From Siniperca chuatsi (taxonomy: Eukaryota > Chordata > Actinopteri > Centrarchiformes > Sinipercidae): DNA of 64,000 bases. Position numbers and translations under genes: made by a program. Numbering within the stretch: position 1 is the first letter of the stretch; each line of letters opens with the position of its first letter. The notes under the pieces are model-generated. The model saw nothing but the letters and a program-made list of their open reading frames with translations. It made no database searches and was not told the origin of the DNA. The stretch covers positions 19,092,001-19,156,000 of the forward strand of contig NC_058047.1 of the NCBI RefSeq assembly GCF_020085105.1, in the 5' to 3' direction. Positions 1-64,000 of the stretch are shown here, in pieces.

Positions 1-110
1 TAGTTACTTTACAAATTAAGATGTTTGCCAAAAACACATGAAGAACTTATAAAAGATTATGTTTTGTTATAAATGCAACTACCCCAAAAGTTTATAAAAG
101 TACAGCTGGA

Positions 111-437
111 ACGATTAGTCTATTAACTGACTTTAAGTCATTTTTTAAACAAAAATGCCAAACATCGTATGGTTCCAGCTTCTCAAATGTGAGGATTTGC
201 TGCTTTTCCATCAAATTATTTTTAATAATTTTAATTTATTTTTAATAATTTTGAGGTTTGGACTATTGTTTGGACAAAACAAAGCATTTGTGACATGAAG
301 GTGTCATTTTGGGCTCTGGGTAATTATGACGGTATTTCTCACTATTTTCTGAAGTTTAACAAATCCATCTATTGATTAATCGATAAAATAATGAGCAGAT
401 TAATCCATAATGAAAATAATCATTGGTTGCAGTCCTA
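111..437 (-). mobile_element. Teleost MITE-like interspersed repeat, near full length
   Basis: On the minus strand this begins with a TIR-like sequence resembling TAGGACTGCAACCAATGATT and continues through the family's AT-rich 'gattaatcgata' stretch and a 'gtttggactattgtttggacaaaac' region, ending near 'gattagtc'. A second copy lies in the opposite orientation at 4083-4276, and an end fragment occurs at 55316 and again at 59281. I recognise the pattern as a high-copy short repeat of percomorph genomes, probably a non-autonomous DNA transposon. The superfamily is not established here. An internal A/T-rich stretch near 215-255 is locally duplicated. Confidence 0.6.
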
Positions 438-801
438 TATAATAGACTCAACCTCAGCCAACTACAGTAAAACCCTGCTTTTACATTAATGCACATTTAG
501 TAATATTCTTATGATGTATTTAATAGTATAACAGTCACAGGGGATTGTTAAAGAGGACACAGCTTCCGTCAGAGCGATGTTATCTCGTCAGTGCCTGGGC
601 AGGTTAATCACACCCTCTTCCTGTTCCTCCACCGTCCTCTCAGCATTCACCCAGTACAAAAGGTGCCTCAATGAACGAAAGCTTTAGAATGAAACCACAT
701 TTACTCCTAAAGAAGAGAAAGCCATTTGCTCATAACTCCTGAATAAGAATGAATTGTTTAAATGATGTTACACAGATTAGACAGGAGATGTTGAGGATCT
801 T

Positions 802-807
802 TTTATT
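802..807 (-). terminator. Candidate poly(A) signal of mknk1
   Basis: The minus strand reads AATAAA here, about 1.7 kb downstream of the mknk1 stop codon. No AATAAA was noticed on the minus strand between the two. The assignment is by position only, and a long 3' UTR is assumed. Confidence 0.35.
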
Positions 808-2437
808 GAGAACACAGCATACCAGTGAAAATATGCTCCACACTGAGAGCATTATGCATAAGACCCTATCTTTGACAAATTTCAATGGGACTCCATAATT
901 GCAGACCAATAGCTGTACCTCATTTGATGCCATTACAAGTTGATGGGGGGGGGAGCAAAAAAGTCCTTTTATGAGTCATAATGGGAAGGAGAGGGCTTTA
1001 ACATAGCAAGTGGTTGTTTCCTAATGTGCGTATTCGCTCTGAGCAAATCTGTCAATTCCTGCCAGCCTATGAAGGCCGTTAGTTGCTATAGGGATGAGGT
1101 GTCCATGGCAACAGTGTGAAATCAGGGGGCATGTCGTTTAGCGGGCAACACAAAGTTAACAGGGTTAAGGGGAGACAGAAGTGATAGACTGCCATCGGTG
1201 ACCCCATTTCAACATAGATGGGGTCCTCAATGAATGCAACAATTAAAAAAGTAAAAATACTTCTTTAAAGAAAGGATCAAAAGTAAATATCAGCAGCTTA
1301 ATGGACCCAAGAAAATCTAGGACAGAGAAGTCTGGTTAGTCCATTATTCTTTCCATTGGCACATTCAGAACCAGTCACAGAACCAAAGATACAAAACTAA
1401 ACAACATACAAATACTTGTATAAAAATAATTTGCCTTCAACCCCAGTTTGGAATCCTCTATCTTACTACAAAGTGTAACATCAACTATTCACAAACCCAC
1501 TTTAAGTATTATTAGCTACATACAACCAAAACAAATGCGATTCTCACATTTCAAGTCATTCAGACTAAAAAGACTCTGAGACAGCAAAGCAATAAGACAA
1601 TAAGAAACTAAGCATGTCGTTTTGGGATGATGTTACATTTGTACAGTACAAAATGTGCAAAGATGTGGTGCAAAAAAGAGCCTGAGGTAATGCTGGACTC
1701 TGGACTAATGAGGATAAAAAGTTGTTAAAACCCCTTAAAAGATAATTATTACTGCAGGTGTCGAATTCACATTGTTGGACCAAACTGATTATTTACGATA
1801 CAATATTCTCCCTTTCAGATAAACTAAATAAGTGACTTATTTTAAAGTACATCAGTGCTACAGGTAGCTTGTGTTGAAGTGAAAGCTAGAAATGATAAGA
1901 AATACAAAACAATTTGATCAAAGGGGTGTTGTCTAACTTCACCATCCATTCACATTCTTGCACTTTCTGTAAGTTATACGTAGCCTCAACAAGAATCGCT
2001 TAAATGGGTAAAATGGAGAAAAGACCATTTCTAGAGATGGATAGTCCATTTTTATCATTTAAAATCACATACATCCACACAAATCAAATCACATACACTG
2101 GCGTGCTTAAAAAATAAAATAAAAGATAGTTCATCTCTTTCCTCCAGTGACTGAGAAACAATAAGTAAAATCTATCAAAATTAGATAATATTGCATTAGG
2201 ACAGCGACAGTGGCAAAACTGTGCTGAACGTATGTAATGCTGTGTTGATAATGATATGTACAGATTAGATATTTAGTATAAACTGCTGGCATTAAGAGCG
2301 GTTTCTGCTGTATTGGGGTCATCGGAAATAAAAAATAAATAAATCTTTGAAGACTAACTGTAAAAGTAAACCCAAAGTTATTCTCAAAGGAAACAGTTTG
2401 TTGAAACAGCTGATCCTACAAGGCTCCCTGTGAGAAC

Positions 2438-2469
<32 letters not shown>
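2438..2469. repeat. (CA)n microsatellite in the mknk1 3' UTR
   Basis: An uninterrupted dinucleotide tract of about 31 bases, 60 bases past the mknk1 stop codon. It would be (TG)n in the sense RNA. Confidence 0.95.
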
Positions 2470-2470
<1 letters not shown>

Positions 2471-2529
2471 GGAGCAGGCAGAGGCTAAAATCAGTTGGAA
2501 ATCATGACGAGGGGACTTGTACTGGTCCT

Positions 2530-6875
<4,346 letters not shown>

Positions 6876-7008
6876 TTCTGTAGCAAAAAAGAAGAACCCA
6901 TATGCAAGCAAATTAGTTAAAAACAGTACAGACTTTGCCAGTGCGTTGCTGTATGCACCGCAAGTTTCAGTAGCTCCACAGCTGTTCTGAATAACAGAGC
7001 TGTTGTAC

Positions 7009-8530
7009 CTGCTGGGCCTTGGGAAAGGTGCTGTCTGTCCTCTGAAGCAACCCTGTTCTCCTGAATGCCCCCGCAGCTCTGCCCCACTTGGCCCACAGCC
7101 AGGGAGTTACCCTGTAACAGAGAGAAGAAGGCCGCATGGGAGGGGGAGAGAGCGAGGGGAAAGTGCAACAGTAGCCAGAGATCAGGTGGTGGCACAGTAG
7201 AGAAAGCACAAGAAGGATTACATAATTCTCATACTTTGTTCTAAGTGTTAAATAGTGAAAATCTGAAATTTCCCCTTAACTTTCTAAAATACTTATTTAA
7301 GTCTCCAGCAGGCTAATACATGATTGATAAAACCTTTTGCAAAAAAAAAAAAAGACACTGTAATTATATGGTCGTATAACTACTACTACAAACTATCTGA
7401 TAATCTTCCCCTGTAGCATTCTGCCAAAATAGTGGCCTGATGAGAATACAGGAAGCACAATGACAGGCCTTACCTCACCCGGGATATTACCAGAAGCATT
7501 TTCACAACCAGTCAGTGGTGACACTGATGAAACTTCTACATATCTGTGTTGATAACCTTGACAGTCTGTGGACTACTTTCTGTCAGCCTGATCTTATCTA
7601 ACACAACATGTTTCAGGAAGTTAAAGGTTTTGAAATCACCAGTATTAACAGTTCATATCCTACCTGGAGAGAGTCCCGGAAGGCTTGCAAGTCCGACATC
7701 ATGCTGTGCCTCACCATATCTGCCAACTGAGTACATCACAAATACTGAGTTCGTCTGGAACAAACTGCATCAACAGAGACATAAATATACACGATAACAA
7801 GTCATTTCAAAGTGGCGGCAAGTCAAAGAATTTGAGCAATGAAACATAAAAAAAAAAAAAAATCAACAGTCCATTAATCACCCAACTTGACGTGTACCAA
7901 TAATACGTTTCTACAAGAGGTTTCCTCCTTTCACAATCTAGTGTCAAATTTTGTTCCGGTTTAACTTAGTTGCGGTTATTAAATGACAGAAAAGCCGCAA
8001 ACGGTCCAGTCTGTTAAAGTAGGCTAGCTTCTGCCAAGTAAAATATATGCTACGGTAAGTGAATGCATTGGAGTGATGTTAAAGACGTTAGCATTTAGCT
8101 ATAACATCTAGCGTTATACCAGCTCAAAGTGACAATAAGTTAGATATGTAACGTTAGCTTACTGTTGATGCCCTTATAAAACTCAGTAGCAATTGTGTAC
8201 CGACTGCTGCTACACAAATCTACGCACCCTTACCAAGAGGGTGCCATGTATAAAAACTTACCAGATCATTAGAAAAGCTAGAGTTAGCGTTAACTGTTGC
8301 AATCCGACGTTATGTTATTGTCGTTAGCCTTAGCTAGCTAGCAAGAACCCTTAGCTAGCTTGTCCTACCGATTAACGTCCAGTCGCTAGTTTGTGTTTAG
8401 AGCCCGAACAGGACTTGTTTAAACGAAAAACTCTTCTAACCTGTACTCTGTGTCCAAACCAGCCAAATCCCCTCCGTCAAAGCCTCTGACAGCTGATGTA
8501 AGCAGCATCCATTGCTAGCTGATATCCATC
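7009..8530 (-). other. mknk1: mknk1 upstream leader exons (predicted, non-AUG open frame)
   Basis: Four candidate leader exons with consensus splice sites are 8441 to about 8530 (exon 1), 7726-7664, 7535-7474 and 7111-7009. They join to the exon carrying the start codon (6877-6779). Their first AUG, at the 3' part of exon 1, opens an 11-codon uORF (starts ATGGATGCTGCT). The frame that continues into the kinase stays open through all four exons, roughly 95 codons, but contains no ATG. The start is therefore placed at ATG 6875. The exon chain is inferred from splice consensus alone. Confidence 0.55.
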
Positions 8531-8660
8531 AGTCTGCCAGTGACGTACAGGGCGGGAAACCACATAAACAGACGGTTGCCCCGCCTCTCTCTGCATACCT
8601 TCTTCTCCCATTGGTCGAGAGCACAGCTACCACTGTGCTTGATTTCCCGCCACACCCCAA
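8530..8660 (-). promoter_or_regulatory. mknk1 promoter
   Basis: Directly upstream of leader exon 1 are a CRE-like TGACGTAC (8541-8548), E2F-like TTTCCCGCC sites (minus strand near 8551-8560 and plus strand near 8643-8651) and a CCAAT box on the minus strand (ATTGG at 8610-8614). There is no TATA box. The layout looks like a housekeeping promoter. The start site is inferred. Confidence 0.5.
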
Positions 8661-9014
8661 TCCACGTAGTGGGGATTTTTTGTGCATGACGAGGACCATT
8701 ATTTACACATTCATTTTAGAGGTTTGGCAGGTCATCACTGACAAGAGGAAGTACGGCTCACGCCACACCTATAATATCTCACCATTATTATTTTGCAGTT
8801 TATGGTTTATCCCTGTCTACATTTAAAATCTGTCGTTGTCTGCGTTGGTTTTGGCCTGAAACTAAATCTGGTCTGTGTGGCAGACCAAATCTAAGCAAAT
8901 ATATTATTAAAGAAATTCTATAAGTATTAATCTTGTTAATATGCTGTCTTTTCATTTTTCTGATACAGTGTTGACTTTGTTAATGAAAACTCAATCACAT
9001 CCAATGTTTTTGTA
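8661..9014. other. Short intergenic gap between mknk1 promoter and mob3c 3' end
   Basis: AT-rich sequence with no gene or repeat that I recognise. mob3c transcription ends within a few hundred bases of the mknk1 promoter, and both genes run leftward. Confidence 0.4.
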
Positions 9015-9020
9015 TTTATT
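9015..9020 (-). terminator. Candidate poly(A) signal of mob3c
   Basis: AATAAA on the minus strand, about 1.04 kb after the mob3c stop codon. Assigned by position. Confidence 0.4.
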
Positions 9021-10058
9021 TTTGTGGTGCAGTGCAATACATAAACTTTTTTTGCAAACATCTGCAAAACACAGATCATTTTAGGCTGCATTTTTATGTT
9101 CAAACATAAAAACACTGACATCAAATAAAAAACAAACTTTCATTCAACAAAATAAGACTCAACACGATATATAAAACATAAACATACATGCACAGGAGAA
9201 AAGAAAAAGCATAGTACAGGAAATGTAGGAGGATATTATAAACCAACACAAAGTCCTATAATGGTGGCATCAACCACCGTAATTACTGTAAGTAAAAACC
9301 TCTGTGAAGGCACAGTGCCACCATCTGAAGAAGTGTGGTAAGTCAGTGGAGCTTCCCAGTTATGCCTAGAAAACCACTCATACAACTTTATGTAAAATTG
9401 TTCTTTGTTTTGAGTGTTTAGAAGCCGATGATTTCTCACGGGGCTCAGATAATGCCAAAATGTAAACTCCTTTGTCCAGGTGTTTTTTGTTTAATTGCAT
9501 ATCTTCTCTGTCATCTCTTTCTGTAGGAAAAGAAAACAAAGGACATGTTTAACACATCAAATTCATATTGTATGAGGAGATGAATGCTTGTTATGAAGTG
9601 CTGTCTACACTTTCAATATGAACAACATTATTTCTTATATTGAGAAAGAAAGCTACAACACCAACAACAAAAAACTGCCTTGGGTACAAAAGGTGGGACA
9701 ATAAAACAGGGTCTGTTTACAAGATGTATCTTTTCTGCAGTGTGTTGACATAAATCCCTGTTTCACTTTGGGAGGGGGATTACACAGCCCGGGCTTCATA
9801 ATGATGATAACTGAAGACTTTGCTGTTATTTTCTTTGCGCTGCATATACACTAGCCGGGAAAACACACTGACATGAAGACAAAACTCAGCCTGACCAAGC
9901 ATGCTGCACAACAAGGTTGTGGATGGCAGGATGGCTGATATTTTCCGCTAGACTGACAGTTATGAGAGTGATACTGACAACCCTCCCAATACAAAACATC
10001 CATCTGACCCTCTTTCTGCTGCTTCCTGTCCTCACCCTCACACATCGGAGGTCTGAGG

Positions 10059-12288
10059 CTACTGTCTCACCAGGGGCTCCAGTTCAGAGTGATCAATGAG
10101 GTTGAACTCTGAGATGAAGTAGTAGTAGTGCTTGTAGCAGGTATTGATGTGGGCCTCTGCACCCATGCTGCAGATGCTGTCAAAGTGATGGATGTAAACA
10201 TGCACAAACACCCTGAAGAGACGGCTCAGGATCTTCTTGCACACCTGCTGGAAGTTCTTGGGGAAAGGTACACCTATTGTGAAGAAAGGAGAAAAGTGTT
10301 ATAGAAATTAAGAGACTTCCACCTGAGAAATTGTTTGATTAGATCTGAGACAAAAACGTAATCACTTTCTATGATTGAAACCATAATGTAGCGGATATTA
10401 TATTCTGTAAGTAATATAATTTCTACTCAACAGCATCAATCTTTGAGTACTAGTCAGTGTCTTAATGAAATCTGATTTGCATGGACAATATATTTCACTA
10501 ACAAGAAGTAATCCCAAGCACAACCTCTTTTCAGGTACTGGGTTGATAAAAGTGGACATGAAAGAGGAAAGGTAAGACCTGTTACATAATACTCCATTGC
10601 AGCTTTATTTAAAAATGTATAACAACACAATTTTCTGTTACATGAGGCCTCAGTTAGTCCAAAAACTGTCTCTATGCTTTGTGTGAACTGACAAAAGCCG
10701 CTTGTAGCTGAATTACTCTCTTTTATATATTTGTAAGTAAAGGTGCCGTAGAGCTGTGGTTCTCAGCCAGAGGTACATGTACACCTGGGGTTACCTCTGC
10801 AGTTACTTCAAAGAAGTTAAGCCTATTTGAGAAATTATGATTTGGTAAAAAAAAAAATAATAATAATTATCCACATATTTGAGTTTAGGAGGAAAATGAA
10901 GACACAACCAAGATTACAAATTGGTGTGAGCCTGATCTTTTGTATATTTTCTGCAACAATAACCAGTAAAAAGTTGTGTGAAAGCGATCAGAAAAGTCAC
11001 CTCGGGTGATCGTAATACATCAAAATCTACACACACAAAAAAGAAACCAGGCCTAAACATCACTAATTGCAGGATCACTATGTCTTGTATGGATTGATGT
11101 GTCAGGAAGCCACCAAAGCCACTGTGTTTTCTCAGTAGTGAAAAACGATCAATCATTTCCTTGAAGCTATCCCTTTTATGGAAGTGGCACATTAATGAGG
11201 TGTACTTGAGCCCTTCTGAAAGGGCTGTTGGGGTACGCCGGACAAAAAATGTTGGGAACTACTGTACTAGAGCACATTGTTCCACGTCGTATCAATACTC
11301 TATCCATCTATTTTCGGTCCCAAATTTTTCCTGCTCAGGGCCATGGGGGATTGTGCACACATTGGGCAAAAAGTAGGGAAACACCCTGGACAAGCTGCCA
11401 ATCTATGACAGGCTAACAAATAAACAATCCTCATTCATACCTATGGGAAGTTTAGAGTTTTCATTTCACCTGACCTGCGTGTCTATGGACTGTATGAGGA
11501 AACCACAGCTCCCAGAAGAAAATCATGCAAAATCCACACAGAGAAGCTCCTGATTGGTTCAAACACAATGCCATTTTGGTTTCAGTGCTAACCGCTGAGC
11601 CTGAGCCTGAGCTCCTCCATTATGCATGAAATTCTCACCTCTAATAAATGTTGATTGTCAAATCCGGTGCTGAGATAAAACACCATAGTCACCCGTTCAA
11701 TCTGGTCTAAATGTCAACCTTGTTGTTTAATTAACCTCTGCTTGAACTTTATCATCCCATTTGAGATGTTAATGAAGAGGAACAGCTCTGCACTCCACGC
11801 TGACTCACAACATCAGTGCAGGCCCCCAATCAATCATGTATTAGGTTACATTTGCAAACTCCTCACACACCTACTCTGGTGGGGAAGATATACTCATTAT
11901 TGATGAGCGACTCTATCCAGTCCATCAGCAGGTTCATGTACTTGAGAGCGGGCAGCTTGGTGGGTTTCTTGTAGTCGTCACCGTCCTGCCACCTGTACTC
12001 GTACCTCAGCCCCCCAGACATGATGGGACACGTGCGCTCGGTGCAGAACTCGCTCATCGTGCCATAGATCAAGTTGATCCTGTTAAAGAAATCCACCACA
12101 TGAACAGCTATCCAGTCGTTGATGTTCTCTCCCTCCGGCAGCTGAACCACTTTCCTCAGGTCCAAGCCAGACTTGAGCGAGGCCTGGGCCTTCTTGTAGA
12201 GTTCAAAGCGCTGGGTGCCCGGTTCAAACCGCTTCCTTGGCCTGAACGTTTTGTCTTTGCTGAACACTTGTCCAAGACACAACGCCAT
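10059..12288 (-). CDS. mob3c: MOB kinase activator 3C, complete, two coding exons
   Basis: Coding exons are 12288-11871 (starts [20 protein letters not shown]) and 10273-10059 (ends SELEPLVRQ), joined in frame at the G of TRVG|VPFPKN. This gives 633 nt, 210 aa, against 216 in human MOB3C. The Mob1/phocein fold is recognisable along its whole length: [20 protein letters not shown], then the zinc-ligand cysteines in [12 protein letters not shown], then the C-terminal [16 protein letters not shown] and [13 protein letters not shown] with the ligand histidines. MOB3 proteins are small adaptors of the NDR/LATS and MST kinase network; human MOB3C has also been linked to RNase P. The MALC- start and the adjacent mknk1 favour MOB3C over MOB3A or MOB3B. 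The C-terminus is a few residues shorter than in human (no ERICH-like end). The intron holds a hAT MITE and a LINE/SINE tail. Confidence 0.93.
10754..11264. mobile_element. hAT-type non-autonomous transposon in the mob3c intron
   Basis: The left end CTGTGGTTCTCAGCC and the right end GTTGGGAACTACTG are imperfect terminal inverted repeats of the CAGTGGTTCYCAACC type. Eight-base flanks ccgtagag and tactagag match at 5 of 8 positions, fitting a decayed hAT target-site duplication. The 511-bp interior has no long open frame, so this is a MITE, and the divergence suggests it is fairly old. Confidence 0.65.
11296..11580 (+). mobile_element. Teleost LINE/SINE 3'-tail-type repeat fragment
   Basis: Successive blocks match a very common fish repeat from memory: tatccatctattttc, a 'ccatgggggattgtgcacacattgggc' block, acaccctggacaagctgcc, a 'tttagag' block, gtctatggactgtatgagg, and aatccacacagag. 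It has diverged widely from the usual form. No coding capacity remains. Confidence 0.5.
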
Positions 12289-14323
12289 TGACTCAGTCGT
12301 TTCCCCTGAGATAAGGGGAGAATAAGCTCTCCAGAATAATAATTAGTTTGGAGTTTGATAAAGTGTGACCTTTCTGAGAGATAGAACCAGGCTGGTTTCA
12401 GCTTGGAAATCAGGTCGCAGGGGGTCAGCGTCTGTCATGTAAAGATTGCAGGGAGCTCTTGTTTTCAGATGGCAGGACGCTTCTGTGAAGCAGAACAACA
12501 AGAGGAGTCAGAGGCTTATTTCTTTCCTGTCAATCCTCTGCTTTAGGCCAGAATGACCAAAATTTGCATATAACTACAAAATCATACATATCATTGTCAG
12601 ATTATTGTTTATAAAAAGCATCTGCCATAAAAACCACAAAGTAGGCATGACATCAGAATTCACAAGCAAAACATTTTTAAGAAGTAGATGATTAAAATGA
12701 CTCATTTAGGCCAAAGTACATACTGCAAAGAAAACTGTATCCCCCAACTAGGGACAAACCAGTGAGTTCATTCCAAATGTGCCATTATTGTGTGACCAAA
12801 ATGACCTTATCACAAGATTTTCAGTAGCAAACATTGATAAAAATAGCCACAGTTTCAGTCAGTTGTGGCAAAATTCAGGCCGTTAGAGTCAAGCATAATT
12901 GAGAAAATGAAAGTCAACTGTGACTCACTAAAGATTAAACAATTCTAGAGAGTACTGTGAGAGAAAATGTCCACAGCGCAATGCAAGCTTTGCTCAGACA
13001 CAGCACTATGATTATCATTCAGAACACTGGAGTATGAAGATGGATGCTATGGCAACGAAACTTTAAATTTGGTGTAAAAACACTGAACATGACGACACAG
13101 ACTGTCCGTTCCCCCTCTGGGAAACAAGTCATGCGATATGAAACACAACCAATGCATTATTGACAGATGATTTTTTTCTGATAGCTATTAACCATCTGGC
13201 AGATAATACACACTGATCAGGAGCATGACCTCACTGAATGGTTATGTGATCCAATGCCTTAACTGTTGATAATAATGATAATAAACATAAATGTTAGCAC
13301 TTGTATATTAACTGAGTAGGTTAGTATAAGAAAATAAAGTGGGCAGTTTATAAGAAATAAAGTCTAGGTACGTCACAGAATTGAGAGGGTTACATTTCAT
13401 TGTGTTACACTCTGTTGTGTGTTTCCGTTCAGTACTTTGGAAGAGCATATGTTGCTTCCACAGTCTTGACACCACGATCACATTCAAGTGACCGTGGTTG
13501 CAACATGATACTATATCCGCATTTGTGTCCCATTTTGAACTGTCGGCCTCAACATTTCCTGTGGTTGTTTCACTGTGACTTAAATTAGCAGAAGTTTCTG
13601 TCTCTGCATTATCATCTGTGCTCACATTATAGACCAAGCACTGATACGGGTGTTTGTGTTGACTGAGTATCACATTTCAGAAAAGTCACAACCCACAGAC
13701 TCTTCACATAACTGTTAAGCTTATAGTTTTGCTGGGTTCTGTTCACTCTTATGATTTTAGGGAAACGGTGATTATTTAACAGTATTTGATATATGAGAAG
13801 GGTACTTTTTCTTTCCACTAGCTTTCACGGTCACAAAACTCACCACTGGGGGAGCATGGATACGTGGTCATGAGATAGCTCTGAATGTGTCCAAAACAAA
13901 AGGGCTTCTGAGGAAGGCTCATAGTGACTGTGCTTCATTCAGTACTCGATTCAGGGAGACACATTTCCAGCCAAATATTAATTTTGGACACTTAGTTACT
14001 GAAGACAGTAATGGTTTGTACAAAAAGTGACAGCATGTGGGACAGAGTGACTTTAATTCTGATCACTTTATGTCTCCCTGCATGCCTCAACAGCCTCGGA
14101 CTGAAGCATGTCTGATCACGTACTGTTGGCATACTTTCATGGTTGTTATGGAATTTGCCTCTGACACTGCAGACAAACCTAGTCCTCGCAACACCCGACA
14201 CATAAATGAGAGAGAGAAAAAAAAAGAAAGCATTGCAAGTCGCAGTAAGCAGAAACAAAGGAAGAGTATGAGGGAGATCAAAAACAAGAGATTACAGAAT
14301 GGAAAAAGCTGTCTGCACTGTAC

Positions 14324-14600
14324 CTGGCTGAAATCCTACAGCGGAGGGTCTGGAATGTGGTGGAAAGTCGTGGAAAGTTCAGGGAGGATGGCGCCGGACC
14401 GCTTGACTTTAAACTCCCTGTGGAGGACAGCTCCAGCTGCTCTGCCCCCCTCCAGCTCCTCTGTATCCTCTCCTTCTCTTCCCACCACTAACAGACCGAA
14501 AGGCTCCAACTTCACTCAACAGCACAGACAACACACTAAAGAGAGAAAAAGTTGTTTGGCTTCTCTTCCTGTGGATGATGTCACATCCTGACTTTGTCTA
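14324..14600 (-). other. mob3c: Possible mob3c non-coding first exon
   Basis: A strong donor (CAGCCAG|GTACAG, minus strand) ends at 14324 and lies upstream of the acceptor at 12306/12305 that precedes the mob3c start codon. The exon's 5' limit is not visible. The region is moderately GC-rich (GGCGCC, GGTCCGGCGCC). Confidence 0.35.
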
Positions 14601-17600
14601 CTGGGCTCTGCTGTCTATGTATGTGTGTCTGTGCCTGTACGTGGGTGTGAGTATGGAGGACCTATAAATTGAACTACAAGGGCTGGAAAAGGCCTTTCCA
14701 AACCCCCACTCAGCCCTCCTTCTTTTGCATTTTTTCCCCTTTCTTCTCATCCTGTAGGCAGAGCCGCCAGCCTACTTGTCCCACCAAAGTCCAGCCCTCT
14801 GGTAAAGGTCCTGAGAAAACAACCCCTCCTCTTAAGCCACATATAGGACAGAAGGAGCAGAAGGATCCCACAAACATTTCTGGATGTTTGGCAATCCATG
14901 CCGCTCTTTTTTTGTGAAGTCTCAATAACATATCATTTAAATTCTTGGCCTTTTTAAGATATTGTCGTTGAACTCAGAGCTTACCCTTAAATAGAGAAAG
15001 TGCTACTCGCTAAAAATGCTCTTCAAAACATTGACAAAAAAATCTGCATTCAAATCATGAACAAACAAGGAATGTTTGACTGAAACGGTCTATTTCCTGG
15101 TGCCCTTGGGGGCTGAGTGTTCATATGATGGTTGCCCTGACTGTTCCCTTTCTCTGGAAGGTGAATGGTTGTCACTAAAATGACGAGGTTGTCTGTTTCT
15201 CTGCACCTAGCACCCAACCTGCAAAAATAAGCTGTCGCTGTAGACTCTTTGTGATATAAATCCCTATAGTATGGTAGTGATAAAACTGCAGGACATAAGA
15301 TGAGATAAAGTCTAATTTAGAGAATGAAAGCAGATTTTAGGTTCTAATGTTTATGTTTGCTGGTTGGTAGATAGCTGTTTCTTAGTTTGAGCAACAACAT
15401 CACAAACTAGCAGTGCAGACAACTGGAACTCGATTGATGATGACAGTTTTGCCTTCCTTCCCAGGATTAAAATATCATAACAGGTTTCAGTGTGCGACCT
15501 TGTATGAACGTGTGAACAAGTGTCTCATTGAACTGCAGCAATCAAGTCAGTAGTTGAAATGAGATGGTGAGAATTCCCCTTTTGGGAACATGTAGAAAAG
15601 TTATTGCTTTATATGTTTGACAATAAATGAAGATCCAAACATGTGCTAGGTAGACTTAACCTCGGATGATAATGATATATTTTTATTTTATTTATATTTT
15701 CTTGGATTAATTTTTTTAGCTTATGAAACTTTTTTGTTTTTTTCAGTGGGAGGGGTGTCTGTATGTACACATGTATGTATATGTATATAGGTACATATGT
15801 AATTTTGTGTGTATATTTTGTTGAGTTTTAATTCTGCATTTCTATGATGTTCAGTGCTTGTATTGGAAACTTAAATAAAATGGCAGATGGACTAAAGAAA
15901 GTAGTCCTGAGTTGCAGTAATCCAACATATCCACTTGGGGTCACTAAGACTGTTATCATGAGTGTTGTTTTATTATACTTTCTAAATTCAGGGTTACCAG
16001 TGAGTTAGCAGCCAGGGGAGTTCCTTTTTTCAGCCAAGCAGGTGATTTTCATTTGGAATATTCAAAAGCATGTTTTCAAGTGTCAAAATAATTTACATTA
16101 GGAGACTACAGAAATAAAATGTTTGGCCGTCGTTGTTGGTGTTGTTGGTGGTTTAGGTTTAAATGCTGATTGATTATTGTTTAAAAGGATATAGATTTGG
16201 CATAAAATGTTTTTATACTGCATAATATATAAAGAAAGTAGCCTAAGGGTAAGGAAGTGGAAGACTACACTACTGAGTGTTAAAGCACATTGTTGTTGGG
16301 GGATTATACTTGGATTAGTTTGCCAAACTCACTTTAAAAGATGGAAGGCACTGTCTTAAAAAGAAAGGTTATCTATATTCTTTTCTATACAAATAATTAC
16401 ATGCAAAATAGTATCTGACTTAGACATGTATTCAATGCTAAGCAGTGATGACATGCACAGGAAACAATGGGTGAATCACAGAGAAGCACATACCTAACCC
16501 TAACTCAACATAGCGTAACAGATTAGGCCGGCTGCTGCCCTATGCTCTAGTTTTGCTCTCAGTGTTAATGTCATCATCTAGAAATGTGACACAGGAGGAA
16601 GTGGAAGCAATCGTTTTTTCAACTTTGATCATCACTCAGCATAGTACTCTGTCCTTACTCACCTAAACCATGCTGCCTGTCAATTTAGAGGCCTTAAACT
16701 AGCAGCACAGAGTCTAAACAAACACAAAATTTAATGAAACAGTTGGACCTGCAGGTTTGGGGAAAGTGTTATACCTGTATTGAACTGTAAATATGTTCTG
16801 CATTGCATTTTTATATTTTATATTTATATTAGGTATGTCTGTTACCAATATAAGAGAATCAGACACCTTCCAAGCATTTTACTGTCAATTCAACCTTTGT
16901 CTCGGTTACCATAAAGTGACATTTTTGTGTGTTTCTGTGTTGAAATATGTGTCTTATCTGTACTCAAACTGGTCACAGATTACTGATGGTGTAGGAGGAG
17001 TTGTTTTCTGCGGTCTCCTGAGGCCTCAGGTACTGTGAGAGAGAACCCTTAGAGCAGCAGTTTACTACTTTATAGGTGGATGACTTATGATCACACATGA
17101 CTAAGACATTGTGCTTTGCTGCAGGCTCAATACAGATCCTCCATTCTCTCTGTAATCTCTCTCTAATCATTATGGGTGAAGGCCATCAGGACAGCGTCAC
17201 CCACAAGATTAGAGTATCCATCTACCTCACTTTACATTAAGTAACCAGCATCAGATCCTTTGTGTGAACAAACTGACACAAACCTGAGCAGAGGTATTAT
17301 TGGTTTATATAGTGTTCTAAAACATCTTGCTGCTGCTGTTACCCTTACCATTACTGGGGATCAGATTCTGTCATTCATTGACTTGAAGCCTGAATAAACC
17401 ACTGTATGACTGTATGATAACAGTGTTGTGTCAATGTTGTATAAATGATGTTGCTTTTATATGACAGTATGTCTGGTGGAGGATTAAAGCTGTAATAAAA
17501 GGTGGAGGCACGTAGCTCCAGGGGTGTGTCCAGGGGGTGCCCTGGGGTGACACAGGCCACCCCTGAAATCTGATTGTCCACCCCAGGTGCCACCCCATTA

Positions 17601-18559
17601 TCCTAAACTATGATTGGCTATCTGCCTAGTCAGAGACCAACTGACGAGTAAACCGGACTTTGGTTTATAAAATATTTTAAAACATTTTAAAAGTGTTTGC
17701 AAGCCAACACAAGAACTGGCAAATTAAATTGTTTTAAATGTCCAGAATGGTTAGAATTAACAAATGTATTTTGGGCTGTGTTGCAAGAGGCAGCTTGTAG
17801 CTTTTGTGATATTTCACTGTAGCACATTTTCTGTAAGCGATTTGTATTGTAGATTTGCACAATTTTGTCAATACAATTTTTGTCCACATAGGTTTATTTA
17901 TTTTAAATTTTGTTGGTACTTTATACTGCAGTGTTGTGCCTGAACGAGCTAAAAGAATTCATTGAACCCGCTCATGTTTTTGGTGAAAGGTGAACTGAAC
18001 TTATCCGTTTGCAACTAATGAACGTGAGAATTAGCGACGCTCACGCACTGTGTTATGGCACCCAGCATGCCAGTGTTTTGGGTCACCAAAAGAATGGTGT
18101 GAGTTACAGTAAAAACAGAGAATTATGTCATATCAAGTAGCTCTATCCAATTAACATGAAAGTTGGGCCAGTTGTTTCCCTTGCAACACTGAGGCCCTGT
18201 GCAAAATTTGTTGCAAAATCATAAAATATACTAAAATTATTTTCCCACACTACTGTCTTTGAACTAAATGTTTTCCAATCTCTGTGCTAAGCTCCACATG
18301 CGTTTTGCATCGCGCTAGTGGAACCTCAGGTCCGATTTGCACTGTCTCCGTGGGCCGCATGATGCGACTTGCACCGGAGGTTTGGACCCCGTTAATACCT
18401 GCTTGCAGGTCTAGTTAACACTTTCATTGGTCTGAGCCAGCATCAGTTGCCAATTAACAGCTGAGTCTGCTCGAATGAAGCTGCATAGACTAATCTTGGA
18501 TAGGTGATGGTTGGCATTTGATACAGTCAGTTGATTACGTCCATATTAGGCGACCAACT
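14601..18559. other. Intergenic sequence
   Basis: No gene recognised. The sequence is AT-rich. A repeat-like block occurs at 17495-17600, and an insertion-like block around 17930-18060 (cctgaacgagct ... gaactgaacttatcc) resembles a common fish repeat, but I cannot place its ends. Confidence 0.4.
17495..17600 (-). repeat. Unclassified teleost interspersed repeat fragment
   Basis: On the minus strand this reads as a GGGGTGGCACCTGGGGTGG ... GGGGTGGCCTGTGTCACCCC block, a C/G-rich motif I recall as repetitive in fish genomes. The ends are not defined. Confidence 0.35.
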
Positions 18560-19240
18560 AACAGTAGTGTAGAGATGACTCCACCTTTTTACCGCTCCAC
18601 CAAAGGGCTGGGTGAGACGGAAGATTGAAGCCGAAAGGAAGAGGAACTTCAGACACGCATTGAACCACATTATCAGCTTGCTTTCGACAGTTTCCGCAGG
18701 TTTGTTGTCTCATATTGTTTTTATACAATTTAACAGTCAGTCAGATGTTGACTCAAATAGGTTTCACTTAATTTCAGGATCGTTGTTTTTTTTAATTTGG
18801 TAGGAGGGGGGGGGTGTATTTACAGAGCGTCATATTCAAGTTATATTCATTCAGGTGGCTTAATTTCTTGTTTGTCTTTATAACTAACGTTAGAATATTT
18901 TAGACGTTACGTTAGCCAAAAAAAAAAAAAAACAGATTTTTGGCTGTAGGGGATTTTATAGGGATTTTTTTATAGGGACATCGTGTCCGGTGTTGTGCTC
19001 AGATGTGTATCCCTTGAAAACGTGTGTTTGGAGCGTAGTTGTTTGGGCTATTTATGGTATCGTCCTGTATCTGCCAGCTTCTCATCATTTGCACCTGTGC
19101 TGCGGACAAAAGAGCTCATTGACAGCCGGACTTCTTCCGCAGAGTGGGCATTGTTACTCAGCACTTTGAAGGCAAATGGTAATGTTGACGGTCATCTTTT
19201 TGTTGAGTGTAACGTTAGGCCTAGCTGTCATACATCTTAA
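18560..19240 (+). promoter_or_regulatory. Possible distal promoter/first exon region for elovl1
   Basis: A locally CpG-containing patch carries 'taacgttag' and 'acgttacgttagcc' motifs that often mark fish gene starts; similar motifs occur in mknk1 intron 1 at 8090-8350. Two donor-like sites face right: CCGCAG|GTTTGT near 18699 and CAAATG|GTAATG near 19180. No coding sequence is evident. The link to elovl1 (first coding exon at 35914) is inference. Confidence 0.3.
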
Positions 19241-22200
19241 CGGAAGTGATCAAGAGAGCACATTGATGTGTGTATGCATGTTTAACAGGTAGGCTAGGAA
19301 TTATAGCAAATATAGTTTCACCCTAGTGGATCAAAAGTGAAACTTACCTGCTGGCCAAACGTTATAACTGTGTCTAACGGTTCACTTTCAGCCAGAGAGG
19401 ACTCAGGCACAAACATGGGTCTTACACCTTGTTTTGAGCTCGTTTGCTCCAGTTTGTGACTCATGTATTTATCAGAGACACACGTTGGACAGTGTGTTTT
19501 TTTTTTTAGGTATGATTTTAATATGTTTTTGGTAGCTGAGTATTTGTGTATTTACAAAGCTACAATTAATGTGGTTAATCTGTGTCAGATGTGATGTAAC
19601 TGTCTACCATATGGTGTTTAATCATGCTGGAATCAGTTGTTACTCACTTTGAACTTGACCTGCTCATGAGTTAAAGTCAGTCAAGGAAAAAAATGGTAAC
19701 AAAGTGAAGATTATTACTAAGAATCAATCTGGCCTTTCCCATGGGCTTGCTGTTTTCAGCGTGCAGAGAAAAAGGCAGAGAACCTGCACTGTAAGAGTGC
19801 CATAGGAGGTATTAGAGGGGTCTGCCACAGCATATAGGCTACTTATTACATGCATAAACGCATTTTTTTAGTTTGTAGGATTTTGTTCTTACCATGTGAT
19901 TCCAAATACATGAGTAAATATTAACATTGTAACATATCATATAAAGGTAATGTTCTTGATAATTACGTTGATAATTTTGTCACATGCCTCAATTACTGGA
20001 TGCAACAGAATTAGTCATTTCAAACTCTTGTTTAATTTCGCTATTCTTCTAGAAAGACAGAACCACTACCAACCACACCTCATATATGCAATGCACAGTA
20101 GGGAAAGAATACTGTGAGGCTAAAATTGTAGATTTTTACTACACAAGTTGGCCTAAGCGTTATTTGACAGTATGTACATGGCCAAATTTTAATGGGGGCA
20201 AAAAATCATTAAACACATTTTCTGCAATGCTTCAGTAATAGTTTGCACAAAGACAACAAATTGCAAAATATGAGGTCTCACAAAAAAGGGAAAATGCTAA
20301 ATATGTTGCAAGAGACTGAGTTCTTCTCTACGTGGACTTCATGTTTCTTGAATGTCTCGCACTAAATGACCCTCATTGATGCTTTTCTTCTCAGTTGATG
20401 GTCTCCTATGGTACATTATGGATCACTGACTGTGTAGACATGTACACATTAGCCGTAACCAACCACTGTGGGACTGAGACAAAGAGCCTTAAGGTCAACC
20501 AGCCCATGTGTATTTCTGATAGTAATGTAAACACTACAAAAGCATGGTGACTGTTAACGCTCCAGCGTTGCGTGTTGTTATCATTTCATCAGCTTCCAAT
20601 GTCAACATCCTCTCTGAAGGACTCACATTTAAGGCAAGAGCAGAGCTGATGATAAAGTATAAGCTTCAGCCAGTGGAAATGACATGGACTCTTCTTAAAC
20701 CAGGTTTTTTCTCAAGAAAACTTTTGCAGGCTGAGCTGGGTGTGTTTATGCAGCAGTCACACTTCACACAGTTGACCACAAGTCTTCTCCTGTTGGTCAC
20801 TGAGTAGCTGTAGTAAAGTGTTTTGGCAGAGGAAAATGTTAGTCATTCACTTTTCCCTTACCACATATTCCCAACCAGTGTGGTGTTTAAGGGATCCTTG
20901 TCAAAACACCACGTTACTTCTCAGTGACATGGAACTCTGAAGCACAAAGCGAGAGTCCTTGACAGTTATTGATCCTGACTTCTTCAATGTTCCCCGGGGG
21001 TTTGAACATCGTAAACTCAAGATGGGGACTGTGGCTTCAAGATGACAGCCACTGGTAAACTGTTTAACTCTCACTGTTTACTTTGTAACTGTTGTCACCA
21101 GACTTTGGGCCCATGTTAGCTTTGTATGGTAAAAAAATAATTTAAGTAATTTAAGTCAGTCTGTCAAAAACATGTTTATGTAGGTTAATGCATGGATATT
21201 CCCCCATGTTAGTGGACAGAAGCTGCTTTAAGTGACACCAACAAGTTTGCAGGCTGTACGCTCCAAATGGCAGCAGGACGTTACTGTTTAAACATTTTGA
21301 ACTTTTGAGTCCCGCTCTCTTTGAACCGAGTACTCATTCCCTTGCTGATGTTTTAGGAGACAGTTTGTGACTCATGCTTTTAAGTTTGAATTGTTTCTTC
21401 CTGTGTGTCGAGAAGCTGCCATGCCTGACATTCAGCATTTTATTTGTGGAAATGTTGTGAATGACAGTTAAGGATGCAAAGACAGTGTTACGTTCATGCA
21501 GTATAACTATTGTCTAGTGCGACTTTCAAACCCACCCAACCCCTCCACTCGTAACCTTTTGGTTAGGTTAAACAGAAAGGTTAGACTAGAAGAATCGTGC
21601 AGTTGTTTATTAACACTTACTGCTGGTCCACAGATCCCCTGGTTAAAAACAGAAGCTGTGATGACATTGATTTGGGTGTGACCAGAATTTCAACATGCCT
21701 GCTTGAACCAATGCAGCAGTAGTTTTTTCCACTACAGCATGTGCTTCAGTGTGATTTTATTTATTTATTTTTTTGTACTTTGTGAAGCTGCTTTTCAGTG
21801 GCTCTAACAGTTACAGTACATGTAGCTCAAGGTTTTTATTATACCTTATAGAGCTTTCCCAAGGATAATTGATGCACAGATTTAAGTATATATCAAAACA
21901 GGCAATTCATCAAATTAGATTTCGCACACACTGTTTTGAAATTATATTACCAAATGTTTAGTTTTAGGTGGTGGTTAAATATGCACCAGTTCAGTTCAGT
22001 ACAAGGGGATACTTACTTACTAAGAAGCTATAACATGGTTTAACTTGTTCTTGTCTAAACAGTACAAGGATAAGTAAACTCAGTTCATACAGCCAGTGTA
22101 AGCGCTGACATTGTAATGTCCTTAAATATGTTATGATGGCCTCAGAGATAACTGGTTGTGTATTTTGACCAGCATGCCTGGAAAGGTGGTTACAAGTTTA

Positions 22201-23798
22201 GGTGTGTTTTTAGTTTTAACAGTGACTGTTTGTGATTGCTTTGTTTTTTTGCTTGTTTTTTTTTTTTAATGTTAGCCTTTAATCATTACTTTTCCTGTTG
22301 AGTAATGTTTTGATTTTTATTTTCTGCTTGCTTGTCTGCACATCCATGAAGATATTTCATGGAAAGTAAGGTCAATTTCCTGAATAGTTGTTGTTTTGAA
22401 CTGCTGCAACATCAGTTTTTAGAAAATTAGACCAAAGGTCAGATTGTAACACAGTTATTACAAATAGTAAAATGATTTAACTGCTTAGGAGTCATTAGTG
22501 CATCTGGCTGTTGTTTTCCCTCTTTGTGTCAGAGTCATATCAGAAAATTACAGTTGTACAGTTTTTCAAGTGTTAACACGTTTGCATGTTTGACATCAAT
22601 CAAGTCTGAAGTTGTTTTGTTGAGTTTTAGCACGCTCTCCCATGAGACACCTAGAAGGGCACACCCTTGAGTGGTGGGGAGGTTTCACTCAAATGAGGGA
22701 ATTCCTTTCAGTGGTTACTGGGTGCTAGTGGGCAAATGATGACCAAGTGGAACAATGTGCAGGTTTTTTTTTTTTTAAATTGTTAGAGTAATAGTACTTT
22801 CTTGTACTAAATACGCACCTACTAACTGTATTTAGTTTTACACGTGAGCCGTCTTTAAACCATAATTGCAGCAAAGTTCTATAAGCGTTTACATTTCGTC
22901 TAAACAGATGTTGTTTCTGAAGGGGGTGTTTCAAGTCATGGCTTGTTTTTTCGAGCCTCCTATGTAAATCCCAGCTAATTCGGACTGTACTTATGGGTTT
23001 GGTTGGAAATTCCTCTCAGATTACTAAACTGGCAGGATACTTTACACAGGGCTCCAGTCAGAACTTGTACATTTTCGCACAGTCTTGCCCCCCCCAATGT
23101 ACCATAGGTTCCTTACTACTTGGATCTTTTTTTCATAGGTTTGGCTATCGTGTCAGTTGGTTACTCAAACATTGTACTATCTCAGTTCATTGCTGAGAAT
23201 TTAGAACGCAACTCTCTAAAAAGAAATCAGAAGGAGCAAGAAACTCGAGCGGTCAAATGATCATGAAGGTTTTTTAAAAAGCCTCAGGCCAGCCAAACTT
23301 ATTTGGAAGAGAAAACAAAGTAAACATTAAAATTACAACCCAAATTGTCATAAATTTTGTTGTAAATATTCAGCGCAGTTTACAGAATGACTTCCTGGTT
23401 CAACTTTGACCTACAGTACTTTCTATAGTTGTGCATAATCAATTTTCCTGTGTAAGGAATTGATCATCTGATAATCTGATAAACTGTTGGTTTATTACTT
23501 GTCTGAACAATCACGTTCCTTGCCCTGTTTGACTTTATTGTGATGTTCTCAGATCTCAGCAATGTAATTACTCTGCGTACAAATTTATCACAACATCTGC
23601 ATCAGCTTGAGATCAAGGATGCGATGCACTATTGTTGCCTGTGGAAAGTTCCAGAAATCTGAGTCGCTGGTGGGTGAGACCTGCAGGGGGAACAGAGGGA
23701 GGGAGGGAGGGGCATGAAGAGAGTGAGACCATTATTGACTGGCCGGCCTTGTCTGAATACTTGCAGGTAGGGGTGATACGGCTGGTCCCCCACCACCT

Positions 23799-23831
<33 letters not shown>

Positions 23832-24056
23832 ACCCACACTTCCCCAAACACAATGAAGGGAAGATGGTGTAAACATATCTGTCTCAAGGCAAGTCTAGCA
23901 ACATTCCTGTGCCGGGGGGGGGCATAAATAGTGGCTTGTTGCATGCACATTTAAATGAGTGTTTTACTGGCAAGTGTCTTAATTGACAGCAACAAGGCTT
24001 TAATCCAAATAAAATTTAATACTAGATTGTTGATGCTGTTATTGATATTTGAGTGT
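19241..24056. other. Intergenic sequence
   Basis: No gene or RNA recognised. The sequence is mostly AT-rich, with short poly-T runs and a (CA)n microsatellite at 23801-23830. Confidence 0.4.
23801..23830. repeat. (CA)n microsatellite
   Basis: Dinucleotide tract followed by CCCACCCACAC. It causes spurious VCVCVC-type open frames on both strands. Confidence 0.95.
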
Positions 24057-24069
24057 TAAATGATACATT
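24057..24069 (+). repeat. Left target-site duplication of the RTE LINE
   Basis: TAAATGATACATT, an exact match to 27249-27261 at the other end of the element. Confidence 0.85.
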
Positions 24070-27000
24070 TGTCGCCCGGATTGGCGCTACCGGGGCCCCA
24101 CCCTGGAGCCAGGCCTGGGGTGGGTGCCCGACGGCGAGCGCCTGGTGGCCGGGCCTTTCCCCACGGGGCCCGGCCGGGCACAGCCCGAAGGAGCGACGTG
24201 GGGCCGTCCTCCCGTGGACCCACCACCCGCAGGGAGGATCCGTAAGGGGCCGGTGCAGAGAGATCTGGGCGGCAGTCGAAGGCAGGGGCTTCGGCGACCA
24301 GATCTCCGGACACAGAAACTGGCTCTAGGGACATGGAATGTCACTTCGGCTGGGGAAGGAGCCTGAGCTTGTGCGGGAGGTTGAGCGTTACCGGCTAGAT
24401 ATAGTCGGCCTCGCCTCCACGCACAGCCTGGGCTCTGGAACCCGTCTCCTCGAGAAGGGCTGGACGCTCCATTTCTCTGGCGTTGCCGGCGGGGAGAGGC
24501 GGCGGGCTGGTGTGGGCCTGCTCATAGCCCCACAGCTCAGCCGTCACGTGTTGGAGTTTACCCCAGTGAACGAGAGGGTCGCGTCCCTCCGCCTCCGGGT
24601 GGGGGACAGGTCTCTCACTGTTGTGGCGGCCTACGGGCCGAACAGCAGTGCAGAGTACCAGGCCTTCTTGGAGTCCCTGGGAGGGTACTAGACAGTGCAC
24701 CACCCGGGACTCCGTTGTTCTACTGGGGACTTCAACGCCCACGTGGCAGCAGCGACAGTGACACCTGGAGAGGGGTAATCGGAAGGAACGGCCCCTGATC
24801 TGAACCCGAGCGGTGTTCAGTTGTTGGACTTCTGTGCTAGTTACAGTTTGTCCATAACTAACACCATGTTCAAGCACAAGGGTGTCCATCAGTGCACGTG
24901 GCACCAGGGCGCCCTAGGCGGAGGTCGATGATCGACTTTGTTGTCGTATCATCTGACCTCCGCCGCGTGTCTTGGACACTCGGGTGAAGAGAGGGGCGGA
25001 GCTGTCAACCGATCACCACCTGGTGGTGAGTTGGATCCGCTGGCGGGGAGGAAGCCGGACAGACTTGGCAGGCCCAAGCGTATCGTGAGGGTCTGCTGGG
25101 AACGTCTGGCGGAGCCCTCTGTCAGCAGGGTCTACAACTCACACCTCGGGGAGAGGTTCTCCCAGATCCCGGGAGGTTGGGGACATTGAGTCCGAGTGGA
25201 CCATGTTTTCCACCTCCATTGTCGATCTGCGCGGCTCGTAGCTGTGGTCGCAAGGTTTCTGGTGCCTGTCGCGGCGGCAATCCCCGAACACGGTGGTGGG
25301 CGCCGGAAGTAAGGGATGCCGTCAGGCTGAAGAAGGAGTCCTATCGGGCCTTGTTGGCTCGTGGGACTCCCGAGGCAGCTGACAGGTACCGGCAGGCTAA
25401 GCGTGCTGCAGCCCGTGCGGTCACAGAGGCAAAAACTCAGGACTGGGAGAGGTTCGGAGAGGCCATGGAGGAGGACTATCGGTCGGCCTCAAAGAAATTC
25501 TGGCAAACCGTCCGGCGGCTCAGGAGGGGGAAGCAGTGCTTCACCAACACCTTGTGCGGTGCGGGTGGAGAGCTGTTGACCTCGACTGGGGATGTTGTCG
25601 GACGGTGGAAGGAATACTTTGAGGATCTCCTCAATCCCGCTGTCACGTCTTCCGAAGAGGAAGCGGAGGCTGGGGACCGGAGGCGGACTCATCCATCACC
25701 CTGGCCGAAGTCACTGAGGTTGTTGGCAAGCTCCTTGGTGGCAAGGCTTCGGGGGTGGATGAGATCCGTCCTGAGTATCTTAAGTCTCTGGATGTTGTGG
25801 GACTGTCTTGGCTGACACGTCTCTGCAACATCGCGTGGCGATCTGGGACAGTGCCTCTGGACTGGCAGACCGGGGTGGTGGTCCCTCTGTATAAGAAGGG
25901 GACCGGAGGGTGTGTTCCAATCACAGAGGATCACACTTCTCAGCCTCCCGGTAAGGTCTATTCCAGGGTACTGGAGAGGAGAATTAGTCCGATAGTCGAA
26001 CCTCGGATTCAGGAGGAGCAGAGTGGTTTTCGTCCCGGTCGTGGAACACTGGACCAGCTCTATACTCTCCATCGGGTGCTCGAGGGTTCATGGGAGTTTG
26101 CCCAACCAGTCCACATGTGCTTTGTGGATCTGGAGAAGGCATTCGACCGTGTGCCCCGGGCGCTTTGTGGGGAGTGCTCTGGGAGTATGGGGTCCGGGGC
26201 CCTTTGCTAAGGGCTGTCCGGTCCCTGTATAACGGGCAGGAGCTGTGTTCGCATTGCCGGCAGTAAGTCAGACCTGTTCCCGGTGCATGTTGGACTCCGC
26301 CAGGGCTGCCCTTTGTCACCGGTTCTGTTCATAATTTATATGGACAGAATTTCTAGGCGCAGTCAGGGGCGGAGGGTGTCGGTTTGGGAACCACAGGATC
26401 TCATCTCTGCTGTTTGCAGATGATGTCGTTCTGATGGCTTCTTCAAACCAGGACCTGCAGCATGCACTGGGACGGTTTGCAGCCGAGTGTGAAGCAGCTG
26501 GGATGAGAATCAGCTCTTCCAAATCTGAGGCCATGGTTCTTGACCGGAAAAAGGTGGTTTGCTCTCTTCGGCGTGGGTGGGGAGTCCTTGCCCCAAGTGG
26601 AGGAGTTTAAGTATCTCGGGGTCTTGTTCACGAGTGAGGGACGGATGGAGCGTGAGATTGACAGGCGGATCGGTGCAGCGTCTGCAGTGATGCGGGCGCT
26701 GTATCGGACCGTTGTGGTAAAGAAGGAGCTGAGTCGAAAGACAAAGCTCTCGATTTACCGGTCAATCTACGCTCCTGCCCTCACCTATGGTCATGAGCTT
26801 TGGGTAGTGACCGAAAGGACAAGATCGCGGATACAAGCGGCCGAAATGGGCTTCCTCCGCCCGAGTGGCTGGGCGCTCCCTTAGAGATAGGGTGAGGAGC
26901 TCAGTCACACGGGGAGCTCGAGTAGAGCCGCTGCTCCTCCACGTCGAGAGGAGCCAGCTGAGGTGGCTAGGGCATCTGATCCGGATGCCTTCCTGGGCGC

Positions 27001-27248
27001 CTCCCTCGGGAGGTGTTCTGGGCATATCCCACCGGGAGGCGGCCCCGGGGAAGACCCAGGACACGCTGGAGGGACTATGTCTCTCGGCTGGCCTGGGAAC
27101 GCCTCGGGATCCCCCCGGAGGAGCTGGAGGAAGTGTCTGGGGCGAAGGAAGTCTGGGAGTCCCTGCTTAGACTGCTGCCCCCGCGACCCGGCCCCGGATA
27201 AGCGGAAGAAGATGGATGGATGGATGGATGGATGGATGGATGGATGGA
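24070..27248 (+). mobile_element. RTE-clade LINE (Rex3-like), near full length, inactive
   Basis: A GC-rich 3.18-kb insert. It encodes, in shifting frames, an APE-type endonuclease (ALGTWNVTSAG, then LRVGDRSLTVVAAYGPNSS, then STGDFNAHV near 24720) and a reverse transcriptase. The RT shows VDEIRPEYLKSLDV, EEQSGFRPGRGTLDQLYTL, CFVDLEKAFDRVP, and the catalytic FADD at 26412-26423. A C-terminal region follows (EEFKYLGVLFTSEGRMEREI, GRRPRGRPRTRWRDYV) and the element ends in RPGPG and a (GGAT)n tail at 27213-27248. A short tandem-repeat tail instead of poly(A) is typical of RTE elements. Several frame changes and in-frame stops, for example just after LESLGGY near 24690, show it is not active. Perfect 13-bp flanking duplications bracket it. 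RTE against another LINE clade is judged from memory of the protein sequence. Confidence 0.88.
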
Positions 27249-27261
27249 TAAATGATACATT
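27249..27261 (+). repeat. Right target-site duplication of the RTE LINE
   Basis: TAAATGATACATT directly follows the GGAT tail and is identical to 24057-24069. Confidence 0.85.
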
Positions 27262-30200
27262 GGCTATGCTCTTCTTTTTACATAAACAACATCACATATT
27301 TTTGACAGGGTTCCCTCAAATTTGGTTACTGAACTGATAATAAGGATTTATTACAGCTGTAAAATAACCCCAACAAAGATGACAGTGACGGCCGATATAT
27401 ATTCTGAAATGTTCATTGGACAATAATGTATTTTGAATAAAAATGAACTTAAATAAAGGACTAAAAACACAAAAAGAAGTAGACTTGACTATACGTGTGT
27501 ATACAACACGTGTGTGTCTAGAAAACATTTTTGTACTGCAATTTCTTTTTGCATGTCTGCCAACATGTATACCAATACGATAAATCTAAGACAATATCCG
27601 CCAATGATATTAAATCATTAAAATATTATTTTAAGCTTTATTGCACGCTCAACTAGGCAGATGCTCTCAGGTTCACGTCCATTCTCTGCCACACCTTGTG
27701 AAGCCCCTGCATGGTTCAGACCTCCCTGTGCATAGTATAATGTAGCTGAAGTATCCTTATATAGCTTATCCTCTTTTTGCAAATATGTCATAGGGCATAC
27801 CTACACATCAGCAGGGCATGTTTTGAATGAGTTTGATGATCCTGCAGTTTTGTTTTTTTCTTTGAAAGAGTCTTTGGGTGACAAAGCAGCAGAACGAGTT
27901 TGGATGAGATTGAGTTATCACCAGCTTGTGTTTGAAAACAGCTCTTTTTATCTCTGTTGTTATCTTGAGACACAGGGATGTCAGATGTGTCTGGACTGAG
28001 AAATCCTGGGCCTCAGGTGACCATTCTGTCCCTGGAAGCCAGGAAGAGCACAATAACTCGAGTTTTCTCTCGAGTGAGTTTGTCATCCTGCTGGCTCGAT
28101 TGGAATGTGTGTTATTGCTTTTGCCATGGGCAACTAGTACTCACTTAGCTGATGCAATCTGTTTCAACTTGGCATTCACTCAATTTTCAGATTGACGTTG
28201 CCATTCAAGACTTTCTGCTGACTTGTTTAACAGTTGTGAGCAGAGGAAGAGACTGTAATAAATATTTCCTGTGGTCGAACATAACCTGACAAAAAACCCC
28301 ATCTACTGTCCAGAATGTTACTAGTTATGAGTTGAACCGCTTATAACTTGAAATACCCCACCAGCCTTAACTAACATTAACCTCTGAAGGCAATGCCTCG
28401 ACTATATAACCTGTTTTGATTTACCAAGATTACCAGTAGTTCAGAATTAAGCTTTGGCAGTTATATGTCAACTCACACTTGAATTCCCCATCCAGTAGAC
28501 TTCAGTGGATTTGATGTAGCTCTTATGCATTTCAAGATGAAGTAGATGTGAGGCCACTCAGTACTTTTAATTAATTGATTTCTAGTCAGAATTGGGCAGA
28601 TGCATTTTGTTTGGCACTGTGCCTGGAGACAAGGTGTATCTACACGACATGTCTAGTCGCTGGAATTTTACTGACTTTTGCTTCTAAAGCACGTGTATAT
28701 GTTTTAAAAAAAAACTTTTGAACAGTTTATAATGTGCTAATAATACTTTGCACCGATAATGCTAAAGCATTAAGTATTTCTCTCTGACTACTATGACTTT
28801 TACGACATTCCACATAGTGGATGAGAAAAGTTGGGCTAGTATGAAGCTAAATAGATTTTTAATAATAAGTTGAAAAAAATTTTTTCCCACTCAGCTATTA
28901 TGACTAGTCTAGTTTTGGGTAAAAAGTTTGAGAAAATTTGAATGTATCAATTATTAGAAATGTATTTTGTACCTAAGCAAAAGTCTTATTTTTCATTAAT
29001 TTTATTAGTGCTTTTTAAAAAAATTTTTATTGAACACAATTTACTTTGGCTTCGGGTTTTGGTTTTTACTTTAGTAAATACACCTATACCAGTTAGTCAA
29101 AACTTTTACTTAAGTATGGTTACCATGGGTGACTTTAACTGCGACTTTTTCTTACATGACTCCTTATGGTTTGTTTTGGTTTGACGGATCCTCTTTCAGC
29201 CTGAAAGTCTGAAGGGCAGTGATGATTATCACATTTCAGAAGTCAACCATATCAGCAGTTGGGGAGTTCAAGAACTACTTTTGTAAACCACCATGATTCA
29301 CTTTCCTGCATCCTTCCTTCTTCACTTTGTCACGTTGCTTGTTTTGCGAGGTGGAAAGGGGTGTTGGTTTCTTTTTTAGAATACTGTCATATTTTAAATG
29401 GCTCTGTCAGCGAGAACGATAATCTATATGGAGGAGGGGCTAAAATGCACTGGAGTGCTGCTGCCACCACTCCCCCCAGAGACAGGTAAAACCAGCCCAG
29501 TCAATCATATACAGGGAAACACTGACAAGGACATTTACAGTGACAAGATCACCTGCACATGGCTGTCAGATGCCTGTGATTTGAACAGCCATGTTATTTA
29601 ACTATTTTATTTAACTATTTACAACAAAAATGACATCAGACATTTTACTTAAAAGCCTTCCAAAGCTACATGTTGAGCATGATTTGGCTTTGCAAGGATA
29701 TTTTACTTCTGTATTAGTATGCAAGAGTGAATGATTTTTTACAAATGTGACTTGATCTTGGAAAACTATGTGTTTAGGCCAATGTGTGTAGTACCAGACC
29801 ACATTAATAGCTAGTCATATTCACAAATCTGAAGACATTAGGAATAGACCTGCAGGGTTTCCCCATGCATTCCTCCCCACTGTGGCTATTTACCTGCTGT
29901 CAAAGGACTAAAATAATCCATGAGCAGAAAACGTAACGATTACTATTAGTGTAATGTTTTGTTCCTCCTTGAAACGCCCGGACGTGGCAGTGAGATCAGA
30001 GTAAGAGATTTCCTATCAAGAAAAAACCTCATTACACAACACACACTGAAGAATTTTAAGCATTATTGTATGAGTCATGTCTTCCCTTTGTAGCAATCGT
30101 TGTTGCCTGCCATTAGCCTTACTAACCAACCCTCAGTAAACATCAAGGTTTTATGACTCTTTATGATGCTTCCCAGCTCGAATGTATTAGACTTTTCTCT

Positions 30201-30640
30201 GGTAGGCTATCGTGTGTTGTAATTGCCAGTAAACTGGACATGTATGATTAGATTTGGGAGTATATGAAGCAAGAATGTTGTGGATCTGTGCCATATATTA
30301 AGCAGAATTGTAATTGGATATAATACACTAGCTAATGTAGACAAAAATAAAAATAATCACAAGAAAGAATTGAAATTTGGCTGCCAAAGCAAAGGGGTGT
30401 CTACCACATAAGTTGAAAGAAACTACTCCTGACTTTTTTCAGGCATTTTAGCCATGACATTGATTGTTTCTCAACACAGAGAAATGGTGGCCAGTTTTGC
30501 TTAATGGGTGTTGGTCGGGTAGAGAGCCAATGAAGGCATAACAATGGCCCCCTTCATGATAACAGAGTCTCCACTGATTTTTTGCCCGCTGCCTGCGAAT
30601 AATATTATCAGCCCACCCCTGAGAGAAAACTTACAGGGCG
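27262..30640. other. Intergenic sequence upstream of elovl1
   Basis: No gene or clear repeat recognised. The sequence is AT-rich with no sustained open frame. Confidence 0.4.
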
Positions 30641-30649
30641 ACTCCAGAG

Positions 30650-30650
<1 letters not shown>

Positions 30651-30680
<30 letters not shown>
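30651..30680. repeat. (TG)n microsatellite upstream of elovl1
   Basis: Dinucleotide tract about 80 bases upstream of the proposed elovl1 TATA-like element. Confidence 0.95.
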
Positions 30681-30681
<1 letters not shown>

Positions 30682-30760
30682 CAGTGGGTGCAGGGTGTGA
30701 CCAGCACAAAGTCACAAAGTAGCAAGTCGCATTTTATTTCTGGGTGTTTTGTAGTGTCGG

Positions 30761-31202
30761 TTTAAATAGGGGCCATCTCACTCTCACCCCAGTTGTACTG
30801 TCTCTTGGCCGCTCGCTTGCACACAGTGCTCTCTCTCTCTCTCTCTCTCGCTCTCTGGCTCAGCCTCTTTCCCTCCTTCCCTCCCTCTCCTTCTGTGAGC
30901 TAGTTATTCATCTGCTGTGTGAGTCAGGGAGGGTGGGGATTTGGAAGACTGCTGTACCAGTCACACTTTGTCAGTTTACTTTCTCATTCCCTTACCCCAT
31001 CTCTCTCTGTGTGTGTTTCTCTCCCTGCTCTGCTGTTTTCTCTTTTTGCTGCTGCCCCAGCCTGCCTGCCTGCCTGCCCGCCTGCCTGCCTGCCTGCCTG
31101 CCTTCCCGCCCTTATAGTTTACAGAGAGGCTTTGCCGTGCTGTGAAAGAGGAATCCACATTGTCTTTTGATGATTTAAGGGGAAAATTCTAGTCTTGACA
31201 AG
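30761..31202 (+). promoter_or_regulatory. elovl1 proximal promoter and non-coding exon 1
   Basis: A TATA-like TTTAAATAGG at 30761-30770 is followed by a (CT)n tract near 30831-30850, pyrimidine-rich sequence, a (CCTG)n/TGCC tetranucleotide run, and a near-perfect donor GACAAG|GTAAGT ending the exon at 31202. The next acceptor in the same direction with a good tract is at 35913, just before the elovl1 start codon. The transcription start is probably 30790-30830, inferred. Confidence 0.5.
31057..31102 (+). repeat. (CCTG)n tetranucleotide repeat in elovl1 exon 1
   Basis: About eleven imperfect CCTG/CCCG units within the predicted 5' UTR exon. It is likely length-variable. Confidence 0.85.
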
Positions 31203-34200
31203 GTAAGTAGCTCAATGTTACGTAGAAGGTGAACTAACTTGAGTGTGGAGTCTGCCCACATGTCGAGCAGCTCAGGGGTTTTGGGTTTTGTTGTTTGTTT
31301 TTTTAGCTTCTTTCCACCGGAAAGGTTTCCGTTCTTTTGGTGTTTGAGGATCTCTCTGTTCTGTTTAAAATAACGGATACTTTACTGTGTGTTTGACTAA
31401 TGGGTTCCTGGCTCCTCTGAGGTTTTTTTTTTTTTTTTGCTTTGTTTTTTCATTTCAGCTCCAGTTTGTTCATCATTAACTCCTACCTCGTGAGCTTCAG
31501 ATCCCGTTTTCCATCTCCATGATTCATTGACATGGCTCTCACAGGAAATGTTCCCCCTCCCTTTCCACTGTGCTATATTTCTTTGGTAGATATAAACCAG
31601 CCCCCCTTCTTGTCAAGGTTCCTAATATTGTAAATTGAGTGGTTGTGGTGGGACATAGACAAAGGGTAACTGTTTTTTTTACAACTATTAGTTTGGTCAC
31701 AAGAATGGAGTGATGTAGCTAAAGGCAATCATGAACATTTCTCTTGAGAGGGGACAGACGTCTTTGTTTAAGGGGAGACTGGAGCTTTAGTGGGCATGTG
31801 TCTACAGCTAAATTGCTTCACTCTGTCATGGGAATAATACAGGAGACGCTTTTTGGACCCCTCACACAGTTATGAGGAAGTTCCTGTCCTCTTGTGGAAT
31901 TACTACTAGTACTGCTGATGAACAACAATGACCATTGAACAATTGAGTTCAGCTGAGATCAGTTTATACTCCTGGTCCAAATTCTGCGGTAACATATAAG
32001 CCTTTAATTAGTGGAGATTAGAAGCAGTTAGGTGGTGTCACTATGGTTGAGTTCATTGATAACTAGATGCAACAAATGGTACAGAAATCTCAGAGCAGGC
32101 ACAGTAACTGCTGTTAGTAGTTCTTGTAAAATGGTCTTTGCCAGTTCATGGTACATTTTGTGGTTTCACTAAGCTGGAATGGAAGGGGCTTCATTTTCAT
32201 GTTTCCTTAAACTTCTGTCTTCATCAGGGACTTAGGATACAGAAATATGTTTCCTTTTTCTTCTTAGTGTTGTCATGATCATAAGACTAAACCCCTGACT
32301 CGCACAATCACTTTCATTATTGGTCAGTATTCCCTAAATAAACATTCATGTGTGACTCGCACATGTTGCATGTTCATACAGTAGTTTGAACATGAAAACT
32401 GGGAGATTTAGATCACTTGTATTCAAAAAGCAAATCCTACATATTTTAATGTAGGATTTCTGAATAATCACCTTGTGCACTGTTACAGTGTCTACAGCAT
32501 AATTTGATTGAACTCAGAAAAGTTGGCACACAAACTAAATCTTTTTTCTCATGTATACAAACCTACACTAAACTATTGCAATTTAATGCATTACCATAAC
32601 ATAACTGAGAATTTTGGCTTTAAGAACTCCATTAAGTTTCTACTGGAAACAAATTATGAACCCAAATTTAAGCCATGTGACGTGTTCAAACTGCCACAAC
32701 ACAATTTAAGGTCACTGTATTATATATATACAATAACCTAGACATTACCACTAACCTGACCAGATGATCATCTGATCAATTTAACTGTTCAGCATTTTTC
32801 CTCAGAACAAGACACAAGACAGACTCTGCACCACAGACATGATACTCTTGTTGAAATGTGAGGCACCCAACCAAATGCCTCATTGTCGATTCAAAAACAA
32901 CCACAGCTTTTTGTGTAAGAGTTTTCTGAAATGTCATATATCTGATCTGTTGTACAACATCATTTGCACTTTTGGTAATAACACTGAGGCCTGCAAGAAG
33001 ACAAAGCTCCAGTTAAAGTTTTCACCGTGTCAACGGAAGGAAGTTAGTCTGTACTGTCAAGTGCAGCTGTCCAAAATTGGTCTGGAATGCTGGACTCAAT
33101 CACCTGGAAGCTTAACAAGAAGATCGACCATAGAGATACTGTGGTGTTGACATTGCCTTGTGGTTAACAATTGAAAAACCCTGTGAACAAAATGCAGGGG
33201 GTATCTACAAAAGGAAGAGGAATGTCCAGTTAGATATAATCTGTTTCCATCGTAGACCTGTTCAGAATCAGTTTCAATCAGACACAATGAATGCACAAAA
33301 TATTAAGGGCATGTTTTCATGAGATTCAAAGTAAATTTAGGAAAAAATGATACCTTTTCTTCCTTAATATAAAATGGAAGGGGGTCAAGGGTTATTGTGT
33401 TTTTATCCAATTGATTTGGATTGTGCAAAAAGGGCTACAACTCAGTATCAGTGTGTCATTTTATGTTTTGCAAGAGCAATTTAGTTTCTAATGAAGAAGA
33501 TAATGTGTGTTACATACATTGACTTGAACTATTCAGTACATGAATTGCAGACTGAAATACCACTGAAAACAAGTATCCCATATCTTATTTCTTTACTAAT
33601 TTAATTTCCTGTTTGACATCCTGTGATAACAGACAGCGTTTTAAAAACTGATGCCAAAGCAAGTTGACATCCTTAAACTTAGATCCAGCTCATTGTTGGC
33701 AAAATGCTTAGCTGTAGTTGACACTTTAAATTTCTTTACACTGTGTCCCTTGCAGTTTTCCTGAGCAGCACCCGCATGAGCTCTGCTCCCCACCCTTCTT
33801 TCCACAGCATGAAATTATTAGCTTTTAATTATATTGGCTTAAGGAGGGCTGTTCTTGAGTCCTTAGGGAGTGAAAACTCAGAGCATTGTAGATTGTACAT
33901 CGAACAATAGCCCCCTCTGGGTCCAGTGTGGTGAGAGGAGACCGCACCCTGCATGTCCTCTACTTTGTGAATACGCTTTACAGTTTACACTTGATATGGT
34001 AAGCCTTTGTCAACAGAAAAATACGCAGGTCTGAAAACCATAGCAACATTCCTGTTTGCATGCTGCATGTCATGGCACTTTCCATTGGCAAAATACTCAC
34101 CATATCTGTAGTTGAACTGTTGGATTCAGTTTGCAGTGGCAGCTTTCCAACAAATGTGGTTGCCACATAACAAGAAGGAGCACTTGATATTGGTTTAAGG

Positions 34201-35913
34201 AATGCTGATATCAAGGTCAGGGTTCTGCACTTTGTGTGTTAAGTTCAGTGATCCAGAGCTTCGCCTTTTTGGCTCCCAGTGTTTTTCTTTTTTCTTGTTT
34301 TGTTTTTTTCTCCCCCACTTGGGTTCATTTTGAGGAGAGCAGTTTGGATATTGTGTCTCACCTTCTGGCATAACTCCTGCAAACAAACAGCCAGTAGATT
34401 GTCGCCTTACTGTGGGATGAGGGGCACCCTCCCAGTTCACTGTAGCGCCTCCTCTCTGGTATCAGGCCACGTCTGATGAGTCGTCAGCCAGGGCAAAGCA
34501 TCCTGGGAGTTTTGTTGGGAGTGTTTGTTTGGTGAGTGATGAGCTCCTCTGTCACAGTAATTGCATTTCTGTCCCACTGAATCAGGAAACGTGCAGGGTC
34601 TCCAGCGTCCTACAAAACAGTTTTCCAGGCATTGAAAACTCATGGAAAATGAGAGAAAAAGTAAAAAGTCCTGGAAAATTACTTCAGCATCCTCATATTT
34701 TCCTTTAGCTGAGAATGAACTACTAAGCTGTCTATCAGAGCTCCCCAAAACGGATAACATTGCCATCAGAAAGGGCTTATGTTCAGGATCATATTAACGT
34801 CCAATGGTAGTTTATGGACGAGGGTATTTTGAATACGCTGCTCTGGTTATGTTGTGGAAACGCTGTGAACACACCCCCAAGTCACATCACATGGCAGCAC
34901 ATGCAGGCTGGATGACATTACAACTTAAGTAGCTAAACTCCGAATAATGTGAGTTATATTATCCCTCAAATGTAAATATTAGTAACTGCTGGCTGGTAAC
35001 TAGGGTCGTGTTTATAGATACACGTTGCTTTTCTCCCAACTTGTTTTAAATGGTTGAATAATGTTACATTGGTTAGCATGTTTGGTTCAGTTGCTAAAGT
35101 TGACGTGTTTGCTAGCTTATTTTATTTATTTATTTTACCTGCAAAGGTTTAAGGTTTGTGATTGAACTCTGGCTGGGAGCAGTGGTTTCAAATGTTTTGA
35201 ATTGTTGAGAGAGTTGGATAATAATGAACGGGAAGCCGGGGTCAAAACAATGAATGGGATGTATGAGAGTCAAACATCGGCTAAATACTGGCTAACGGTA
35301 CTTCTTTACTTTGCTAGCATTGTCTCTTCAAACGCAATGCTGCATCGTTAAGGTAAAATGGACCATAACATGATTCATGAAATGTGTAACCTTTGTAGCG
35401 GTGGCTCACAGTGGGTGTGATTAGCCTCGTTAATGACTCCACTTAACATTACTAGTAAAGGAGCTAAATGATGGTGTGATAAACTGATAAGAGTCAGTTA
35501 ATAATCCTAGCAAACTCGACTCACTTTCAATCGTACATTTAGATATGTATATTAAAGTTCAATGGTTGATACAATTCATAAGGAACAAGAAGGGATTCAG
35601 GTTATAAATTAATAATAATAATAAAGAGTGGGGACCCTGGCAGTCTGATCTGCTGGCCACTGAAGCAGTTTGGGTTAAGGGCCTTGAGAGGTGAGGGGCA
35701 AGCGCTGCTTTTCATTTTCCCAGGATTAAGAAGACCTGACTGAGATGAGCATCTTTTTCTTTTGACATGTAAAACTGTCCATAATATTGTTTTCTTGAAT
35801 TGAGTGACATTTCACTCTTTGAGTTACTGTCATGGGAGTGGTGGAAGATTGCTGCTGTATTTGGCTTTGACAAGATAAAACAATGCGCTTGTTGGGATTT
35901 ATTTTTTTTGCAG
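31203..35913 (+). other. elovl1 intron 1
   Basis: A large first intron between the predicted non-coding exon and the exon carrying the start codon. A fragment around 34607-34680 (caggcattgaaaactcatgg) looks like a short repetitive element. Nothing else is recognised. Confidence 0.4.
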
Positions 35914-35937
35914 ATAATTGTTTCCCAACAATACAAG

Positions 35938-37919
35938 ATGGCAAACATGCTTCTAGGGATTCAGGAGATTGGCTCACATGCCATGGATATCTATGACTAC
36001 CTCTTGGCGGGACTTGGTAGGTGATTTACCTGACTAAATACAAAAAGATCACCCAATATATTTTGTTGTTTGTTTAATCTAGTTTTGTCCTTTTTTCCCC
36101 TCTAGATCCACGGCTGAAGGAGTATCCACTGATGCAGAGTCCTATTCCCATGTCCGCTATATTGCTGTGCTACCTGTTCTTTGTACTGTACCTTGGACCT
36201 TGCATAATGGCCAATCGCAAGCCCTTCCAGCTAAAGGAAGCCATGATAGTCTACAACTTCATGCTTGTGGCACTGTCAATATTTATTGTCTACGAAGTAA
36301 GACACTGTTATTTAATGTCTCCAGTGGACATGGCTTAATTTGTGCGATTTCTGTCAAGATCACTTATTTGTAATTAGATCAATGCAGTGTTCAGTCCCCA
36401 AGTAAATAAACTGTCCTTGTTGTTTAGTTCTTGATGTCAGGGTGGGCTACATCGTATACCTGGCGATGTGACCCAGTTGATACGTCTGACAGTCCTGAAG
36501 CACTACGAGTAAGTCCCCTCTAACTACTCAGTCATATACAATTCTTAAATAAAGTGAAGTAAAATTATTATTATTATGATGGCTGTGCACTTGTTGGCAA
36601 CTTACAGTTTCCTGTCAACTCAAGTCTTTATTCTCCTCACCAGATGGTCCGAGTTGCCTGGCTATTCTGGTTCTCCAAGATTATTGAGCTCATCGACACA
36701 GTAAGTTCAGTCCATTTCACCTGACGGCCTTAATTTTGGTCACCATAACTTGGCTTTAACTAATCAATATCTTCTTTCGGTCAGATTTTCTTCGTGTTAA
36801 GGAAAAAGCACGGCCAGATCACCTTCCTACACATCTTCCACCACTCCTTCATGCCCTGGACATGGTGGTGGGGAATTGTCCATGCTCCTGGTGAGTACAC
36901 ATTAACTAAATCTTGACTTGTCAAAGAGTTTGAAAATGATTAATAGAATAACAATAGCATAGCGTGGTAACTTCATCCTGCAAACCAATCTTGACCTGTA
37001 AAGTCAGCAACAATGTCCTCCATTTGGTTTCTGCTTATGTCTTGGTAAAGAGTCCTTCAAGTAACCTTGTGCAGGCTACCTGTGAAGTATTGAATTTTTT
37101 TCTTGCAAAGTCAGAGGTTCTTTGGTTACACTGGTCTGAGTCAGCCTAATGTTGTTTATGATTATTACCCCAGGTGGAATGGGATCTTTCCATGCCATGG
37201 TGAATTCTTCTGTCCACGTCATCATGTATTTCTACTACGGCCTTGCTGCTGCTGGGCCACGCTTCCAGAAGTTTTTGTGGTGGAAGAAGTACATGACTGC
37301 CATTCAGCTGGTACGTACACCCTATACTTTTTCTGTCTTGTTTGTTTCATCGTTAATGAGAATTCTGCTACTTGAAGGCTTCAGGGATCATCTCTAGGAC
37401 AGCATGATATAGTTTGAATGTGTTTATTTTGAGCCACGCTCAGTGCTTTAAACTACTCTGCTCCCGTCTGCATGCTTTTTTTTAATGGCAAGTTAATGTT
37501 TCTGCTCCAAAGGCACCACGACAAATTCTTCGATATTTATTTATTTATTGTAAGTGCTTGGCTGACCCCTGATTTCTTCCCAACAGATCCAGTTTGTCCT
37601 GGTATCTCTCCACGCTACCCAGTATTACTTCATGGAGAGCTGCAACTACCAGTTCCCCATGATCCTCCACCTCATCTGGATGTATGGAACCTTCTTCTTC
37701 GTGCTCTTCTCCAACTTCTGGGTCCAGGCTTACGTGAAGGGTAAGCGGTTGCCGAAACAGGACATTAAGCCGTGTCAGAACGGCACAGCTGTCTACACCA
37801 ATGGCAAACACCACGAGAACGGCAACAGCATGAAGCACGGAGCCACCAACGGCACCAGCAACGGCTCTGCTCGCCACGAGAACGGCACCTCTCACATGGG
37901 CAAGATGAAGAAGGCCTAG
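35938..37919 (+). CDS. elovl1: Very long chain fatty acid elongase 1, complete, seven coding exons
   Basis: Coding exons are 35938-36016, 36106-36296, 36428-36508, 36644-36700, 36785-36890, 37174-37310 and 37587-37919, totalling 984 nt (327 aa). ELO-family signatures in order are the KIIELIDT motif, the HIFHH histidine box (HXXHH), HVIMYFYYG, and [15 protein letters not shown] hydrophobic multi-span pattern runs through [13 protein letters not shown] and [17 protein letters not shown]. The C-terminus ends KMKKA, fitting a KXKXX ER-retrieval signal. By family knowledge it is the ER condensing enzyme that elongates C20-C26 saturated and monounsaturated acyl-CoAs for sphingolipids. It is closest to human ELOVL1 ([17 protein letters not shown]). 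Oddity: the tail is about 45 residues longer than in human and rich in NG, HENG and NGT. The paralogue letter (a or b) cannot be assigned from sequence alone. The upstream exon boundary is at 35914, in the 5' UTR. Confidence 0.94.
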
Positions 37920-38403
37920 GATCTCTGGAAGGAAACACCCAAGAAGTATGACCAAGAACTACAACGGATTCCAAAGATAATTTTGGCTGTGTTTCTTTTC
38001 CTGTTTTTAGTTTTATATACAAAACATGGAGAAATGACGTGGTCAATGATTTCCACAGTTGGGGTTCCACATTTCTTTGGTTTGTTCGTTGGTTTCTTTG
38101 AGTTGGAGAACCATTTATGGAACACAATGTATGAAGAGAAGATGTTTTGACCTAAATGTTATCTTCACTGATGTTCAAACAACCTCCTAGTTCAGTATCA
38201 CACCACCCCACTTGCCTTTACTTCTTATCTTCCCCCCATGCCCTGACCCCCTGTGGACAGATGACTGTACAGTTTCTATCAAACTTGAAAATACTTTTTG
38301 TAAATAGTTTTACAACACCAAAAAAAAAAAAAAAAACTAATTGTATTGGTATGCTTTAGACTTTCAAATTTTTGTTACATTATGTATTTAAAATTAAAAT
38401 GCC

Positions 38404-38409
38404 AATAAA
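38404..38409 (+). terminator. elovl1 poly(A) signal
   Basis: AATAAA in the context CCAATAAATTC, 485 bases past the stop codon and followed by T-rich sequence. Confidence 0.65.
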
Positions 38410-38998
38410 TTCAATTTTAAATTATCTTATAAATTTTGTGTGTCAGTATTTTCACTCACAGAGTAAGCGCTTGCTGCATGTCTTACTTGCTGAAATGGGT
38501 TTCAGTTATAGTTTTCAGGTCTTTGGGGCTGACATTGTGCTGTACAGCAACAAAGAGGGAAAGTATTTGCAATCCTTGTTTGTGCCTCTTGTCTTGGCCA
38601 TCCCAAGTATGCGGAGCAAGTAGGAGGTAAACAAAAGCCCCATTCTGCTTTGTTTAAAAAGATTCATGGTAAGAGGCAGAGAGAAAGCATCCTGCAGAGC
38701 GGATCTACACCCACACGACTCAACCATCAGCTGATTCATCAGGGTCAGAAATGGGGTCATATTTTCATTAGTGCTCAGTGAAAAGGTGTTCTTTACATCC
38801 ATTCAGTCTGCAAATGTGTGCAAGCTAAATAAACCACTGATCCCAGTACATAAAATGGTGACGACTCCTTTGGTGAAATTACAGATTTATTATTACTGAC
38901 ATATGTCACAACTGTAAATTAACCCTCCTTTAAAGTTGCTTTATGAAACTGATCTTGTGGGCAGGAAATGATTGTATCTGAAATGAGTTTTAAGCAGT

Positions 38999-39816
38999 GG
39001 CATAAGTATTTATATCCATAAGTAAAAGTACCATACCATAGTCTAATCTCTAAAGTATTATCAGCTAAATGTACTTAGAGTATCGAAAGTAAGAAGTTTC
39101 ATCATGCAGCAGAATGCCCCCTGTCAGTGTTTATTATTGATAATGTGTAAGTTTGATCTATAGCAGCAGTTCCCAACCAGGGGGTTCAAGAATGTTATGT
39201 AATTGTTTTTTTTTTGACTTTTCTATAATCATTGCTAATGTCTTGTGAAATACTGGATAGTTTTATGCATTCAGGTTTCTAAAAAAATCATTTAAATTAA
39301 ACATTCTGAGAAGAAGAAATCTCTAGTACTGCAGGGTTAATACATACCATACTAAACCTATGACAAGGGGTCGCAAGTAGACATTGCTTTGTTTTAGTGG
39401 GACAAGTCAAAAAGGTTGGGAACCACTGATGTACAACAATGCATCAAATTTTATAACAAATCATACACTCCCTGACTATTCGGTACACAGTCTAATTCAA
39501 TCCAATACAACAGCTCAACCATAAACTCTACCTTTACAAAGACAATGTTTAGCTTTGATTGACACTGTCAGAGAGGTATTCATTTAACTACGTTTATTTT
39601 TGAGGTTGTAGTTTGCAGTGGTGTTGTAATCGACTGCATTATAGAGTGTATATTTTGTGTGTAAAATCTTAATTTGCAAAGTAGCAAGTAATTATAGTTG
39701 TTGAACAAACCAGTACAATATTTCTCTCTGAAATGTAATGAAGTATAAGTACAAACCAGCATAAAATGACGATACTCAAGTAAAGTACAAGTACTCAAAA
39801 TTGTACTTGAGTAAAT
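38999..39816. mobile_element. Teleost interspersed repeat interrupted by a hAT MITE
   Basis: The outer element starts with ataagtatttatatccataag and a 'gtaaaagtaccata' block and ends with ctcaagtaaagtacaagtac and cttgagtaaatg. These are hallmark blocks of a high-copy percomorph repeat built of 'aagtaaaagta' motifs. Its middle is split by the hAT MITE at 39164-39428. It lies between the convergent 3' ends of elovl1 and zfyve9, so it may be part of the zfyve9 3' UTR. Confidence 0.55.
39164..39428. mobile_element. hAT-type MITE nested in an older repeat
   Basis: The left end CAGCAGTTCCCAACC and the right end GGTTGGGAACCACTG form clear TIRs. Flanking octamers atctatag and atgtacaa agree at 5 of 8 positions, as for an aged hAT duplication. 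It is 265 bp and non-coding. Confidence 0.75.
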
Positions 39817-40410
39817 GAGTGTTAAGCAGAGGGTCCTGGATGAACAGGCAGTAACTCAGTCATTGTTGCAAGTTTAATTCCGGGCTGACATTACATTTCA
39901 TGAGCAATCAATTATAATACATCCAGTATGAAAACATTCTTTAGGCATTCATTCAGTGTGCATCAAATTGTTACAGACCTACTACATACAGTACTTCAAG
40001 TCATTCTCTTTTCCTCTTTGCTTTAAGGTCGTGGGGCTGAATCCAGCTCCCACTTTAAAAGTATTCTCCATTTGGGAATTTGTATTGAACAATGTGACAT
40101 GGATGATATCAAGCTATGAAGTTGCTACTACTGTACAGTGCAGTACTGCACCCTGATCTGATGGTCCATCCTAGGTTTCATGCGTACCCAAATTGTCTGC
40201 TGCAGGGCAGGGTGAGATCAGAAAACCACTAAGAGTCAGACCACTTCTCTCTACTTGTGAGTGGATGAGATGGATGCAGACCTTGGATGTGGTCTGGTTC
40301 GCCCTTTGAATGCTTTTATCACCCTGAAAGTGATGGCAGCACTGATGAGAAGTGCCGGAGACAGAGCTGTGGTCAGGGTTATAAAGATGAAACAGTGGGG
40401 TGTGTGCGTT

Positions 40411-43313
40411 CTAAGTGATGTTCTCCAGGATGTAAAAGATAAGCTCCATCACAATAGGCTCGTCGCCCCTCTTGCGCCCCCTGCTGTGAATGACCGGGAT
40501 CAGCGTGCTATCCAGGGCGTTGAGGTACTGAGCTGGGAGGGGCTGCCCATTGCTCCCAGCCACAAATCCCACCTGAAATTACAAAACAAACCACTAATTA
40601 GTTTAAATATTGTCACTCCCAAGATATTGTGATATAAACTTTACAACTATGCATTATGTGAGTCACATGTTACATGTTCTCCCCACCAAAGTTAGACCAA
40701 CATGACTTACAATGAAAAGATCCCTGACTATTTTCCATTTTGGCATTGTGGAAGAGCATCTGAAACTTTTAGGAATCGTTTGGGCACCAAAACCCTCAAC
40801 TGAATCCCATGCTGATGAAATTCTCAAAGTGTTAGCAGAGTGCGACCTATTCTATAATATAGTCTAAATACTTTACTGCTAAATAAAGAATGGATAAAAG
40901 ATGTTAAAAAATGTTAAAAAGGAATTAATTTTAGATTTATTAAAATCTATTTTGCCCTACAAAGGCAGAGAGCAGTAACCACAGAAGAAGTGAAGTTAAG
41001 AAAAAGGTTTAAAGTTTTCAGGCTGGCCAGCAAACTGTGCAATAGATGGTTGTGATAGCTTCATTTTCTGCTTTTACAAGCTGATAATTGTACCTAAATA
41101 GTAATTTCCATAGACCTATATTATACCTAAAAAATGCAGACACTACACTCCTGCCTTTAGATAGCCTTCACACAATGCAATGGAAAAATGCAGTGTCTCT
41201 CAAGGAAACTTGAAATTCCCATGCCAAGATCTTGTTAGCTTTTATAGCGGAGCAATAGAAAGCATCCTGACTGGAAACATTATAAACTAGCATGGGATAT
41301 GTGCGGCCCAGGACCGGAGGGCTGCAGCGGGTGATTAAAACCGTCCAGAACATCATTGGTACTTGACTACAGAGCATCCATGATATCCGAGAGGTGTGGT
41401 GTCTGCGCAGAGCCCAAAGGATACTAAAAGACTACCCACCCAGCCACAGCCTGGTCACCCTGGTGCTGTACTGCCCTCACTCCCACTACTACCTCAAGTT
41501 TTTGTACTATAAATTGCAAATTACACTGATATTGCACATACTGTATATGTTTTTTATGTGTGTATGTATGTATGTATGTGTGTATATATGGATATATATA
41601 TGTATACACGTGACTATATCTTCCTTGTAAATTCAATTGAGTTTTCCTTTTTATTTCTTCCTTTAGTGCTACTGTTATAGATTTTGTTTATTGTTTTATT
41701 CTATTCTAATTTAAAATATTTAAATATTTGATTACACTTTTTCTAGCGTGGAGGGGGCTACAGCTGCATTTCATTGTGCAATCCTGTATTGTATAATGAC
41801 AATAAAGCTGAGCCTTGAACCTTGAATCTACAAACAAAATGTGTTCATCTGGCTGTCCTGTCAATTTCAACTAGTTTGATTAAGAATATAAACTTAATTT
41901 TGATTATTTAGTCCATAGTTCATACGGATTAACTGTATCTCTGTTTTGCTATGTGTCTGTCCGTCCGTCAACTAATCATTTTCATGTTGAAATCAATTTT
42001 AATAAATTAATTTACCATTTTATACATTTAAATATGTAATATGGTAGCTGAACCTCACCAAATCACATCCAGAGTGCAGTTAATGTGGCTTGGCTTGGTT
42101 TGATGCTCTTTTTTCTAATTACTACAAATGTTTCATACTGTTTTTACAGACATTTCTATAGCATAACAATTTGTATATGGCAGAACAGATGTCAAAAAGT
42201 GACATTTCTGTTTTGACCCAATTCTGAACAAGCATGTAGTTACTGCTGCATTTTTGCTTTGTAGGGCAGTATTCATGATGCAACCCTCTTACAGGAGGCA
42301 GATGCATGACATCTTACAAGGCCTGTTCCAGCCTGGTGTATCAGTAACAATATGTTGTTGTGACTCACTGATACCAAACATCCTTTCTGACCTCTTGAGA
42401 GTCAAAAGCAACTCGCAGCCCCAGTTTGGCCATCCCATCTTCTTTCAACAGTTTGAGGTGTGGACACAGTGCCAAGCAAAACGTGCGGGCGATCCGCTCC
42501 GTTAACCGGTTGTGTTCAGCAGAGTCATTCGCTCCTCCTTTGGGATGTTCCCCCCTCTGCAGGAAGAACACCTACACAAAACATACACATACATATAAAG
42601 AGAGGAGACTGTTTCAGATGGACTTATGTTGATATTTTAAGCAGATCATCATATGTACTTCTGTCCAGCGGATGATCTTCCCGTTTTCTTTGTATTCTGA
42701 CTTCTGGAACATCTTCATACTGCTGATGGACTCCATGGATTTCCCATCGATGGGGCTTATAACTCTGGGGAACACAAACACACATTACGCATACCAGTAA
42801 TTTACAACATAGACTAGAAATTAAAATGCAGTTGGTATAGTGTTTGGATGGTTGGTTGAAAGCCTACATATTCTTCTGTGGAATAGAACTGCACACCACT
42901 GCGTTGGACGGACTTATGATCACTCCCTATACATTTTGCAGTTGTCTATCTACTAATGATAGGTTAATGAAAATGTTTTCATTAACCTGTTTTCAAAATT
43001 TTTAAATATGAGTGTTACAGTATATTGTTCTCTTCGAGCACAAAAGCTTCATTCTGAGGCTGCCACGTGAACTTCAAACATGTGGACACACTCACCCCTT
43101 ATTCACAGTGCATTTCTCCTCCACCCACTGTACACAAACAAGCTCCTGGCTGTCTGACTGGTCAAGCCGTCCACAGGTGACGGTGTAGTCTTTCATCTCC
43201 CGTAGCGCCCGGCGAAGCTCCGCCATGGTTTCCACGGTGATCTGCACCATTAGCCCATCTGAGGAGAGGGGACAGCGATACAGGAGAAACACAGACACCA
43301 ACAGGGAGACACA

Positions 43314-43353
<40 letters not shown>

Positions 43354-46300
43354 CATCAACACGCACACACGCCTAGACAAACTGTTAAAATGTACACAGA
43401 CACACACATACAAAGATCAACACATTCTGAATAAACCAGTTTTGAAGCAGGGGTGTTAACATGCACTACTTAAAGCAAACGTAACCAAGTAATTTCCTCC
43501 AAGCGGGCAGGTAAAAGTCAAAGTGAACCTGACTCCCCTCTGAGTCGACATCCTACCTTCTACGATGCTGGACTTGGCAAGGTATCCTGCAGACGCTTTC
43601 AGTGCACTACTGAATATAAAAAAGCATGATCCAGTAACTGCAATAAAAAAAGAAAACATCATTAGAGACAAACTCTGTGGTTTCAGTCCTGTTACAATCA
43701 GTCTTTATAGTGACAAGAAAAAAAATCATGTAGTGCCATCTAGTGTTGTATATGGGAAAGTGAACTTCTTTGGTCCAGTGGGTCACTTGAGCCCTTATTG
43801 CACTTTGCTTCTCTTAAACTCCCCTTTGGGCAGTTTCAGAGTTGAATACTGCTAATCAATATTCTGTCTATATTCTGTATCTGCTTCTTCTAATACAATT
43901 CAATCCATGTCAAATTTAAATTGAGTGAAATGTTTAAATAAAATATTTCATTTTGTATGGCTTCACAATTACATCAAATGGAAAGTTCTTGCTAACATAT
44001 ATACATAATTCCTTGTAACACAGAATAAAATATTTAATCTTTGGGAACATTGAGATTTAGAATAAAATTTCATGGGTTTGCACAATGTGTGGCTGCACAT
44101 TTATTTGTAATGGTGGATTTTGTGCAGCAAATGCACTTCTACTAATTTAAGGCTTAACATTGAAATTATATATATTTTAAAGGTAAAAATGAAAATGTGA
44201 AAAATGAAAATTAAATAAAGGCTTAAAATTTGTAGATTGCAAGCAAAGTAAAGCAAAGCAAACATGTATCAAAGTTTCCCTAAACAACAAATTAATGATC
44301 TTATCAGTCAGTTAGGACCCCCCGTTGCGAGGAATGAATGTCCTCCACGACTACTTGATTGTGTAACATTAAGTCCAGACTCTGATATCTTGATGTCCCT
44401 CACGGTATCCTGTTATGGCCCACCTTTGCGAGGCTGACTGTGGATGCTGATGGCTTGGGTCTGGTACTGGCCATCGTCTCCTTGCACACAGATGAGGTGG
44501 GAGTCTGCAGTCTCATTAAAGCACGCCCCAATGGCCAGCACATGCTCATTGGACTTATTCAGAGCAGTCATTAGCTAACATGAGACAAGTGGGAAGAGAG
44601 GGAAGGATGCCGATTGATTAAAAATGCATAAACATCAGCATTAACTCCGCAAGGCATTTAAAGGCTTAGGCTGTATTTGGGACCGCCTACTACATAATGC
44701 TTACTGCTTTGCATAGCAGTATGCAGTATGAAACTGTTCAGTGGATTTATATTGCAGTATGCTAGGCCAGGCTTAGCCGGTTTTGGGTTTTGGAAAGCGG
44801 AAGTAAACAATAGGAGGAATATTAATGTAAATGCCACTTATAACATTTGCCTGATTAAATAAAGATTAAGTTTTTTTTAAATAGCCATTACACGAGGTAG
44901 ACTGGTCCGATGCATACTGGAGATTTTGTTTTTGTTTGCATACTGCATACTACATGCTATATTCTGGCCAAATCAGTATGTACTGCTAGTATAGAAGGCG
45001 GTTTCGAAAACAGCCTTAGTCTTACCTCATTATACCCAGTGGTCGGTATCTTTATGCAGGTCCTCTGAGCCTCAAGATCCACAGTGAGCCCCGGCACCAT
45101 TGGAAGGCTGTAGCGGTAATTCCTAAAGTCCTGGAACAGGATGGGAGTAACAGGTCAACATTAATTATGGGAAGTCTGGTAAAAGGTAAGACACCAAACT
45201 TCCTGTTACTGATAAGAAATCTGGTTTTGTAACAACACCAAACCAAATGTCATACTCACCACTAGCAGTCTCATTATGGTGTGGCCTATTTCCCCAAACA
45301 AGGGCTTCCTAAAGCGCACGCTGTACAGAGGACACGGGTAAACTGGAACAAGAAACAAAGTGGGTAACTGAAGAGAAAACCTGTAGCAGGATAGATGCAG
45401 CATTTCATACTAGGGCCTGGCTTACATCTGTATTCGGCCCCCAATCGCAGCATGAGACGCAAGGGAAAGGCTTTGGCCCAGGCCACCTCTGCTCTGTGGG
45501 CCAGCAGGCCAAAGAGGTAGGGCTGGTTTGGCAGAGGTAGTCCTTGAAGGGACTGGAGAGTGGAGCGAATGTACAGGAAGCCTGCATGATCCTCACTGCC
45601 CAGGAAACTTCTGCCGAACAAGGACAGGGATAGGTGTTTCACAACCTTTCCTACAGAAATACAGAGGAAACGTGGAATTATAGCAGGAAAAACACTTTGA
45701 GGGAGACATGTTGGAAGTTTTTCAAAATGGGTGGATTAGAGTCCAAAAGTGGGCAAAATTCAATACAACACATCACTACTTCTAAATATTACTAGTTGAA
45801 AATGACTGTATATAAGCATCTTATTGTGTGAGTGGTTCTGACCTGTGAGGCTGTCCCTGTACAGCTGGATGAAGTGGCTGAAAATGTCTTTGGGGAAGCT
45901 TTTCTCTTCAGGCAGGCACTGCAGCAGCACCACCACCTCCACCTGGCCCACAGCATGCATCCCCTTTGTTGTCACGCACCAGCACTTTCTGTTAACATCT
46001 GTCATACAATCAAGGCACAATCTCAGGGGTCTACAGGGTCCAACTGAAATCACATTTAGTCATTCCTTGTTTTAAATAAAATGTAAATAATAATAATGTA
46101 AATAATGTCAATGTGTTTTTTAAATGTATTGTTCAAGTTTTTTATTATTAAAAGGAAGAAAAAGGGTCTTTAGGGAAATATCAGAAATGCTCCTTTTCAT
46201 CTCCACCGGCTTGAGGGGTGTGTCGGTGTCTGGGTTTGATTGACAGCAGCTGGCATATTTGATTGGCTGTATCGATGTACGGTCTCCATCTACGTAGACG

Positions 46301-49300
46301 GATACCAGAACTGTATTCTGTCTAATTAATGCAAAACTAGGGGGCGCCATCATGGAATTAAAAAATAAAAATTGCTCTCTTTTGGTTTCTGGTTTCTTCT
46401 CAAAGGAGAGCACAGGACACATGATTTACAGAGACGATATGTTTGCTGTAGCAGACAAAAAAAAAAGCTATTTATTTTCAATCTTTAAAGAGAATAAGAA
46501 TTCCAAAATAGATAAGTACAGTGTAGGAAATGCGGATGCCTGAGCTATAAAAACTATAAAAGTAACACTTTTTCATTTTAATTTTTTAAATTTATAAATT
46601 TTCTCAATTCTCTAAGCAGCATGAATTTAGTTATCTACCTATACTTGATTGTAACTGTACAATATGTTGCCAATGTATCATTCTCTATACATTCTATCAA
46701 TGACAATGAAAAGAAACAAGAAACGTACAGTTGACCAGCTTGACCATAGCAAGCAGGTTGGCATTAAGGACAAACACGAGGGGCTTGGGCCTGCCACTCT
46801 CCAACTCCTGAATAAGCAGCATCTCAGACGGCTGCTCCTCCACAGTGTAATCTGAGGGGGGAAAACACAGTAACACTGCTGTTAGACTGTAGTATCCTCT
46901 ACAACTGCCCACAAATCAAGTATTTTTCTTACATGTAATCCACTGAAGAGCTAGCTTCATGAAAGATTTGTGTTTGAAAATGAAATCATAGCTGTGTAAG
47001 GATTAATAACCATTGTCTAAGCCTGGCCCTAAATACAATGCAAGGACAGGTAACTTTTATTAATAATATTATTTTTAAACGGCCATGTTAAACCAGGCAA
47101 GACAGGGGTCCACATTATTATTTACAGTAACAGAATTAGGGAGTAGTCATGACTTTTAAGTGGGACGAATCAAAATATGCACTCCTGGGAGCTGCCTGGC
47201 TTTACCACAGACTTCTGACATGTCGGGTTAAGTGCTTTGCTCAACAGCACTGTGACGGTGGTCAGTAAAGGAGGGGTGGATGTTTCCCGTCACAGGCTCT
47301 ACTCTGTAGGTCATAGGTCATGTGTACTAGGACAGGGAGTATCCGAGTGCAACAGTTGGATGATGCTGAATATAAATCTGAGAGAAAGTTATAACTCACC
47401 AGTGTGATGTGGACAGAAGCATATAACTTTGTGGAATTATTTTTGCATCAGCCTGGTGTTGGTAGTGCATGATTTTATCAGGTAACAGCGAATAATCACT
47501 TTTATTCAAAACAGACAAGCTTAAAAGTGTTAATTTAGTGTTATTCAGCATTATTCTGTAACTGCTGCTGTCACTTCATTTTGACACTCTTCCGTCATCA
47601 CCAAATTGACACCCTTCTGTTTGCGTCCCTCCTCCTGTCTTTGCACCATGCACACAATGCATGACATGAGAACGGCAAAAAAAACAAAAACAGGCGCAGC
47701 ACATTGTATCTGCACTACAATGAACAAAGAATCCACAAAGTCATTTTGCTAAATCTTTGACTTTCAACCGCAAAATGGATGGAACCTGTCTTACCTCCTT
47801 TGACTCCCGTGGAGGTAAGGATGGGCGGCAGGCCGGCCAGGGGAATGAGGTTGGCAGAGCTGCTCACTAAAGCTGTGGTGCCCCAGCCGTAAGGACCACA
47901 GGCCTCCTAGAGGGGGAGCGAGCCCACTTTTTTTGTCAAATCTATGTTGTACAAACTATCTGACATATAGACACAACTAAATACAACACTGAGATCTTAG
48001 ATTCATTCTCCTCTAAATTATAGAACAACAAATATGCTCTGTGTTATGTTTTGGGTGGTCCTACATTGATATTCGTCCCATGTGGCCGCAAGGCTCTCCT
48101 GATCTGTGGTGAACCCACAGGACCTTTAACCAACCCGCCCAGCGCTCGTCTCATCAGCGGTGAGAACGTAGGCCCTCTGACTGGTGTGGTCGGCGCAGAC
48201 GCTGACTGCTTATTGAGGATTTCATCTGCAAACCACACCCTCCTTTTCCCCCTTGGAGGTGTCGCTGAAGAGAAGAAGTAAGAATTACTTATGCAAATTT
48301 TCATTAAAAAACTGTGAACTTTAACACAAAAAAAAACTGTGCTCACTTTTGATGAGTGTTGAATGACAGGAAACACAAACTCGTCCCTCCTTGCCATCCA
48401 GATGTGTGAGTCTGAACTTCAGATTGGAGCAAAGTGCACAAAAAACCTGATACACACACATACATGCACACACCACATAAGGACAGACACACACATACAT
48501 TTTACACGTCAACTACAAGTCACTTGTTATCAAGTTACTTGAGAACATCAAATTAAATCTTATTTTTTATGCTGCGCAACAAATAAGCTTTACATTTTTC
48601 CTCACCTTCCCACAAGCACGGCAGTGGTGCCTCCTCTTAGTAAACGTAAACTTGACCCCACACTTCATGCAGACCTGCGCCTGAGCATCAGGGACCCACA
48701 CTGGAGCTACCTCCCCGAGGACAGTGCCTCGATCCTTGGACAGAATACCAACAGGGCTCAGCTGGGACTCATTATCAGGATCCACAGGGGAAGCTGCACA
48801 GACCCCCATCGCTCCCTCCCCACTGGCTGCCTGGGCCTTGCTGCTGTCTGTCTCATCTCCTCCACTAGATCTGACCATCTTAAACTGGCTCTGGAGCTCC
48901 CTTGACCCCCTGCCACATGTCTCCTCGTGCGAGAGAGTAGATGGTGCTGCATTCACCTCTGAGCTGCACGACTGCTCTAGCTGCTCCAGCCTGCTCTCCT
49001 CCAGCTCCTTCTCCTCAATCACAGAGTCCTCTTTTGATGGGAGAGCCTGGGGCTTCCTCTCCTCCACCTCCTCCTCCTCCGGCCACGCAGCCTCGGCGGG
49101 GCTCAGCACCAAGGGGCTGGAAGACTTCCCGAAACAACTCTCCCCCCATGTGGAGATGGTGGTCACAGTGCAGCTGCCTTCCTCCAGCTGGGAAGGTGAA
49201 GCGGTTTTGGCAGGATGTTCAGATGGTTTGTGCTCACATGGCCCAAAGCTGCTTATGACTGTCGCATCTGAAGAGGTCTTAGACAGAGATTCTGGTCGTA

Positions 49301-51045
49301 TTTGGCCACATCCCAGTCCTGGTTTTGAAACATCCCCATCTTTGAGAACCAGCAGGCAGGGTCTGTTCAGCCAGTGGTGCTTGGTGTCCTGAAGAGACGG
49401 ATTGTCTCCTTCATCTGTTTCGAGGGGGAGCATGATGATATCATCAACACTCAACACTCAACTTCCCTTTTTCTGTCAAGCGCAGACACACGCACACACA
49501 CACATATAATGCACGCATGCATACATATTAATAAAGACTCATTAGGTGGAAAAGCTGTGTTCACATGTGCTAAGTGGCCATTTAGCAGCATGTGATCATT
49601 TATTTCATGACCCTGAATATACCTCATAGCTTTCAATCATCACTATAAGCAGCATTAGCACTCAGTTGCCCTTGAGAGGTGTGTCGGAGCTGATCACAGA
49701 ACAGACTACATGGTTAAGAAAATAGGAAGAGGTTTGATGTGGACTAAATATTGAAGTAAAACCAATAGTAGTTGTAAAGGCAATTGGTGGACCACATAGC
49801 TGGTGGTTCCCTAGAGAACAAAAGTTCAATAGTGGTTCTGTGTTTAATTGGCTCATGTATAGCATATCATATTGAGTGCCCATATATTACTATGAGAATT
49901 TACAGATGTTGTTTCTATTGTTTTACAGATAAAACCTTTGCTGGTTCTGTGTATTGTCTCATTAGTAGTGTGCCTTTGGTGGGAGACCAAAGACAAATGA
50001 ACAAATGCTTGTGGTACTAAAAAGGTTTGCACATTTGTGTGTGGATGCAAGATTCTTTCCACTGATCACCTGAATGTGCACACCATGTTCAACTGAGCCT
50101 ACTGTAAATGACTCACTGTATAGTCAAATAAGTCATTTGCTTAAGAAATGACTCCATTCATAATCTCAGCACGAGATCCTACATAAAAGCAATTACTTCT
50201 CTGATTACAGCCAATTATTGTTTCAGCACTCTTCCCTCATATGGTAGTCACGCAATAACCATTACTGTAAATTACCAGCCCCCATTGCAAACGGAGTTAA
50301 TGTGTCCCTAGCTGGTGCTTCACCCAGTGATTCATGAATAATTAGCTGTTCAGTTTATACTATTTTGCTGCACTGTAGGATAGCCTATGTGGTGTGGCAC
50401 AAAAATGCAAAAGACTATTGATGGAAAGGATCTAGTTCCATTTGTAAAAACAGGTAGGCCTAAAATAACTAATTTTCCAGGATAAACTGCATTGCAGCTC
50501 CTTCACAAAAAACATAAAAAGAAAGGCGGACCGTGTCGGTCCTGCTGCGGGCTACAGAGTGGAGATTTCCCGAAGCGGCGGCGGGGCTACACCGATCCAG
50601 CTGACTGGAGAATCGCTTCCCGGGACAGTGACGCATTCAACACACGTGCAAATGTTTAAACCGCTTGCAGGCACCGAGGCCGGCGGCAATGCGACACTCA
50701 CCCCGCATCCCGTTACATCAGATCAAGCAGGACACTGAGGTGATGTTTACTGAGATATTTGAAGAGTCTGCAGAGCAGCGCGTGTATGTACGCTACTGTC
50801 TACACACGGGAATGTGCGCAACACACACACGCGTGATGATGCGGACTATGCGCGCAGCCAAATGCTGTATCAGCGGTTTTCTGTGACAAACACAGACGCA
50901 CAGTATCATCATCCTGTAACGCACAGGCAATGAATGGGGAGTAAAGCATCCCCACCCCATCGCAATCAATGCATGTCTTACCCTCAGTTATTTCTCCCAA
51001 AAGGCTTTCATTCTCGTCATCCCGCGCAGAGAAGAACTTCAGCAT
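40411..51045 (-). CDS. zfyve9: SARA-like FYVE protein (zfyve9), complete, lacking the Smad-binding segment
   Basis: Sixteen coding exons on the minus strand: 51045-50982, 49414-48606, 48446-48347, 48264-48065, 47906-47795, 46851-46729, 45998-45843, 45650-45426, 45342-45260, 45130-45026, 44574-44424, 43637-43557, 43258-43096, 42764-42659, 42571-42392, 40572-40411. Total 2820 nt (939 aa), all phases consistent. The FYVE finger spans about 261-324 with [14 protein letters not shown] and GRVC, which bind PI3P on early endosomes. The PP1-docking RVWF is at 333-336. The C-terminal SARA domain is well conserved ([62 protein letters not shown], ending [12 protein letters not shown]). The block [15 protein letters not shown] in exon 2 matches human SARA and rules out endofin. 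Oddities: the N-terminus is about 330 aa shorter than human, and FYVE runs straight into [12 protein letters not shown], so the Smad-binding segment found between them in human is missing. The start [17 protein letters not shown] is the only ATG found that joins in phase. Confidence 0.88.
41290..41827 (+). mobile_element. 3' fragment of a CR1/L2-like (Rex1-type) LINE
   Basis: The plus strand encodes a remnant ending [19 protein letters not shown], the usual C-terminal run of fish LINE reverse transcriptases ([11 protein letters not shown]...SHSLF in relatives). It is followed by an AT-rich 3' UTR ending tgacaataaagctgagcctt and a short 'ttgaaccttgaatc' tail. It is 5' truncated and sits in the last zfyve9 intron, antisense to the gene. 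Confidence 0.6.
43318..43350. repeat. (CA)n microsatellite in a zfyve9 intron
   Basis: Starts about 60 bases upstream (in gene sense) of the acceptor for the exon at 43258. In the sense RNA it is (TG)n close to the polypyrimidine tract. Confidence 0.95.
44669..45015. mobile_element. PIF/Harbinger-type MITE abutting a zfyve9 splice donor
   Basis: The left TIR GGCTGTATTTGGGACCGCC and the right end GGCGGTTTCGAAAACAGCC are inverted repeats of about 19 bases. TTA flanks both ends (44666-44668 and 45016-45018), a 3-bp TWA target-site duplication typical of PIF/Harbinger. The 347-bp interior repeats 'gcatactgcatact'-like motifs and does not code. Its right end lies 10 bases from the donor of the exon 45130-45026. 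Confidence 0.8.
46080..46620. other. Intron sequence of zfyve9 without recognised content
   Basis: Part of the intron between exons 45998-45843 and 46851-46729. It contains a GC-rich patch around 46200-46350 (ccatctacgtagacggat) that may be an old insertion, but I find no TIRs or homology I recognise. Confidence 0.3.
50520..50900 (-). promoter_or_regulatory. CpG-rich patch in zfyve9 intron 1, possible alternative promoter
   Basis: A locally GC-rich stretch (ccgaagcggcggcggggc, gaggccggcggcaatgcg, and repeated GCGCG) lies between coding exons 1 and 2. CpG density is far above the surroundings. It could be an alternative promoter or the downstream part of the main CpG island around 51050. No exon is assigned. 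Confidence 0.35.
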
Positions 51046-51466
51046 TTTGTCCTTTTACATCGGAGTGCCGAGGAAATCGGATTCAAGCAGCAGTGCCTTG
51101 CTCACAAGCGGAGGATGGGATGATTTCGCGTCTCTACCCCCCCTCTCTGCGATCTCCCTCCTCCCCTGTGTCTCTCTGCAGCTCTTTGAAGAAACTCAAG
51201 AGGTGTGCAGAAATGTCCCTCCCCAGTTTGCTGTCTACATAGCATGCAGGACAGCTACAGGCCAACACAACTGAGCTATGATGCCAGATATGAAAAGCCT
51301 CATACTGTAGGAAATATTGCACAGGTTTAAGCAAGTCAGCATCATTGAATTAGTAGATCATTTGCATGCAGAACTACATAGTCAAATATTAAGTTTGGAT
51401 GAGAAGCATCAATATTTACAATATCTTGTCAATGACCACAGCACCATCTAAAAAATGTTAATCACC

Positions 51467-51472
51467 TTTATT
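51467..51472 (-). terminator. btf3l4 poly(A) signal
   Basis: AATAAA on the minus strand, about 290 bases past the btf3l4 stop codon. Confidence 0.55.
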
Positions 51473-51760
51473 TTGTTTCATAAACAAAAAGTCTCAAGAC
51501 TAGCTTTAATGACCACTGTAATCCTGACCATGACTGACAATGTGGTGAAGAGGTTTAACCGTTTACCAGAAGGGAGTATTTAATGTTTTTGTAAGTGCAC
51601 AAGCCAGTCTGACTCAGACATCCATGGGCCATCGCAAAATAGAAGTCTCTGGTTCGTGGGTATAGTGTCTGATGTGTCTGGATGGCTAGACTTAAAAACA
51701 CCAAAGAAGGTTTCTCGCTTCATTGCAGTCCAGTCTGTGTGCACATGAAGTTCATGTGCG

Positions 51761-54700
51761 TCAGTTTGCCTCGTTCTTTGACGCTTCATCGAAGTTCTCC
51801 ACCAGATCTGCAGAACAACACATTGTGAATTATTACGTTGGAAGAAAACAGTGTTATCAGATGCTCTCAGCAGAATTTATGCAGTAGACAAAATACCACT
51901 TCTACAGAGAGGATCTTCTTTATCTTAAAATAAAAGTAAAACATTTAAATGTCTGACTTTTATACATCTAATGGTTCATACCTGGAACATCATCATCTTC
52001 TTCCTCAATGTCCTCTGCCTTTGGTGCCTTGCTGTCGAGAGCTGAGATGAAATGTACAAATAAAAACACATATTATAGCTTTGGCTATTAAATGATTGTA
52101 ACCAGATGTGTAATATTTTCTTAAGGGATAAGTCTGGTGATATTTTATATATTTCTTATTGTCAACAAATCCCTTGAAAAGAGCAAAACCAAAACTTATT
52201 TATCCTACTAACAAATATTTTTGGTGTGGCCTTATTCCTCTGTGCTCCATTGTTGTCCAAAAACTATTAAAAACACATCAGTGAGCCACACATTTACATG
52301 TGAAATGTTGCTTCATTATCATGAACATGGGCACTGTAGTTTTCTTTGAGTCGATCCCACATACACCGTCCTGCTGCTGTAAATACTCACTAGAGCACCA
52401 ATATTAATCTACCACTGAAAATAGTCCCCAACAAATAAACTACTTAGTCCTGGTTGAGTAAAGTTGGCTAAAAACTACAGTGTGCAGCTGTTTTAGGACA
52501 TTATTTTGCCCTTTTAAAAGATGAAACTATATAATTGTGACCGGTTTTTAAACATTTACTATATGTCTTCAGTAGGAACGAATGTGCTTGTGTCTGAGAA
52601 CCACAGAGAGGCTCTACCACATTGTTGGTTTTGGTCTTTTCATGGGATTTGTTTGCAATCAGAAGAAATATATAGAATACCACCAGCCCTATCTTTTCAG
52701 GTACAAAGAAAATCTTGGTCCTAAAGAAGTAAGAACCATTACTATGCTTCTGTAACATGAATGACACTGTATGATGTAAATTTAAGGGATATATTACGGT
52801 GGCCAAGAAGGGTAAACGCACTGCAACTTAAGAAAACACTTGCAAATAGACACAAGCAAATTAAGAAAACATCATCAATTTGACAACACATGTGCAGCAT
52901 TTAGAAAACGTGCTGCAAAGACACAAAACGATAACGGAAGTGTTTCCAGAGGACAATAAAAAGTGCTGAACACGGCTTGGACACGCGTGTTGTTGCCACA
53001 GTTTGAGATGAGACTCATGAAGTTACAGAAGTCAGATCCGTGTATCATCCGCTTATGTTTATGTTGTGGGTTTCTAACTTCTGCTACTGCTCTACTCTGC
53101 GCATGCGCTGAGAAGTGACCGCTGCATGCACCTCCATAGGAAGAGCAACAGAGGAGGGATTCCATGTTATCTAAGCCAAAGGGCACCGCAATAACTAATG
53201 ACTGTTCAGTGCCTGGTTACTACATGTACACCACAAAGTCCAATCTTTCAATCACCCACAACACCTTGCTTCTATCTTCTCCTTGAGAAAAAAGTTGATC
53301 TCCAGTTGCATTAGATATTTTATATAAATGGCTTCAGACCAAATTATTCCATCCCATGCTATTAAAAAAATGTATTTTTAATCTGCACTAGGCAAGACAC
53401 ATGTGTATATATACACACCCCAATCATCCTAAACCACAAAGGAGGAGTTGCAAGAACTTATCTTTCCTTGGAATCAAACTGTAATCAAACTGGTGTTAGT
53501 TACAGACGCTTGCTCCCCCACAGGAAGTGACTAATCTTAACTAAAGGCAAAATATAAACTGTCTACTTAACAGCGGTGAAAACTGAACTTTGCAACATGA
53601 CATCCTCCTCTCTTTTATCCTTTTGTCACAAACAAGCGATAATGCAGCATGCAAAAAAGTGTTTTTCATCACCTTTGGAAGACAGTAACATGCAGATCTG
53701 CATAGTGTAGCCTTAAATCAAGACTCATTACACAACTATAACACACCCTATGTTGGTAAGACACTCCTCACCCTCCTCTTTTACAGTGATTGTGAACTGT
53801 CACAGGTCTAAGAGGTCAAGTGCACCCACCTTGCCGAGGGAACTGTTCTGCCAGTTTGCGCAGGCTGCTGAGGCTGTCTGCTCCCAGCTGACTGAGGATG
53901 CCAGGAAGCATCTCTGTCAGCTGCTTGGTCTCAGCGTGGCCCGTGATGGCGAAGGTGTTGGCAGACAGAGAGGCCTGAACTTTGGGGTTGTTGAAGTGGA
54001 TCACAGTCCCGTCATCCTTGATCATGTTCACCTGAGAAGAGAAGACCGCTCAGTTTTACAGTTATGGCCAAATACTCTGTGATACAATGATCTGAGAAGT
54101 TACTCTAATGCTGGGTAAATGTAAGAAAATTACTTATCAAGAAACAGGATAATTGTGAAAAACCTGAAAGCAGTCTGGTCTACACGGCCACACAAGAATG
54201 CATTCACGCTCACATCAGACCAGATGAACACAATCACATTAATGATAACATTCAGGGTTTCCTTATTCAGAAGATTCAAACCAATTTACCTCCTCAATTC
54301 CAGCAATATTGTTGACAGCCAACTTCTTTAGTGAACTCTGAAGCTTTTTATCATCAGCTGTTGCAGTTCTGTGTACCACCTTCTTCTTCCTGCGCGCAGA
54401 TCCCTAAAACCAAAGCAGACATAAGACTCCAAAATGACTTGAAGCTAGCTATGACTTACAAGAGTGACAGCATTAGGAGAAAGAGAAAGGGCTACAACGT
54501 AGCCTTTGTTGTACAATCTAGTTGTATTACAGTATTTCATACAATGCTCTCAAATCAATACACATATGAATCAAACATGTGATTCTGTTCAAAAGCTGTT
54601 GAAATTCAGTGCTGCAGTCTATAGCTGGCCAGCTTGTTGAGGCTGATACAGGTATGGATATCTGAGAGAGTTAAAACTCTGATATTGATATATCTGACAA

Positions 54701-55366
54701 TTTTACATAAATGTATAAACATAATAAAGTGTTTATGAAGATCACGTAAATTTGGTTCTTAATGTGTTGTAACTAAGATATGTACTGAGCCGGACATTTT
54801 GCAGTTGAAAAATAAACTTGTCCATGGTCTCTGGTGGAAAAACTATGTGATGGTGTCACTGTTTCTAACAACCTGGAACATATCTTTGGCATTTTTGTAT
54901 CGCAATTTCTTGTTATCAATCCGGCACATGAGCCGATAGCAATATATTGGCTGCAGTCTTCGAGGTCAGTTGACATCGCCTGTTTTTGTCAACAAATATT
55001 TTTTAAATCCTACAGCTGTTTTTATTTTGTGTTACACTGCTGAGTAATGACTCTATGTGGGTCAGGCTCCAATAATTTATTTGCAAAGAGTCAAATATTA
55101 TATTTTAATAAATATGAAAGTTAGCTATAATCATCCGTAAGGCACATTCTGAGTCTATTTATTTTGCTGCATTAAAAATGTATAATCATGCGACCATAAC
55201 ATACTGATTTATACTTTGCACATAATTTATTATCAATTTACCTCCTAATTCTTTAATTGTTTAGTCCAAAAATTACATATATATATAAAATATATATAAA
55301 AATATATAAAAAATAACTGAAATTTTTAACCAATTATCAAAATAGTTGCAGATTAATTGTTTGTCG

Positions 55367-55440
<74 letters not shown>

Positions 55441-55559
55441 CCACCTCACCTAACATTGCACATCTTCAATCAAAACAATGGACCACTTCCTGGGTGTCAA
55501 CTTACCTTTCCTCCTATCCGGACCTGGGCTTGAAGTTTAGCCAATTTTTCTTGATTCAT
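51761..55559 (-). CDS. btf3l4: Basic transcription factor 3-like 4 (NAC beta-type subunit), complete, five coding exons
   Basis: Coding exons on the minus strand are 55559-55506 ([18 protein letters not shown]), 54403-54290, 54031-53830, 52041-51982 and 51807-51761. Total 477 nt, 158 aa, the same length as human BTF3L4. The ribosome-anchor motif ARRKKK lies near residue 22, followed by the NAC domain ([20 protein letters not shown], then [20 protein letters not shown], then [12 protein letters not shown]), and an acidic tail [23 protein letters not shown]-beta proteins pair with NAC-alpha at the ribosome exit tunnel. The [13 protein letters not shown] tail and the size favour btf3l4 over btf3. 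Exons 1 and 2 and the right part of coding exon 2 lie inside the left unit of the tandem duplication, and the remaining exons lie outside it. The gene is therefore intact in only one arrangement. Confidence 0.94.
52125..52500 (+). repeat. Unclassified teleost interspersed repeat
   Basis: The block 'aagtctggtgatattttatat ... cttattgtcaacaaatccc' and the downstream 'ctccattgttgtccaaaaac' and 'ctacagtgtgcagctgtttt' segments match a repeat I recall from many percomorph genomes. It sits in the btf3l4 intron between coding exons 3 and 4. The boundaries are approximate. Confidence 0.45.
55316..55370 (+). mobile_element. MITE end fragment (same family as 111-437)
   Basis: ttatcaaaatagttgcagat and attaattgtttgtcgatta form the 3' end of the family. 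It is cut off by the adjacent (CA)n tract. It is duplicated at 59281-59335 as part of the larger unit. Confidence 0.5.
55371..55437. repeat. (CA)n microsatellite in btf3l4 intron 2
   Basis: About 33 dinucleotide units. The copy in unit B is at 59335-59402 and differs slightly in length and flank (cctacc against ccacc). Confidence 0.95.
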
Positions 55560-55848
55560 GTTGTCACCTACAATATGAGCAAATTGTAGATGTTGAAAAC
55601 AAATAAATGTTATGTGTAACTAGCATGCTGCTTGCTTTCCCTGTCGACTGAGCTGCAACATCAGCAATATGAGCTAACCAGGAGACAGAAAGAGTCCAGT
55701 TTCCAAAGATGTAGCTGATTAAAAATACAGTAACAGAAAAAGCACATTTTAACAACAAGGCACACCAATAAAAAGACGTTAAATAGACAAAGATCACGCT
55801 GATGCAATAATAACTGAGACTAGCTCCAACTTGTCAGCAGACAGTCTG

Positions 55849-55851
<3 letters not shown>

Positions 55852-55884
<33 letters not shown>
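55852..55884. repeat. (TG)n microsatellite in btf3l4 intron 1
   Basis: Lies between non-coding exon 1 and the start-codon exon. The unit B copy at 59816-59851 is a few bases longer. Confidence 0.95.
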
Positions 55885-55886
<2 letters not shown>

Positions 55887-56047
55887 GCAGCTGCAGAGAT
55901 GAAAACACAACACAGGGCCTACAGACTGAACACACAGCGTGTCACTGCTCCGCTCAGTCCGACAGCTCTGCTCCGACCGCACACCAACAACCACGCACTC
56001 CACAAACACCGCACATTACACACAAATCAACAGTTAGCATCCCAAAC

Positions 56048-56130
56048 CTGTTCAAATATCGACAGAGGCATGCGCTGCTGAAAGATGGAGCTTATGAGGA
56101 AGAGATTACGTCACATACCAAGCGGATTTT
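56048..56130 (-). promoter_or_regulatory. btf3l4 non-coding exon 1 and promoter (copy A)
   Basis: The donor AACAG|GTTTGG ends exon 1 at 56048. It joins the acceptor TTGTAG|GTGACAACATG just before the start codon. Exon 1 carries an upstream ATG (ATGCCTCTGTCG). Spliced, this uORF reads MPLSIFEQVTT and stops in ATGA, overlapping the btf3l4 start. A CRE-type TGACGTAA (minus strand) lies at 56106-56113 and the surroundings are GC-rich. The TSS is inferred at about 56110. Confidence 0.55.
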
Positions 56131-56592
56131 TCTTCTTCGTGGTTTCCGACCAGCTGGTGGGTTTTGGGCGTCGTGCTGCCACCTACAGCACACTTTATAG
56201 ATTACACTAACAAACGCTACTCCCTATTAAGCATAGACTGTTTATAAAGACACATACTATATATACGGTATACAAGTAATAGTTCTCTTTATTTATTCTG
56301 TCTTTAAATAATAAGTGGATTTTAATGTGAATCCTAAAACTATTGGTTTGATTTTTTCAAGTTAACTTCTTGTTTTTCCATTTCTGTCTACCTATTATAC
56401 TCCCCTCGCCATGGTTGATTAATTATATTTATATATATTTTATTATTATAATTGATTATAACTGAAACACTGAAAAGTCATGCTCCAGACTCCCCCTCTT
56501 AACACACATTACCCTGTGCCATGATAATGGAACATTTTTAAGAGAATTCAACTTGCTCTGTAATATTTTGGATTTGTTTTTCCATTTTCACC

Positions 56593-56598
56593 TTTATT
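56593..56598 (-). terminator. ptgfr poly(A) signal, copy A
   Basis: AATAAA on the minus strand, about 1 kb after the stop codon of the spare ptgfr terminal exon. The equivalent in unit B is at 60563-60568. Confidence 0.45.
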
Positions 56599-57606
56599 AC
56601 ACAGTTCAGAAAAAAGAAATTGAAAAGGTTTCATGAGAGAGAGAGAGAGATGACAAGTTACAAACACACTTGTGCAGAACATTACATTTACAGTAATCAC
56701 CTACAAGCACACACAGGCCCTGTCTTATTTCATTCATGTCACGGTTGTGTGAAAATGACTGGAAACAATGGAGCATGATCTTCTATTGAAAGACAGCATT
56801 ATGTACTGCCAAGATAGACAGATGCTCATAAGCAGATGACTGAACTGTGATGATTTTATATTATCTGTATGCTACAGTCATTTCAACATTGTGTGTCATT
56901 TAGGCTTCAATATTTCTGAAATATTCAATTTTCAAAACTGAGCTCAGTTATCTAACATTATTTTACACATTCTGCTCCAGACATTTGTGTTCTGCTCAAC
57001 CTACATAATTTGCATCAACCATCTGTTCACATTGTAATCCAGAGAAATGCTGAGATCTCACATGTAGCCTGTATTAGCTGATTGATCATAACCATGAATC
57101 CATATCACCTTACCATTTACATGTCAGGGCTACTGCCAGTACCAACAATAACAAAATAAGACAAAGAGAATCAAACATATTTAGTAAAAATTCTTAGATG
57201 AGGTTGAGGTCACAGGCTGGAGCTGCTATATGGAAATTTCAGCAGCGTTAAGAACAAAGACGGAAACGTTTCCAATAGGAAAAGCGCAAAAAAAGAATGA
57301 CTGAACCAACCTAACTGTGAACATTTTAGACAGATTTTCTTCAGAGCTGCTGATGCATAAAACAGAGCTGAAAGTTGAGAACAAAAAGTTAATCCCACAT
57401 TATACAATAGACCACAATGCTGCCAGTTCATGGTGATCTTTTTACAACTCTAAAGAGAGCATGAAAACAAACTTTATAATGGTAGTTTATGTAAGATTCC
57501 AAATGAGCGTCTTGTGATGGGTACAATAACAAAGTTCTCCACATTCTCACAGCTTCTTCCTGTTTTCCTCACAGGTGTTCTCAGATCAAAACACTGTGAC
57601 CAGGGT

Positions 57607-57921
57607 TCAGGTGATATATTTGATCGCAGTGTCTGGCAGAGGGAACCTACCGAGGCAGCGGCAGTCAGACGGGCCAGCACCCGAGTTGCTGGTCTCCATC
57701 GAGCTGCGGAGCATACTGCACTGCCAGCGGTGTCGGTTATGAGACTTTGGGCCCCAGAAGCTGTGGGACAACATGAAGATTTTTCTCAGAACAGCCTTCC
57801 TCAGCAGTATGTAGACCCAGGGGTCCAGGATCTGGTTCCATGTGGCCATACGTACCACCATCAGGAGACTGAAAGACGCAGGCTCATCCTTGGTTCTGGT
57901 GCTCAGCATGATGACACGGAT
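57607..57921 (-). pseudogene. ptgfr: Spare ptgfr terminal exon (copy A)
   Basis: A 315-nt exon with an intact CACCAG acceptor and a full open frame (104 aa plus stop). It starts [17 protein letters not shown], contains the TM7 motif [18 protein letters not shown] and ends PDTAIKYIT. The translation is identical to the functional exon at 61888-61574. It lies downstream of the complete ptgfr gene and is separated from it by a duplicated btf3l4 5' end. It could act as an alternative last exon of ptgfr or be captured by the btf3l4 promoter copy B. It carries no lesion, so 'pseudogene' describes position, not decay. Confidence 0.85.
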
Positions 57922-59280
57922 CTGGTGGAGTGGTCATAAAATAATGGAAAGTGACAAAAAACTTACTGCAGCTACAAAAAGAACTGGTTCAGTTAACATT
58001 GTGTATGAAGAGGCGGTATGTGATTGCAGTTTGTGGGCAAATCCTTTAATAAATACCTTAATAGACATAAATAGACAAATATATGATGAATTGCTTTATT
58101 TAATATAATGTCTATTCATGTCTATTCTTTATTTAATAAATATTAAACTTTTTCATTGCCCTTGCATTGCACTCAGTGTTTTTGTAAGATATCCAAATGT
58201 TTTACTGGAATAATTATAATTATATATTCAGTGTTACACAAAAGAGTCTGGAAGGCAACAATTAATGTTTCCCAACTCATCTTTGAAAATCTGTACCTTT
58301 ACAACAACTCAGACACAGCGTTTGCTTGTTTGTTCTGTGTACCACCTTCTTCTTCCTGCGCGCAGATCCCTAAAACCAAAGCAGACATAAGACTCCAAAA
58401 TGACTTGAAGCTAGCTATGACTTACAAGAGTGACAGCATTAGGAGAAAGAGAAAGGGCTACAACGTAGCCTTTGTTGTACAATCTAGTTGTATTACAGTA
58501 TTTCATACAATGCTCTCAAATCAATACACATATGAATCAAACATGTGATTCTGTTCAAAAGCTGTTGAAATTCAGTGCTGCAGTCTATAGCTGGCCAGCT
58601 TGTTGAGGCTGATACAGGTATGGATATCTGAGAGAGTTAAAACTCTGATATTGATATATCTGACAATTTTACATAAATGTATAAACATAATAAAGTGTTT
58701 ATGAAGATCGCGTAAATTTGGTTCTTAATGTGTTGTAACTAAGATATGTACTGAGCCGGACATTTTGCAGTTGAAAAATAAACTTGTCCATGGTCTCTGG
58801 TGGAAAAACTATGTGATGGTGTCACTGTTTCTAACAACCTGGAACATATCTTTGGCATTTTTGTATCGCAATTTCTTGTTATCAATCCGGCACATGAGCC
58901 GATAGCAATATATTGGCTGCAGTCTTCGAGGTCAGTTGACATCGCCTGTTTTTGTCAACAAATATTTTTTAAATCCTACAGCTGTTTTTATTTTGTGTTA
59001 CACTGCTGAGTAATGACTCTATGTGGGTCAGGCTCCAATAATTTATTTGCAAAGAGTCAAATATTATATTTTAATAAATATGAAAGTTAGCTATAATCAT
59101 CCGTAAAGGCACATTCTGAGTCTATTTATTTTGCTGCATTAAAAATGTATAATCATGCGACCATAACATACTGATTTATACTTTGCACATAATTTATTAT
59201 CAATTTACCTCCTAATTCTTTAATTGTTTAGTCCAAAATTACATATATATATAAAATATATATAAAAATATATAAAAATA

Positions 59281-59331
59281 ACTGAAATTTTTAACCAATT
59301 ATCAAAATAGTTGCAGATTAATTGTTTGTCG

Positions 59332-59335
<4 letters not shown>
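59281..59335 (+). mobile_element. MITE end fragment, copy in unit B
   Basis: Duplicate of 55316-55370. Confidence 0.5.

Positions 59336-59402
<67 letters not shown>
59335..59402. repeat. (CA)n microsatellite, unit B
   Basis: Counterpart of 55371-55437. Confidence 0.95.
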
Positions 59403-59403
<1 letters not shown>

Positions 59404-59812
59404 ACCACCTCACCTAACATTGCACATCTTCAATCAAAACAATGGACCACTTCCTGGGTGTCAACTTACCTTTCCTCCTATCCGGACCTGGGCTTGAAGT
59501 TTAGCCAATTTTTCTTGATTCATGTTGTCACCTACAATATGAGCAAATTGTAGATGTTGAAAACAAATAAATGTTATGTGTAACTAGCATGCTGCTTGCT
59601 TTCCCTGTCGACTGAGCTGCAACATCAGCAATATGAGCTAACCAGGAGACAGAAAGAGTCCAGTTTCCAAAGATGTAGCTGATTAAAAATACAGTAACAG
59701 AAAAAGCACATTTTAACAACAAGGCACACCAATAAAAAGACGTTAAATAGACAAAGATCACGCTGATGCAATAATAACTGAGACTAGCTCCAACTTGTCA
59801 GCAGACAGTCTG

Positions 59813-59815
<3 letters not shown>

Positions 59816-59851
<36 letters not shown>
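59816..59851. repeat. (TG)n microsatellite, unit B
   Basis: Counterpart of 55852-55884, slightly longer. Confidence 0.95.
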
Positions 59852-59852
<1 letters not shown>

Positions 59853-60562
59853 GCAGCTGCAGAGATGAAAACACAACACAGGGCCTACAGACTGAACACA
59901 CAGCGTGTCACTGCTCCGCTCAGTCCGACAGCTCTGCTCCGACCGCACACCAACAACCACGCACTCCACAAACACCGCACATTACACACAAATCAACAGT
60001 TAGCATCCCAAACCTGTTCAAATATCGACAGAGGCATGCGCTGCTGAAAGATGGAGCTTATGAGGAAGAGATTACGTCACATACCAAGCGGATTTTTCTT
60101 CTTCGTGGTTTCCGACCAGCTGGTGGGTTTTGGGCGTCGTGCTGCCACCTACAGCACACTTTATAGATTACACTAACAAACGCTACTCCCCTATTAAGCA
60201 TAGACTGTTTATAAAGACACATACTATATATACGGTATACAAGTAATAGTTCTCTTTATTTATTCTGTCTTTAAATAATAAGTGGATTTTAATGTGGAAT
60301 CCTAAAACTATTGGTTTGATTTTTTTCAAGTTAACTTCTTGTTTTTCCATTTCTGTCTACCTATTATACTCCCCCTCGCCATGGTTGATTAATTATATTT
60401 ATATATATTTTATTATTATAATTGATTATAACTGAAACACTGAAAAGTCATGCTCCAGACTCCCCCTCTTAACACACATTACCCTGTGCCATGATAATGG
60501 AACATTTTTAAGAGAATTCAACTTGCTCTGTAATATTTTGGATTTGTTTTTCCATTTTCACC

Positions 60563-60568
60563 TTTATT
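60563..60568 (-). terminator. ptgfr poly(A) signal
   Basis: AATAAA on the minus strand, about 1 kb after the ptgfr stop codon and roughly 0.5 kb before the duplicated btf3l4 promoter. Confidence 0.45.
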
Positions 60569-61573
60569 ACACAGTTCAGAAAAAAGAAATTGAAAAGGTT
60601 TCATGAGAGAGAGAGAGAGATGACAAGTTACAAACACACTTGTGCAGAACATTACATTTACAGTAATCACCTACAAGCACACACAGGCCCTGTCTTATTT
60701 CATTCATGTCACGGTTGTGTGAAAATGACTGGAAACAATGGAGCATGATCTTCTATTGAAAGACAGCATTATGTACTGCCAAGATAGACAGATGCTCATA
60801 AGCAGATGACTGAACTGTGATGATTTTATATTATCTGTATGCTACAGTCATTTCAACATTGTGTGTCATTTAGGCTTCAATATTTCTGAAATATTCAATT
60901 TTCAAAACTGAGCTCAGTTATCTAACATTATTTTACACATTCTGCTCCAGACATTTGTGTTCTGCTCAACCTACATAATTTGCATCAACCATCTGTTCAC
61001 ATTGTAATCCAGAGAAATGCTGAGATCTCACATGTAGCCTGTATTAGCTGATTGATCATAACCATGAATCCATATCACCTTACCATTTACATGTCAGGCT
61101 ACTGCCAGTACCAACAATAACAAAATAAGACAAAGAGAATCAAACATATTTAGTAAAAATTCTTAGATGAGGTTGAGGTCACAGGCTGGAGCTGCTATAT
61201 GGAAATTTCAGCAGCGTTAAGAACAAAGACGGAAACGTTTCCAATAGGAAAAGCGCAAAAAGAATGACTGAACCAACCTAACTGTGAACATTTTAGACAG
61301 ATTTTCTTCAGAGCTGCTGATGCATAAAACAGAGCTGAAAGTTGAGAACAAAAAGTTAATCCCACATTATACAATAGACCACAATGCTGCCAGTTCATGG
61401 TGATCTTTTTACAACTCTAAAGAGAGCATGAAAACAAACTTTATAATGGTAGTTTATGTAAGATTCCAAATGAGCGTCTTGTGATGGGTACAATAACAAA
61501 GTTCTCCACATTCTCACAGCTTCTTCCTGTTTTCCTCACAGGTGTTCTCAGATCAAAACACTGTGACCAGGGT

Positions 61574-64000
61574 TCAGGTGATATATTTGATCGCAGTGTC
61601 TGGCAGAGGGAACCTACCGAGGCAGCGGCAGTCAGACGGGCCAGCACCCGAGTTGCTGGTCTCCATCGAGCTGCGGAGCATACTGCACTGCCAGCGGTGT
61701 CGGTTATGAGACTTTGGGCCCCAGAAGCTGTGGGACAACATGAAGATTTTTCTCAGAACAGCCTTCCTCAGCAGTATGTAGACCCAGGGGTCCAGGATCT
61801 GGTTCCATGTGGCCATACGTACCACCATCAGGAGACTGAAAGACGCAGGCTCATCCTTGGTTCTGGTGCTCAGCATGATGACACGGATCTGGTGGAGTGG
61901 TCATAAAATAATGGAAAGTGACAAAAAACTTACTGCAGCTACAAAAAGAACTGGTTCAGTTAACATTGTGTATGAAGAGGCGGTATGTGATTGCAGTTTG
62001 TGGGCAAATCCTTTAATAAATACCTTAATAGACATAAATAGACAAATATATGATGAATTGCTTTATTTAATATAATGTCTATTCATGTCTATTCTTTATT
62101 TAATAAATATTAAACTTTTTCATTGCCCTTGCATTGCACTCAGTGTTTTTGTAAGATATCCAAATGTTTTACTGGAATAATTATAATTATATATTCAGTG
62201 TTACACAAAAGAGTCTGGAAGGCAACAATTAATGTTTCCCAACTCATCTTTGAAAATCTGTACCTTTACAACAACTCAGACACAGCGTTTGCTTGTTTTC
62301 AAATACCACTTCAATCTCACTCAATCATGTTATTTCAATGTACACACCAAGGTTTGTTTTCATTGGACTTTCATTATGATAAATTATGTGCTATAGGTCA
62401 CACCCATTGCAAAGTTTACTCACAGTAAACAAAACAGCATTGGGGAAAAACTGTTTTTAAATAAGCTTAAGAAAATTGTCAGCGCACTTCGTTGCCATAA
62501 GTACCATACATAGGTGAGAAATGTGATCAGTGTTTGGCCCTGTGACTGTAGTGGATGAGGAGTGTATAGAGCTGATGGTGTAGATCACAGTGTACTTTTG
62601 GAGCAGCAGTAAGAGGTATGAAGAGAACATGTTATAGAGAGCCCATTTGTAGAGCAGGAGAAGGAGCATGAAATGCATTATTTGTTCAGCCAGGAGTAAG
62701 TGGATATTTTGAAGGGGAGGGGTGTGTGTAGGTGTGCTCCAGAGGTCTGAGGATTTTAGAGGAAAGGGTTAGTAAACAGTAAACAGTATGAGGTAAACAG
62801 TAAATGGGAAGGACAGATTGAAAATGAAAAGCACAAAAACCTTTAAAACAAGCTTTACTTGTGTCATCTTTTCATCACACATCTCAGATAATAAAACCTG
62901 CCAGGTTTCTCAAAACCCATTTCGCTGTCTCTGAAAGTCACTTAGTACTTGCCAATGTTTAAAATCCATGTTACACTGGTAAATAGGAGATGTGGTTTGA
63001 AGATCAGAAAAAATGATGGTCTGTGGGAATGTAAATGTAATCATGATAATTACTATCACTTTGAGATAAATTAATGGCTAATATATATAAATTAAATAGA
63101 AAATAAATAGAGATCTGAGAAATAGAAATCTGGATTAATAAGGAGTTCCAACTTATTCTCGTGGCTTTAGGCAGTAGGGAATGTGCGACTCTTAGCTGAC
63201 ACAACACCTAGAATGAGCTCCTGCAGTGTCAACCTGCCAACCTGTGATTTTTTAGTCATATAGCAGAGTTAAAGGTCTACTGAGGAGAAATTCTTACCAG
63301 TAATGGGCCCCAGCACACGCAGGACACCAACATGATAGCCAGCAGCTGGCAGATCATCTCTATGTGGTAGGACGTGCCTCTGCAGTGATGCTTGCGGCGC
63401 AGTCTGGCCTGCAGCAGAGCACAGCTTGTCAGAGTATTGCACACAATCGAGAGCAGTAGGGCCAGCAGCCCCAACAGAGAGAAAAGCAGAGGCAGGAGCA
63501 CATCCAGCCAGTCTTTGGGTTCCCCCATATGGAAGAAGCACCAGCTCCTGGAGCTCTGAACCTTGTAGGGCCTCCACAGCAGCACAGGCAGCACAGCCAC
63601 CAGGGCAGCGAGCAGCCAGGTGAGTCCCAGCAGCCTTTTCATGTGGTGGGAAGCCAATGTTGTCGAGTGGAAGATAGGCCTGGTGACTCCAATGCAGCGC
63701 TCCACCGCCATGGCACTCCCCAGGAACAAGGGGCTCAGGCCAAAGAACACCATGCACGCCCCAAAGACACTGCACACGATGTGGTGAGGGTCAAACGTTT
63801 CCCATTTCTTGTGCGAGCTGTAGACAAAAAGCACCAGGGAGCCATTGATGAGGTGACCCAGCAGGTCTGTGACCACCAGGCTGCTGGCAAACAGCAGGAA
63901 GGACGCCTTGGACTTGATCCGGATGCGGTTGTAAGATTTGACGAGGATGAAAAGGGCGAAGCTGTTGGAGAAGATGCCCACAGTCATGGAGATGGCAGAG
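61574..64000 (-). CDS. ptgfr: Prostaglandin F2-alpha receptor, two exons, N-terminus beyond window edge
   Basis: The upstream coding exon runs from beyond 64000 to 63298, with donor CTG|GTAAGA. The terminal exon is 61888-61574 (phase 0, 104 aa plus stop). The rhodopsin-type prostanoid receptor pattern is clear: TM1 [18 protein letters not shown]2 [22 protein letters not shown]3 with [14 protein letters not shown], the extracellular WCFFHMG, TM6 [14 protein letters not shown], and TM7 with DPWVYILL in place of NPxxY. ERC in place of DRY and DPxxY are prostanoid-receptor traits. FP-type identity rests on FGHLINGxxxxFVY-, KDW- and CNxxT-like stretches shared with human PTGFR. By family knowledge it couples to Gq and Ca2+ in smooth muscle and ovary. 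The exon split before TM7 matches human PTGFR. The first roughly 30 residues lie outside the window. Confidence 0.88.
62299..63297 (-). other. ptgfr intron, single-copy part
   Basis: Sequence between the duplication's right boundary and the donor of the TM1-6 exon. AT-rich, with no recognised repeat or RNA. Confidence 0.5.

What the first reader, a model, noticed from the sequence alone, without database searches (positions are those of the whole stretch)
57607..60080. The duplication places a btf3l4 promoter and start exon in front of a phase-compatible ptgfr terminal exon
The btf3l4 start exon (59523-59470) ends on a whole codon (phase 0), and the ptgfr terminal exon (57921-57607) begins on a whole codon. 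The truncated btf3l4 exon between them has lost its donor and is likely to be skipped. Direct splicing would give a 122-residue protein: 18 residues of the NAC-beta N-terminus plus 104 residues with receptor TM7 and cytoplasmic tail. This is a candidate newborn chimeric gene driven by a housekeeping promoter.
Basis: partly seen in the sequence, partly recalled or inferred. Interest (0 to 1): 0.85.

Follow-up and report, generated by a model that had tools for sequence, protein, structure and literature searches.

The report
Near-identical 4-kb repeat, possible assembly error
In this animal genome assembly a stretch of about 4,000 letters appears twice in a row, which on paper puts the start of one gene before the end of another, but the two copies are so alike that an assembly error or a very recent harmless duplication is far more likely than a new gene.

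Summary

"Newborn chimeric gene" is not supported. The copies differ by 1 substitution and 11 tiny indels, 9 in homopolymer length, while a 34-unit AC repeat is identical. I read this as long-read error, not evolution. The repeat is either a same-haplotype assembly duplication (about 0.52) or a very young true tandem duplication (about 0.45); raw reads, not held here, would decide. Both parent genes stay whole (158 and 369 aa), and the extra start exon could equally splice to intact btf3l4. The fusion would lack the RRKKK stretch of NAC-beta and most of the receptor. Phase match by chance is about one in three (recalled). Under either reading the kind is known: false chimeric gain (PMC9516828, passages and one section) or tandem-duplication chimera (PMC5460883, passages).

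The parts
54366..58331 (.). copy 1 of the repeat unit (3,966 bases)
   Evidence: self-alignment
58332..62298 (.). copy 2 of the repeat unit (3,967 bases), abutting copy 1 with no N and no microhomology
63298..64000 (-). ptgfr upstream coding exon; it runs on 92 bases past the window end into the adjoining locus L009 (start codon at 64092 in that numbering); ends phase 0
61574..61888 (-). ptgfr terminal coding exon, copy 2; with the upstream exon gives a complete 369-aa receptor
59470..59523 (-). btf3l4 first coding exon, copy 2 (the extra one), 18 codons, donor AAG|GTAAGT
58332..58369 (-). btf3l4 second coding exon cut to 38 of 114 bases, donor lost; start exon plus read-through of it stops after 48 residues
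57607..57921 (-). ptgfr terminal coding exon, copy 1 (the extra one), 104 codons and stop
   Evidence: matches prostaglandin F2-alpha receptor chains, best E 1.8e-14
55506..55559 (-). btf3l4 first coding exon, copy 1, belonging to the intact gene
51761..54403 (-). remaining four coding exons of intact btf3l4 (54403-54290, 54031-53830, 52041-51982, 51807-51761); full protein 158 aa
   Evidence: first 100 residues match BTF3 chains, best E 1.8e-53

Best explanation
A same-haplotype assembly duplication: about 4 kb of overlap between two adjoining assembled pieces was kept twice, each copy carrying its own uncorrected long-read indels. In the animal there would be one ptgfr terminal exon followed by one btf3l4 gene, and the chimera would exist only on paper. 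Shown: blunt gap-free repeat, differences of error type, no visible evolutionary divergence. Inferred: that the second copy is absent from the genome, and how the assembly went wrong. The wider statement, that the stretch is no functional new gene whether the repeat is false or real, I hold at about 0.95.
For: 1 substitution against 11 indels of 1-2 bases: 9 change a homopolymer (one of them G to GG), 1 a TG unit, 1 is a single inserted T; 5 make copy 1 longer and 6 make copy 2 longer. The other five repeat pairs shorter than 3 kb found in the 264 kb examined show 47 substitutions to 16 gap openings, Fisher p 2.5e-5; the four pairs at least 95% alike, 25 to 5, p 1.0e-5. The 34-unit AC repeat is identical in both copies, although such repeats mutate fastest (recalled); so the short-homopolymer indels are unlikely to be mutations. 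A multi-copy repeat nearby with a reverse-transcriptase domain also differs from its neighbour copy mostly by indels, 38 to 26 substitutions, which would fit a long-read assembly poorly corrected in multi-copy sequence. The two coding sequences I spliced, btf3l4 and ptgfr, are free of frameshifts (parts of both lie inside the repeat). False duplications that create chimeric exon joins are documented (PMC9516828, passages and section 8 seen).
Against: [quoted passage not shown] Only one substitution argues against two divergent alleles, which is the main source of false duplication in that paper. No other pair in the 264 kb (7 rows, of which this is one) abuts at distance 0, so the assembly is not visibly full of such cases. 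The residual indels would also be expected if a real identical duplication defeated short-read correction. The control is small: four of the five comparison pairs touch one stretch of about 5 kb, so they are not independent; and the reverse-transcriptase repeat differs from this duplication too (p 0.047), so it is only a loose parallel.
Confidence: 0.52

Rival explanations
1. A real, extremely young and perhaps segregating tandem duplication whose breakpoints fall in btf3l4 coding exon 2 and in the ptgfr intron. Both parents stay whole. The middle unit is a by-product: its start exon may be spliced to the truncated exon (48-residue dead end), to the ptgfr exon (122 residues) or on to intact btf3l4 exon 2 (normal protein). 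No selected function.
For: Perfect head-to-tail abutment without N; both parents reconstruct as complete proteins of 158 and 369 aa; duplications ignoring gene boundaries make such chimeras in Drosophila yakuba, 76 among 15 lines, 24 of them with raised expression (PMC5460883, passages seen).
Against: Identity of the 34-unit AC repeat and a single substitution ask for an age of perhaps a thousand generations or less (rates recalled); blunt ends without microhomology are the less common outcome for real tandem duplications (recalled).
Confidence: 0.45
2. A real newborn chimeric gene: the btf3l4 promoter drives a spliced mRNA 59470 to 57921 whose 122-residue single-helix product has a function under selection.
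For: Donor is strong (8.56 bits in a recalled matrix), the acceptor is the natural ptgfr one, the frame is open, and no donor above 4 bits follows the truncated exon.
Against: No transcript data held; no divergence that could show selection; the product lacks RRKKK, encoded by the skipped exon, and by inference six of seven receptor helices; the truncated exon keeps its acceptor and has AATAAA/ATTAAA-type hexamers beyond it (five plus-strand TTTATT/TTTAAT hits, 58045-58132).
Confidence: 0.02
3. Heterotype false duplication: the two alleles of one locus assembled in a row.
For: Main source of false duplication in PMC9516828 (abstract and passages).
Against: Only one substitution in 3,966 bases; two haplotypes would usually differ at more sites (heterozygosity recalled, not measured here).
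Confidence: 0.01

Closest known systems
False chimeric gain from duplication errors in vertebrate assemblies (PMC9516828; passages and section 8 seen)
   Same: Exons of one gene placed by an adjacent duplication next to or into a neighbouring gene; excess of sequence errors in the copies
   Different: No assembly gap between the copies here; near-absence of substitutions, unlike the two-allele cases
Tandem-duplication chimeras of Drosophila yakuba (PMC5460883; passages seen)
   Different: Here there is no read, population or RNA evidence; the duplication is not known to be real
PTGFR (prostaglandin F2-alpha receptor) and BTF3L4 (NAC beta-like) parent genes
   Same: Both complete and ordinary in this window and its edge
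   Different: The chimera would hold only 18 residues of one and the last 104 of the other

Membership tests
False duplication / false chimeric gain | Gap or unsupported join between the copies | tested here: inconclusive
   No N at 58331/58332; an unsupported join without N cannot be seen without reads. The paper calls gaps usual, not universal.
False duplication / false chimeric gain | Haploid or lower read depth over the copies; discordant read pairs | not testable with these tools
   no reads held
False duplication / false chimeric gain | Excess of sequence errors in the copies | tested here: met
   by proxy only: 11 indels to 1 substitution, mostly homopolymer length, against 47:16 in five other repeat pairs; a real identical duplication could show the same
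Chimeric gene by tandem duplication | 5' end of one gene joined to 3' end of another on the same strand | tested here: met
   on the assembly as given; both parents also intact
Chimeric gene by tandem duplication | Duplication physically present | not testable with these tools
   needs spanning reads or PCR
Chimeric gene by tandem duplication | Chimeric transcript made | not testable with these tools
   no RNA data held
Prostaglandin F receptor (parent exon) | Sequence match to solved FP receptor | tested here: met
   8iuk, E 1.8e-14, query residues 19-79 of 104; 16 sequences matched, the best three named F2-alpha receptor
NAC beta (BTF3/BTF3L4, parent gene) | Sequence match to BTF3 chains | tested here: met
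   8p2k, E 1.8e-53 over residues 1-99; all 7 matches named BTF3

The most novel reading that the evidence does not exclude
The duplication is real, perhaps under a thousand generations old and still segregating, and a housekeeping promoter already drives a spliced btf3l4-ptgfr mRNA encoding a 122-residue single-helix protein: a chimeric gene caught at birth, before any mutation.
Probability: 0.15. Interest if true: 0.4.

Novelty: new member of a known kind. Interest (0 to 1): 0.12.

Why it matters
If false, it is a caution: a neat phase-compatible fusion can be read off an assembly error, and annotation could call it a gene. If real, it would be one more very young tandem-duplication chimera, useful mainly because both parents and both breakpoints are fully visible. 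Neither changes what is known about how new genes arise.

Tried and rejected
Alleles assembled in a row: thought unlikely because only one substitution separates the copies. Recombination between flanking repeats: rejected, no shared base at the breakpoints. Inferring an age from the 0.35% difference: rejected, the differences are of error type. Using the single substitution (54744/58710), at or near the edge of an interspersed repeat, to find the ancestral state: uninformative; of 5 relatives, 4 aligned there and all 4 carry a third base. Cryptic donors in the truncated exon: two GT sites were looked at (24 and 73 bases into it); neither reaches 4 bits. A genome-wide base rate of gap-free duplications was planned and could not be measured: only 264 kb (224 kb around and including the window, with 7,500 N, plus 40 kb of another contig) was examined. 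Rfam families at 23500-28500: 0 matches. Pfam: 11 open frames of the window scanned in two calls, 2 with a match (FYVE, RVT_1). Literature: btf3l4 with ptgfr, one paper, on mouse implantation (listing only); at least 3 of 4 terms btf3l4, chimeric transcript, fusion, ptgfr, none; some searches were seen as listings, from which two papers were opened at passages and one section. In one search two exon boundaries were set one base off and gave broken translations; corrected. One search used 55505-55558 for copy 1 of the start exon and so translated it out of frame; the right span is 55506-55559.

Full report
What is there. A self-comparison of the 64-kb window, listing matches over 200 bases, finds one long direct repeat: 54366-58331 and 58332-62298, 99.65% identical, directly abutting. 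The host assembly has 718,788,923 bases in 65 contigs, the window lying in contig 6; that it is a fish is my inference, and the species was not identified. On the minus strand the order is ptgfr upstream exon (ending at 63298, starting 92 bases past the window), ptgfr terminal exon copy 2 (61888-61574), btf3l4 first coding exon copy 2 (59523-59470), btf3l4 second coding exon cut to 38 of 114 bases (58369-58332), ptgfr terminal exon copy 1 (57921-57607), btf3l4 first coding exon copy 1 (55559-55506) and the rest of btf3l4. The terminal exon matches solved prostaglandin F2-alpha receptors (E 1.8e-14) and the NAC-beta reading of btf3l4 is sound (E 1.8e-53).

Both parents are whole. Spliced, BTF3L4 is 158 residues and PTGFR 369 residues, each with one terminal stop. 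Using the extra btf3l4 start exon instead gives an identical BTF3L4 coding sequence, and using the extra ptgfr terminal exon an identical receptor. So even a real duplication adds redundant exons first, and a chimera only if splicing prefers it. The intervening distances are 1,548 bases from the extra donor to the extra ptgfr acceptor and 5,066 to intact btf3l4 exon 2, which does favour the chimera.

What the differences say. Between the copies there are 1 substitution and 11 indels; 9 change the length of a homopolymer, 1 a TG repeat by one unit, 1 inserts a T. The 34-unit AC repeat is the same length in both. In evolved sequence substitutions outnumber small indels and long AC repeats change first (recalled). 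In the 264 kb examined (including 7,500 N), the other five repeat pairs shorter than 3 kb gave 47 substitutions to 16 gap openings (7:1, 7:1, 22:11, 7:1, 4:2), Fisher p 2.5e-5 against 1:11; four of the five touch one stretch, so the test overstates its independence. I read both cases as long-read consensus errors that short-read correction could not reach in multi-copy sequence. That is inference: the ratio of this repeat still differs from 1:11 (p 0.047). The reading removes any measured divergence; it does not by itself decide whether the second copy is real.

False or real. For an artefact: no clear real divergence, indels of error type in both directions (5 and 6), blunt breakpoints without homology, and the documented occurrence of false duplications including false chimeric gains (PMC9516828). 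Against: no N at the junction, near-absence of substitutions where the usual false duplication joins two alleles, and no second abutting pair in the 264 kb. A real duplication must be very young. I put the artefact at 0.52 and a real young duplication at 0.45 in its by-product form, with 0.02 for a functional gene.

If real, what would it do? The extra start exon has a strong donor, and no donor above 4 bits follows the truncated exon before the ptgfr acceptor, so exon skipping to the ptgfr exon is plausible. Competing outcomes are a 48-residue dead end through the truncated exon, whose acceptor is intact and which has poly(A)-type hexamers beyond it, and ordinary btf3l4. The 122-residue product would join 18 residues that do not include RRKKK (encoded by the skipped exon) to TM7 and tail of a receptor (helix assignment recalled). 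I know of no function that fits. In Drosophila yakuba 24 of 76 tandem-duplication chimeras showed raised expression (PMC5460883), so a transcript would not be surprising.

Verdict. Observation confirmed; interpretation supported only in its geometry. It is a member of a known kind under either reading and of low interest.

Noticed in passing
window 24164-27229 and L009 3563-6626: GC-rich (0.605 in 24001-26000) multi-copy repeat with a reverse-transcriptase domain, about 40 places 97-99% identical in the genome (capped); the two neighbouring copies, 40 kb apart, differ more by indels than by substitutions.
   Followed up: partly
window 48567-49457, minus strand: Large open frame with a FYVE zinc finger (Pfam E 5.4e-12) beside btf3l4, probably zfyve9; the neighbourhood is recalled to be the same in human.
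   Followed up: no
window 58624-58913: Interspersed repeat within the unit: 37 of 42 rows (capped at 40 scored candidates) match here at 73-84% identity.
   Followed up: partly
window 59524-60150: The btf3l4 first coding exon is preceded by an acceptor-like TTGTAG and a likely 5'UTR exon ending near 60085 with GTATGT (by inspection); so the promoter probably lies beyond the finding's end coordinate.
   Followed up: partly
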